This document shows positions 1-64,000 of a DNA stretch of 64,000 nucleotides, piece by piece. The notes beneath the pieces were generated by a model that worked only from the letters and a program-made list of their open reading frames with translations, made no database searches and was not told the DNA's origin. The DNA is taken from positions 22,818,991 through 22,882,990 of the forward strand of contig CP136061.1 in NCBI GenBank assembly GCA_032622095.1, in the 5' to 3' direction. Source of the stretch: Siphonodentalium dalli. Its lineage: Eukaryota; Mollusca; Scaphopoda; Gadilida; Siphonodentaliidae. The translations under genes were made by a program, and so were the position numbers. The stretch's first letter is position 1; each line of letters starts with the position of its first letter.

Positions 1-882
1 AACATGACACATGTAGGTGCCATCTTAACATATTATCTCCCAGCCTAGCGACAAACATGTCACATGTAGGTGCCATCTTAACATATTATCTCCCAGCCTA
101 GCGACAAACATGACACATGTAGGTGCCATCTTAACATATTATCTCCCAGCCTAGCGACAAAAATGTCACATGTAGGTGCCATCTTAACATATTATCTCCC
201 AGCCTAGCGACAAACATGACACATGTAGGTGCCATCTTAACATATTATCTCCCAGCCTAGAGGCAAACATGACACATGTAGGTGCCATCTTAACATATTA
301 TCTCCCAGCCTAGCGACAAACATGACACATGTAGGTGCCATCTTAACATATTATCTCCAAGCCTAGCGACAAACATGTCACATGTAGGTGCCATCTTAAC
401 ATATTATCTCCCAGCCTAGCGACAAACATGTCACATGTAGGTGCCATCTTAACATATTATCTCCCAGCCTAGCGACAAACATGACACATGTAGGTGCCAT
501 CTTAACATATTATCTCCCAGTCTAGCGACAAACATGTCAATTGTAGGTGCCATCTTAACATATTATCTCCCAGCCTAGCGACAAACATGACACATGTAGG
601 TGCCATCTTAACATATTATCTCCCAGCCTAGCGACAAACATGACACATGTAGGTGCCATCTTAACATATTATCTCCCAGCCTAGCGACAAACATGACACA
701 TGTAGGTGCCATCTTAACATATTATCTCCCAGCCTAGCGACAAACATGACACATGTAGGTGCCATCTTAACATATTATCTCCCAGCCTAGCGACAAACAT
801 GACACATGTAGGTGCCATCTTAACATATTATCTCCCAGCCTAGCGGCAAACATGACACATGTAGGTGCCATCTTAACATATT
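1..882. repeat. 53-bp tandem repeat, about 16.6 copies
   Basis: Units starting 'aacatgacacatgtaggtgcc' recur every 53 bases (starts at 1, 54, 107 and so on) with only one or two changes per unit. The last unit breaks off after 'aacatatt' near 882. The left edge is the window edge, so the array is probably longer. No reading frame or RNA signal is evident. Confidence 0.97.
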
Positions 883-994
883 GCCAAATATGCTTTGTTA
901 ATTTGCTATGATACTGTTGCGCACAACTCTTTATTTAATCCAATTATAAGCACAATGAGTCATTAATGACACATTAGTAAAGAAGCAAATGTGC
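883..994. other. short unique spacer
   Basis: AT-rich sequence between the 53-bp array and a family B element; nothing recognisable. Confidence 0.6.
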
Positions 995-1002
995 GTCAAC
1001 AC

Positions 1003-1448
1003 CAAGCCTGCAAATAGCGTGTCTGTCATTTGCAGAATGAGGTCCCCAGAGGGTGAATTTAGTGACGCTATCCCGCATAGCGGGCTAGCTTCACTAAATT
1101 CACCCTCTGGGGACCTCATTCTGCTTAGGCCTCATCTTCTGGGAAGTATCTATGGTATCAAATTAACATTGTTTTTAGTTACGTTTTCCCATCTGGGAAG
1201 TTTCTATATCCCCTAATTTGCAGAAGATAAAATCCATAATCGAGGCGCCCAATGGGTGAACATCACCAACTTCAACTGGGGAACTTCAATTTGATCCTAG
1301 GTCTGCCATAGCAGTTGAGGGCCTAAGCAGAATGAGGTCCCCAGAGGGTGAATTTAGTGATGCTAGCCCGCTATGCGGGGTAGCGTCACTAAATTCACAC
1401 TCTGTGGACCTCATTCTGCAAATGACAGACACGCTATTTGCAGGCTTG
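1003..1448. mobile_element. Family B hAT-like MITE, intact copy with 8-bp target duplication
   Basis: The element starts CAAGCCTGCAAATAG and ends CTATTTGCAGGCTTG. It is flanked by identical 8-bp copies of GTCAACAC at 995-1002 and 1449-1456. Each end carries its own palindrome: 'gaggtccccagagggtgaat' and its complement around a short loop. An 8-bp duplication fits hAT-type transposition. It has no coding capacity, so it must have moved in trans. Confidence 0.9.
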
Positions 1449-1456
1449 GTCAACAC

Positions 1457-2194
1457 TCACAGTAATGAATTTGCATTAATTGTCGTAAAATAGGTAAACA
1501 TATTTGAGGAAACTTTGCAAACATTCAGTTATGTTACTTTTTAGGAAAATCAAGATTTGTGAAACAGATTTAGCTCATCTGATGAGCTGAAATTTTTCCT
1601 ATCTGTTATGTCACCAGTAGCACGAAGAAGACAAAAAAAGGAGAAATTTGGAGATGTTTTGAACATACATATCATTTTTTGTCAATGTTTTCAATGATAT
1701 TTCTATAATGAGTTCGGCCACAATTTTTATCCAGTAACAAGAATTTTGCCAAATAATTGTTTTTGGTTTTGCAATAAAATAAAACTATAGCACCATTGCA
1801 ACGTTCGGGTATCGAGTGTCACTATTACATGTCCCATGACCACATTTACTTCACCATGTTGAAAATATTCACATTTTTCACTTTATACAATAAAAAAAGT
1901 GATGTTATTATTAGATAGGCGATTTAAGTCAGACTGAATAATGAGAACAGCTAACGGGAAGATCCACCTAATCCTCTACAGTAGACGTGATTTCATTGGC
2001 TATTGGCGATAAGTGCAGATCTGTCAATTTTCTTCTGTAACAGAATGTCTCATTTGTTTACATAACACAGCATACAATCTTGACAATAACATGGTATTCA
2101 TGTAATATTTATGATTGGTATAAGAACAAATTCTGTCTTTATTTTAATATTCTTGGTTTATGGCAGTTTTAACGAATGTGACTATTTTAGCAGC
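1457..2194. other. unique AT-rich intronic or intergenic DNA
   Basis: No convincing coding frame, RNA gene or terminal inverted repeat seen. Confidence 0.5.
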
Positions 2195-2290
2195 CAAGCC
2201 GTGATGAAATGTGTCTCTTATTTGCAGAATTAGGTCCCCAGAAGGTGTATTTAGTGCATGGCTAGCTTCAACAAATTCACACTTGGAGCA
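2195..2290. mobile_element. Family B MITE remnant
   Basis: Degraded left end (ccaagccgtgatgaaatgtg ... gcagaattaggtccccaga) resembling the start of family B, broken off inside the first palindrome. Confidence 0.7.
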
Positions 2291-2641
2291 TATCAAGAGG
2301 GATAACTCTATCTTGTTAGCACCATTTATCAAGGCAAATATTTTCAACTGAGGTTTATTTCACCATGAATGCAAATTGGCTGCTTGAGAAATAAACCACC
2401 TTTATATACACATAATATACCCTATCTTCATCTTCAGTTTTATCTGTGTTTAATTCACATAAAACTGCTATTAAATAGTAGTCTTAAAATGGGATTTTAT
2501 AAAAAATGTTGTTTTTGTTGTAATCATGGCCTGGAAGAGATGCACCATCTTTGAGCTGAGCACGACATCAAAGCTGCTAGTGTACTGAGCGGTAATAAGT
2601 GAGTGAGAGTTTGTAAACAAATAATAACCATGCAATAAGAT
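2291..2641. other. no recognisable feature
   Basis: Short open frames only, without splice or family support. Confidence 0.5.
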
Positions 2642-3082
2642 TTAACCCTTCCATGACTGGAACTTCCAGAAATTTTGTGAAAACCCTGTGCCAATGCATT
2701 CTCTTCTATAGGGCACTCTCCCATACCGAGACTCGCATATATAGGAGAAATAATTGGCCTGACAATATGCACAGTAACATTGTAAGTCAGTGCATTCTCT
2801 TATATACGGCACTCTCCCATACCGAGACTCGCATATATAGGAGAATGCATTGGCCTTACAATAATTACCGTAACCTTGTAAGCCAGTGCATTCTCTTATA
2901 TATGTGAGGCTCCCAAGGGAAGACTCACATATATAAGAGAATGCCTTGGCCTAACAATATTTATCGTGGCCTTGTAAGCCAGTGCATTCTCTTATATATG
3001 TGAGACTCGCATATATAAGAGAATGCACTGGCACATGATCTTTAATGCTGCACCAAAACAGCTCCAATCTTGAAAGGGTTAA
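2642..3082. mobile_element. T2 family TTAA (piggyBac-like) MITE
   Basis: TTAA at 2642-2645 and 3079-3082 flank ends reading CCCTTCCATGACTGG and ...TTGAAAGGG. Inside are several copies of the palindromic module 'gccaatgcattctctTATATATGCGAG' in diverged form. TTAA duplications and CCCTTT ends are typical of piggyBac-type elements. It has no transposase. Confidence 0.85.
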
Positions 3083-3814
3083 AGGCCCTGATTTACTCAA
3101 ATGTAGCACTTCAAGAGGTAACAAAAATTAATAGGATACAAGTTTATAAAAATATATATGTTCGGACGGAACAAAAATATTTCAGGCCAATATAAAAATA
3201 ATTGCTAGAATTTCATTCCATCTTGACACTATTTTAGTCCCATTCTCAATTTTTTTTTTTTTGGGTCAATTTTGATGTAAACTTTTTTCTCATGCATTAA
3301 CTGTCAAATTACATATCGGAGACCATTAATGATTAATCAGTCTATTGCATTCAAATTGGACAATCTAAATCACCTTGTGTTATATAAGATAGGATACTGC
3401 TTCAATATTTAGAACTGATGATGATCATTTATTTTAGGAAGAATAAAATATAAAAAATAAAATTCGACCTCTCCCCACAGTTTTCTGAAAAAGTTGGATG
3501 TAAATCTAGCAATTTATTTATATTGGTCTTAGACGAGGCTGTGCCAAAAGACACAGATCAACAGAAATAAAGCACAGTTCGTTCTTAATGTCTCCTTATA
3601 GTCCATCCAATGATTGGGACAAGTGAGTATATCAGCATCGATACGATGACGTGGAATCGAAGGAGCGATAGTAATACAGGTTTCTTCATGGAAGTCCACA
3701 CTCTCATTCAATCTCACTGGGCATCAAATGAGCGATAGTAATACAGGTTTCTCAATGGAGGTCCATGCTTTCATTCAATCTCCAACCTGAAAATACATTA
3801 TAGCAAAATTATTA
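3083..3814. other. unique DNA with a short local duplication
   Basis: A segment of about 50 bp (gcgatagtaatacaggtttc ... ctttcattcaatct) occurs twice, near 3664 and 3731. No gene is supported. Confidence 0.5.
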
Positions 3815-4207
3815 TCTGGTCAATGTTATTGAAACTTGGCACAGATATTGAGTACCATGGGAACCTGTGCACTTACGATTATGAGGTACGTCCAACTTTG
3901 TTTTGATGAGTTATCCACCTTTTACGACTTAGAAATTTTTCGCAAGATACATAATTTTGTCTCAGCTTGAATTCCTACATTTTATGGTCAATTGTTTTTA
4001 AACTTGACACAGATATTTCACACTATATGAACCTGGGCACCTGCGATTATGATCGCGATTCCCCTTTTTAGTGGAGTTATCCCCCTTTTTCAACTTGTAT
4101 TGTATTCCTTATGTTATTTTTCTCTAAAAAACATTTATGTTATAATATGGCTATATACTTAATGCAGCCCAAATGCACTGCGGGGGGGGGGGGGGGGGGG
4201 GGGGGGT
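3815..4207 (+). repeat. dispersed repeat R1 (+) ending in poly-G
   Basis: Contains 'gggaacctgtgcac' and 'gagttatcc' motifs that recur in opposite orientation at about 5790-6052. It is followed by a run of about 26 G near 4181-4206. This is probably a non-autonomous mobile element of unknown class. Confidence 0.6.
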
Positions 4208-4701
4208 ATCCTTAGTCCCACTGAGACAGTCTCACTTCCAGTTTATTCCAATATTGTAGCTGCAATCGAAAGCTCAGCATTATAACGCAACGTATGCAAT
4301 GCATGTGTATGAATGAACACAGACAACGGGTTGTGTCATCAGCCTTCCCACAAGGAAAACACAGCAAAAGCACTTATTTGCTCTTGCATTTCAGAAGATG
4401 GGTGTAATTGCGCCCGTAATATAATCGTAAGTTGGGTTTTTCTGAAACAAAATGTCATTGTGTGGTAGACCAATGTCCAGTTACACTTTCACATGGCCAT
4501 AATTTAACTGAGATGGGAAAGGTTCTAAATATACCTTCAAATAGTTCAATATTGAATCAACGATTACAGTGACCATGAACATTTTGACAAGAGGGACGGG
4601 TGCAAATTTTAATTATTAAAAATTGTGAGTGCATACGGGTGCGACAGCAATCTCTCCATCTCATGGGATTAGGATTGTGTCATCGCAACACAGTCTTCTG
4701 A
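4208..4701. other. no recognisable feature
   Basis: AT-rich, no coding or repeat structure noticed apart from scattered homopolymers. Confidence 0.45.
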
Positions 4702-4709
4702 ATGCTGCG

Positions 4710-5380
4710 TAGACCTGTTTGCTTTCAAAATTGGAAATAGGGAGATTTGTCCTCAGAAATAGGAAACTTTAGTGAAAAATGGGAAAATCTTCATATTTTC
4801 ACTTAAATGTCATACAGACTGTTTGTTACATTTGGTTTGCATCTGCCATAATTGATGGCCTTGACACCGACTGTCTTTAAAATCACTGAATGATTGGGAA
4901 TAAAATTACGATTTTCCGGTTATGGATCACGTTTTATTTAGAATAGGGCAATACAATGATTAAAACTATATATTTGGACACCATAAAATGCCAAATATAT
5001 TCAGTAACATCAGGTAACATCGGTGAATTTAAAGAGAGTTCGCATTGACAGAATTGTTTGAGGTCCGCTCGATTCGCGTTCTCTTATTGCGTATACAAAA
5101 CATGGAAAACCGCAAAGATGGAAACGGAACTTTTCACCGACACAAAAACAAGGAAGTCGACTTTAATTATCGCGTTGTGTCAACATGTTTCACTGTTTGA
5201 CTCGCAGGCAATATATTCCTAATTGATTTGTAACAGCATGGCTTATTGCTTGCTACAGCCGTCGGCTAATTTTTGGTATTATCTTTTAGATCCGGAGATT
5301 TCGTTTCCCGATTGGGAGCACAGGAGAAATGACACAAAATCGGGAGAGTCCTGCCGAAATCAGGAAAGTAAACAGGTCTG
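4710..5380. mobile_element. hAT-like non-autonomous element (671 bp)
   Basis: Ends TAGACCTGTTTGCTTTC and ...GAAAGTAAACAGGTCTG are inverted repeats. Flanks ATGCTGCG (4702-4709) and ATGCTGCT (5381-5388) match at 7 of 8 positions, fitting an 8-bp target duplication. No transposase frame remains. Confidence 0.75.
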
Positions 5381-5387
5381 ATGCTGC

Positions 5388-5616
5388 TTAACCCTTTCTA
5401 TATTAAATACTCATTGACGAGTAGTTCCCTTATATTCACGTAATAACTTCAACAAATCTGAACATTTCCCTCCAATAAATATGGCTCCTTCTGTACTTGT
5501 ATTATCTGTTGACGCTCACATTTCCTGAAAACCCCTTAGGTGAATATTAGACCATTCCAATGTATACTTTTATAACTGAGTGGGGAAAATCCATTTAGTA
5601 AAAAGAAAGGGTAAAA
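5388..5616. mobile_element. T4 family TTAA MITE
   Basis: Begins TTAACCCTTTCTATATTAAAT and ends near 'ccatttagtaaaaagaaaggg'. The same family is seen near 14690, 34151 and 43823. The right TTAA is degraded here. Confidence 0.7.
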
Positions 5617-5785
5617 AATATCTCCTGCAAAAACTAGAGGTGTGACTGTCCCAATGAGACTAAGGATGTCTTTAAAATACTAAGATGTTTCACATGTCAG
5701 TAAACATTTAGTTAAAATAATAAAATAACAGTTCCCATTGCAGGTGCACAACCCTAACCCTAATCTTTACCCTATTGACTGGAAA

Positions 5786-6052
5786 ATGTAGGAATAAAAG
5801 CTCGAACAAAATTATGCATGTTGCAAACAAATTTATAAGTCGAAAAAGGGGGATAACTCCACAAAAAAATGTCGGACAGACGTCATAATCACAGGTGCAC
5901 AGGTTCCCATGGTGGTTGAAGTCTGTGCCAAGTTTCACGGAAAATGATCAAATAACGACTGAGAAAAGCTCCGGACAAATTTGTGTCCACAGACGGACGG
6001 ACGAGCTGATTCCAGTATACCCCCCCACAACTTCGTTGCGGGGGGTATAAAA
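5786..6052 (-). repeat. dispersed repeat R1 (minus orientation)
   Basis: Reverse complement of the 3815-4100 segment, carrying 'tgcacaggttcccatgg', a 'gacggacggac' stretch and a 'cccccc...gggggg' pair near 6019-6048. The poly-C/poly-G pairing resembles the ends of other bivalve-type repeats in this window. Confidence 0.65.
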
Positions 6053-6427
6053 AGGGCAACTTAGATCTCACATAGTAGTTTAATATATGTGCCAAGTTTT
6101 AAAATAAATTGTCAATTCAATCTTACCCAAATTACAGCCCTTGTTGAACTTAAAATTTGTGAGCTATTTTCACTTTGTACAAACATTGTGTATTTTAACA
6201 CAACATTTCTTGACTTGCAATACTTGTATTTTGGATGGTTTACCTTTTAAGATGCATTGCCTGTTGCAGGAACGCTGGATCCATGATGGTTATGGTTTGA
6301 GCTTTGTTCGTGGTTCTTATCTCTCTGTGTTTGTAACCTGTCAATTCACGAATCAACCAAAAATTAACAAAATTTACAACAGATAAGCTTCAACACGGGA
6401 TGAATTTGAAGTTTTGCTACTTATATA
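6053..6427. other. no recognisable feature
   Basis: A short plus-strand open frame lacks splice sites or family similarity; not called. Confidence 0.45.
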
Positions 6428-6982
6428 CACTAATGCCCTAAGTAATCGACTCCTTAACCACAGCAGAATTATGGGTAACTTTTCAGGATTTAGTCGGAAA
6501 TATGGCTTGTTGCCATTCATCGGAAAGCTCTCCCTGAGAAAAGTTACCGATAATTTTGCTGTGGTTAACCCTTTACCCAACAAACCGGCCAAATAAAGCT
6601 TCAACAGCCTAAAATATCTTGGGTCTGTCTCAATAAAACCATACAAATATGGATATCATTGGAACCGGCTCATTGACCACATTGTGATGGTTATAGTTAT
6701 GCCCTGTGCCAATGCATTCTCTTATATATGCGAGTCGACCATAGGTCGCCTCGCATATATAAGAGAATGCATTGGCCTAAAAAAAATCTTTTTTTAACAC
6801 TTTTTACCATTTTTTCTTACATTCTTTAACAATTTTATAATTTTTAATGTGTTAAGCCAATGTATTCTCTTATATATGCGAGGCGACCTATGGTCGACTC
6901 GCATATATAAGAGAATGCATTGGCACAGGGCCCTTCTGTTGGGTAAAGGGTTAAGGAGTCGATTACTTAGAGCATTACTGTA
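6428..6982. mobile_element. Family A foldback MITE, interrupted by a T1 element
   Basis: Family A is a long near-perfect hairpin with ends CAGTAATGCCCTAAGTAATC and its complement, next to TA. In this copy the right arm is split exactly at its internal TTAA by the T1 element at 6566-6954. Uninterrupted copies read 'gtggttaaggagtc', which gives the empty site. Confidence 0.88.
6566..6954. mobile_element. T1 family TTAA MITE (copy 1)
   Basis: TTAA-CCCTTTACCCAACA ... TGTTGGGTAAAGGG-TTAA. The inserted TTAA is duplicated relative to the empty site of family A. It carries two 69-bp palindromes at 6708-6776 and 6856-6924 that are in inverted order to each other. No coding region. Confidence 0.92.
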
Positions 6983-7082
6983 CACATAAACAAGTACAAT
7001 GCCAAGCATGGGCCAATGCCCCGGACTGTACGCTCACTATTGGCTATATTCAGAGAGAAAAATAAATAAGAGTGGGGCATTT

Positions 7083-7680
7083 CTCTCAGTTTCACCCTGG
7101 GTCATAACTCTGGCAAAGGACAATAACTCTGGATAAAAAGTATGGACAAAACAAACCCCGGGTCATATGTCTGGCAAAGGGCCATAACTCTGGAAAGAAA
7201 AGTGTGGACAAAACATGCATTATGAAGGATGGATGGACGAAGGTTTCCACTATAAGCCCCAAAATCCTCAATTCACAAATTTCCAAGTCAAACAAGGGCC
7301 GTAACTCTGGTAAAAATTAATAGACAAAAGTATGTGGATATCCTTTCCTCTAACCTGTGCTATCACCATGACAAAGGACAACGAAATCCAATAATAAAGA
7401 CACCGACAGCATAATGTTTGTTGTGGACAAGTTGACACGTCTAACACAGTCATAACAGTCAAAGAGGCATAACTCTGGAAAAAGTAGGACAAAACCTGCA
7501 TTATGTGCACAAAGCTGGTCTACTGGCAAACCAAAGCACATCCAAATTGGACTATCAACACTTGAGCTGTGTTGTGAAATGTTTGTAATATGGAAGGACG
7601 GATGGAGGAGGTCTCCACAATATACCCCCCCCCCCCAAATCTTCTTCTGGAGGGTCGTGGGGGGGGGGGGGGGATAATAA
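7083..7680. repeat. bivalve-type '(c)cataactctgg' dispersed repeat
   Basis: Repeated phrases 'ggtcataactctggcaaagg' and 'aaaacatgcattatg', a 'ggacggatgg' stretch, then poly-C and poly-G blocks at 7627-7639 and about 7658-7672. The right edge lies about 10-15 bp from the donor of visible exon 8. Confidence 0.7.
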
Positions 7681-7689
7681 GAGACTAAC

Positions 7690-7895
7690 CTGTGAGTAGA
7701 ATGGCTCGTGTGTGTGGACCATTTTTAACAATCAGATCCTGAGTACATCTAATGAAGTCCTCCTTCGTAGGCACTATTCTGTCACATAGATGTGGATCCA
7801 TTAGAAAGACGATGCCTTGTTGTCGAGCCTCTGTTAAGACGTTGAGTGTCTCTGCTGCTCTCTGCTTGTCCTTCACATGACCAAGCTTTAAATGC
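7690..7895 (-). CDS. giant zinc-finger/PIN-like gene, visible exon 8 (PIN-like core)
   Basis: This exon encodes about 68 residues and is bounded on the minus strand by acceptor TTTCAG|G and donor CACAG|GTTAGT. The peptide contains HLKLGHVKDKQRAAETL, then PTKEDFIRCTQDLI, and ends RAILLT. The order (helix after L-K-x-G, conserved Asp in 'EDFIRC', hydrophobic strand 'AILLT') resembles the second half of PIN nuclease domains of the SMG6/SWT1 type; that assignment is inference. The frame needs phase 2 at the start, whereas exon 7 ends in phase 1. Either a small exon lies between them (about 30 residues of the PIN core are also missing) or the alternative acceptor GTTTAG|AA at 7905, which restores phase 1, is used. 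Further exons should lie left of the window. Confidence 0.6.
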
Positions 7896-8008
7896 CTGAA
7901 AGTTTCTAAACTCATCATTAAAGCCCCACAAAGCATTCAGAATAAGAATAGAATGTTATTGGAATTTTGCCATTGAACTCACAAATGACAACTGGTATGA
8001 AGATACCG

Positions 8009-8145
8009 TACATAGAGGATCTCCAACGAGTTATGTTGGGATATAAAATTCTATGAAACAAGTTTGATAACTTTGATTCACAACGGGTCATAGAGTTTCA
8101 TTAAATCGTATATCCCAACATAACGAGTTGAAGATCTTGTATATC
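8009..8145. mobile_element. small foldback MITE (family C)
   Basis: 'agaggatctccaacgagtta' near 8016 and its complement near 8118-8140 form a hairpin about 130 bp long. A relative lies at 13527-13684. Confidence 0.65.
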
Positions 8146-8450
8146 ACATGAAAAAAAATAGAGCTTTATGCTTTTTTAACAAATTAAAATCCTTAAAAGA
8201 AGCTGCAAAATGCATACATTTACAGTGTTGGCTGTCTATTTTCGTTAGTGCAATGCAGTTGGACAAGAATTTAACTTTAATGAACAAAGCAATCATTTTG
8301 CATTGTCTGGTGTTGGTGTAATGTGCGACTTTTCAAAATGTAAAGATGCGCAGTGATTTTGTTGTCGCAATGCCAAGTGATATATAACTAGTGAGAGATA
8401 AGGAAAAATGTATTGGCTTTTTTAATGATATAATTGGGGTCTCATGTGAT
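8146..8450. other. no recognisable feature
   Basis: AT-rich intron sequence without structure noticed. Confidence 0.45.
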
Positions 8451-8665
8451 ATAGTAATGCCCTAAATAATCGACCCCTTAACCACAGCAGAATTATGGGT
8501 AACTTTTCATGATTTAGTCGGAAATATGGCTTGTTGCCATTCATCGGAAAGATCTCCCCGAGAGCTTTCCGATGAATGGCAACAAGCCATATTTCCGACT
8601 AATTCCTGAAAAGTTACCCATAATTCTGCTGTGGTTAAGGAGTCGATTACTTAGGGCATTACTAT
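8451..8665. mobile_element. Family A foldback MITE (copy 2)
   Basis: Near-perfect hairpin from 'tagtaatgccctaaataatc' to 'gattacttagggcattacta' with a short loop near 8558. About 215 bp, no coding region. Confidence 0.9.
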
Positions 8666-9020
8666 ATGACCTGAAATCATACATGCTTCGTGAGATTTCC
8701 AAATTTTACTAATTACGGTATTTGCAAGAATAGTTATGCGAAGTGCTGCAAATGATATGTTTTAATACCAAGAAATAACTGTAAGGTGACCTGAGCACCA
8801 CCATTGCTGGTAACTATATTTTATTGAATATATTTGCAGCGAAAAGACACCCATTAATGGTGAACTGTATATTAGAGTTATCGTTCTTCGCCGTTACAGC
8901 TTTTGTTAACAAACAAGGATTTCAACACACGGTATCCCATCACCGGGGAATTATTGATAATGAAAATAAAAGGTCAGCAGACCACAGTGTCCCCCTAAAA
9001 CGTGGCAAGTCGATGCTGCT
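8666..9020. other. no recognisable feature
   Basis: A 67-codon plus-strand frame lacks splice or family support. Confidence 0.4.
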
Positions 9021-9480
9021 TTGTTGAAGAAATTAAAAAAAATGTTGAAATTTTCCAAGTTGAAAAGGGTTAATAACCCCGTAAAAAAAAAAAAAAATCC
9101 GTCATCTATATACATGTGGCACATCCCCAATATGTGGGTAACAATACTCTGAAGTTTCAAATATCTATAATCAAAACTGTAGAAGGAGTTGATTACACCA
9201 CGAAGGTACCCTCATACAGAAAATTATAAAAAATGTTGAAATTTTCTAAGTCGAAAAGGGTTAATATTAATAACTCCATCAAAAAAAAAATTCCTGTCAT
9301 CTATATACATCTTCAATATATGGGCAACAATATTCTGAAGTTTCAAATCTCTGGGATGAAATCTGTAGGAGGAGATGATTACACCATGAAGGTACTCAAA
9401 AGTGTGACGGACAAACGGAACGACGGACGAACGGAGCCCGTTTCTATAGTCCCCCAAAAATAAATTTTTCGGGGGACAAA
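9021..9480. repeat. two-unit dispersed repeat
   Basis: Two units of about 190 bp share 'aaattttcnaagtngaaaag', 'cgtcatctatatacat' and 'aatactctgaagtttcaaat'. They are followed by 'gacggacaaacgg' and a 'cccccaaaaataaatttttcgggg' hairpin. The class is unknown; it is the same style as the bivalve-type repeats. Confidence 0.65.
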
Positions 9481-9559
9481 TAAGAACAAAGACTTTATAT
9501 TTTTTCGTGTTCTTCTTTGTGATAATGGTTTTATAAGCTTTGTGTTATTTTTTAGCTTT

Positions 9560-9620
9560 TCCAACTTGGACCTCATTCTGCAAACGTCAAGACATACTAT
9601 TTCCAGGCTTGTCCAACACA
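9560..9620. mobile_element. Family B right-end remnant
   Basis: 'gacctcattctgcaaacgtc ... ctatttccaggcttg' matches the right end of family B; the rest is missing. Confidence 0.65.
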
Positions 9621-9644
9621 ACGGACTCATCGAAACACTCCTTT

Positions 9645-9795
9645 AAAGTGACGTGAAACACTCCGGTAGGGTGATCAAATAGAAATTGAGAATAATCTTG
9701 CTCAAAGTAGTTACTTTTTACGAATATTAATCCAAATTGACAATACACACTGCCATCATTATATATTAATTGAATAATTCAATGGCTCTCGATGG
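9645..9795. repeat. dispersed repeat D (copy 1)
   Basis: Starts 'aaagtgacgtgaaacactcc' and continues through 'gagaataatcttgctcaaag'. A second copy is at 43088-43235. Confidence 0.75.
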
Positions 9796-10375
9796 CGATA
9801 ATGTTATCTGGGCATTCAAATATTAAGTGGACCTTTAACCGCTGAGAATGTGCTCTTCAAATCATGTTAGGCTACAGCAATTCTATTAGTGGGTTTACAA
9901 ACATCAGCGGGGTGGCACCAGAGGGGCTATATATTATCTCTTTAAATAACAAAATTTAAATATTTTCCTGGGTATGAAATAATACAATTGAGTTGGAAAT
10001 CCCTGCCCGAAAACAATTCTATCAATTAATATTTATTTTATTTCGATATTATTTTATTCACTCGTGAATATCAGGGACCATTATTAACAGAGTTATTATA
10101 TATGAAAACATTCCAAATAAAATCCATATTTATGGATGGACGCGTTTCTGGACAGGGGTCTTTTACCGGTATTCGTATTTATTATTTCATACCCAGGAAA
10201 CTATATAGATCATGTTGCGGAAGAGATAATCGACCTTTTATATCTAAATTATTCTCATTTTCCACATTCTATTATGAGTGATAGAACAGTTTAGTGAGAA
10301 GTCTAATACATGGGCAAAAAAACTATTTAAATTGGTCTCGCCCAACAGGCCTTAATATATGGCCCAGGACAATTG
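9796..10375. other. fragmentary inverted-repeat DNA
   Basis: 'attaagtggacctttaa' at about 9822 resembles the right end of the TTAA element at 22106-22937. An imperfect inverted pair ('tttcctgggtatgaaataat' near 9964 and its complement near 10180) suggests a decayed transposon. No gene. Confidence 0.5.
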
Positions 10376-10775
10376 CAGTGGACTAGCATCACTAATTTCA
10401 CCTTCTGGGGACCTCATTCTGCTTAGGCCTCATCTTCTCTGAAAAGTATCTTTATTATCGAATTAACAAGTTTTTTTTAGTTTCTTTAGAGTTTTTTTTC
10501 TTTTTTAGTTTAGTTTCTCTATACATGTATTCACAAATTAGCAGAGGACAGAATGCATAATTGAGGTGCCCAATAGGTGCACATCACTATCTTAACTTGA
10601 ACTTAAATCTGTGTCTACCGTCACTGTCTAGGTCTCCCATAGCAGATGAGGCCATGCAGAATGAGGTTCCCAGAGGGTGAATTTGGTGATGCAAGCACAC
10701 TGCAGGGTAGCATCACTAAATTCACCCTCTGGGGACCTCATTATGTTAAATGTCCGCCACCATATTTTCAGGCCT
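10376..10775. mobile_element. Family B MITE, left-truncated
   Basis: Begins inside the first palindrome (actagcatcactaatttcac) and runs to '...tattttcaggcctg'. The internal 'taggcctcatcttct' and second palindrome are present. Confidence 0.8.
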
Positions 10776-10809
10776 GTTACCCAGTTCTGGTTAAAACAGA
10801 TTCGACAGC

Positions 10810-11078
10810 TACAGTAATGCTCTAATTAATGGACTCCCTAACTACAGCAGAATTATGGGTAACTTTTCAGGATTTAGTTGGAAATATGGCTTGTTGCCAT
10901 TCATCGGAAAGCTCTCGGGGAGAGGTAAGAGAGCTTTCCGATGAATGGCAACAAGCCATATTTCCGACTAAATCCTGAAAAGTTACCAATAATTCTGCTG
11001 TGGTTAAGGAGTAGATTATTTAGGGCGTTACTGTATAACGCTGTACTTAATTAGGGCGTTACTGTATAACGCTGTACT
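10810..11078. mobile_element. Family A foldback MITE (copy 3) with duplicated right tip
   Basis: A hairpin runs from 'acagtaatgctctaattaat' to 'tagggcgttactgta' at about 11035. The last 30 or so bases ('ttagggcgttactgtataac') are then repeated once in tandem at 11048-11078. Confidence 0.85.
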
Positions 11079-11134
11079 GAGTCTGGAAATATTTGGGGGG
11101 GGATCCCCATGACCACAATCAAGCATTACATCAG

Positions 11135-11262
11135 TCGCAACCAATCACAACTTAGTATCAACCAATCACAACATAGTATCAACCAATCACAACTTAGTAT
11201 CAACAAAGCAACCAATCACAACTTAGTATCAACCAATCACAACTTAGTATCAACAAAGCGAT
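11135..11262. repeat. minisatellite, unit about 21 bp
   Basis: 'aaccaatcacaacttagtat' occurs about five times with small spacers. Confidence 0.85.
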
Positions 11263-11734
11263 GTAGCCATTCGGGCGAGTGTTGGAATCTCTATATAGTC
11301 GCAGATTTCCACATAAATAAAATAGCGCCAGTTTGAAGCATCGGATAATAATTATACAGGCGATATCTGCCATAGGTAAAGGTATCTATGTGTTGTGGTA
11401 TCATCCTGCATCGGTCGTAAGAGAAGTTATTTATATCGACACAGAGCTATTTGGTAATAGGAGACACAGGCATTTTCTCCAGACCAAGTATTGCGTAGCT
11501 ATTCGAGTCGGGTTTTACCCAGAACTGGCCTGTTATTGTGAATATTATACTGACTGTATTCTTTCAAGTCTCAGCAAGTGCTCACTGTGGATGAAGACCC
11601 TCCAATCAACTTGATCCAGAGTGTTGTTTAGATATCTAAACAACCCAGACAATTTCTCTGGAAAGAATAAATCACTAATCATCGGAGAAATAGTTATAGA
11701 ATATGTTCATTACGTAATTAAGTATTTAATTATA
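11263..11734. other. unassigned low-repeat sequence
   Basis: Higher complexity than its surroundings, with a TATA-like 'ctctatatag' near 11289 and a 93-codon plus-strand frame (11333-11614) without clear family or splice support. It may be a decayed element. Confidence 0.35.
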
Positions 11735-11736
11735 TA

Positions 11737-12080
11737 AATGAGGTCCCCAGAGGATGAATTTCATGACGTTACCCCACACATCGGGCTATCATCACTAAAT
11801 TCACCCTCTGGGGACCTCTGCTTAGGCCTCATCTTCTGGGAAGCATCTATAGTGTCAAATAAACATTGTTTTTAGTTACTTTTTACCTTCTGTTCAGTTT
11901 CTATATCCCCTAATTTGCATCTGATAACAGGTCTCTAGGTCTCCCATAGCAGTTGAGGCCTCCGCAGAATTAGGTTCTCAGAGTGTGAATTTGGTGACCT
12001 AGCCCACCATGTGGGCCATCATCATTAAATTCACCCTCAGAGGACCTCATTCTGCAAATGACTGACAAACTATTTCAATT
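11737..12080. mobile_element. Family B MITE, left tip missing
   Basis: Both palindromes ('gaggtccccagaggatgaat' and 'gaggacctcattctgcaaat') and the internal 'taggcctcatcttctggg' are present; the terminal sequences are lost or diverged. Confidence 0.8.
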
Positions 12081-12510
12081 TCATTAAGCGGGAACTGATA
12101 TCTTTATTTTTTGAAAAACACATCGAATTATGACGTAGATTTCAAGCCCTGTTTGTGCAGGTTTGATTCATCCACCAGACACATGTTGTCCTCTGTGCAG
12201 GAAATGATTGGAACTTGGCGAGGATTATCATTTGTTGCCACATGATACACATCATGACTACATTTATGATATCAGGGCAAGCGAACAACTAGCCATTGTG
12301 TGGACAAATGGCAGGCAACATTTAATTGTGCTGAGTAACTTCTGGGAGTGGGAATACAATTAATATTTTGGTGGTGCAAATTTAAAGAAAATATAATAAA
12401 AGATGTTGTTACAATATCAATTGTAAATAATACCATTTTGTAACCCTTGGAAAGCCCTAATGATGCAAACAGTCATACTCAATTTCACTTAATAACCCAT
12501 GTGGCATATG
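12081..12510. other. no recognisable feature
   Basis: Unique sequence; no exon with paired splice sites was found, although the missing PIN-core exon could lie in this intron. Confidence 0.4.
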
Positions 12511-12722
12511 TACAGTAATTCCCTAAGTAATTGACCCCTTAACCACAGCAGAATTATGGGTAACTTTTCAGGATTTAGTCATAAATATGGATTGTTGCCA
12601 TTCATCGGAAAAAGTGAGAGCTTTCCGATGAATGGCAACAAGCCATATTTACAACTAAATCCTGAAAGGTTACCCATAATTCTGCTGTGGTTAAGGAGTC
12701 GATTACTTAGGGCATTACTGTA
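12511..12722. mobile_element. Family A foldback MITE (copy 4)
   Basis: Hairpin from 'tacagtaattccctaagtaa' to 'gattacttagggcattactg' + TA, with a loop near 12612. Confidence 0.9.
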
Positions 12723-12799
12723 TGATGGACCATACTAAAGTTCAACATTTCACGAAATAATAAGTATAGAATGAACAAGAGTATCGCCTGATGTGGCAA

Positions 12800-13500
12800 G
12801 ATACGCCCATAGTAATTTCAACAAAGGTCCATAACTCTGGTGAAATTTGCGGGGGAGCCCAAATTCCACATGACCTGTATTTTGGACTAGTAAACTCACC
12901 TATCAAACTGCATTTCATTCAGTTGAGTCTTTCTAAAGTTATCATTAGGAAACGAAAATTGAGTGCAAACTCCAACAAAAAGGACCATAGCTCTGGTGAA
13001 ATTTAGCGTGCCGAATCCGAATTAGAACTTGACCTGTATTTTGGGCTAGTAAAGCCACATACCAAATTCGTTCCATTCAGTTGAGTTCAGTTATCATCCA
13101 GAAACGAAAGAAAGCGAACAGCTAGACAGACGGACAAGCAGACCAATAAGATAATATGTTCTGTTTTTCACAAACGAGCATATAAAATGCAAATAACACA
13201 ATTTGAAACTAATTTGGAAGCCCCTGTTTTGATAATTTCATTGCGATCCAATAACTCACGGCTGAGATATTACGCAGAAGGACAAATAAATGAATATTTT
13301 AAGATAAATAGAGGATAATTCTAGAATGAGAAATGCTAACATGCTATTTGACATACCTTTGGAATCCATTTGAACATCCATACCAAATTTCATTGAGATC
13401 TGACAAGTTGATGGATGTACCTGTATGCACAGATGGACACGCACCCATGCACAAATGCAAGTAACTCCTCAATCTTCAAGTTTTGGGGTATAATTACAGG
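12800..13500. repeat. bivalve-type dispersed repeats
   Basis: Two units with 'ccataactctggtgaaattt' and 'ttgacctgtattttgg', ending in 'gacagacggacaagcagacc'. These are followed by a second segment with 'taccaaatttcattgagatc' and 'gatggacacgcacccatgc'. Non-coding and probably mobile. Confidence 0.7.
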
Positions 13501-13526
13501 CTTTTATCTATGTAGACCACTCAATA

Positions 13527-13684
13527 TATAGAGGATCTACTAGTCCCCAGTTTAGAGCGGAATTTACAAAACGAGTCCAGTAAATTAGGTCTGGACCGAG
13601 CCTTAGGCGAGGTCCAGACCTAATTTACTGGACAAATTTGGTAAATTCCTCTATAAACTGGAGACGAGTTGAAGATTCTATTTA
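13527..13684. mobile_element. family C foldback MITE
   Basis: Inverted arms 'ccagtaaattaggtctggac' and 'gtccagacctaatttactgg' around 13578-13636, inside wider 'tagaggatctactag' and '...gaagattcta' ends. Confidence 0.7.
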
Positions 13685-14128
13685 TTAAATTATCCAAAAC
13701 CTCGGCAAAATTTACCTAAATCAACAAATGGGACGGAAAACTACCATCGGCTTCTTTATGGCATGCGGTGACGTTTCACGTGACTATGCGTAGTTTGCCC
13801 GCGTAAAGAAATTGTCCCAGATAAATAAAAACTCTTTATCAAATTTAATGGCGTATATTTACAGGTAATGAAATAACTTTTCAAACTATTCATTCATTAT
13901 AGTTTGTTGGAAAAATATTGGAAGCCATCTTATTACCGGTATGAGACGTAGCGTACGGAATGTAAACAGACAGCAATCCGTAAGTCAAAGGTCACCTGGC
14001 ACTATTTCTTGTTATTAAACGAATGTGTAATATCACAATTTATAGAATGGGTTTATTGAATGGAATAAGGGAAGGATCATGTGATAAATAAACTTTTTTA
14101 GCCGAATGGTAGATTATATTCAAAAAGG
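13685..14128. other. no recognisable feature
   Basis: Unique intronic DNA. Confidence 0.45.
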
Positions 14129-14356
14129 TTAACCCTTCCATGACATGCTTCCTGAAATTTTGTGGAAACGCTGTTCCAATGCATTCTCTTATATATGCGA
14201 GTCTCCCATTGGAAGCCTCGCATATATAAGAGAATACATTGGCCTAACAATATTTACCTTGCCCATGTAGGCCAGTGTGTTCTTTTTTATATATAAGAGA
14301 ATGCACTGGCACAGGATCATTAATGCTGCACCCACACAGCTTCAGTCATGAAAGGT
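14129..14356. mobile_element. T2 family TTAA MITE (degraded right end)
   Basis: TTAACCCTTCCATGAC at the left and '...cagtcatgaaagg' at the right; one full palindromic module and one partial. Confidence 0.78.
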
Positions 14357-14689
14357 TTCCAGATATATTCTAGGTTCCAGGATAAATTTTACGAAATATA
14401 TTTTACTTGTTATTTAGACTCTGGTGTATAAAATAACGAGAAGTCATATATGAAGATGCTATTTTTCTATTATATTGAATATTTTGTGCATTTTACAGGG
14501 ACACCAATTATTAAATTAAATTATTTTTCAATAACAATATGATAATTCTTTGGTATTTAATGGGTCTAATTTATATTTCATATTTGGTATTCTACATTTG
14601 TTCAACAAAACCAAGCAGAAAACAATGTCAAATTTTATTTTATTTTTTGTTGTTGTTGTAACTGGAGGTCTGGAAACCTCAGTATATCT
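14357..14689. other. no recognisable feature
   Basis: AT-rich unique intronic DNA. Confidence 0.45.
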
Positions 14690-14936
14690 TTAACCCTCTT
14701 ACTAAATATTCATTGACGAGTAGTTGCCTTAGGAAAAGTTCAGATAATGAGCCCATAAGTCATTGAACTTATTATCTAAACATTTCCCACCAATTAATAG
14801 GAATATGTCTTCAATTATATCTTTTCATCTCTGTCGTCTGCTCATTAATCCTGAACACCCCTCCAAATGAATAAGAGACCATTCCAATATATAATATTAA
14901 TAACCGGGTGGAAGAATCCATTCAGTAAAGAGGGTT
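14690..14936. mobile_element. T4 family TTAA MITE (copy 2)
   Basis: TTAACCCTCTTACTAAATATT ... CAGTAAAGAGGGTT. It ends about 10 bp before the distal splice-site duplication of the neighbouring family B insertion. Confidence 0.75.
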
Positions 14937-14953
14937 GAACAGAAACACTCACC

Positions 14954-16589
14954 CAAGCCTGATTAGAGCTGTCATTTGCAGAATGAGGTCCACAGAGTGT
15001 GAATTTAGTGACGCTATCCCGCATAGTGGGCTGGCATCAGCAAATTCAACCTCTGGGGACCTCATTCTGCTTAGGCCTCATCTTCTGTGGAAAGTTTCTT
15101 TATTTTCAAATTTCTATAGAAACTTCTTCACATAGATTCTATTTCTTTTTTTTAGATTAGCATCTCTATATCCCCAAATTGGCAGACGACACATTGCATA
15201 ATCGAGGTTCCCAATGGGTGTACATAACAACATTCACCATTTGGGAACCTCAATCTGAGTGTCTCCCATAGCAGATGAGGCCATGCAGAACAAGAGATGG
15301 ACTGTCGTCCGGTGCATACCCCCTCGTGGCATACCGCCTCGTGTGGGCATATCAATAACTTATGAGGGCTATACTCAGACAGATGGACCCAAACACCAGC
15401 ATTTTCATATAAACAAAGATGAGTAACTATAGAACAATAAAAACAAAACAAACATTTGAATGTGCCATTAAATGTCCTCACAGTGGTGAACATCCATACA
15501 AAATTTCATTGAGATCCGAGCATTACTGTTCAAGTTATGAGCTGAACAGACATTGGATGGACTAAACAACCAACATTTCCAGATAAACTTAGACGAATAA
15601 CTCTAGAATGGAAAAGCAGAACAGAACAATGGAACCTACATCCAGACCAAATTTCATTGAGATCCCAGCACAACTGTTGAAGTTACGACACGAAGAGACA
15701 CCAGATGGACCAAAACCAACATTTCCAGATAAACAAAGATGAATAACTCTAGAATGGAAAATCCGAACAAAACAATGGAACCCTCTTTTTAATGTCCTCA
15801 TAGTAGTGAACATCCAGACCAAAATTTATTGAGATCCCAGCACAACTGTTGAAGTTACGATATGAACAGACACCAGACGGACCAAAAAGCCAACATTTAC
15901 AGATAAATAAAGATGAATAACTCCAGAATGAAAAATCCGAACAAAACAATGGAACACTCTTTTTAATGTCCTCATAGTAGTGAACATCCATACCAAATTT
16001 CATTGAGATCCCAGCACAACTGTTGAAGTTACGACATGAACAGACACCAGACGGACCAAAAAGCCAACATTTCCAGATAAACAAAGATGAATAACTCCAG
16101 AATGGAAAATCCGAACAAAACGATGGAACCCTCTTTTTAATGTCCTCATAGTAGTGAATACCCATACCAAATTTCATTGAGATCCCAGCACAACTGTTGA
16201 AGTTATGACATGAACAGACACCAGACAGACCAAAGATCCAACATTTCAAGATAAACAAAGATGAATAACTCTAGAATGGAAAATCCGAACAAAACGATGT
16301 AACACTCTATTGAATGCCCTCATAGTAATGAACAGCCATACATAATTTCATTGAGATCCGAGCACTACTGTTCAAGTTATGACATGAACAGACATCGGAC
16401 GGACGTACGGAAGCATGCACAGACAGGTGCAAAACAGTATACCCCCCTTTTTTAAAGAAAAAGGGGGTATAATGTCACAAGAGGGTTAATTTGGTAAAAA
16501 GCGCTAGCCCACTATGAGGGAGAGCGTCACTAAATTCACCCTTTGGGGACCTCATTCTGCAAATGACAGGCACACTAAACTAAGGCTTG
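14954..16589. mobile_element. Family B MITE inserted exactly at the exon 7 splice donor
   Basis: The left end CAAGCCTG starts at 14954 and the right end ...AAGGCTTG stops at 16589. The flanks are CACTCACC (14946-14953) and AACTCACC (16590-16597), a 7/8 match. The right flank, read on the minus strand, is the last exonic G plus the donor GTGAGTT of visible exon 7. The target-site duplication therefore includes the host 5' splice site. The element is itself split by the tandem repeat at 15290-16500. Confidence 0.85.
15290..16500. repeat. bivalve-type repeat with about 5.5 tandem units of about 172 bp, nested in family B
   Basis: 'ttcattgagatc' recurs at about 15504, 15652, 15822, 15996, 16168 and 16344, each followed by 'cagcacaactgttgaagtta' and 'agatgaataactc.agaatg' variants. 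It ends with 'gacggacgtacgg' and a 'taccccccttttt...aaaaagggggta' hairpin. The frames it leaves open are incidental. Confidence 0.85.
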
Positions 16590-16596
16590 AACTCAC

Positions 16597-18709
16597 CTGG
16601 TCTCATGGACAAGATGAACGTGTCATCAGGCACAATGAGTTTTCTTCTGGTCACCGGGCTCCGTTCTGCATCAAGCATATCGTCCCGTGGGGAGACGACT
16701 CTTGTATCACCAGAAACTACCAGCCTCTGCTTCATAAAATCTGTGTATGTTTTTGGAATCGTCTCCTGTTGATTTCTGGAGCTTTCCGCAAGTCGTGAGT
16801 AGATTTCTGAGCTATTTTTAGATCTTGTTTGTACATTCCTCATGCTCAGGCTCACGACGGGCGCCTCGTTTTTGTTACCGGCTGTTGACGTGTATGACTG
16901 AATCACTTTATCTGGTTCTTGCTGTCGTACGAAGTAAGAGCCTAATCTTTCGAAAACACTCTTATTTCGCTCAGCAGTATCCATTATAGGCTCAGCAGTA
17001 TCCATCATAGGCTCAGCAGTATCCATTATAGGCTTGCCAAATTTTTTATCTCCCGTAATATTCCTGGAGAAAATATGATCTTCCTTCGCAGATGTTTTGG
17101 CTGATTTATCACGTTGCACATTATCTTTCGAACTTTTGACATGAGATTTGTCACCATAGCCCTCATACAACATATCTTTCTCCGATCGTCGCTTCTTCCC
17201 AGGCACCACACCAAATTCTTCGTCGCTTGTTGCCCAGCCTGATTTTCTCTTCCGCTCCATGACTGAATGAAACAAACTGGAACTAACGGGCTTATTGTCT
17301 TCAGTTAACCACACCGAGCGCTCGTGTGTGCCCCCAGCTGATCTGCTCAACCCTTCATCAAAATTGTTAATTGTCTTTACTTCAAAGTTGTCTCTGGGTA
17401 GCTTTCCTGAAGTTTTCTCCACCAAATTAGAGCTGCTATTTCCCATCGAACTCATTGGCTGCCTTGACGAAGTGATAGATTCTGAAGCATAATTCTTAAG
17501 AAGTTGTTTCCTACTGAAAGACTGGGAATTGTTATTAGAGTTGCCTTCCTTTGAAGAGTTTAATCTTTCCTCTGTAACTCCCTTCTTTTTCTTCAAAGAA
17601 TCAAGAGCAGCTTTCCTATAGAAGTTCAACTCGGCATCAGAACCATCGCCAAGAAACGTGGCAAATTTGTCATATTTTTCGATCGAAGCATTAGCAGTTT
17701 TCTTCAAGTCTGCTTTGGAATTGACTGTCTCACCAGGATTGTCACATGGCGACTGACAAGATGGTGGCACTACGTTATTACAAGAATTCCTCGAGGGCAC
17801 AATGCTCCCCTGAGACCCAACGTTCATCGCGAACTCCATCACTCTGTCTATGTACTCAGAGTTTGAAGCCAAACTCAATTTGGATGAGTTAGTCGATGTC
17901 TGACTAAGTTTCGTCACATAATTTTTTCTGCCAATGTTAGTAGCTGAACTCAATTGTGATGAGTTAGCCGACGTCTGACTCAATTTCGTCAAAGAACTTT
18001 GGCTGCTTTGATTCTGATTATTCTCTTCAAACTTGTCATGTAGCCATTTTCCTTCTGAGTTTTTTTTCTTGTCTTCTTTTCTTTTCTTTATGTAATGTTT
18101 TGCGAGCAATGATAATCCTTTTGTAGATTCGTCCGAAGTCAATATAGGTGAGCAGTCTCCAGACGAACTAATGAACACAACTGACTGGGTGCGCGATGTT
18201 TTACGATTCTTTGAATGACGTGGTGTTTGACTATGATTCTTTTTGAACTGAGAATAACTCGACCGTTCCTTCGATCGACCACATGATGATTCCGATTCAC
18301 TCCTGATATTTCTCGAAGCTTTCGCGTATCTTCTCTTAATTTTGGATTTTGAATGATGTTGAGATTTATCCTGTTCACTACTACGACTTCGAGTTCGCTT
18401 TCGTTTCCGCTTGCGATCATTTGCTTTGGTGTCCGAGTCTGAATACCTATCCGAGTACCGGGCGCATTTATGTGACCTTCCTCTTTTCAAGCCAGACGTT
18501 TTCGAACCTCTTCCTCTGGATTTTGACCAAGGCGATGATCGGTCTGACCGTGATGATCTGTCAGAATATCTGCGAGTTTTTTGCTCTCTTGACGAAACAT
18601 TTTTCTTATTATAAGCAGCTATCACTCCTACTAAGACAACACTGTCACTGCCGCTTGTAGCTGTCCGTATTTCTCCGTCTTCAAGTTCAGAGGACATAGA
18701 TCCACATAC
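16597..18709 (-). CDS. giant gene, visible exon 7 (RS/RK-rich, ends at PIN-like strand)
   Basis: Open for 704 codons between a weak acceptor CTTAAG|GTATGT (18709) and donor CCAG|GTGAGTT (16597); phase 0 in, phase 1 out. The first part is rich in SR/RS, RK and DR pairs (for example RRYSDRSSRSDRSSPW and RKRKRKRTRSRSS), as in nuclear RNA-processing proteins. The middle is serine/asparagine-rich with SQTS.NSSQLS repeated twice and an 8-residue MDTAEPI unit three times. The end, TRRKLIVPDDTFILSM, resembles the first strand of a PIN domain with its catalytic aspartate. The fifth codon is ATG, followed by SSELEDGEIRT, which looks like a protein start. An alternative promoter, or a separate gene starting here, is therefore possible; phase agreement with exon 6 favours one gene. 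Confidence 0.72.
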
Positions 18710-18817
18710 CTTAAGATAAGATAAGATATAAGCAAGGCAGATATTTTTTTTTTTAAATGGACAAAGAAAATCTCATTTGGCCAAAAATTCAAGTGTAGAG
18801 TCAGCAAAAACGTCCCT

Positions 18818-18893
18818 GAATATCACTATAATCTCAATGAAACCCTTACATTCATGAATATCACTATAATCTCAATGAAACCCTTACATTCAT
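18818..18893. repeat. direct repeat, 38 bp x 2
   Basis: 'tgaatatcactataatctca' plus its following 18 bases occurs twice in tandem. Confidence 0.9.
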
Positions 18894-18968
18894 GACCAAT
18901 TAAGCAGCAGTTACTCGCCTATGTATGTTTGAACAACAATATATCAGAAGCCACACATGTATACTTAG

Positions 18969-19332
18969 TGAACTTTCAGACGACCACGATTTAATCGTAA
19001 GTGGAGGAATCGGGCCCGACAAAATCGTGGATAGTTTGTTCACAAGATTGCGATGTCGTCGTACATGATGACATCGTATGTCGTTCGCAAAGCATGTGAT
19101 TTACAACGCTACGATCTTTCCAGCCACGATTGTTATGTACACACAACTGCGATTATGTCGCAAGTGGAGGGATCCTAGGATACGCCACGATTTCGAATCT
19201 GAAATAAAACAGTGCTTGATATTATTTTTTGACTTGCGATTTTGATGTGAGCATGCGCAATCTAACTACCGGTTACTTCCTACGACGGAAATCCTTCCAC
19301 TTACGATTGAATCGTGGTCGTCTGAACGTTCA
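18969..19332. mobile_element. terminal-inverted-repeat MITE, about 364 bp
   Basis: The left end has 'cagacgaccacgatttaatc' and the right end its complement 'gattgaatcgtggtcgtctg', giving arms of about 37 bp with few mismatches. Internal 'ccacgat' motifs repeat. The target duplication could not be settled, so the superfamily is open. Confidence 0.75.
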
Positions 19333-20500
19333 TTTATATAAATCAATCTCAATATGTTATTTTTTGGGCGATTGTTTTATTTTCTTATCCTTTTCCTTTT
19401 GTAATTATTATGTTTTTATTTAGTTTAGTTTTTCTGAATGATCCTGTCTTTTGGTTTTTCATTTAAGACAAAAAATTCTGAAAAATAGACAAAATTTTGG
19501 CCAAACAAACCTGAATATAAGATACATTTTAATGGTCTTTGATAACATGTACCAACAACAACATGAGAGGACAAGAGATAGCTTCAGATAAGTATAAAAT
19601 TTAAACAAAATAAGTAAAGCACATTTCAATGAAGATTTGGAACAGTAAAGAGGATGCCTGACAATAGGTGACCAAAACAATCTGCGATAGCATACACAAA
19701 TAGTCCGAGGATCATTTATTTCCACAATGGTCCAATGGTATTCAGTATCCCACCTGTTGCAAAAAATGCTCCATAATGGTGATATTGGAGAGGATTTGCT
19801 CGATTAATGTAGATGCCAACGGGTGGATTATAGTGAAATTATATGTATAAATACAAGGATGAGAGGGGAATTATATGTATAAATACAAGGATGAGAGGGG
19901 AATTATATGTATATATAGAGCTGGACCAAGTAAATTACCATAAGGTGAATATATAAAAACTTTTATCATATAGTTAGCCCCTAAACCCGGCCTCATATTT
20001 TTTAGTAAGACACACATGTATTATTGGCATGCGCAGTGACGTAAGAGCTTAATGCAATAATATCGATCAATGTTATTATTATGTTAATTAGAATATAATT
20101 ATGATATTCAATTTGTGTTGGGTTTAGTTTTGACTGTGAGATAAACATGGGTGATAATGGTGGTTAAACAATTTTGTCAACACGAAATGACACATTTAAA
20201 ATGGAACTATGTTTTTTCTTGAATGTGTCTTTACTTCCTCTTTGGTTATGATAAGAAAATCGATATTAATTTTTTTTAACCTCAGCCATTTTGAGATTAT
20301 TTTTCCTTGCTAAAATGTGATTATGTGATAAAAAGGTTCTCAAATTCGTCGCAATTCTATACAAAATTTATTAACCTCGTCCACAAAATTTGATTCGAGC
20401 CTCGCTAAAGCTTGGATCAAATCAAATTTTGTGCACTCAGTTAATACATTATGCATATAATTGCAACTAAATAGAGGTCCTCTATATAGGGATCTCTAAG
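19333..20500. other. unique intron with a small tandem repeat
   Basis: A 38-39-bp unit ('ggggaattatatgtataaat...') is repeated about 2.3 times at 19828-19915. Otherwise AT-rich and without gene signals. Confidence 0.5.
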
Positions 20501-20501
20501 T

Positions 20502-20608
20502 GAGAGCTTTCCAATGAATGGCAACAAGCCATATTTCCGACTAAATCCTGAAAAGTTACCCATAATTCTGCTGTGGTTAAGGAGTCGATTATTTAGGGCA
20601 TTGCTGTA
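20502..20608. mobile_element. Family A foldback MITE, right half only
   Basis: Only the right arm is present, from 'gagagctttccaatgaatgg' to 'gatta.ttagggcattgctgta'. Confidence 0.85.
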
Positions 20609-20673
20609 TTAAAGGAATAACTCGAGTCTCAGTAGAGTAGAGCAGGTGATTTGACCATGGAAATCAGTGCTCC

Positions 20674-20892
20674 TACAGTAATGCTCTAATTAATCGACTT
20701 CTTAACCACAGCAGAATTATGGGTAACTTTTCAGGATTTAGTCGGAAATATGGCTTGTTGCCATTCATCGGAAAGCTATTATCGGGGAGAGCTTTCCAAT
20801 GAATGGCAACAAGCCATATTTCCAACTAAATCCTGAAAAGTTACCATAATTTTGCTGTGGTTAAGAAGTAGATTAATTAGGGCATTACTGCA
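20674..20892. mobile_element. Family A foldback MITE (copy 6)
   Basis: Complete hairpin from 'tacagtaatgctctaattaa' to 'ttaattagggcattactgca'. It ends about 30 bp downstream of the exon 6 donor (minus strand), separated by a (CA)n run. Confidence 0.9.
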
Positions 20893-20923
20893 CACACACA
20901 CACACACAAGTAGCACCTCCTAC

Positions 20924-21269
20924 CTTAGGTTTCTTCACAGTGTGTTGAGCTGATGTAGATATCATATCATCGTTTATTACATCCTTACACCCAATACTCT
21001 TCACATCAAGTTCATTTTTGTCAATTTTCGGGTCAAATTTTGGCAATGATTGGTAAGAATCTAATTTGTTAGTTAAGCTAGCGGGATCTGGTGAAGCTTT
21101 GTAGCTGGATTTTATTGTAGAATTTGACGCCTGGCAAGTCCCATTATCAGCAAAAACTTCATCATCCTCAAAGTCTCGACTAGTTTCTTGAGATGAAATG
21201 GTAGCGAGATCAGCTTGACCAAGCACATTGTCATCATCAGGTGATCCAGATGTAGCAGTGACATCGACA
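20924..21269 (-). CDS. giant gene, visible exon 6
   Basis: Bounded by acceptor ATTTTTTCAG|T and donor CCTAAG|GTAGGA. The frame enters with one base (phase 2, matching exon 5) and leaves in phase 0. It encodes 115 residues beginning VDVTATSGSPDDDNVLGQ and ending STSAQHTVKKPK: acidic and serine-rich, probably disordered, with no motif recognised. Confidence 0.75.
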
Positions 21270-21573
21270 CTGAAAAAATATAAGTGTCAATGAAACTGTA
21301 GCTCAACCTGGAGAGGGGGTAATTTCAAATATACAAAGTCAATGGATTGAATGCCGAAAGTATAAATGTCTAAATAAGACCAGATGTCAGTCCTATGAGT
21401 GTTAAGTAGTTTGGGATCAATTGGATAAAAATGTTGGCTGTAGGGCATGTCAAAAATATTTAGTGATACAATGAGTAAAATCCATTGCTGCCTGTTGTCA
21501 CACTGTCCACAGTATCCACACTGAAAAAAAAACAACTTAAAATTAGTTATTATTTTCATAACAATCATATGAT

Positions 21574-21822
21574 TTAACCCTTCCAGAAATTTTTTGAAAA
21601 CCCTGTGGCAATGCATTCTTGTATATATGCGAGTCTCCCTTTGGGAGCCTCACATATCTAAGAGAATGCATTGGCCTAACAATATTTATCTTGACCTTGT
21701 AAGCCAGTGCATTCTCTTATATATGCGAGGTTCCCTATGGGAGACTCGCATATATAACAGGATGCACTGGCACATGATCTTTAATGCTGCACCAGTCATA
21801 AAAGGTCTGTGGCCAGGTTAAC
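21574..21822. mobile_element. T2 family TTAA MITE
   Basis: TTAACCCTTCCAG...; two palindromic modules; the right end is degraded near 'agtcataaaagg', and a TTAA lies at 21819-21822. Confidence 0.78.
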
Positions 21823-22105
21823 AGAATAGTACATTTTATCTGATTTTGTAGGATATTTTTTGTTCAAATTTATGTTTGTGAGAAAGCAGGTATTTATATT
21901 TTAAAGTTATTTCTTATCATATTCGTGTCAAATAATCACCTATGTAACCATGATATCGATCAAATTTGATTGAATAATAAGATATTTTAATGTATTTTGA
22001 CACTTCATGGAATAGAACAAAATACACAATAACAAAAGGTTGCATCTTGGGGCTGGCATACCACCAAAGTGCCAAAATTAAACATGGGTAGGACGGAAAT
22101 CAAAT
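21823..22105. other. no recognisable feature
   Basis: Unique AT-rich DNA. Confidence 0.45.
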
Positions 22106-22937
22106 TTAAAGGCCCACTTAATTTTCGAGTCACCGATTTTTTTTATAGTGACTTGATAAACATTTTAAATAACAATCTATGCCATGAAATATGATTAAAA
22201 TACTAGAATTCATCACCAATCGAAACATCTGTGTCTAAGAAGATGCCCATAGAGAAATAGAAAACAGCTGAAATCATAGAAAGATTCCCCTCGTTTTGGT
22301 TCCCAGAATTAAACAGAATTTAAACTAAAGATGTATTTTCAATGGAAGGGGAATAACTCTATATTTTAAATATAGAGTTCTTCCCCTTTATTGAAAATAA
22401 TACACTTTTTACTACAATCTAGATAAAACTTGAGAACAAAAACATGTTCGTAACTTGACAAAAACAAGAAGTTCACAGTTTATTACACCGGATAAGTTGA
22501 TAATACAATGTTTGGTGCTTCCTCTTTCAAATGATATATAATATGGTATATATATATATGTGATCTGGGGGTTCATGATATATAATATGGTATATATATA
22601 TATGTGATCTGGGGGTTCATGATATATATATATGTGATCTGGGGGTTCATGATATATAATATGGTATATATATATATGTGATCTGGGGGTTCATGATATA
22701 TATATATGTGATCTGGGGGTTCATGGTATATAATATGGTATATATATATATGTGATCTGGGGGTTCATGATATATATATATGTGATCTGGGGGTTCATGG
22801 TATATAATATGGTATATATATATATGTGATCTGGGGGTTCATGATATATATATATGTGATCTGGGGGTTCATGGTATATAATATGGTATATATATATATA
22901 TGTGATCCGGGGGTTCGAAAATTAAGTGGGCCTTTAA
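22106..22937. mobile_element. TTAA element with AGGCCCACTTAATTTTCGA ends
   Basis: TTAA-AGGCCCACTTAATTTTCGA ... TCGAAAATTAAGTGGGCCT-TTAA gives 19-bp perfect inverted ends at TTAA. The right part of the element is filled by the AT minisatellite at 22533-22915. It has no coding region. Confidence 0.85.
22533..22915. repeat. AT minisatellite inside the TTAA element
   Basis: 'gtgatctgggggttcatg' alternates with 'atatataatatggtatatat' or the shorter 'atatatatat', giving two interleaved unit lengths. Confidence 0.93.
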
Positions 22938-23022
22938 TATAAACAAAGGATAAATAACTCTAAAATACGAAGAACACCAAAGATTCATTGAATTGCCTTG
23001 TAACATCAAACATCATCAGCTA

Positions 23023-24076
23023 ACAAACGTCATCGGGAATCAAATGTAATCTGGCATCAAATGTCATCGGGCATCAAATGTCATCGGGAATCAAACGTAA
23101 TCTGGCATCAAATGTCATCGGGCATCAAATGTCATCAGGCATCAAACGTAATCTGGCATCAAATGTCATCGGGCATCAAATGTCATCAGGCATCAAACGT
23201 CATCGGGAATCAAATGTAATCTGGCATCAAATGTCATCGGGCATCAAATGTCATCGGGAATCAAATGTAATCTGGCATCAAATGTCATCGGGCATCAAAT
23301 GTCATCGGGAATCAAACGTAATCTGGCATCAAATGTCATCGGGCATCAAATGTCATCAGGCATCAAACGTAATCTGGCATCAAATGTCATCGGGCATCAA
23401 ATGTCATCGGGCATCAAATGTCATCGGGCATCAAATGTCATCAGGCATCAAATGTCATCAATCATCAAACGTCATCAGGCATCAAATGTAATCTGGCATC
23501 AAATGTCATCGGGCATCAAATGTCATCAGGCATCAAATGTCATCAATCATCAAACGTCATCAGGCATCAAATGTAATCTGGCATCAAACGTAATCTGGCA
23601 TCAAATGCATCAGGCATCAAACGTCATCGGGCATCAAATGTCATCGGGCATCAAATGACATCGGGCATCAAATGACATCGGGCATCAAATGACATCGGGC
23701 ATCAAACGACATCAGGCATAAAACATCATTGGGTATCAAATGTCATCAGGCATCAAACGTCATCAGGCATCAAATGTCATTGGTCATCAAACATTATCGG
23801 GCATTAAACGTCATCGGGCATCAAACATCATCGGGCATCAAACATCGGGCATCAAACATCAGGCATCAATTATCATCGGCATCAAATGTCATCGGGCATC
23901 AAAGATCATCGGGCATAAAAAATCATTGGGCATCAACCGTCATCGGTCATCAAACGTCATCGGGCATCAAATGACATCGGGCATCAAATGTCATCCGGCA
24001 TCAAACGACATCAGGCATCAACATCATTGGGCATCAAACAACACCGGGCATCAAACATCATCGGGCAACAAATGTC
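23023..24076. repeat. 17-bp minisatellite, about 60 units
   Basis: Unit 'catcgggcatcaaatgt' with variants (caggc, gggaat, aatctggc). Because 17 is not a multiple of 3, the open frames cycle every 51 bp. They are repeat artefacts rather than genes. Confidence 0.95.
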
Positions 24077-24116
24077 AATCTCACCTTATTGTTAAAATGA
24101 TATATATTAGTGTTAC

Positions 24117-24425
24117 CAGGGACCAGCCTCGAGGGCAACTTTGGAGATATCGTCTGCCTAAAATGTCCCACTTCTCCAAATTTTTCCCCAGGGAGAAGTG
24201 ATTTCTCTCTCATATATCAGTATGCATGCATATGTCCAAACAACATATTTTGGTGTTCTTACTCACTATAATTTATAAATAGGCTCTTGTCTCAGAATCA
24301 TGATGTAGGGGTGTAAATTGAATGTCAGCCTTTATGATTCCTCCCTGACGACAGTCCACTCCGCCCTAATTAGCAAACAGGGAGAAGTGACTTCTCCCAA
24401 TTTAAAACCTCAAAACTGGTCCCTG
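24117..24425. mobile_element. hAT-like MITE (309 bp)
   Basis: Ends CAGGGACCAG and CTGGTCCCTG are perfect inverted repeats. The flanks AGTGTTAC (24109-24116) and AGTGCTAC (24426-24433) match at 7 of 8 positions. 'gggagaagtgacttctcc'-like palindromes lie inside. Confidence 0.85.
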
Positions 24426-24433
24426 AGTGCTAC

Positions 24434-24795
24434 TCAGTAATTATTGACACATCAACACTATATTGGACATTACAATGGTTAATTCTGCCTATGGCATTGA
24501 ATTTAAATAGATGTAGAAACATTTCATACAGTTGTTAGGAGACAAGTTGTCTGCAGAAATAGTTTAACATTGCTTGTTCTCATACTATAATACACCAGAT
24601 AACATACCTTATTTTCACCTTTAATTGTGAAAATTATGACAAGTGTCATGCAAAAATGAAAATTATCATGGATGAATTTCCAATGTTATGGCTTAAATAG
24701 AAAGTTCAGGACATTATGATTTGACAACAACCATGTTAGACAGTATGTTTGCCTGACCAGTATTTTAACTTTTAATATTGTTTTCATATCTGCAG
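24434..24795. other. no recognisable feature
   Basis: Unique DNA upstream of the candidate plus-strand exon. Confidence 0.45.
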
Positions 24796-24948
24796 GCAAA
24801 GGCCTTAAGTCAAACAAATTATGTGATAGATGACACTGGAATTGGTAAACTTGGGAAAGTGTGCATCTGTTTGTGCGATAGAAAAGATAAGTGCTTTGAA
24901 CAACTTGTTTTACCGGTGTCTGTATATACTGTCAATGACTGGCAAATG
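24796..24948 (+). CDS. candidate orphan exon, unknown gene
   Basis: A 153-base open segment (51 codons, symmetric phase 0) lies between a good acceptor TTTTCATATCTGCAG|GC and a good donor AAATG|GTAAGG on the plus strand, antisense to the giant gene's intron. The peptide starts AKALSQTNYVIDDTGIGKLG, has four cysteines in KVCICLCDRKDKCFEQ, and ends SVYTVNDWQM. I do not recognise a family. It may be an exon of an overlapping plus-strand gene, a captured gene fragment, or chance. Confidence 0.4.
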
Positions 24949-24980
24949 GTAAGGAGATATGTGTCCATTTATAGTTATAT

Positions 24981-25203
24981 TTAACCCTTTCATGATAGGA
25001 GCTGTGCTGGTGCAGCATTAAATATCCTATGCCAGTGCGTTCTCTTATATATGCGAGTCTCCCATTGTGAACCCCGCATATATAAGAGAATGTACTGGCT
25101 TACAAGCTCAAGGTAAATATTGTTAGGCCAATGTATCCTCTTATATATGCGAGGCTCCCTATGGGAGCAAAATTTCAGGAAGCTCCAGTCATAGAAGTGT
25201 TAA
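24981..25203. mobile_element. T2 family TTAA MITE
   Basis: TTAACCCTTTCATGATAGGAG ... AGCTCCAGTCATAGAAGTG-TTAA, in the opposite internal orientation to most copies, with one complete and one half palindromic module. Confidence 0.8.
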
Positions 25204-25489
25204 TTTATTTCAATAAAGTAGAGAATCAGGATAACATTAATAAAGATATGATAAAAAGGCAATCCATACAATATAGAAGGCTAGCATACAAAATGACAAA
25301 AATGCCACAGGACCACATGTCCCCTGAATAAGGTGGTTTGATTTGACTCGTGGCTATTTTAGAAATAAAAACTTTGATTCTGGAAACAATCATTGAATCA
25401 AACTTCCTCTTGTCTATGTTAATTAATTCTGAATCGCGTATTGACGGGTGCAAAATTCATCAGATGTATTCTCAAATTATAAGTCGTCA

Positions 25490-25990
25490 TGCAAAATTAA
25501 TTGGACGTAGCCCGGATTCTCAAATTAGAAGTCGACAAGGACCATAACTGTGGTAAAAATGGGCAGACGGAACACAACTTTCCAACTTAACCTGTTTCAA
25601 TCAGATAACTAACACTAAAGTTCTCAACCGGAAAGGAAAATAATCATCAAATTATAAGTCGACAAGGACCATAACCCTGGTAAAACAGGCAGACAAACCC
25701 AAATTCGACCATAACCTATATTTTCATGACTAATCCATATACCAAAACAATCCTAATTACAACTAAAGTTATCACCCTGAAAATCAAAATAATCAGCAAA
25801 TCTAAGTAGACAAGGACCATAACTCTGGCCAAAATTGGCAGACCATATACAAATTGGAACTTGACTTTTTATTTCATGTGTGTAATATACATACAAAATT
25901 TAAAAATAATCAGATAAAAAAAACTAAAGTTATCATCAGGAAACCATATGGGATGGACAGACAGATGCCCCCACCCACGGACTGACAAAC
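25490..25990. repeat. bivalve-type dispersed repeat, three units
   Basis: Three units of about 145 bp share 'gacaaggaccataactctgg' and 'aactaaagttatca'. They are followed by 'gggatggacagacagatgcc'. Non-coding. Confidence 0.75.
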
Positions 25991-27100
25991 ACTGCTGATT
26001 TCTATTAGCCCTCGATTTGTTTTTTTCCGGCGACAAAAAGTACTCAGGTTCAAGCGAGAGATAGGTACCAATTTCAGATATTAGATTAACACCTGTAATG
26101 CTATTTTATTCTACACATACTATCCACAGTTGACATGATAACTGGAAAGTCACTAATGGGTTGCAACTAGGTTTGCACCGGTTTGTAGGGATGTTCATAT
26201 AATGAGTTTAAAGACATATCGCAAAAGGTTGTTTTTTTGTTTTGGACCCAAACATCGTGTACAAATTTGTATTTTTTTCAACCTAATTCATTACCGGGAA
26301 GAATTAAAAAGTGAATATCATTAGGTGTATTTTGGAGCGCAAAACACCAAGAGACTTTAAATGCATGTATCTGATTGGTCAATGCACTTAGATAAGCTTG
26401 GTAGCGACAATCGTTATCATCTGAGGGAAGTGTCATTTCACAACGTGTAGGATACTTTAAGAAATTTGGCGACTCCAACCGTCACTACATATCATGATGT
26501 CATTTTGTAAACAGGTTTAAAGTTACCATATCGAGAAAACAAAATTAATGAATAAAACTGATCTGTGAAATGTGACAATCTAGTTGGGATGAAGGAATGT
26601 GTCACATGCATGATTCACGCTGTAATTGGCCAATGGGCAATTTTTTTTAAAAATGGCCAAACAAAATTTCATTCGGCCAAAGTTTTTTTTACCCCAAAAT
26701 CGGAAATCTAATTAAAAAAAACAAATTGATTTTGTAACATGAGTGACATTATATGTCCAGTATACCCCCCATTCTCTTTGAGAGCGGGTGTATGATTATA
26801 CAGTATGTTTTTCGTAATCTGACACTTCTATATGCTCAAGAGATGCATCAATATCGACGTTGATTGCATATATCAAATTTATGAGAATAAATATTTTGAG
26901 AGAGATTGTTCTCTACTCCAGTTCAATTAGTCCAGAGGAGTGATAAATTGGAATCCACAATGTTTTCTGTATCTGCCGTCTGCCAATATTATCTGAACAC
27001 CCAGATGATTGAAGAATTGACTGTCAATGTTAAAAACATTTATGATTGAATATGAGAATCAACTCAGGGTGAATGGGATAAAGCAAGCAATGGGCAGATA
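25991..27100. other. no recognisable feature
   Basis: About 1.1 kb of AT-rich DNA. A 66-codon minus-strand frame at 26278-26478 has no splice or family support. A short 'taccccccattctc...gagagcgggtgta' hairpin lies near 26762. Confidence 0.45.
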
Positions 27101-27101
27101 C

Positions 27102-27314
27102 ATTAAATCCCTAATTAATCAACTCCTTAACCACAGCAGAATTATGGGTAACTTTTCAGGATTTAGTCAGAAAATGGCTTGTTGCCATTCATCGGAAAGC
27201 TCTCAGTGAGAGCTTTCCGATGAATGGCAACAAGCCATATTTCCGACTAAATCCTGAAAAGTTACCCATAATTCTGCTGTGGTTAAGGAGTCGAATAATT
27301 AGGGCATTACTGTA
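27102..27314. mobile_element. Family A foldback MITE (copy 7)
   Basis: Hairpin from 'ttaaatccctaattaatcaa' to 'aattagggcattactgta', loop near 27208. Confidence 0.88.
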
Positions 27315-27449
27315 CACACTGGACTTATTATAACTAACTTTTTACTCATTTTTATCGTTGTATACTGAACATACTTTAGCAGTGTAGCTGACCTCAGATA
27401 AAGTGACTGGTTGTCAGTCCTATATCACATATTTGTCAAACGATGCAGG

Positions 27450-27898
27450 CAAGCCTTGAAATAGTGTGTCTGTCATTTGTAGAATGAGGTCCACAGAGGG
27501 TGAATTTAATAATGCTATCCTACAAGACGGGCTAGCCTAACCAAATTCACCTTCTGGGAACCTGATTCAGTTGAGGCCCCGACTGCTATGGGAGACCTAG
27601 GATCAGAGTGAAGTTCCCCAGTTAAAGTTGGTGATGTTCACCCATCAGTCACCTTGATTATGCATTTTATCTTCTGCAAATTAGGAGATATAGAAACTGA
27701 ACAGAAGGGAAAAAGTAACTGAAATACATTGTAAACAAATTGAGACTATAGATGCTTCCCAAAAGATGAGACCTGAGCAGAATGAGGTTCCCAGAGGAGG
27801 AATTTAGAGATGCTAGCTCGCTGTGCGAGATAGTGTCACTAAATACACCCACAGGCGACCTCTTTCTGCAAATGACAGACACAATATTTCAAGGGTTG
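27450..27898. mobile_element. Family B hAT-like MITE with 8-bp target duplication
   Basis: CAAGCCTTGAAATAG ... ATATTTCAAGGGTTG, flanked by GATGCAGG at 27442-27449 and 27899-27906 (identical). Compared with the 1003-1448 copy, the middle is in the opposite orientation. Confidence 0.9.
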
Positions 27899-27998
27899 GA
27901 TGCAGGATAATTTCAGTGTATCAATGGATAATAGAGTCCCCACACAAATGGTTGGAAGATTTGGAATATGAAATGATCCATTCCAGGGAAAGTTGACT

Positions 27999-28393
27999 TT
28001 AACCCTTTCATGACTGGAGCTTACTGAAATTTTGCGAAAACCCTGTGCCAATGCATTCTCTTATATATGCGAGTCTCCCATAGGGAGCCTCATATATATA
28101 AAAGAATGCATTGGCTTACAAGGTTAAGGTAATTATTTATAGGCCAATGCATTCTCTTAAAATGCGAGTCTCCCAAAGGGAGCCTCAGATATATGAGAAT
28201 ACATTGGCCTATAAATAATTACCTTAACCTTGTAAGCCAGGGAGCCTCAGATATATAAGAGAATACATGGGCCTATAAATAATTACCTTGACCATGTAAG
28301 CCAGTGCATTCTCTTATATATGCGAGGCTCCCTATGGGAGACTCGCATATATAAGATAATGCATTGGCACAGCTCCCATTATGAAAGGGTTAA
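27999..28393. mobile_element. T2 family TTAA MITE, expanded interior
   Basis: TTAACCCTTTCATGACTGGAG ... CATTATGAAAGGG-TTAA. It contains extra copies of the palindromic module, with 'taaataattaccttaacctt' spacers repeated. Confidence 0.85.
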
Positions 28394-29099
28394 AATTCTC
28401 CTCCCTATTGACAAAAGTATACTGTGATATGTAGTTATAATAGACAGGGTAATTACAAGCTTGTAAGCTCTGACATATGTCAAATTCCAATTGAGTTAAA
28501 ATTCAGTTAATAAAATAAATCCATATGTATGTATTGAAGCACAATAGTCTACTACAGCAAGCCACACCCCACACATCTACTCACCATCTGTTGAGCTAGA
28601 ACACAAGAATATCATTTATAAAAGAACAAACTCCAGTTATATGTTATGGGAGCAGCAGCCCATTTAGTATGGATAAACTGAAGTGCTGCATGTTCAAACA
28701 ACAATAAAAAAAGGTGGAGGAAACTAAAATACTCATTTTATAATATGAAACAGGCTCCCTTTGTGAGCCTTTATTTAGCGGCGGAGAGGCCTGTCATCCC
28801 TTTGTGCATTTGTGTGCTTCGTGCACATTTTGAGCTTTTAAACATTTTTATTTAAAGGGGGACTGTACCCTTAATCCGGCCATTTATGGGACCATCTCCT
28901 TTTATACTTTACAGAATATATGCAACAAATGAATGAATTTGAGTCTTGGATTAGTGCAAAATACACTCATGTGCTCTATGAACGTGAACATTGGTAAACA
29001 TCAAAACATTTAAAATTATCTTTAAAAAAAAACCACATAAATTTTTAACCACAAATTCTATTGATGATATTTTATGTAGAAATATTCTATAATATTTAC
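28394..29099. other. intron, no recognisable feature
   Basis: Unique sequence directly downstream (minus strand) of visible exon 5; nothing else seen. Confidence 0.5.
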
Positions 29100-32000
29100 C
29101 TTCCAACAAGAGTTTTGTCCAATTCTTCATCATCACTAAGATTATCAAGGACCTTAAATTTGATCGACTCTGAGCTCTCATCATGGACTGAGGCATCCGC
29201 GTTTATATCAGTCAGGCTCGCTAATGAGATCGTCTCAAGAGAAATGCTGCTGAAAGGATCTGCGACGGAACTCAAATGCTCAAAGACAGATGTATCAGAA
29301 TAGTCATACTGTCGCGATTTCTCCAGTGATGAAAATGACGACACCTGGAATGCACCAATGTCAACGCTAGATCCAGATTCGTTCCCGCTAGCTGATGATT
29401 CATCCCCAGACACCTGGAATGCACCAACATCCAGGCTAGATTCAGTTTCGGTCCTGCTAGCTGATGATTCATCTCCAGACATTGCGCTACTTATTTTTTC
29501 CACTGCATACTGTGCTGATGCAGTGCATGGACTTGATATACACGATATATCTGTTTGTCTGTCACTGCTCTTCTCCAAGGCTGAGAATGATGATACGTGA
29601 AGTCTGTCATCATCTAGACTGCTCGACACTGAGGAGTATTTTCTGATGGAGGAACTATATTCAGAATCAACATGGCTGAGATCCGAGTGAGTGTAGCTTA
29701 TATCTGACTGTCTGCTTCCCTCATTTGACTGAATGTTGCTTGAATATGACTGATTTCTGCTCATAGTGTGACTTTTGACTATCTGAGTGCTGTTTATATC
29801 TGACTGGGATTTCTTTTTATCTAACTGACTGTGGCATGTTGAGTTATGAGATAGACTGAACATTTGTGAACTGACTCTGGATGCAATCTTTTGCATAGCT
29901 TCGCAATGCAATACATGTTCAGTTTCATCAGGCAAACTGTTAGATTCTGGATCAACTACATGTGTAACTGAATGTTCCTGGGAAGTGATTGCACTCAGTG
30001 TTGATTGTGTGGTACAAGGAGAAATGAGTGGATGCTCAAAGAGATGTACACTATCTTCTTGTTCACAATTCCCTCCCTTTGGTCCTGAAGTGGAGGATTC
30101 CCAATTTTGGCTGCCTGAATTTGAGTCCACCGATTGTGAGTCCACCGATTGTGAGTCCACCGATTGTGAGTCTGCTGATTGTGAGTCCACCGATTGTGAG
30201 TCTGCTGATTGTGAGTCCACCGATTGTGAGTCTGCTGATTGTGAGTCCACCGATTGTGAGTCCACCGATTGTGAGTCTGCTGATTGTGAGTCCACCGATT
30301 GTGAGTCCACCGATTGTGAGTCCACCGATTGTGAGTCTGCTGATTGTGAGTCCACCGATTGTGAGTCTGCTGATTGTGAGTCCACCGATTGTGAGTCCAC
30401 CGATTGTGAGTCTGCTGATTGTGAGTCCACCGATTGTGAGTCCACCGATTGTGAGTCCACCGATTGTGAGTCTGCTGATTGTGAGTCCACCGATTGTGAG
30501 TCTGCTGATTGTGAGTCCACCGATTGTGAGTCTGCTGATTGTGATTCAAACACAGATGAATGTTCTTCTGAAGAGAAGATACTCAACGATTGTGAATGAG
30601 CAGCATAGCTATCTAGCTGGCTAGAGTTCTGCGGACTTGTTATTGGTACTGCACTGGAGGAATCCCTATTTCGGCTGCCTGACTGTGAGTGAGGCACTGA
30701 TGAACGCTCCTCAGACGACATGAGACTCACTGCTGGCTGTGAGTGACCACCATTGTTATCCAGCTGGTTAGATTTCTGAGAACTATCCATGTATTGACTA
30801 CTTCTTTCCAGGTCAGAGGAAGGTATGGAACTAATACCAGTTTTCTCCTTCACAATTACATCTCCACTTTTTGGATGAGTAATATTCGCTTTTTCCACAA
30901 CTAATGAACTGAGCTCATCGTAAAAATCATTTATGACCTCATCAATGTGTTTCTCGATTCCATTTTCAGGAATGACTTCTTGTTTGGAAGGTCGGTTGTT
31001 ATCATGCAGAGGTACCACTTCAACCTTGGCATCAACCACTTGGCTGGAAGTTCGACTGTCATTATACGGAGGTACCACATCGGCCTTATTAGTAACATCT
31101 TGGTTGGCAGGTTGCTTGGTACCAATAAGCTCAAGGTTGGTAAATTGCTTAATGCCAATGACAGGTTGGTTGTCATTATGTTGAGGTAGCACATCACCCT
31201 TAGTATTCATGACCACTTGGTTGGCAGTTTGATTAGTGACGATGACCTCTTGGTTAGAAGGTTGGTTGTGTTGAGTTAGCACATATTCCTTAGAATTCAC
31301 ACTTTCTTGGTTGACAGGTTGCTTAGAGACGATGACCTCTTGGTTGGAAGGTTGTTTGTCATTATGTTGATGTAGAACATCACCCTTAGTATTCATGACC
31401 TCTTTGTTGGCAGGTTGTTTAGTGCCGATGAATTCCTGGTTGGCAGGTTGCTCAGTGCTGATTACGTCCTGGTTGCCAGGTTGATTAGTGCCGATGTCTT
31501 TCTGCATGGCAGGTTGCTTTGTGCCAATCACTTCCTGGTTGGCTGGTTGCTTAGTGCCGATGACCTCCTGGTTGACAGGTGGCATAGTGTTGACGACTTC
31601 CTGGTTGGCAGGTTGCTTAGTGCCGATGACCTCCTGGTTGGCAGGTGGCATAGTGTTGATGACCTCCTGGTTGGCAGGTTGCTTAGTGCCGATGACCTCC
31701 TGGTTGGCAGGTGGCATAGTGTTGATGACTTCCTGGTTGACAGGTTTCTTAATGATGATGACCTCATGGTTGGCAGGTTGCTTAGTGCCGATGACTTCCT
31801 GGTTGACAGGTTTCTTAATGATGATGACCTCCTGGTTGGCAGGTTGCTTAGTGCCGATAACAGCCTGATTGGCAGGTTGCTTAGTGACGATGACTTCCTG
31901 GTTGACAGGTTTCTTAATGATGATGACCTCATGGTTGGCAGGTTGCTTAGTGCCGATGACAGCCTGATTGGCAGGTTGCTTAGTGCCGATGACAGCCTGA

Positions 32001-32613
32001 TTGGCAGGTTGCTTATTGCCGATGACAGCCTGGTTGGCAGGTTGCTTAGTGATGATGATGTCTTGGTTGGAAGGGTGACTCTCAAGAGGAGGTACCACAT
32101 CAACATGAGTACTGACAGCATCTTGGTTGGCAGATTGGTTGTCACTGTAACGAGGTCGCTTGTCAGGTTTAGTATTTAGGATATCTTGGTTGGCAGGTTG
32201 CCTTCCATCGTGTAGGGGTAGCGAAACGTTCTTGGTCATCTCAGGGTTGGTAGGTTTATCAGTACTGATGACACCTTGGTTAGAAAGTTGAGTGTCAGTA
32301 CGTGGAGGTAGCACACCAGACTTAGTATCGATGAGCAGTTGGTCAGCAGATTGGCCATCATTAGGTGAAGGCTGTACATCAGGCTTGAAACTGAGCGACC
32401 GTTCACTGAGTGACCGTTCACTGAGCAATGGCTGAACCTCAGAGTAAAAATCCTTCAGTGCATTCTCTATTTTCTTTTCTTTCAATCGTAATTTGGTCCC
32501 AGAGATCACCTTCGTCTGACATTTAGGCCTGCTGATATCATCACCCTGATATTCTCCGCCGTAAGACTTCAAAAACTCTGGCACAGATTTACATGACTCC
32601 GTCACATCTGCAC
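29100..32613 (-). CDS. giant gene, visible exon 5 (1,170 codons, repeat-rich)
   Basis: Bounded by acceptor ATGCTTACAG|GT (phase 1, matching exon 4) and donor GTTGGAAG|GTAAAT (phase 2, matching exon 6). It starts ADVTESCKSVPEFLKSYGG. It then has about 20 units of an 11-residue repeat (NQEVIGTKQPA and variants; 33-bp DNA unit, about 31430-32050). Next come 28 units of SQSVD/SQSAD (15-bp unit, about 30124-30543) and a late duplicated block (GDESSAS...VGAFQVS). It ends DEELDKTLVG plus a split codon. The composition (Q, S, N, P) predicts disorder. No catalytic motif is seen. The many open frames on the opposite strand are shadows of the repeats. Confidence 0.88.
30124..30543 (-). repeat. 15-bp coding minisatellite (SQSVD/SQSAD), 28 units
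   Basis: On the plus strand the units are 'gagtccaccgattgt' (V type) or 'gagtctgctgattgt' (A type), 18 and 10 copies by eye. In plus-strand order the units read VVVAVAVAVVA, then VVVAVAVVA, then VVVAVAVA, a higher-order repeat. Within each type the units are almost identical. Confidence 0.92.
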
Positions 32614-32644
32614 CTGTAAGCATAGAACTAATTTTTTAACAAAT

Positions 32645-32930
32645 TGCTATTCATGTTGGCAATATTGAAATAATTTATAAACATATCTATTTTTTGGTTG
32701 ACATTATTGAACTAATTTGTGAACATATATAATTTCATGTTAACAATATTCAACTAGTTTATGATCATATTTATTTTCATGTTAACAATATTCAACTAGT
32801 TTATGATCATATTTATTTTCATGTTAACAATATTCAACTAATTTGTGAACATATTTATTTCATGTTGACAATATCGAACTAATTTGTGAACATGTTTATT
32901 TTCATGTTGACAATATTAAACTAATTATTT
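32645..32930. repeat. intronic minisatellite, unit about 46 bp
   Basis: Units of 'ttcatgttnacaatattnaa' plus 'ctantttntganatatt...' repeat about six times immediately upstream (minus strand) of the exon 5 acceptor. Confidence 0.8.
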
Positions 32931-33271
32931 GTAATTCTCGTTTGCAAATCTAGCTCTCTGACGAGTAAAATAATTTCATGGTTTGTGATACGTCAAATAC
33001 GTAACTCAGGTCTGGGTGATGAATCAGGTTAATTAGGTTTGAGAAACAATTTAAATTTTTGGCTATTATGGAGATCAGTTTCAATGAAGTGAAAAAGAAA
33101 CAACTTCCATATCATTTCAGCTCCATTAAGATTTTTGCTCAATGTCCAAGATTACGTATACATAGTATATATAGGCAATTGTGGGAAAATAAAAGGCAAA
33201 AAAGTTTAACAATTTGTTACCATTCTCTTATTTGGCAGACACTCTTTATGGGAAATATAATGAATAATGAC
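32931..33271. other. no recognisable feature
   Basis: Unique AT-rich intron; a 75-codon plus-strand frame is unsupported. Confidence 0.45.
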
Positions 33272-34138
33272 CAAGCCTTAACATAGAGTGTCAGTCATTG
33301 GCATATTGAGGTCCTCAGAGGGTGAATTTATTGACGCTACCATGCAGTGGGCTAGCATAACCAAATTCACAATCTGGGGACCTCATTCTGCTTAGGCCTC
33401 AAATGCTATGGGAGACTGTGATCAGATTGAAGCTCCCCAGTTGAAGTTGGTGATGTTCCCAATTAGTCACCTTGATAATGCAATTTATCTTTTACAGAAT
33501 TAGGGGATATATAAACTGAACAGAAGGGGAAAAGTAACTAACAAGAGCTAGGGCGTGGCAAAATATGCCATTTAGCCATTTTGAATTGTCCTACAGCAAA
33601 ATAAAATAAAACTTTGAGCTTACATTTGAAAAATATCTGATATACCCCTAATTTCAATGCACAAATGCGGTAAAATTCAAAGTTGAAAAATGGCTGTAAC
33701 TCATGTGAAAATAATTAAACAGAACCTTTATTTGAACTTGGCCTGTAGTTTTAGCTGGGAAATACACATACCAGCTTTGGTTCAGATCAAATAATCAAAA
33801 CTGGAGTTATCGGTCGGAAACTGAAACGTTATGAAATTGGTCAAATTCTAAGTTGAAAAAGTGCCGTAACTCATGTAAAAATAATTGGACGGAACCCATA
33901 TTCAAACTTGACCTGTATCTTTAGCTGGGAAATACAAGCACCAACTTTGGTTCAGATCAAATATACCAAACTGGAGTTACCGATCGGAAACCAAAAATGT
34001 TAATGGATAGACTGACGGACGGCCAGATGAAAAAGGGAGTATAAAAACAATATTAATTTACGCGGGGGGGGGCATCACTAAATTTACTCTCTGGTAATCT
34101 CATTCTGCAAATGTACGGCACCTTGTTCTCAGGCCAGG
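33272..34138. mobile_element. Family B MITE interrupted by a bivalve-type repeat
   Basis: The left end 'caagccttaacatagagtgt' and right end 'ccttgttctcaggccag' are diverged. The interior is split at about 33541-34058 by a two-unit repeat with 'gctgtaactcatgtgaaaat' and 'gtatctttagctgggaaata', ending 'gactgacggacggcc' plus poly-G. Confidence 0.75.
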
Positions 34139-34150
34139 TCAGAGACTTTT

Positions 34151-34426
34151 ACCCTTTATATACTAAATGGATTCTCCCATTCAGTTATAGAAGTATACAT
34201 TGAACTAGTCTATTATTTATTTTGAGGGATGCTCATGTAATAAAAACAGACACCAGACAGAAAAACAGATGATACAACAGCAGAATTATCCATTATTCAT
34301 TGGTGGGAAATGTTCAGATAATAAGCTCAACAAACGGCCTATGTTCATTTGTTTGTTGAATTTATAATCTGAATAATCCTTAAGGGAACTTCTCATCAAT
34401 GAATATTTAGTATAGAAAGCATTAAC
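34151..34426. mobile_element. T4 family TTAA MITE (copy 3)
   Basis: 'taccctttatatactaaatg' ... 'gaatatttagtatagaaagc' + ATTAA. It shares its right TTAA with the adjacent T1 element. Confidence 0.7.
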
Positions 34427-34821
34427 CCTTTACCCAACAAACCAGCCAAAACCGGCCAAATAAAGCTTCAACAGCCTAAAATATCTTCGGTCTGTCTCAA
34501 TAGAACCATACAAATATGGGTATCATTGGAACCGGCTCCTTGACCACATTGTGATAGTTACAGTTATGCCCTGTGCCAATGCATTCTCTTATATATGCGA
34601 GTCGACCATAGGTCGCCTCGCATATATAAGAGAATGCATTGGCCTAAAAAAAATCTTTTTTTAACACTTTTTACCATTTTTTCTTACATTCTTTAACAAT
34701 TTTATAATTTTTAATGTGTTAAGCCAATGCATTCTCTTATATATGCGAGGCGACCTATGGTCGACTCGCATATCTAAGAGAATGCATTGGCACAGGGCCC
34801 ATCTGTTGGGTAAAGGGTTAA
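34423..34821. mobile_element. T1 family TTAA MITE (copy 2)
   Basis: TTAA-CCCTTTACCCAACA ... TGTTGGGTAAAGGG-TTAA with both 69-bp palindromes. It lies 28-82 bp downstream of the three exon 4 donors. Confidence 0.92.
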
Positions 34822-34844
34822 AATAGTCTCAAGTATAAAGTGAG

Positions 34845-34906
34845 ATTACCTGAGAACTGATATAAAGTGAGATTACCTGAGAACTGATATAAAGTGAGAT
34901 TACCTG
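34845..34906 (-). promoter_or_regulatory. three tandem identical 5' splice sites
   Basis: A 27-bp unit containing TTCTCAG|GTAATC is present three times, giving donors after 34904, 34877 and 34850. The spacing is nine codons (GNLTLYQFS added per step), so all three keep the frame into exon 5. Confidence 0.75.
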
Positions 34907-36772
34907 AGAACTGATATTGCTTGTCAAGTTTGTACCATGCAGGAAATGCTGCCGGACCAATAACTGTGTCGGCAGAGTGAGATGATGCCGGACCAATAAC
35001 TGTGTCGGCAGAGTGAGATGCTGCCGGACCAATAACTGTGTCGGCAGAGTGAGATGCTGTCGGACCAATAACTGTGTCGGCAGATTGAGATGCTGCCGGA
35101 CCAATAACTGTGTCGGCAGATTGAGATTTATCACAGGCTGGTAAGTCTGTTATGTAATTCACAGTATTGATAGTGGGACCGTCCTTCATAACAGAGTCTC
35201 CTCCGTCTTCATCACGATGCAACGCTTCCTCGTCTGGTGTCTGCTGCAGATCATACTTCAAACTTTTTCGTGTATCTCCCTCCAAACTCATTGTGCACTC
35301 TTCACTGAATGATGTCGTCCGCTTCTCAGTCGGTGTAATAGTTGGACTTTCTGGATTATATAGAATATGTTTCTGTTTCAACCAACTCGGAATAGAACCA
35401 ACTTTAGTAAATTCATCAGTGGAGAAAATGCTGTCCTGAAAATCCCATGCAGATTTACCATGTGGACTTTGAGGTGGTCTTTCCGAATCAGATTGGACAC
35501 ATATCTCCTCCAATTGCTTCACAGGCTTACTAGAATCAATGGTTGATTCCTTTGTTTGTTCATCATCGAATACATTATCAGATATCTGTATATCCTCTCC
35601 CGATCCTGAACCCTGACCTTTTGCTGCATTGAATTCTGGGATACCTCCCACAGGGCAGACTTCCAGTGAGATTTCCCTCGAGATCTCAGATTGGCCATCA
35701 AATATCTGATGTAGCTGAATTTCCTCTCTGGTTCCGGAACGCTGACCTTTTTCTGCATTGCATTCTGGGATACCTCCTACAGGGCTGCCTTCCAATGAGA
35801 TTTCCCTCGAGCTCTGATTGTTGCTATCACTCAGGGAGTAACTAACGAGTTTGATGACTGGATCGCTCCTAAACTCAGCCTCATTCATCTCTGAATCACT
35901 CATAATCTCAGCCTCACTCACCTCAATTTTGGATGAAATTTCTTCAGTAACCTCGAAATCAGGTTTAGTATGGCTCAGAATAGTCCGTTTCCCTCCAGAT
36001 TTAATTGGAGATATGTCTGTGATTAACGATGATATGTTGGCGCCAGGAGAATACATTATAGCTGCAGGATTAGCATGGCTCAAAATAGTCTGTTTCCCTC
36101 CAGATTTAATTGGAGATATGTCTGTGATTAACGATGATATGTTGGCACCAGGAGAATACATTATATCTGCAGGATTAGCATGGCTCAAAATAGTATGTTT
36201 CCCTCCAGATTTAATTGGAGATATGTCTGTGATTAACGATGATATGTTGGCACCAGGAGAATACATTATATCTGCAGGATTAGCATGGCTCAAAATAGTC
36301 TGTTTCCCTCCAGATTTAATTGGAGATATGTCTGTGATTAACGATGATATGTTGGCACCAGGAGAATACATTATATCTGCAGGATTAGCATGGCTCAGAA
36401 TAGTCTGTTTAGCAGGATTAACACCGCATACAACAGTCGGTTTCCCTCCAGATTTAATAGGATATATGTCCGTGATTAACGATATGTCGGCACCAGGGGA
36501 ATACAATATATCTGCTTGATTTGGTTTGGGAGTATCAGGAGTTGACAGAATGTTTTTATTTTGTTCAGCATATGGATGAGATGCTTCATTCAATGTCAGT
36601 TTTTCCTCATTTGTGTCAGAATTGTTTTCTTCTGCTGGTGGTGTAACAATAGCTTGTTGAGTAGCTGAGTCATCGAGAGCAATCCGTTCCTGACTTTTTG
36701 TATCCTCTTCATCATTGTTGGCAGTACTTATTTTAGCTCCCTCTTTTCTGAGTTTTGAAACATCCAGTTTCC
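34904..36772 (-). CDS. giant gene, visible exon 4 (repeat-rich)
   Basis: Acceptor ATATTACAG|GG (phase 1) and donor TTCTCAG|GTAATC (phase 1); 622 codons, starting KLDVSKLRKEGAK. It has about five copies of a 35-residue unit containing PADIMYSPGANISSLITD and SPIKSGGK (105-bp DNA unit, about 35980-36500). It also has five copies of a 12-residue unit ADTVIGPAASQS near the end (36-bp unit, about 34930-35125). The rest is acidic and serine-rich. 'SPIKSGGK' and 'SPGANISS' could be proline-directed phosphosites; this is only inference. Two further identical donors follow in tandem (ends 34877 and 34850), each adding nine codons in frame. Confidence 0.86.
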
Positions 36773-37529
36773 CTGTAATATAAAACACAAAATTAAACTG
36801 ATGTCAGAATTGGAAATGTGTTCTTTCCATACATATTTTGGAAATATTTATCGATATGATTCAAATATAGATTGAGCAATCATATGGAAGGGATATTTTT
36901 TATAAATTCGATCAATTTACTTAACAGTATAGACTTCTCAACAGAGCAGGCAAAAAACGTCACTGTAAGCATACAAATGGAATAACGAGAGGCCGAACAC
37001 GATCGACGGATGTTTAACCCATATCTTGCCGACAGTAAATAGCTATGATCGGGATCATAATCTAGAGTTTTATATGTTGAATTATAGAGTATTCTGAACA
37101 TTATGTACTAAAGAAGTACATGTAAAGACAAATGTACATAATAACACAAGTTCTCAAATTATTGGAATATATGGGTCCCAGTGCCAATTTTGCAAAAAGA
37201 ACTCTCATCGGCTATTAATCAGCCTGGGCAAAATTCCGAGTCTGCCGATGTTTTGTGCAAAATTGAAACAAATTGCTGAAGGCATTGTTTTAATGTTGAA
37301 CTGCGAAATTCTACAGAGAGCAAAAATTCTACTGATAACAAGGACTACTGAGATAACAAGGATTATATTACTAATCAGAAATTAAAAACCAGACCCAACA
37401 AAAGTTTGCCATGAATGGCATGATAATGGACCAAGTTCCAATTGTAAACTAAAGTTATAACTGTAGAACTATGTGGATCCTAGGCTTTTTTGCCGAGAAT
37501 AATTTCTGGTATAGGAACATTTCTGCTAA
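36773..37529. other. intron, no recognisable feature
   Basis: Unique AT-rich DNA. Confidence 0.5.
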
Positions 37530-37630
37530 TTAACCCTTTCAGTGCCAAGTCCGATTTTTGCATCAACCCATATTTCCTTGATCATTTTATTGATTTTATT
37601 GATTCCTTGATCATTTTATTGATTATAATA

Positions 37631-39042
37631 CAGTGAAAACTGCAATTTACGACCACTGTCGTGACCGACCAACTGTCTTTTCCGACCAAATTCCTTTTGT
37701 ACGGACACTTTTCGCTATATAAACGACCTGCCGTGAGCGACATCCTGTCTTACGCGACCACCGGTCGGTATATCGCGGCAAAAACATAAATATTTACTTG
37801 TTATGAACGACCAATTCCATCGAAAAAGTAAAACTTTAAATGCACAAACTTATGTACTTTTATTCCCCGTTCTGAACCCCCGAGTCTGTCAGTGTTAGAT
37901 GCGCGTGAGGGTATTAGTTTCACATGTCAATTTAGGTTACCGGATATTTAAAGAGGTGAGAATTGCCCGCTGGTGATTAAGAATGTATGAATAGAAGACA
38001 CTTGAGGGTCATTTGGTAGATAAAAGGGTTTATGTAAGCAGTTAATTATGGAGTCACTTTGGCCTCGAGAATGGATTCATTGTTTACACTTCGCAGACGC
38101 ACGTCTGGAATTGTATTGTTTTACTTATAATCTGCGGAAAGCTTAAAATCACCTCGGCTTGTATTACGTGGGCTTCTTCTACCTATATAGGTTCATAGAC
38201 CGCAATGTCACAGTTATATTTCCAAATCTTTATGTCCACTGAGACAGCCGTAGAAGAAAGACAATTGTCAGTGAAACCTGCAGCTCAACCAAAGTTAGAC
38301 AAGTTCTTTCTTGTCAAGCAATAACATTGTGGCAAAATTATTAATGTGTGTGAATAGCTGACCAGTTTAATTGTGTTTATAATCAAAGGGGAAATACTCT
38401 ATTTTTTAATGAATCTAATTCCCCCCTGTTGTGTTCCCCAATCAGTTGCTAAGAAACAACCTTGACCTTTGTCAAAATGTACCGGTGTTCTGATCACCAG
38501 CGGAAAAACCAGTTTTCTCTTGGAATATTTTATTGATTTCTCCCACTATACTTACCCAAATCATAGCTTGGATCGTTTGTTAGGGATTCATATTTATTAA
38601 ACAAAAGATACAACAAAATGTTACATTAAATTAACTTGTTTCAATGCTCAATTAGTGAATTTAGTTCCAAAGTTTCTTCCTTCTGACGAAGTTCTGTCAC
38701 GTGCCCGACGAGTTATCTGGTCAGCTGTTCTATCGTATTATTTTATTTAACATGCATATACCTGTATAATACTCTGTTTTTGTTATTATTGTTGATATTA
38801 AGTATATCTTATTCAAGATTAAACATAAGTATAACACATATAATCTCCATTATTTTCAACCAGTGGGTATCACTCATGATATAAAAAAAAAATCTACAAG
38901 TGCAGACATCAGATTCAGATACAACCATAGACACATCCTACACTGATACATAAATAGGTCAAACCCGTCGTCGCCGACCACTTGTCATGAACGACCATTT
39001 ATCCTTGGCAAAATGGGTGGTCTCTCATAACAGTTTTCACTG
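37631..39042 (+). mobile_element. Tigger/pogo-like DNA transposon, internally deleted
   Basis: Ends CAGTGAAAACTG ... CAGTTTTCACTG at TA dinucleotides, with 'aacgacca'-type subterminal repeats typical of pogo/Tigger. Most of the transposase is gone; only its C-terminal tail is recognisable (38226-38324). Confidence 0.82.
38226..38324 (+). pseudogene. Tigger/pogo transposase C-terminal tail with PIP-box-like motif
   Basis: The in-frame tail ...VEERQLSVKPAAQPKLDKFF ends a few residues later at TAA. QPKLDKFF fits the PCNA-interacting consensus Qxx(L/I/M)xx(F/Y)(F/Y), known at the C-terminus of pogo transposase. The DDE catalytic region and DNA-binding domain are absent, so this is a remnant. Confidence 0.65.
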
Positions 39043-39210
39043 TAATGTGATAAATTGATGGATAGAGCTCTAAGAGCTCATTCCGTCAATGTATCACATT
39101 ATTATAATCAATAAATTTGAAAAATGATCAAGGAAATATGGGTTGATACAAAAATTCGGACTTGGCACTGAAAGGGTTAAGAGGGCTGCTATTATAACAA
39201 AGATATTCAC

Positions 39211-40251
39211 CACTATGAGCTGCGACAACTCCACAACTAGGTTGCTCACTGATTGGTTGCTCACTGAGCAATATTTGTATGAGATCAGAGTGATCTACAC
39301 CCAAGGCTTCTGAAAGCCCCGCCCAAATTGACTCTCCGTGCTGATGACGAACTGCTGCTTCCAGATAATTGGTCTGCGACTTGATATTTTTCTGCGTATG
39401 TTCCGTAAGCCCGCCTCTGAATTCCTTCATATGATGATCAACAGAAGCTTCTAAATAGTTGGTCTTCGGTTTGGGACTTTTCGGTGAATGTTCTGTGCGT
39501 AATGCTTCTGTAAGCCTGCCCCGTATTTCCTCTAGATTATGACGAATGGATGCCTCTAGGTAGTTAGTCTTAGGTTTGGAACTTTTCTTTGAATCATCAG
39601 GACCCAATGCTTCAGCAATCCTGCCGCGTAGTTCCTCTAAATGATGACGATTTGATGCTTCCAGGTAATTGGTCTTAGGTTTGGGACTTTTAATCCAATC
39701 GTTTGCCTGACTTCCGTGTGAATGATCGACGCTATTCTGAGAAGAGTTCTGGCTAAAGTCAGTTAGCAGAACATTAGGAGAGGATTCACTGACTATTGAA
39801 GCTCTCTCGTATGAGTGAGATGAGTGAGACTCGGAATAACTCGTGTCCATCAGTGAATACTCGTCATACCCACTCTGATCAGGTGATGCTATATCGTCCA
39901 CTATTTCCTGATGATAGTGTACTTTTGCATCTTTTTCCACTGCTTTATGCAAAGAATTTTCTGTACTAACATCCTTTAGTTCATTCCTTGGAACAGGGTT
40001 CTCATTTTTGTTAGTTGCATCTCCAACTACTCGGTTCTTTGCGTCACTTGATGTTATGTTACATTCAACAGAATTTTCGTTGACGTTATCCATGGTTGAT
40101 TGCGCCTCATAATTGGAGATGATTATGAATTCTTCTTGATCAACTTTAACTATTTTTCTCTCTGTCTTTCTGAAGTCCATTCTCTTCCTGACGTTGCTCG
40201 ATTTTGGAGTAAGTGTCGGTTTGCTCTTCTTATCAGACTCATTGCCACTGG
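39211..40251 (-). CDS. giant gene, visible exon 3
   Basis: Acceptor CATCTTTTCAG|CC (phase 1, matching exon 2) and donor CATAGTG|GTGAAT (phase 1, matching exon 4); 346 codons, starting SGNESDKKSKPTLTPKSSN. After a basic start (RKRMDFRKTERKIVKV) there is an acidic serine-rich middle. Then come four repeats of about 36 residues built on KPKTNYLEAS..HHLEELRG and a following AEALG segment. These repeats look amphipathic helical. No enzyme motif is seen. Confidence 0.86.
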
Positions 40252-40342
40252 CTGAAAAGATGAAGTAATCATTACAGAGGTTCAAGCCTAGCGTTACTGA
40301 CGTGGAATCCCACAATACAGGAAATAGAAAGCCTACGACAAG

Positions 40343-41703
40343 CAAGCCTTGAAATAGTGTGTCTGTCATTTGCAGAATGAGGTCCCCAGAGGGTGAATTT
40401 AGTGATGCTACCCCGCATAGCGGGCTAGCATCACCAAATTCACCCTCTGGGAACCTCATTCTGCTGAATTGTAAGCAGAATGTGGTCTCCAGAGGGTGAA
40501 TTTGGTGATGCTAGCTAGGGGTGGGCGGTATTTCAATATATTGACTATAGTCGGTTTGGAAAAGAAAAACCGTATTGAAACCGTGTGTAAAATAAAAATT
40601 CAATATATCGTAACCGCAATTTTATCACCTCAAAAGACGGTTTCAAATTACAATCCAATACTGAGTTGAATACTTGAGCGGACCGCTGATTGAAAGCAGC
40701 CTTTATCGGTCGCTCCCATGTTATGTCTCTGTTGTATTCAATTGTCACCAATGACGCAATGGTTGTATTTTGGTCTGAAGTAGAGCGATGGAGTATCTTC
40801 TTCCGAATTCAACCTGATCACGAGCGATACTTCGTCCAAACTTTTCAACTCACGACACGGCGGTATTTGTCGTTCAATTATATCTTAAAATTTGACTAAG
40901 GTTGACTGACAAATCCGTGACATTCATTCAACTAGCCCGCCATTGAGTATTTGCAGACGCAGAATATGACCCGCAGGTGTTGGTCGAAGTATATCACTTG
41001 GGACGTTAGTCTACCTCGCTACCATAAACCCCAATTTTAAATATAGTTGAGCTGCATTGTCTCCCTTCCGTTTCACCTTGCTATTATTATTTCATTATTA
41101 TGATAATAGATGAATAAAGTTCTCCCCCTTAACTAAATCCAGTGTTCAAAAGTTAATTAAAAATGTTCCGTAATTCATTGTGTGTGATAGACTGCAGACA
41201 GCCCAGAATGAACCATCTTGGCCCAATTCTACTAGGTCCTCTATCAACCTATGAGCACGTGCTTAGCTATGACGTCACGGGAATGTGAATCGCGTGCTGA
41301 AATGTAAACAATGGAGTGATCAGGATAACTTGAGCCTGTAATTCACTCAATGTTGTTGCGTTTTCCAGAATGCAGGAACTTTATATAATGGACACATGCC
41401 ATTCTGAGAATAGTTTATCATTTACTGCCTGGCGATAGTGTGTAGAATTTTAATCCCTAATAACGAAAACCCGGATTGTTAATATATCTCTCGTTTAAAA
41501 TTTGATTTTACGTCATATTTTTCAATAGTAAAATAATATTCAATAAAACCGTATATCGCGGTGTTATTTTGGAAAAATCGCGGTTTTTAAAAACGTCAAT
41601 ACCGCCCAACCCTAATGCTAGCCCACTATGCGGGGTAGCATCATTATATTCACCCTCTGGGGACCTCATTCTGCAAATGACAGACACACTATTTCAAGGC
41701 TTG
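40343..41703. mobile_element. Family B hAT-like MITE, split by a hAT-like element
   Basis: CAAGCCTTGAAATAG ... CTATTTCAAGGCTTG, flanked by ACGACAAG at 40335-40342 and 41704-41711 (identical 8 bp). The second palindrome is split by the element at 40516-41614. Confidence 0.92.
40516..41614. mobile_element. hAT-like element nested in family B (1,099 bp)
   Basis: Ends TAGGGGTGGGCGGTATT ... AATACCGCCCAACCCTA, flanked by identical ATGCTAGC at 40508-40515 and 41615-41622. Overlapping short open frames near 40545-40899 are not recognisable transposase. Confidence 0.92.
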
Positions 41704-41721
41704 ACGACAAGTACAGTAAAT

Positions 41722-41938
41722 TACTGTAATGCCCTAAGTAATCGACTCCTTAACCACAGCAGAATTATGGGTAACTTTTCAGGATTTAGCCCGAAATATG
41801 GCTTGTTGGCATTCATCGGAAAGCTCTTAGTGAGAGCTTTCCGATGAATGGCAACAAGCCATATTTCCGACTAAATCCTGAAAAGTTACCCATAATTCTG
41901 CTGTGGTTAAGGAGTCTATTACTTAGGGCATTACTGTA
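41722..41938. mobile_element. Family A foldback MITE (copy 8)
   Basis: Hairpin from 'tactgtaatgccctaagtaa' to 'ttacttagggcattactgta', loop near 41830; inserted just outside the right duplication of the family B element. Confidence 0.9.
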
Positions 41939-42013
41939 ATCAGACCCACTATTTATAAGTTGGTCTGTAGTTAAAGATGGTCTATCTCTTCCTGGCCACA
42001 TTTACACCCTAGC

Positions 42014-42447
42014 CTTGAAATAGTATGTCTATCATTTGCAGAATGAGGTCCCCAGAGGGTGAATTTAGTGACGCTATCCCACATGGCGAACTAGCATCAC
42101 CAAATTCACCCTACCCTCTGGGACCTCATTCTGCTTAGGCATCAACTGCTTTAGAAGACATAGGATCAGATCGAAGTTCCCCAGTTGAAGTTGGTGATGT
42201 CCACCCATTAGTCACCTCGATTATGCATTTTATTTTCTGCCAATTACGGGATATAGTAACTGAACAGAAGGGATAAAATAACCAAAACAATTTTAATTTG
42301 AGACTTTAAGATACTTCACAGAAGATGAGAATGTCGACCCCAGAGGATGAATTTAGTGATGCTAGGCCACTGTGTAGGATAGCATCAATAAATTCACCCT
42401 CTGGGGACCTCATTCTGGAAATGTGCATACACTATTTCCAGGCTTGT
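42014..42447. mobile_element. Family B MITE, full length
   Basis: 'tagccttgaaatagtatgtc' ... 'ctatttccaggcttg' with both palindromes; the flanking duplication is no longer clear. Confidence 0.82.
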
Positions 42448-42569
42448 AGAGCTTACGCTTGTACATGTACTTATGACTTCAAGAATGACAACATTATTTT
42501 GTCCAATAGTCCCACCTCTAGTTTATTCAAATATTGAACTTATTAGGCAGCGTCAATATAATAGCCTGG

Positions 42570-42966
42570 TTAACCCTTTACCCAACAAACCGGCCAGAAC
42601 CGGCCAAATAAAGCTTCAACAGCCTAAAATATCTTGGGTATGTCTCAATAGAACCATACACATATGGATATCATTGGAACCGGCTCCTTGACCACATTGT
42701 GATAGTTACAGTTAGCCCTGTGCCAATGCATTCTCTTATATATGCGAGTCGACCATAGGTCGCCTCGCATATATAAGAGAAAGCATTGGCCTAAAACAAA
42801 TCTTTTTTTAACACTTTTACCATTTTTTCTTACATTCTTTAACAATTTTATAATTTTAATGTGTTAAGCCAATGCATTCTCTTATATATGCGAGGCGACC
42901 TATGGTCGACTCGCATATATAAGAGAATGCATTGGCACAGGGCCCTTCTGTTGGGTAAAGGGTTAA
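42570..42966. mobile_element. T1 family TTAA MITE (copy 3)
   Basis: TTAA-CCCTTTACCCAACA ... TGTTGGGTAAAGGG-TTAA with both palindromic modules. Confidence 0.92.
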
Positions 42967-43087
42967 CAAAGCCCTCCTACAACTTTTCCCTCAATATGGT
43001 TAAAAAAAATAATACTTTTTATATGATTGATTTTGGTTCAAGCTGATTAAAATATGAAGCATGTAGTCAGTGGTGGAGAAAATATCT

Positions 43088-43235
43088 AAAGTGATGTGAA
43101 ACACTCCGGTAGGGGTGATTAAATAGAAATGGAGAATAATCTTGCTCAAAGTAGTAATTTTTACAAATATTATATCGAAATTGACAACAAACACTGCCAT
43201 TCTTATATATTAATTAAATACAGTGACTCTCGATT
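43088..43235. repeat. dispersed repeat D (copy 2)
   Basis: 'aaagtgatgtgaaacactcc' through 'tatattaattaaatacagtg' matches 9645-9795. Confidence 0.75.
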
Positions 43236-43822
43236 GCGAAATCGTTTTCGTTAGCTTAGCGCAGATAGTTGCATCCCGAATCGAGAAGTAAATATTTACA
43301 ATTGCGCATAGTTCAAACGATGTTTTCTATGGATTGGTAAGGTCAATTTGTTTGAAATTTCGGCGATGTTACTAGAATGCTATATTCCTCCAGTTGGCAT
43401 AGTGGCTGAATACTAACTTACTAGTTTCACGCTCTCGAATAAGTACATAATATATCTTTAATGCAGTGTCGCTTTTTTGCTATCGCCATCTTTTCCATTA
43501 TTTAAACAGTATTATGGGAAGAAATACCTCAATTTATATTTTTTACTTTGAGTAAAACTTATCGTATTCAACAATCTTGTGAAATTCATGGACAATTCTG
43601 CTATTTGTCAATTGTTGTCATGGGGATGCACAATTTTTTTATATTTGTTTACCATCCTGCATCTACTTTTTTTCAACCCAAAATGTTCGTGAATGAGGCT
43701 ATTATAGTGTTGTGATCATAGCTGCAATCAGTAGCTCTGTGTTATAACACAACGTACGCGATTGAATGGTTTGACTCAGACAACGGGTTGTTCCATCAAA
43801 ACACACCAATGCAATGCTAATG
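43236..43822. other. no recognisable feature
   Basis: Unique intron DNA. Confidence 0.45.
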
Positions 43823-44055
43823 AACTCTTTCTGCTAAATACTTATTGATGAGTAGTTCCTTTACCAAATGTTCATATAATAAGTTCAACAAACTGAACAA
43901 ACCACTATAAACTGAACATTTCCCTCTAAAAAATAGGACTCGATCTGTTCTTGTATTATCTGTCGTCTGCTTATATTTCTAGATGAATATTAGACCATTC
44001 CAGTGTATACTTTTATAACTGAGTGGGAGAATCCATTTAGTATAGAATGGGTTAA
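43823..44055. mobile_element. T4 family TTAA MITE (copy 4)
   Basis: 'aactctttctgctaaatact' ... 'ccatttagtatagaatgggttaa'-like right end with TTAA at 44052-44055. Confidence 0.7.
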
Positions 44056-44057
44056 TA

Positions 44058-44306
44058 TTAACCCTTCCATGACTGGAGCTTCGAGAAATTTTGCGAAAAC
44101 CCTGTGCCATTGTTTTCTCATATATATGCGAGTCTCCCATATATAAGAGAATGCATTGTCCTAACAATATTTATCTTGACATTGAAAGCCAGAGCATTCT
44201 CTTATATAATGCGAGGCTCCCAATGGGAGACATGCATATATAAGAGAATGCACTGGCACATGATCTTTAATGCTACACCAGTGTAACTCACGTCATGAAA
44301 TGTTTA
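44058..44306. mobile_element. T2 family TTAA MITE
   Basis: TTAACCCTTCCATGACTGGAG ... CACGTCATGAAATG-TTTAA, with degraded modules; it starts 2 bp after the T4 element. Confidence 0.8.
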
Positions 44307-44399
44307 ATTATGTCATCAGCTCCGAGGACCCTGATATTATTTAAACTTCTTATAATGTTCAGAATATGGAAAACATTGAGTTTGCTACTAATAATTTAC

Positions 44400-44535
44400 C
44401 TTTCAGATGTTTCCTTGAACTTTCAGAAATCTTGGGGATTTTCCTTGTTAGTTTGAATTTGACAAGTCTTCGGTTTGAGGAGTGCAGGTTTGGTCTCACA
44501 GATGGAGGAACGATAAACCGACCAATGAATTGTTT
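44400..44535 (-). CDS. giant gene, visible exon 2
   Basis: Acceptor TTATTTTTCAG|AAA (phase 0) and donor CTGAAAG|GTAAAT (phase 1). Only one frame is open throughout. The 45 codons start KQFIGRFIVPPSVRPNLHSS and end KISESSRKHLK, strongly basic. Joined to exon 1 it gives ...HSIKHK-KQFIGRF, the usual basic run after the last histidine of a U1-type finger. This supports the join across the 19-kb intron. Confidence 0.72.
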
Positions 44536-44817
44536 CTGAAAAATAAATATACAGATATCTGTTAGTCACAGCAATTTGATTTGATTGCTTACAAAAATCA
44601 GAGGACAAAATTTCTTGATGGAAGAGGGAAAACATATTTTAAAAAACCCAGACTTGATGTCGACACTATGTGTACCTTACTACGGTATAGGTACACATAA
44701 AAACCAAGACTTGACCTGCCGGTTGCCATATTATTTCACATGATCACTGATGAATGCAAATGTCATATATTCACCTACGATCATTTATTGCAAATAAAAA
44801 TATATAAAACCAACACC

Positions 44818-45268
44818 TTAACCCTTTCAGTGCCAGGTTCGATTTTTGTATCAACCCATATACCCTGTGCCAATGCATTCTCTTATATATGCGAGTCGAC
44901 CATAGGTCACCTCGCATATATAAGAGAATGCATTGGCCTAACAATTTTTCATCATTTGTTATTATTTTTTACAATTTTAATAATTTTTTCTTATATTCTT
45001 TAACAGACTTATTTTGTAGGTTTAGTGCCAGGGAATCTTACATTTTTCATTGGCATCAAAATTATTACTATGAATACTTGGTGATAGTTTTGAGTTATAA
45101 CATGCCCCTAAGGTTTTATCCAGTTTGTTTTTAAATTCGCTATAGCATGCTTAATAATACCAAAAAAAATTCAACCCAAAAAAATCTAAATAAACAAAAA
45201 TTTTAGGGCCGATTTTACAGACCGTAAATTAGGGCCGATGAGATCGGCCCTGGCATTGAAAGGGTTAA
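44818..45268. mobile_element. T3 family TTAA MITE with one palindromic module
   Basis: TTAA-CCCTTTCAGTGCCAGG ... CCTGGCATTGAAAGGG-TTAA. It contains one 69-bp palindrome with the T1-type loop (gtcgaccataggt). Its right TTAA is also the left TTAA of the next element. Confidence 0.88.
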
Positions 45269-46402
45269 AGGATTACACCGGAGTAGTTTTTCCCGCTAAT
45301 CCACTGAGTAGTTTGAATTGTTAATCTTCCTTCATGTGACGTCACATGCAGGACTACTAGTGACACACAGTGTCAAACCTGAAAGGGTGTCTCAATTTGC
45401 TTTTTATCTACTGATTGTTTATACAGAAACGGCTGGACCATTGGAGCTGAAAATTTGCACATACGAGTAAATTGACCGAGGAATCTTATTAGATAGGTCA
45501 CATTGACATCATGTCTTAAAAGGGCACTAACAATTAATTAAATAAAATAATTAATTAGAAAAACACAAAATTGTTGCAATCTGGTTGGTGAAAATTTAAA
45601 CACTTGGATAAATTGACCCTTATAGTGTCATGATATAGATGCCGTTGACTTCAGACGACTTAAAGGGGCATATATGAACAATAAGGAGCATTCTTTATAT
45701 AGTAAAATTGTTACAGATGGGTCTCTGACCAGGAGAATGGCATGGGATAGCGCATCTTCTCATGTTCCATCCATGAATAATGGCTGAACTGAGAATTAAA
45801 CATTAATTACTTACGTTGGACCTCAGATGACTTAAAGTGGGACTAATAGATTATATGATAATATAAAAAGCGTTTTTTGTCATTCCAGAAGATATGTGGG
45901 ACAATTGGTGTCTGATTTTTAAATAACAGACTAACACATCTATCCTGATTCCATTTACGACCTGTATAAACATGATGCGACATACCTCTGACTAATACTC
46001 TTCCTTTCATACAATGGCTTTACCACCAATTTCCCACATATCTTCTACACTGATAATAAACGCTCTTTATTGTTAATATAATTTATTATTCCCCTTTTAA
46101 GTCATCAGAAGTCAAAGGTAAGTAAGTAGTGCTTAATTCTCAGCCAGTATGCGCCTATCCTATGACATTCCCCTGGTCAGGTGACCCATCTGTACTATTT
46201 TTTCTGCATAAGGAACACTCTTTATTGCTCATATTTGCCCCTTTAAGTCATCTTAGGTCAACGGCATCTATCAAATTATACTCTACGGTCAATTTATCCA
46301 CATGTTTCAATTGCAACAATTTTGTCTATATGATTAATGATTTAATTAAATTAATTATTAGTGCCCTTTTAAGACAGCTGATGTCAACGGGACCTTTATC
46401 TA

Positions 46403-48074
46403 TTAACCCTTTACCCAACAAACCGGCCAAAACCGGCCAAATAAAGCTTCAACAGCCTAAAATATCTTCGGTCTGTCTCAATAGAACCATACAAATATGG
46501 ATATCATTGGAACCGGCTCCTTGACCACATTGTGATAGTTACAGTGAATGCCGGCTGATACGGACCCTGGCTCTTACGGACCCTGGCTCATACGGACCCT
46601 GGCTTTTACGGACCACCGGCTGATACGGACCCTGGCTTATACGGACCCTCGGCTTATACGGACCCTGGCTCATACGGACCTCAATTAAAATATACAATTT
46701 TATTTTTTGTGTTTATTTAAATAAAATCTAAATACTGACAACGTACATACTGAGATAACAAAAAATCTGATGACAACAAAAATGGAACAACGTTACATCA
46801 AACGAACATTATCTAAATTGGGGCGTACAGCTTGGCGTCTTCTGTCAGTAGTTTGCTGGCAGTTATCCTCATCGACGAGTAGTAGCTGTTGTGCTCTCAA
46901 GTAGAACATTCAGGTTCAATGCAGTCATTGTGGAATTATGCCAGTCAAAAATAAATCAGTTGAATATATACCAGTTGTGTTTTTACTAACATGTTTTCAT
47001 AACAAATCAAACTCAGTGGATTCATACTGATCACCATTCACTGACCATTCATCATCGCGTGTCTGTTTATAAAACAATATAAGGGATCACACACGAGTGT
47101 CTATACAAGGGACAATAAATAAGTTGAAACAAGTTGTGCTTTTACTAACATGTTTTCGTAACAAATCAAACTCAGTGGATTCATCCTGATCACCATTCAC
47201 TGACCATTTATCACCGCATGTCTGTTTATACAACGACATAAAGGGATCACACGCGCGTGTTTATACAACGATGAAGAGATTAATTAACGCGATTCAATAA
47301 ATGCTTTTTCAAGCCAGAACATCACCGCAATTCTCAATTAATACAGATATATGTGTGAAAATACAATCATAATTATATATTAAATTCATAAATATAAGTT
47401 TGAAAAAAACGAAAAAATCGGTTAAATTCATAAATATAAGTTTGAAAATCACAAAACATTCTCAATTAATACAGATTTATGTTTGAAATGACAATCATAA
47501 TTATATATTAAATTCATAAATATAAGTTTGAAAATCACTGAAAAAATCAGCTATATTCATAAATATAAGTTTTAAAATCACCAAAAAAATCACCGAAATT
47601 CTCAATTAATACAGATATATGTGTAAAAAGACAATCATAATTATATATTAAATTCATAAATATAAGTTTGAAAATTGCATATTTTAATTGAGGTCCGTAT
47701 GAGCCGGGGTCCGTATAAGCCAGGATCCGTATCAGCCGGTGGTCCGTAAAAGCCAGGGTCCGTAAGAGCCAGGGTCCGTAAGAGCCAGGGTCCGTATAAG
47801 CCGCATACCGTTACAGTTATGCCCTGTGCCAATGCATTCTCTTATATATGCGAGTCGACCATAGGTCGCCTCGCATATATAAGAGAATGCATTGGCCTAA
47901 AAAAAATCTTTTTTTAACACTTTTTACCATTTTTTCTTACATTCTTTAACAATTTTATAATTTTTGATGTGTTAAGCCAATGCATTCTCTTATATATGCG
48001 AGGCGACCTATGGTCGACTCGCATATATAAGAGAATGCATTGGCACAGGGCCCTTCTGTTGGGTAAAGGGTTAA
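46403..48074. mobile_element. T1 family TTAA MITE (copy 4), itself interrupted
   Basis: TTAA-CCCTTTACCCAACA at 46403 and ...TGTTGGGTAAAGGG-TTAA at 48074. Sequence between its left unique part and its first palindrome is displaced by the 46546-47809 insertion. Confidence 0.9.
46546..47809. mobile_element. TIR element with tandem 'tacggaccctggct' ends, 8-bp target duplication
   Basis: Each end is a short tandem of 'cggaccctggctcatacgg'-like units in opposite orientation. Identical GTTACAGT lies at 46538-46545 and 47810-47817, and uninterrupted T1 copies have it once. The interior is AT-rich with repeated 'aaattcataaatataagttt'. The superfamily is undecided (an 8-bp duplication fits hAT or P). 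Confidence 0.85.
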
Positions 48075-48485
48075 GACTGCCAGGGTCAAATTACTTTCTG
48101 TACAAATCTTCAACTCTGATGGTCCAGCTGTTTCTGTATAAACAATCAGTAGATCTATAAAAGCCAATTGCGACAGCCTTTCAGGTTTGACACTGTGTCG
48201 CTAGTAGTCCCCCATGTGACATCACATGAAGGAAGATTAATGACTCAGACTGCATAATCCATAATGTAATATTCAATCACATGAATCGCCATAACTTCAG
48301 TTATGGGGGGCTATCACAAAAATATTTTCGGCAATGTGCTCAGTGGAGTAGCGGGCATCGATATTGACTGAGAAAAATTACACCGGTGTAATCCTTTAAT
48401 ATCTCAATTATTCTCATTGTCCCATGCTATTATGAATGATAGAATGGTTTAAACACAATTTGATGGGGCAGGTTTTAAACAACAG

Positions 48486-50345
48486 GTTGAAAAACTCAAA
48501 TGCTGAAATAGCACAAGTACTCAACAACCAATTCCAGTCTGTATTCTCTCCACTAAATCCTCTTTCACTCACACAGAACTGTCTGACAGCCATACGAAAT
48601 TCCACGTCTGAAGAGTACATCCAATCAAATTATAGGTATCCAACTATCAAGCAAATTAAGGTGGATGAATCTGGAGTCATTAACCAACTTGCAAATCTCA
48701 AAATCAACAAGGCTGCTGGACCAGATAATATAAACCTTACCATCTTAAAAGAACTTCGGTATGAAATAACACCAGCCTTAACTTTGCTCATCCAGAAAAC
48801 ACTTGACACCGGGTCGCTACCAACTGACTGGACTACAGGCAATGTTGCACCTATATTTAAGAAAGGTGATAGAGCTGACCCCTCTAACTATCGACCAATC
48901 ACTTTAACATGCATCATGTGCAAAATTACCGAACATATCATTGCTTCTCACATAACCAACCATATTACAAAACACAACATACTGTATGACTTACAACATG
49001 GTTTCCGTGAAAGTCGGTCACAGCTTATCCAACTGACTGATGATCTAGTTGAAAAACTCTTCAAAGGCCACCAAACTGACATTATACTTTTGGACTTTAG
49101 TAAAGCCTTTGACAAAGTCAACCATGCAAAACTAATATATAAACTTAATGAATATGAAATCAGAGGCCCAATCTTAAACTGGATAAGATCGTTCTTACAT
49201 GGCCGCAGCCAGCTTGTTGTGTTGGAAGGGGAAAGCTCCTCTACTGTCCCGGTTATTTCAGGGGTACCCCAGGGCTCTGTCCTAGGTCCCCTGTTGTTCC
49301 TACTATACATAAATGATCTCCCAAACCATATCACATCCCAGACCAGACTTTTTGCCGATGACACAGCCGTTTACTTGACCATCAATAACCCTTCTGATAA
49401 CAATACCCTACAAAATGATCTGCTCAAATTGGAAGAATGGGAAAAGAAACGGGACATGTCCTTCAACCCAGGAAAATGCCAGGAATTAACCGTAACTCGG
49501 AAGAAACACCCATCCTACCACCAGTACATCTTACATGGGCAAATTCTACAACAGGTCAGCTCAGCCCGATATCTTGGAGTTGACTAAACTAACAACATGT
49601 CCTTCAAAGAACACATAAACAGGATAACATCAAATGCCAACCAAACTCTCGGCTTTCTCAAGAGAAACATAAAAACATAAAATGAAATGATCAAGAAAAT
49701 AGCTTATCAAGCTATGGTGAGATCCAAGTTAGAGTATGAGGCTTGTGTCTGGTCAGCTTATACAGCCACAAATATTGATGAAATTGAGAAAGTACAGAAT
49801 AGGGCTGTAAGATGGATCAAAAATGAATATTCAAGATATGAAAGTGTTTCAGCCATGACATCAGACCTAAATTTAAAATCATTAGTATCTAGAAGGACCA
49901 TCTCACAACTGTGTCTCTTTCAAAAAACCATACATAACCATGTAGCAATGCAAATTCCATCCTATCTTGAGAAACCGACTAGAAAAATGCGATACCACCA
50001 TGAGGGAACATTCTGCCACATTCACACAGGCTCAAATTATTTCAGATTCTCATTCTTTCCGGCAACTGCAATTCTTTGGATCAGTCTAAATCCCGACCAG
50101 ATCACACTCTCCGATCCTGACACATTCAGGAAGAGTGTGTATCAGTAAATCACATAACTGGCTCATATCTGATAATTCTTTTAACTTGATGTTTTTAAAC
50201 TATTTTAAATTCTCCTCTGTAACATAAATCTAAAGCTCAACTATTCTATCTCTCAATATTCTCCTTTCTGTTTCTCATGTTAACCTACTTGCACAGACGA
50301 GCACCGGACATAATCTCCGAAAGGAGGTCTCCAGATCTGCAGATA
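48486..50345 (+). pseudogene. 5'-truncated LINE reverse transcriptase (Jockey/CR1-like group), broken
   Basis: A plus-strand frame from about 48486 encodes the reverse transcriptase core: NKAAGPDNI, DPSNYRPITLT, QHGFRESRSQ, LLDFSKAFDKVNH, SGVPQGSVLGPLLFLLYIND and the catalytic FADDTAVY, then the post-RT thumb region. An in-frame TAA follows 'RYLGVD' (49585-49587) and another follows 'RNIKT' (49678-49680). The second part (49687-50148) carries 'MVRSKLEYEACVWS' and 'KVQNRAVRWI', typical of the C-terminal region of this LINE group. The endonuclease region is absent (5' truncation). A short (AGAT)n-like tail lies near 50335. These features indicate a dead copy. Confidence 0.88.
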
Positions 50346-50371
50346 GATAGTAAACCAACTAATTAAATTCA

Positions 50372-51612
50372 AGCCTGCAAATAGTGTGTCTGTCATTTGC
50401 AGAATGAGGTCCCCAGAGGATGAATTTAGTGATGCTATCCCTCATGGAAGGCTAGTCCAAGTCTTCTCGTACTAAAACTAGCTAAGATTTTGGGATGGAG
50501 ATGCTAGTGTTTAGTCCGAGTTCCAGGCCCATGCATTTCTATGACACGATTTACGCCCAGGATCTGTGGCGGGAATCTGTGGTGTATTTTACTCGATTTA
50601 CCTAACAAAGCAATACATGATGCTATATACATCGGAAAGAGTGACATCTTATGGTCATAATGGTGTATAATAATCTAACTTTAATGTTAAATTACACATA
50701 GAATATTCCGGTTGATTGCCACAAACATCGTTGTTTTTTCTGTTTGTTTACTTAACTGAAAGCCGAACTCAGGTTCCGAAGAACTTCGGCATTGTCCGGT
50801 GTTTGTTTTGGCCGAGACGAATTTCGATACAAACAAAATGGCGGCCCCCATGATATTCTAATGGTCATTGTGTTTACACTGTGAGATGGTTATAATTCCC
50901 GTAATTTATTTAATGTATTACATTTATATCTTCAATATGTATTTAATCTATGTATTTATTTATTTATTGTCACGTATAATTACGATTACAATGGAGAATT
51001 CATCGTGCGTGGTTGATTGAAAATCTACGGAATATTTTCACCGGAAAATGCCGAACGCAGTTCGCAAGGTCAACTGAGTTCGCATACTTTAAAAAATATG
51101 TAAACACTGCGGCAAAAGTTTCTTTTCACATTAAATTACCGCTTTCAATTCACAACCGATGTGGGTTTCAGATCAAATAGCATGTCTTCTGCGGAAACTA
51201 TCCGTTTATTGTAGCAATTGTGATATTTTATTTCATATAATTGTGGTTTTATTTGAGCGGGTCACTAACGCTTAAGTCGTGTCATAGAAATGCATGGGCC
51301 TGGAACTTGGACTAAACACTAGCATCTCCATCCCAAAATCTTAGCTAGTTTTAGTACGAGAAGACTTGGACTAATGGAAGGCTAACATCACCAAATTCAC
51401 CCTCTGGGCATTCTGCTTTGGCCTCATCTTCTGGGAAGTATCTATGGTCTCAAATTAACATTGTTTTTAATTCAATCTGATCCTAGCTCTCCCATAGTAG
51501 TTGAGGCCTAAGCAGAATGAGGTTCCCAGAGGATGAATTTGGATAGCGTCACTAAATTCACCCTCTGGGGACCTCATTCTGCAAATGACAGCCACTCTAA
51601 ACTCAGGCCAGT
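50372..51612. mobile_element. Family B MITE interrupted by a MULE-like element
   Basis: Left end CAAGCCTGCAAATAGTGTGT at 50372. The first palindrome is split by the insertion at 50453-51373. The right part continues with 'taacatcaccaaattcaccc' and ends diverged near 51610 ('aaactcaggcc'). Confidence 0.82.
50453..51373. mobile_element. MULE-like non-autonomous element, about 100-bp inverted ends, 9-bp duplication
   Basis: TAGTCCAAGTCTTCTCG ... CGAGAAGACTTGGACTA, with near-perfect inverted arms of about 100 bp. ATGGAAGGC lies at 50444-50452 and 51374-51382 (identical 9 bp). Long arms plus a 9-bp duplication fit Mutator-like elements. No transposase is present. Confidence 0.87.
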
Positions 51613-51982
51613 ATGGGATTCTCAGAAAGTATTTTGAGATTCCCTGCACTCACACACACACTCAAGAATAGTATGCCTAATGTTGTAAGACAAACTCTGG
51701 CACATACAACAGGTGCATGATGGGTGCATGATGGGTGCAAGACAGGTGAATGACGAGTGCATGACAGGTGAATTACGGATGCATGACAAATATGGTACTA
51801 ACTGTTGAAAGTTTTGGAAATGCTTTATTCTATTCTCCTTGATAGGTATTATTGGTCAAGTCTGGAGTTTCTGGACTCTTCATAGACGCTTTTTATTGTT
51901 TAATTAGTTGTCGTAATCTCTAAATTTCTAAACGCTATGTGAAAATAGCAATGTGACAGAAAATTATTAAGCTATCTTTAGC
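51613..51982. other. no gene; short 'gtgcatgacaggt' repeats
   Basis: A run of 'gggtgcatga', 'gacaggtgaatgacg' and similar units at about 51715-51790; otherwise unique. Confidence 0.5.
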
Positions 51983-52146
51983 TACAGTAATGCCCTTAGT
52001 AATCAACTCTTTAACTACAGCAGAATTATGGGTAACTTCCCGAGAGCTTTCCGATGAATGGCAACATGCCATATTTCCGGCTAAATCCTGAAAAGTTACC
52101 CATAATTCTGCTGTAGTTAAAGAGTCGATCACTTAGGGCATTACTT
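51983..52146. mobile_element. Family A foldback MITE, left arm shortened
   Basis: 'tacagtaatgcccttagtaa' ... 'gatcacttagggcattac'; about 50 bp of the left arm is missing. Confidence 0.85.
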
Positions 52147-52269
52147 CATCTGGCATGGTTTACTGGAATTGCGGTTGTTGTATAGGAATTCCGACAGACT
52201 TCTGATTGGTATCATCACTTAATCGTAGGATGTTGTGATTGGCTGACACTGACATAATCAAGTCTGATT

Positions 52270-52713
52270 ATAGCATGCCTGTCATTTGCAGAATGAGGTC
52301 CCCAGAGGGTGAATTTATCCAGCATAGTGGGCTAGCATCACTAAATTCACCCTCAGGGGATCTCATTCTGCTTAGGCCTCATCTCATCTGGAAGTTTTCT
52401 TTATTATCAAAATTCTAAAGAAACTTCTTGACATAGATTCTATATCTTTTTTAGTTTAGTTTCTCTATATCCCCAAATTGGCAGATGGCACATTACATTG
52501 CATAATCAAGGTTCCCCATGGGTGTACATTACAATATTCACCATTTGAGAACTTCAATCTTAGTCTATGTCTCCCATAGCAGATGAGGCCATGCAGAATG
52601 AGGTCCGGTCCCCAGAGGTGAATTTGGTGATTCTAGCCCGCTATGCGGGATAGCGTCACTAAATTAACCCTCTGGGGACCTCATTCTGCAAATGATATGC
52701 AAACTAACTCAGG
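52270..52713. mobile_element. Family B MITE, full length
   Basis: 'atagcatgcctgtcatttgc' ... 'gcaaactaactcagg' with both palindromes and the internal 'taggcctcatctcatctgg'. Confidence 0.82.
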
Positions 52714-53917
52714 ATTGGGCATAATGCTTCTTGGAAGTAATGGGATTCCCTGCTATTTGTCAATCTCTACCAGAGTGCACACCCGTCAATACTCCCTTTC
52801 TGACTCCGGTTGGGTACTGGTCTGTGTTTCTATATTTAGCATGGGGTTTTCGAGAAAAAATGGCGAAACCCGTTTGCTCCAAAGTAAACATTTCTATGTG
52901 TTTGAGAATAATTCCCGCACTAAAACATAATGGGAAATCAGAGCGGTAGTTTTGTTGACGATATTCGCAAGCTACTCGTCAAAATTGAAGCAAATTAGAA
53001 CTCTTGTGTTTTACTTGCCATGCGAGTTGTGACAATGTCGTACACGTGTGTTTAGACTTTTGTATTGATAAAATAATCGGAGAACCGAATCACACCATTT
53101 CGAAATATAGTTCTTCAGGTTTTAGTGGGACTTTTCAAACTTAAAGTTCAAATTTTATACAATTTTTTTTTTATATTTTGTGTGCGAAACAAGGGTAAAA
53201 TGTTGCTAAAATGTTGCCGGTAGCAGCGGTCGTACCGAGTCATCAAGGGAGATAAACCCTGTATGGCTATTTGTTTCAGACTATAGAATGCGTAGCTTGT
53301 TCAACAGTCTGTATTTCAATCGGACTGACAATGAACCTGCATATAGTTCATCAATACACAACTGCATGTTATAATCCCATAGCCTCATAAGAATCACAAT
53401 ACAGTTTGAACACTTGAAATTACTTATTAGAGAATTATTGAATTTATCTGCGCATAAAATTAATTATTCAGCGAAACTCTGCATTAATCAAATGAGAAAC
53501 AATGAGAACTGGAGACAACTGAATAAAACAAAGACTTGACGAGTGCACCACTTATATTATCCTAAGGGTCGATGAGTGCACCACATGTATTAATTATCCT
53601 CTGGGTCAATGTGAGCCGAGGCTACTATTAATAAAAAAAAAAAAATTCAATTCCCTATCTAATGTTACAAATTTGGGTTGGTGGGTCATCATAATATTTA
53701 TTTTTATTTTCTTCATTTTTGACAAGAGCACATACCTTACAAGGACGAAAATTGGGACTGATTTTAAAGCTTGCTCTCAATAGGGGGACATCTCATCCTG
53801 ATTATACATGATTATAAATGAGAATTTTTGCACCCACATTGAAACAATGAATAATATTACTGTGCGAATACATCAACCCATTCTGAATTTCTGATATATA
53901 TACCATGAACAGGCATG
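52714..53917. other. no recognisable feature
   Basis: About 1.2 kb of unique AT-rich DNA; 'gacgagtgcaccac' and 'gatgagtgcaccac' form a short direct repeat near 53537-53585. Confidence 0.45.
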
Positions 53918-54389
53918 CACATCCTGAATTCCACTATTATAGTGGTATATGAACATTACCGTTTTGTGAATTTTATAAAAGAGAGCTAATTCAAAATCAT
54001 ATTTCACACAAATTATTCAAAATCAGTGTTGCACTAATTCGGTATCATACATGTTTTGTCCAGGAGAATGATTAATCATGACAACACGCAATAAGCAACT
54101 GAATTAGCATTCAATTAGTTTAAATGTTGTTATGAAGGAGTGATTGAGTCATCCTGTTATTGTCATTTAGAAAGGCATATATTTAGTAATATTATTGAAT
54201 AATTTTTTTTAGCTAGACCAAAAGATTGCACAACATATTTTGTCGGAAGATTGTTCATTCACTACGATATTGTTAAGAGTGAAATTTGGCTATGCACTGA
54301 TAGGCGACATCTTCTATTCCTGATGCAAATAAAGGAAACAAGAATATGTTATGGTCATATACCACTATAATAGTGGAATTCAGGATGTG
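53918..54389. mobile_element. TIR MITE, about 472 bp
   Basis: 'cacatcctgaattccactat' ... 'atagtggaattcaggatgtg' are perfect inverted ends, extending about 35 bp. The target duplication is unclear, so the class is open. Confidence 0.82.
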
Positions 54390-54481
54390 CCTGACCTGAT
54401 GAAAGATATTTGATAAATACTGGTATTTTAACTCCATTTATAACAGTACACTGATAGTAACTGATAAATTTGATAAAAATG

Positions 54482-55612
54482 TAGTGATGTTCCGATAATG
54501 AAAAAGCTTATCGGACCGATTTCCGATAACTGGAGGCACAATCGGCCGATTTCCGATTCCGATACATTGGGTGTATATAAGTCCATTATAGGAACAAACG
54601 CACAATATATATAAACATCGTTATATATATTGTGCGTTTGTTCCTATAATGGACTTATATACACCCAATGCACTCCATATCCCGCATAGTTTCAAAGCCA
54701 AATACATCAAAGAAATATATACACACTGTCGTGACAGTATTTCTGCCGACGTCGGTTGTGTGCTTCCTTTGATGTATACCGGTAGTTGTTTTGACAAAGA
54801 GATCAAAGGTGCCGACTCAGAGTAACGTTATGACCATGTGTGGAACACTTGCATGCGGAGTAAAAGTCTTGATTGAATACTTGTAAGTTGCAACAATGTA
54901 TGGAATGGCGATGATTATTAACTAAATTTTGATTGATGGATAATAATTGCTGTCATATTTGTCTGAGATTTCCCAAGTTCCCATTGGTCACACCTTTTAT
55001 CTTTTAACAACTCGGAAGCTTTTATAGTTCCGCCTGCTCAATTTTTGTTTCGCAAGTTCAACGTGGAGCTAAGCGTATTTCATAGCATAAGTTGTACAGA
55101 CGAAAAAGCTAATTATGCCCCTACTAACGTTGATCGTTATTGAAGACAGTTCTGATAACAACTGTATTAATTCATTCAGTGTGTGCTTCAAGTTATTGAC
55201 ATAGCATGTGACGTCACATGACACGTGCTCTAGAGGAAGCCTCACTGTAATCAGGTCAGCTTTTTAATTAAAGCTTTCTTTGAATCTATTTCGTGTCAAC
55301 GCGATTGAACCAATAACTTCATATTACACGGGATGTCGGGCATGTGTATTGCCATTCTTATAATATATCATCATATCAGACTGCTTTGATGATGCCAATG
55401 GCTTCTTTTTAGGCTGTTACAACTGCGTTTTACATTCAATACTACAGTTGTATTGCGTATGTTTATTAAAGCGTGCACATTGCGCTTAGATACTAGAACG
55501 TTTTTATTTATTTTGACAATCGGTAAAAGCCGATGTTCAACTGCGAGGTACGATTAATTTCCGATGGGCTATTATCGGCCGATGGCCGATTCCGATTATC
55601 GGAACATCACTA
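54482..55612. mobile_element. hAT-like non-autonomous element (1,131 bp)
   Basis: Ends TAGTGATGTTCCGATAAT ... ATTATCGGAACATCACTA, flanked by identical TAAAAATG at 54474-54481 and 55613-55620. Subterminal 'tatcgg' and 'ccgattccgat' repeats are present. A large internal palindrome lies at about 54572-54660. No intact transposase. Confidence 0.92.
54572..54662. repeat. perfect palindrome inside the hAT-like element
   Basis: 'gtatataagtccattatagg' and its complement surround 'aacaaacgcacaatatatat' and a short loop at about 54617. Confidence 0.88.
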
Positions 55613-56002
55613 TAAAAATGACATCTATTAATTTTGTGAAATATCAAAAGTTATTACGTATCGTCAGCTGAACAATATTATAAGAATAAAATATTTTCTT
55701 TGTGAGGCTTTTTCTTGTGTAGGTAGGGAGTAGGCAAACAAACTTTTTTAAATTTTGGCCTAAAATTGGCATCATAAGGAAAACAAAGGAGGCTTATAGG
55801 TTATACTATATCTGCGGGCGCCATTTCATAACTAAATGGTTTGACTAACAAGTGGTGTGTTAAAACGACTGAATAAATTCTGAGAAATCAAGAAGTCCTT
55901 GTTCTGTGATTATTTCACGGAGTTTGATTTGTGAAATTACAAAAAACTGCTGTGATTTAGGATTTAAATTCACTTCCTAGAATTTGGAATTTTGATATCA
56001 AA
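55613..56002. other. upstream region of the nAChR-like gene
   Basis: No clear promoter element. It ends with 'gatatcaaaatg', giving the receptor's first ATG. Confidence 0.4.
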
Positions 56003-57216
56003 ATGTTGTTATTCGCTATTATCTTGATTTTATTTATTCCATACATTTTGACGAAGAAAACACAGCATGAACTTCTATATGAACACATTATAGCTGGAAA
56101 TAACAAGAAAGCTATACCCGTAGAAGAAGGACGCACAGTCGTTGAGGTTGAGATTGCATTTAATTTGATGAAAATTTTGAGACTTGATGAGATTCAACAA
56201 ACTTTGTGGACAGTTGGTTTTCTCGAACTTGGATGGAAGGACATTTCTTCACAGTGGAACCCAACAGATTATGGAAACATCTCAGAAATTGTGCTCCTGG
56301 CAGAAGATGTCTGGCTACCGGGCATCTATCTGATCAACTCTCATGGACAAATGCTTGGCCTCAATGATAAAAATTCAAAGTTGAATGTTAAAAGTGACGG
56401 AAGAATCTTGTGGTTTCCAGGAGGGACAATCCAGAGTGACTGTAATGTTGACATATCTTACTTCCCATTCGACCAGCAGAAATGTAAACTGGTGTTTGAA
56501 GATTGGATGTATGGGTCTGGGGCATTTCATACTAAATTCAAGAAGCTAAATAACGATCGTGATCTGTGTATCTTATCAGATAACAGTAACTGGGATATGA
56601 TTGGTTGCATTGAAGATCATTTTTACTACATTCGTAATTTAACTTTGTTTGTAGCAGAAATTACTTTGAATTACTGAACACCATTCTTCCATTGGTCGTG
56701 CTTAGCTTTATGAGCATGTTCAGTTTCAAAATTCCAGTACACTGTGGTGAAAGAATCTCCTATGCCATCACCGTACTCTTATCTTTCACAATAATTATGA
56801 ACTTCATATCATCAATTCTACCGGCCAATGGAGATAATATATGCTACCTGGAAGTGTACATAACTCTGATGCTTTGCTACAGTGCTGCCTCTGCGATTTT
56901 GACAATAACAAGTTGCAATATTGAAAAGGCCAGCAAAACAGTGCTCCGCATATATGCCTGCATTACACAAGTAAGAATGCCAGAATGTGAAGACGATGAT
57001 GCTGATAATAAGGGAACAGAATGTGAGGAAGATATCTTAAGAAAGAAGTGGTTTGATACGCTCCATGAAAAACTCGACTCAGTTTTCTTCAAAATGGCTC
57101 TTGTTTTGTTCCTAATGACATCTGGCATATTTGTTATTATTTTCTATTTGGCTCATAATTCACACATGGACAAGCCAGATACACTCATATGTGAACCTTG
57201 TAAAGGCATAAAATAG
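56003..57216 (+). pseudogene. nicotinic acetylcholine receptor-like subunit, intronless, one frameshift
   Basis: Cys-loop ligand-gated channel subunit, normally a pentameric plasma-membrane cation channel. The first frame (56003-56677, 224 codons) has a hydrophobic leader (MLLFAIILILFIPYIL), loop A-like WLPGIYLINS, loop B-like ILWFPGG, and the Cys-loop Cys147-Cys161 around DISYFPFD. Just before M1 the frame shifts by one base (around 56650; 'TLFV' should continue 'SRNYFELLNTILP'). The second frame (from 56692 to the stop at 57214-57216) carries the rest of M1, M2 (ERISYAITVLLSF), M3 (VYITLMLCYSAASAILT), a short cytoplasmic loop and M4 (FKMALVLFLMTSGIFVIIF). The vicinal cysteine pair of alpha subunits is absent (single Cys202). 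It is intronless and antisense inside the giant gene's intron, which suggests a retrocopy. The single lesion makes it a recent pseudogene or an assembly error. Confidence 0.85.
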
Positions 57217-57840
57217 TTATATGTGAATCCTGCCAGGTGTATCTCCACAATGGATAGAGAACAATGCATACATCTGTTCAGCTTTTTTTTATTGTACACT
57301 ACAATGGCCTGCCCGACTGTGCAATGTTGGAATACTTTTGCAGTGTTTGGAATGCAAGATACATTAAACTCTCACAAAACCTTGAGAGGGCGGCGGGCTA
57401 CTCGTACGGTACCCAGCCTACATAAGTAAGACTACACCCCAATGACTATATATCTTAAATCCATGTAAATCTACCCACAGTGAAATCCAGACATCTGCGT
57501 GCAGACATGATTGAGACTTAAAAGTACTTATGTGGACACTGCAACATGAATAAAGAGAGCTATGGAAACTGACCATTGCCTCTCAATCAAAATATTCTTA
57601 CTCATACTGGATGTGCACTCAATGGAATAATCTTCCACAATCATTCTTGCAGTTCAGGAAGTTTTTGGACTACAGCCTAGGAGCGAGGAGATATATGTCA
57701 GAGAGAGCCTGACCATCTGGCCCAGGGTTATTTTGGGTCGGGGTTCCTTAATATCAGGGTCAGGTTTTCCCAAGTTTTGAGTAAATATTTTTGTTTTGTA
57801 TTTGCAATATTTTCTGAAATTTAAGATTCTTGTTATTAAT
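57217..57840. other. 3' flank of the receptor-like gene
   Basis: No poly-A tract of a retrocopy and no other feature seen. Confidence 0.45.
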
Positions 57841-58136
57841 TTAACCCTTGCATGACTGGAGTTACCTCCCTTATATTAACCCTTCCATGACTGGAGCTTC
57901 AGGAAATTTTGCGAAAACCCTGTGCCAATGCATTCTCTTATATCAGTGAGTCCCCCATAGGGAACCTCGCATATAAGAAAATACATTGGACTAACAATAT
58001 TTACATTGACCTTGTAAGCCAGTGCATTCTCTTATATATGCGAGGCTCCCTATGGGAGACTTGCATATATAAGAGAATGCACTGGCACATGATCTTTAAT
58101 GTTGTACCAGCGCAGGTCCCGTCATCAAAGGGTTAA
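57841..58136. mobile_element. T2 family TTAA MITE with repeated left tip
   Basis: TTAACCCTTGCATGACTGGAG at 57841 and again TTAACCCTTCCATGACTGGAG at 57876; right end GTCATCAAAGGG-TTAA at 58133-58136; two palindromic modules. Confidence 0.83.
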
Positions 58137-58426
58137 CACCTAATGCTGCCGTACACCAGGTGAGATGATTTGACATATACCTTACTACCTGGTGACATGT
58201 TTTAACGTGTACATAAATTCTAAAATGTTTAATTAGAAAAATTATGTCAAATTCTTAAATCGCCGGGGCAATGTCACAGGTATTCTTCAGACATGTCAAT
58301 TCACATCACTAGGAGTTAAAGAGTTAATTAAACACCAATTAATTGCAAGATTTCATTAAAGATGTATCCAGGGCTTTAGGCTAATTCTTATGACAACTAT
58401 TTTAAACTTTATTAAGATTTTGGTGT
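58137..58426. other. no recognisable feature
   Basis: Unique AT-rich DNA. Confidence 0.45.
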
Positions 58427-58831
58427 ATAACCATTTCATGACGGGAGCTGCGCGGGAGAGCATTAAAGATCCTGTGTCAGTGCATTCTCTTATATATGCG
58501 AGTATCCCATGGGAAGCCTTGCATATATAAGAGAATACACTGGATTACAAGGTAAAGGTAAATATTGTTAAGCCAATGCATTCTCTTATATATGATAATT
58601 TAACCCTTCCATGACTGGAGCTTCCTGATATTTTGCGAAAATCATATATAAGAGAATGCATTGGCACAGGGTTGTCGCAAAATTTCAGGAAGCTCCAGTC
58701 ATGGAAGGGTGAAATCATAATTATCATATGATTGTTGTGAGAATAATAGCTAAGTTTATTTATAAAAGAGAATGCATTGGCACAGGATCTTTAATGCTGC
58801 ACCAGCGCAACTCCCGTCATGAAAGGGTTAA
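58427..58831. mobile_element. T2 family TTAA MITE with a nested mini-copy
   Basis: 'ccatttcatgacgggagctg' ... 'cccgtcatgaaaggg' TTAA. A short foldback at about 58600-58712 (TTAACCCTTCCATGACTGGAG and its complement) sits inside. Confidence 0.75.
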
Positions 58832-58934
58832 AATACAAGAATTGTTACAAGAAAAGGGGAGGGACTATAGTAGAGTTTTAATAAGACTGGCCTGTAAGGT
58901 GTGCCAAATGATTTTGTAATGCAAAGAGTAAAAT

Positions 58935-59500
58935 CAAAGATGGCCACCATGTTTTTTATAGCTCCCGTCAAGAGGTGATCCTAAACATGCCTGTAAATTT
59001 TCAAAACAACTATCCAATAAAAGCGGGCTACAGGGTGCGTCAATAGATTCAAAATTGAAATCCAAGATGGCTGCTGACAGCCATGTTTTTTCACAAATTT
59101 CGGGAAAAATTGTGGATCTCATCTAGAGGTCAGCCGAAGTTCCATATGAAGTTCGGTGATGATTAGATTAGACAGGTGGTCTGTAGGATGTGCCAAAGAA
59201 TTTAGTCATACAAACAGTCAAATCCAAGATGGCCACTGGCAGCCATGTTTTGTGGCCAAATGACCTCAAAATGACTCGTTCTCATCTACTTGTCAATGTT
59301 AACATTCATGACAAATTTCATGATAATCAGACAAATAGTCCGGCCTGTAACACGTGCTAATGGATTGAATTGTGAAATCCATGATGGCTGCTGGTGGCAA
59401 TGTTTTTTTGCCGAATGACCCCAAATGTCTCATTACCATCTACATTTCACTGTCAACAACCACGACAAATTTCATAATAATCCCACCAAAGGTATGACCT
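58935..59500. repeat. dispersed repeat with 'aatccaagatggc' units
   Basis: At least four imperfect units of about 130-150 bp share 'aaatc.aagatggc..c.ggcagccatgtttttt', '..caaatttcatgataatc' and 'cctgta...gtgc.aa'. Non-coding; similar units are frequent in mollusc genomes. Confidence 0.7.
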
Positions 59501-59529
59501 GTAGCCCATGCTAATGGAAATTGTTGACA

Positions 59530-59972
59530 AAATTCTGCTGTGGTTAAGAGGTCGATTAACCCTTTACCCAACAAACCGGCCAAAACCGGCCAAATAAAGC
59601 TGCAACAGCCTAAATTATCTCGGGTCTGTCTCAATAAAACGATACAAATATGGATATCATTGGAACCGGCTCATTGACCACATTGTGATGGTTACAGTTA
59701 TGCCCTGTGCCAATGCATTCTCTTATATATGCGAGTCGACCATAGGTCGCCTCGCATATATAAGAGAATGCATTGGCCTAAAAAAAATCTTTTTTTAACA
59801 CTTTTTACCATTTTTTCTTACATTCTTTAACAATTTTATAATTTTTAATGTGTTAAGCCAATGCATTCTCTTATATATGCGAGGCGACCTATGGTCGACT
59901 CGCATATATAAGAGAATGCATTGGCACAGGGCCCTTCTGTTGGGTAAAGGGTTAATTAGAGCATTACTGTAT
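59530..59972. mobile_element. Family A right arm interrupted by a T1 element
   Basis: 'aattctgctgtggttaagag' + 'gtcga', then T1 (59556-59955), then 'ttagagcattactgta'. The last bases of this MITE abut, and are included in, the zinc-finger satellite monomer. Confidence 0.85.
59556..59955. mobile_element. T1 family TTAA MITE (copy 5)
   Basis: TTAA-CCCTTTACCCAACA ... TGTTGGGTAAAGGG-TTAA with both palindromic modules. Confidence 0.92.
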
Positions 59973-62900
59973 GTGTGACTTACCTTGTGTTTAATACTGT
60001 GCATGTGGTCATTATAAGGGATAATCCCGGAACACAGTACATTACTGTATGTGTGACTTACCTTGTGTTTAATACTGTGCATGTGGTCATTATAAGGGAT
60101 AATCCCGGAACACAGTACATTACTGTATGTGTGACTTACCTTGTGTTTAATACTGTGCATGTGGTCATTATAAGGGATAATCCCGGAACACAGTACATTA
60201 CTGTATGTGTGACTTACCTTGTGTTTAATACTGTGCATGTGGTCATTATAAGGGATAATCCCGGAACACAGTACATTACTGTATGTGTGACTTACCTTGT
60301 GTTTAATACTGTGCATGTGGTCATTATAAGGGATAATCCCGAAACACAGTACTGTATGTGTGACTTACCTTGTGTTTAATACTGTGCATGTGGTCATTAT
60401 AAGGGATAATCCCGGAACACAGTACATTACTGTATGTGTGACTTACCTTGTGTTTAATACTGTGCATGTGGTCATTATAAGGGATAATCCCGGAACACAG
60501 TACATTACTGTATGTGTGACTTACCTTGTGTTTAATACTGTGCATGTGGTCATTATAAGGGATAATCCCGGAACACAGTACATTACTGTATGTGTGACTT
60601 ACCTTGTGTTTAATACTGTGCATGTGGTCATTATAAGGGATAATCCCGGAACACAGTACATTACTGTATGTGTGACTTACCTTGTGTTTAATACTGTGCA
60701 TGTGGTCATTATAAGGGATAATCCCGGAACACAGTACATTACTGTATGTGTGACTTACCTTGTGTTTAATACTGTGCATGTGGTCATTATAAGGGATAAT
60801 CCCGAAACACAGTACTGTATGTGTGACTTACCTTGTGTTTAATACTGTGCATGTGGTCATTATAAGGGATAATCCCGGAACACAGTACATTACTGTATGT
60901 GTGACTTACCTTGTGTTTAATACTGTGCATGTGGTCATTATAAGGGATAATCCCGGAACACAGTACATTACTGTATGTGTGACTTACCTTGTGTTTAATA
61001 CTGTGCATGTGGTCATTATAAGGGATAATCCCGAAACACAGTACTGTATGTGTGACTTACCTTGTGTTTAATACTGTGCATGTGGTCATTATAAGGGATA
61101 ATCCCGGAACACAGTACATTACTGTATGTGTGACTTACCTTGTGTTTAATACTGTGCATGTGGTCATTATAAGGGATAATCCCGGAACACAGTACATTAC
61201 TGTATGTGTGACTTACCTTGTGTTTAATACTGTGCATGTGGTCATTATAAGGGATAATCCCGGAACACAGTACATTACTGTATGTGTGACTTACCTTGTG
61301 TTTAATACTGTGCATGTGGTCATTATAAGGGATAATCCCGGAACACAGTACATTACTGTATGTGTGACTTACCTTGTGTTTAATACTGTGCATGTGGTCA
61401 TTATAAGGGATAATCCCGGAACACAGTACATTACTGTATGTGTGACTTACCTTGTGTTTAATACTGTGCATGTGGTCATTATAAGGGATAATCATTACTG
61501 TATGTGTGACTTACCTTGTGTTTAATACTGTGCATGTGGTCATTATAAGGGATAATCCCGGAACACAGTACTGTATGTGTGACTTACCTTGTGTTTAATA
61601 CTGTGCATGTGGTCATTATAAGGGATAATCCCGGAACACAGTACATTACTGTATGTGTGACTTACCTTGTGTTTAATACTGTGCATGTGGTCATTATAAG
61701 GGATAATCCCGGAACACAGTACATTACTGTATGTGTGACTTACCTTGTGTTTAATACTGTGCATGTGGTCATTATAAGGGATAATCCCGGAACACAGTAC
61801 ATTACTGTATGTGTGACTTACCTTGTGTTTAATACTGTGCATGTGGTCATTATAAGGGATAATCATTACTGTATGTGTGACTTACCTTGTGTTTAATACT
61901 GTGCATGTGGTCATTATAAGGGATAATCCCGGAACACAGTACATTACTGTATGTGTGACTTACCTTGTGTTTAATACTGTGCATGTGGTCATTATAAGGG
62001 ATAATCCCGGAACACAGTACATTACTGTATGTGTGACTTACCTTGTGTTTAATACTGTGCATGTGGTCATTATAAGGGATAATCCCGGAACACAGTACAT
62101 TACTGTATGTGTGACTTACCTTGTGTTTAATACTGTGCATGTGGTCATTATAAGGGATAATCATTACTGTATGTGTGACTTACCTTGTGTTTAATACTGT
62201 GCATGTGGTCATTATAAGGGATAATCCCGGAACACAGTACTGTATGTGTGACTTACCTTGTGTTTAATACTGTGCATGTGGTCATTATAAGGGATAATCC
62301 CGGAACACAGTACATTACTGTATGTGTGACTTACCTTGTGTTTAATACTGTGCATGTGGTCATTATAAGGGATAATCCCGGAACACAGTACATTACTGTA
62401 TGTGTGACTTACCTTGTGTTTAATACTGTGCATGTGGTCATTATAAGGGATAATCCCGGAACACAGTACATTACTGTATGTGTGACTTACCTTGTGTTTA
62501 ATACTGTGCATGTGGTCATTATAAGGGATAATCATTACTGTATGTGTGACTTACCTTGTGTTTAATACTGTGCATGTGGTCATTATAAGGGATAATCATT
62601 ACTGTATGTGTGACTTACCTTGTGTTTAATACTGTGCATGTGGTCATTATAAGGGATAATCATTACTGTATGTGTGACTTACCTTGTGTTTAATACTGTG
62701 CATGTGGTCATTATAAGGGATAATCCCGGAACACAGTACATTACTGTATGTGTGACTTACCTTGTGTTTAATACTGTGCATGTGGTCATTATAAGGGATA
62801 ATCATTACTGTATGTGTGACTTACCTTGTGTTTAATACTGTGCATGTGGTCATTATAAGGGATAATCATTACTGTATGTGTGACTTACCTTGTGTTTAAT

Positions 62901-63357
62901 ACTGTGCATGTGGTCATTATAAGGGATAATCATTACTGTATGTGTGACTTACCTTGTGTTTAATACTGTGCATGTGGTCATTATAAGGGATAATCATTAC
63001 TGTATGTGTGACTTACCTTGTGTTTAATACTGTGCATGTGGTCATTATAAGGGATAATCCCGGAACACAGTACATTACTGTATGTGTGACTTACCTTGTG
63101 TTTAATACTGTGCATGTGGTCATTATAAGGGATAATCATTACTGTATGTGTGACTTACCTTGTGTTTAATACTGTGCATGTGGTCATTATAAGGGATAAT
63201 CCCGGAACACAGTACATTACTGTATGTGTGACTTACCTTGTGTTTAATACTGTGCATGTGGTCATTATAAGGGATAATCATTACTGTATGTGTGACTTAC
63301 CTTGTGTTTAATACTGTGCATGTGGTCATTATAAGGGATAATCCCGGAACACAGTAC
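59964..63357 (-). repeat. tandem array of a partial zinc-finger exon plus its splice donor, about 46 copies
   Basis: The main unit is 78 bp, with 73-bp and 64-bp variants. Read on the minus strand it is: the 3' end of exon 1 (coding VLCSGIIPYNDHMHSIKHK), donor AAG|GTAAGT, CACACA, then TACAGTAAT, which matches the tip of the adjacent family A MITE. The rightmost unit is the genuine exon end. The 78-bp unit equals 26 codons, so long open frames exist on both strands. Each unit keeps the two His ligands but lacks the two Cys ligands. Units are virtually identical, indicating recent expansion or strong homogenisation. Confidence 0.93.
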
Positions 63358-63459
63358 TTTACATCGATCACAGTAGAAGCTATCTGGTAACTTCTTGCGA
63401 TTTTTCATCATACTTGAGATACTCTTGTGCATCCCACTTTCATTGTGGACGTTGAAAAC
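63301..63459 (-). CDS. giant gene, visible exon 1: U1/matrin-type C2H2 zinc finger
   Basis: A 159-base exon of 53 codons, phase 0 at both ends, with a plausible acceptor TTTATCAAG|GTTTTC and a perfect donor ACAAG|GTAAGT. The peptide starts VFNVHNESGMHKSISSMMKN. It contains FYCDRCKVLCSG...NDHMHSIKHK with Cys-x2-Cys-x12-His-x5-His, the spacing of U1C/JAZ/matrin-type fingers, which often bind RNA or double-stranded RNA. No start methionine is evident; upstream exons should lie right of the window. Its 3' part is the source of the adjoining 59.97-63.36 kb array. Confidence 0.82.
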
Positions 63460-63715
63460 CTTGATAAATGATAAACATAAGTTTTATTTACAATTTAAGC
63501 CTTTGATGGGTTGAACGACATTTACGCTGTCATACGTTTGGCGGGTGGGACAAAATTTATGTCATTTTCAATAGTTTGGTGATACATGTAGTGACATATA
63601 CGATAACATATATGATAGTGCCATATGAACAAACAAAAAGTTGCAAAATCAGCATACTAAATCTGTATATATTCACATTTATAGTGTTAAAACTTTATAC
63701 AATACAACTTTTAAT
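63460..63715. other. upstream intron, no recognisable feature
   Basis: AT-rich DNA between the exon 1 acceptor and the SINE. Confidence 0.5.
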
Positions 63716-63719
63716 TGCA

Positions 63720-64000
63720 CTTGGTAGCCCAGTGGTTAGAGTGTCGGACTTGTAATGGTGTCAATGCACCGGCATGAGTTCACGCCCTGCCGGTGGACTA
63801 TCGTCTCCGCAACAGTGACTTGGTCAGATTAAGCGGTGTGTGTGCTATATATAGCCATACGCTGTTTCAAATCTCACGCCAGGTTGTGACCCTTGGGCAA
63901 GGTCGCTTGTACTGTGCTCACTTCGTCGTACCTAGACGATAAATAGGTACCTGGTTGTTTGGTATCCGTAAGCCGCTCTAGTGAAGCGCCTGTAAAATGG
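63720..64000 (+). mobile_element. tRNA-derived SINE, cut by the window edge
   Basis: The head carries an A-box-like TAGCCCAGTGG and a B-box-like GAGTTCACGCC. It is followed by a tRNA-unrelated body with 'cccttgggcaaggtcgct' and 'taaataggtacctgg', resembling conserved central domains of metazoan SINEs. The 3' end is outside the window. Confidence 0.8.

Follow-up and report, generated by a model that had tools for sequence, protein, structure and literature searches.

The window, by which we mean the whole 64-kb stretch of DNA that was analysed, contains near its right end a tandem array on the minus strand. This array abuts a candidate exon with mixed coding evidence on one side and runs into a mobile-element terminus on the other. 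From right to left, the features of this locus are as follows.

63301-63459, minus strand: candidate exon of 159 bases (53 codons), an open frame with one putative U1/matrin-type finger
63301-63356, minus strand: exon part of the monomer at its native place, corresponding to the last 56 exon bases (blast)
63267-63265, minus strand: TAA, the first in-frame stop if the array is retained
59962-63300, minus strand: array of 45 inter-donor units and a terminal intron piece, with 46 donors including the native one at 63300
59972-59983, minus strand: GTAAGTCACACA, the apparently native part of the monomer's intron sequence (12 bases, including the GTAAGT of the donor), as seen in the terminal copy
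59970-59971, minus strand: TA, presumed target site of a MITE; a TA lies at this place in 15 of the 17 other termini kept
59952-59969, minus strand: 18 bases of MITE terminal inverted repeat, of which 59962-59969 (CAGTAATG) lie within the monomer
59556-59955, no strand assigned: nested element with TTAA at both ends and termini CCCTTTACCCAAC, within the MITE terminus
59528-59558, minus strand: continuation of the MITE terminus beyond the nested element, about 30 bases

The donor 15-mer AAACACAAG|GTAAGT (as one word, AAACACAAGGTAAGT) occurs in 46 exact copies on the minus strand, and the first intron base of these donors runs from 63300, the native position, down to 59983. TRF called an array at 59962-63362. 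Both results bear out the preliminary description, which had reported a satellite of about 46 copies of an exon end and its donor. The strict donor pattern MAGGTRAGT was found only twice outside the array when both strands of the window were counted. The 45 donor-to-donor spacings comprise 28 of 78 bases, 12 of 64 bases and five of 73 bases, and as none exceeds 78 bases there is no room for a hidden copy with an altered donor. All 78-mers are identical to each other, and so are the 64-mers. At the unit junction, 14 bases of the 78-mer are absent from the 64-mer and five from the 73-mer, and the sole type of substitution among the units is a C-to-T change seen in three of the five 73-mers. The array thus shows no more than three kinds of change, none of which hits the donor, and every unit carries a consensus donor, as would be expected of an IFI6-like minisatellite that supplies multiple splice donors. 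With approximately 3.3 kb of near-identical tandem sequence, the array is not a product of chance. The 30-base core of the unit gave no exact match in viral_contigs and genome_contigs, and neither Rfam at gathering scores nor ARAGORN found anything. A hairpin in the monomer as cause of the array was rejected, as folding of the DNA was unremarkable (z -0.28 and -0.54). Two other tandem arrays of the window are one of 53 bases x 16.6 that starts at its left edge (1-882) and one of 17 bases x 62.5 (23024-24077).

The monomer had been described as 57 exon bases, the donor and 12 intron bases. The exon end and the donor stand, while the 78-mer in fact consists of 56 exon bases (57 if one shared G is counted) and 22 intron bases. 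Twelve of the latter are apparently native, and the other ten are TA and the eight MITE bases CAGTAATG, the end of a dispersed mobile element, so that the exon part is followed by GTAAGTCACACA, TA and CAGTAATG in this order. In a blast comparison, 63279-63357 and 59962-60040 were 100% identical over 79 bases. The edges of the array are one-sided: the exon part continues at the right edge only, into the frame that completes the finger FYCDRCKVLCSGIIPYNDHMHSIKHK, and the intron part continues into other sequence at the left edge only. As the complete finger is present once, at the right edge, the array would have grown from the exon end into the downstream intron, just as had been proposed. The tip of a mobile element, the end of a probable exon and its splice signal are hence present in about 46 successive copies in an apparent animal genome.

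At the left edge the sequence continues as TA-CAGTAATGCTCTAATTAA, which is identical at 20 of 20 positions to the element ends at 10810 and 20674. These belong to a MITE family with seven two-ended copies of 162-222 bases within the window, which combines terminal inverted repeats, TA flanks and several copies, as is characteristic of MITEs with a TA target site. We take it to be of the Tc1/mariner kind, a type name given from the target site. The 18 termini compared, that is 17 and the one at the array, were hand-picked from 24 blast rows; short internal matches near 6568, 9196, 34274, 55962 and 59558 and a duplicated terminus at 11064 were left out. The two termini without TA on their outer side are those at 20890 and 52146. 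At the array only one end of the MITE copy is seen. Its terminus is interrupted by the nested element, which starts with TTAA at 59955-59952, has its far-side TTAA near 59556 and presumably is of the piggyBac kind, again named from the target site. Relatives of the nested element lie at about 6.6-7.0, 34.4-34.8 and 42.6-43.0 kb, with partial ones at 46.4 and 47.8-48.1 kb. Past 59528-59558, the interior of the MITE copy is unlike that of the seven two-ended copies, and blast within the window did not find the far end. MITE sequence accounts for eight of the 78 bases of the monomer (ten with the TA), and this is not a MITE-derived satellite. As every 78- and 64-mer contains the eight terminal MITE bases, which had been missed before, the MITE most likely predates the amplification, which is therefore placed after the insertion.

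Two further observations concern these element families. TTAA-type elements are nested in two copies of the TA-type MITE (6428-6980 and 59528-59969), at different TTAA sites. At 41712-41731, two inverted pieces that resemble termini lie at a MITE end (TACAGTAAATTACTGTAATG) and may be a footprint.

The candidate exon 63301-63459 would be in phase 0 at both ends. Its 3' end reads AAG|GTAAGT, and its candidate acceptor, ...TTTATCAAG|G, was read by eye. We consider it quite likely, by judgement, that this is a coding exon. The opposing reading, that finger and donor are a coincidence or a dead exon and that the array is an ordinary minisatellite beside a MITE, is in our view unlikely, and the evidence bears on both sides. 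In translation, the spacing of the finger is exactly C-x2-C-x12-H-x5-H, which is the spacing of the U1/matrin-type zinc finger (zf-met). The top Pfam family was likewise zf-met, matched over the whole model (25 of 25 positions), the E-value being 0.01 when the finger was searched by itself and 0.075 with the exon. Moreover, the frame is open from phase 0 to phase 0, compared to about 4% of non-coding stretches of 159 bases, and a strict donor, of which only two others exist outside the array, follows directly after the finger. These points argue against a coincidence. In favour of it, the zf-met scores of 12.9, 13.8 and 16.6 bits lie below the curated Pfam cut-off of 21.2, and membership of the candidate finger in this family is thus not asserted; a working U1-type finger exon is likely but not proven. 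Two of ten open frames used as controls also attained an E-value of 0.1, with unrelated Pfam families, and a loose C2H2 pattern occurs once more, inside a reverse transcriptase frame. A match of three consecutive half-finger units to an unrelated bacterial family (E 0.0007) is a warning about such E-values for repeats.

At -5.7 bits, the codon score of the candidate exon is not coding-like: 91 of 93 coding windows lie above it, and 23 of 94 non-coding windows free of stops reach its level. The codon model is weak either way; it was trained on five of seven segments after two out-of-frame segments had been dropped, these comprise few proteins of biased composition, and the 93 'coding' windows were not kept apart from the training data, with stop-free windows of the dropped segments perhaps among them. 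A single-sequence AlphaFold2 model has low confidence (mean pLDDT 50.6), which also fits a non-exon; it shows two strands and no helix, where a zf-met finger would have a beta-beta-alpha fold. PDB searches gave no convincing match. The best ones, a PHD finger protein (E 0.23) and a phospholipase A2 (E 0.24), are taken as chance, and a U4/U6.U5 23 kDa protein appeared at E 0.26 and 0.56. The U1/matrin-type finger exon proposed earlier is favoured by spacing, open frame and donor, and not by family score and codon usage.

The frame speaks against a coding role of the array. Directly after the exon comes a unit of 64 bases, and for this reason retention of the array would lead to the TAA at 63267-63265 after 11 codons past the exon (VSHTYSNDYPL*). 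Since 17 of the 45 units (those of 64 and 73 bases) are not a multiple of three and break the frame, no coding constraint is seen in the array. The frame is not kept from the exon through the units, as it would be in a coding tandem repeat, and the open frames within the array, on both strands, are pieces between frame breaks. Two claims of the preliminary description fall with this result. The 26-codon unit does not stay open, as only 28 of the 45 units have 26 codons and the stop comes after 11; and intron retention would not append a series of half-fingers, as 45 of the 46 donors would include the stop and the native one at 63300 alone is free of it. An open half-finger tail is ruled out for this allele, in which the stop precedes every array donor. 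Transcripts that use one of the other 45 donors or retain the array would be cut short and probably degraded.

A second, smaller repeat of an exon end lies elsewhere in the window.

34834-34917, minus strand: second exon-end repeat, a 27-base unit x 3.1 with the donor CTCAG|GTAATC (TRF)

The first intron base would be 34903, 34876 or 34849. The repeat ends a minus-strand open stretch of about 1.9 kb with an acceptor-like start, and a TTAA-type element begins about 13 bases downstream of it. Spliced to the acceptor of the next candidate exon, near 32.6 kb, the three donors all yield stop-free frames, of 1794, 1803 or 1812 codons depending on the donor; any of them would be harmless because 27 is a multiple of three. 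A common strand is the one link established between this repeat and the finger exon, and two exon ends in arrays are not by themselves improbable given that tandem arrays occupy 19% of the window, or 14% if the main array is not counted. The surrounding region (29099-40250) contains minus-strand open stretches that have splice-like ends and abound in coding minisatellites, of 15, 33, 36 and 105 bases. One junction was tested there and is in frame, and no Pfam family exceeded the cut-off in these open stretches. Further coding features of the window are a retroelement reverse transcriptase domain (48436-49584), a neurotransmitter-gated ion channel whose ligand-binding and membrane parts lie in two overlapping frames, by either a frameshift or a short intron (55961-57213), and a 730-codon minus-strand open frame rich in arginine and serine (16583-18772), with MSSELEDGEIRTATSG near its start and a weak CASC3/Barentsz match under the cut-off.

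The arrangement of the main array suggests a sequence of events. A TA-type MITE would have inserted 12 bases downstream of the donor of the probable finger exon, followed by tandem duplication of a 78-base segment made up of 56 exon bases, the donor, 12 intron bases (which include the GTAAGT of the donor), TA and eight MITE bases. Read by eye, the MITE end ...CAGTAATG passes into TACTGTG of the exon at the junction, where the two have one base in common; the breakpoint would accordingly have had about one base of homology, and the event was therefore not a duplication between long repeats. Unequal exchange or slippage, together with local homogenisation, may then have raised the number of extra units to 45, and two deletion forms of 64 and 73 bases presumably arose within the array and spread. 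The order of the units fits this, as all 12 64-mers lie within the first 26 of the 45 places at the exon end, a clustering that was as extreme in three of 200000 shuffles (the test was picked after the order had been seen), and the substituted 73-mers lie at the far end. Later growth thus looks local. Block duplication finds no support in the unit order, since the longest repeated block, of nine units, was attained in 1045 of 5000 shuffles. The near identity of the units means recent growth or strong homogenisation. The exon-proximal donor at 63300 would give the normal product, and the array would mostly be removed with the intron.

Taken as a whole, we give a probability of roughly two in three to this explanation, in which a MITE insertion and the amplification of an exon end produced a young and mainly passive intronic satellite with a splicing liability. 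It is supported by the monomer, which has the order exon, donor, intron and MITE; by the edges, the whole exon being confined to one and the continuing MITE terminus to the other; by units that are identical save for two length forms and one substitution; by the clustering of the 64-mers, as local exchange would give; and by the stop that 45 of 46 donors would include and the 17 of 45 units that break the frame. Against it are the weak Pfam and codon scores of the exon, a repeated unit block no longer than in shuffles and the missing far end of the MITE. In addition, among identical competing donors the one nearest the acceptor is preferred, which would favour distal copies of the array.

Compatible with this explanation, and concerning its first step only, is the proposal that the MITE end itself triggered the duplication by aberrant transposase cutting or repair at the terminus. 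The monomer does end eight bases inside the terminus, and at 11016-11078 another terminus of this MITE family is covered, along with its flank, by a 31-base tandem duplication. We nevertheless find this proposal distinctly unlikely: the break does not fall on the expected cut site, and arrays and termini overlap in two of 40 cases compared to 2.3-2.4 expected under random placement of the same arrays, an absence of excess by which MITE ends as duplication hotspots were rejected. For this count, 89 TRF rows were merged by hand into 40 arrays and a one-base run at 4182 was left out.

It would be rather surprising if the array were an active decoy, whose additional donors recruit U1 in competition with the native one and whose copy number tunes the truncated share, making it a length-dependent poison switch on the gene. 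Such a role would agree with the strong donor AAGGTAAGT retained in 46 copies, with no spacing that could hide an altered one, and with the 45 of 46 donors that lead to a stop. The IFI6 minisatellite shows that repeat donors are usable, as far as its summary in PMC4526556 goes. However, an array as young as this would be expected to have intact donors in any case, and because it contains only three kinds of change, none of them on the donor, the intact donors of all 46 copies are no sign of selection. Closely related, and to be regarded as slender speculation, is a splicing rheostat in which each added donor raises the share of stop-bearing transcripts, so that array length, which unequal exchange can change quickly, sets the output of the putative zinc-finger gene. 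On this view, the 27-base repeat at 34.8 kb with its in-frame donors would be a permissive form of the same process. That the assembler made the copy number or order is very improbable, as repeating one stretch would not produce units of three lengths whose order is non-periodic and graded along the array, even though near-perfect repeats are a classic source of error.

How the spliceosome picks among identical donors is an old question that is usually studied with few engineered copies. The present locus places 46 identical natural donors, at 64-78-base spacing, after one probable exon, and a stop/no-stop readout separates the first donor from all others. The locus also displays an order of events, with the insertion of a mobile element beside a donor and then growth of the intron from the exon end.

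The closest known system is the minisatellite of the human gene IFI6 (6-16, G1P3) with its multiple splice donor sites (Turri, Cuin and Porter 1995, as cited in PMC4526556). According to that citing text, two downstream repeat units are used as donors and three mRNA species result. Both systems have tandem repeat units that carry splice donors, those of our array being candidates for use; unlike IFI6 as summarised there, the array has 46 copies, a mobile-element end in the unit and a stop that 45 of 46 donors would include. In human genes that lie in segmental duplications, internal tandem repeats at the boundaries of exons and introns, on average 30-base units x 4 over 160 bases, can change splicing (PMC2812944). 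They resemble the array as minisatellites at such boundaries, the splicing effect being theirs, and the passages of that paper considered here mention no mobile-element end. Reviews describe both repeats and satellites associated with MITEs. Tandem repeats tied to a MITE are represented by Xstir and miDNA4 of Xenopus (PMC12628747), in which, from the portions consulted, the repeats lie inside the element, whereas our unit is mostly host exon and intron with eight MITE bases. Tandem genomic duplication within a gene also affects intron structure in the potato RdRp gene, where the excerpt describes intron gain (PMC4974935); in contrast, each unit of our array brings another 5' splice site and makes an intron that already exists longer, and no new intron is shown. 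Among the matches listed from the open-licence PMC literature, in the parts available, a satellite of exon end, donor and MITE end is not described. The array combines such features, having a large copy number, a monomer of host and MITE sequence and a first unit that breaks the frame; use of its donors is not claimed.
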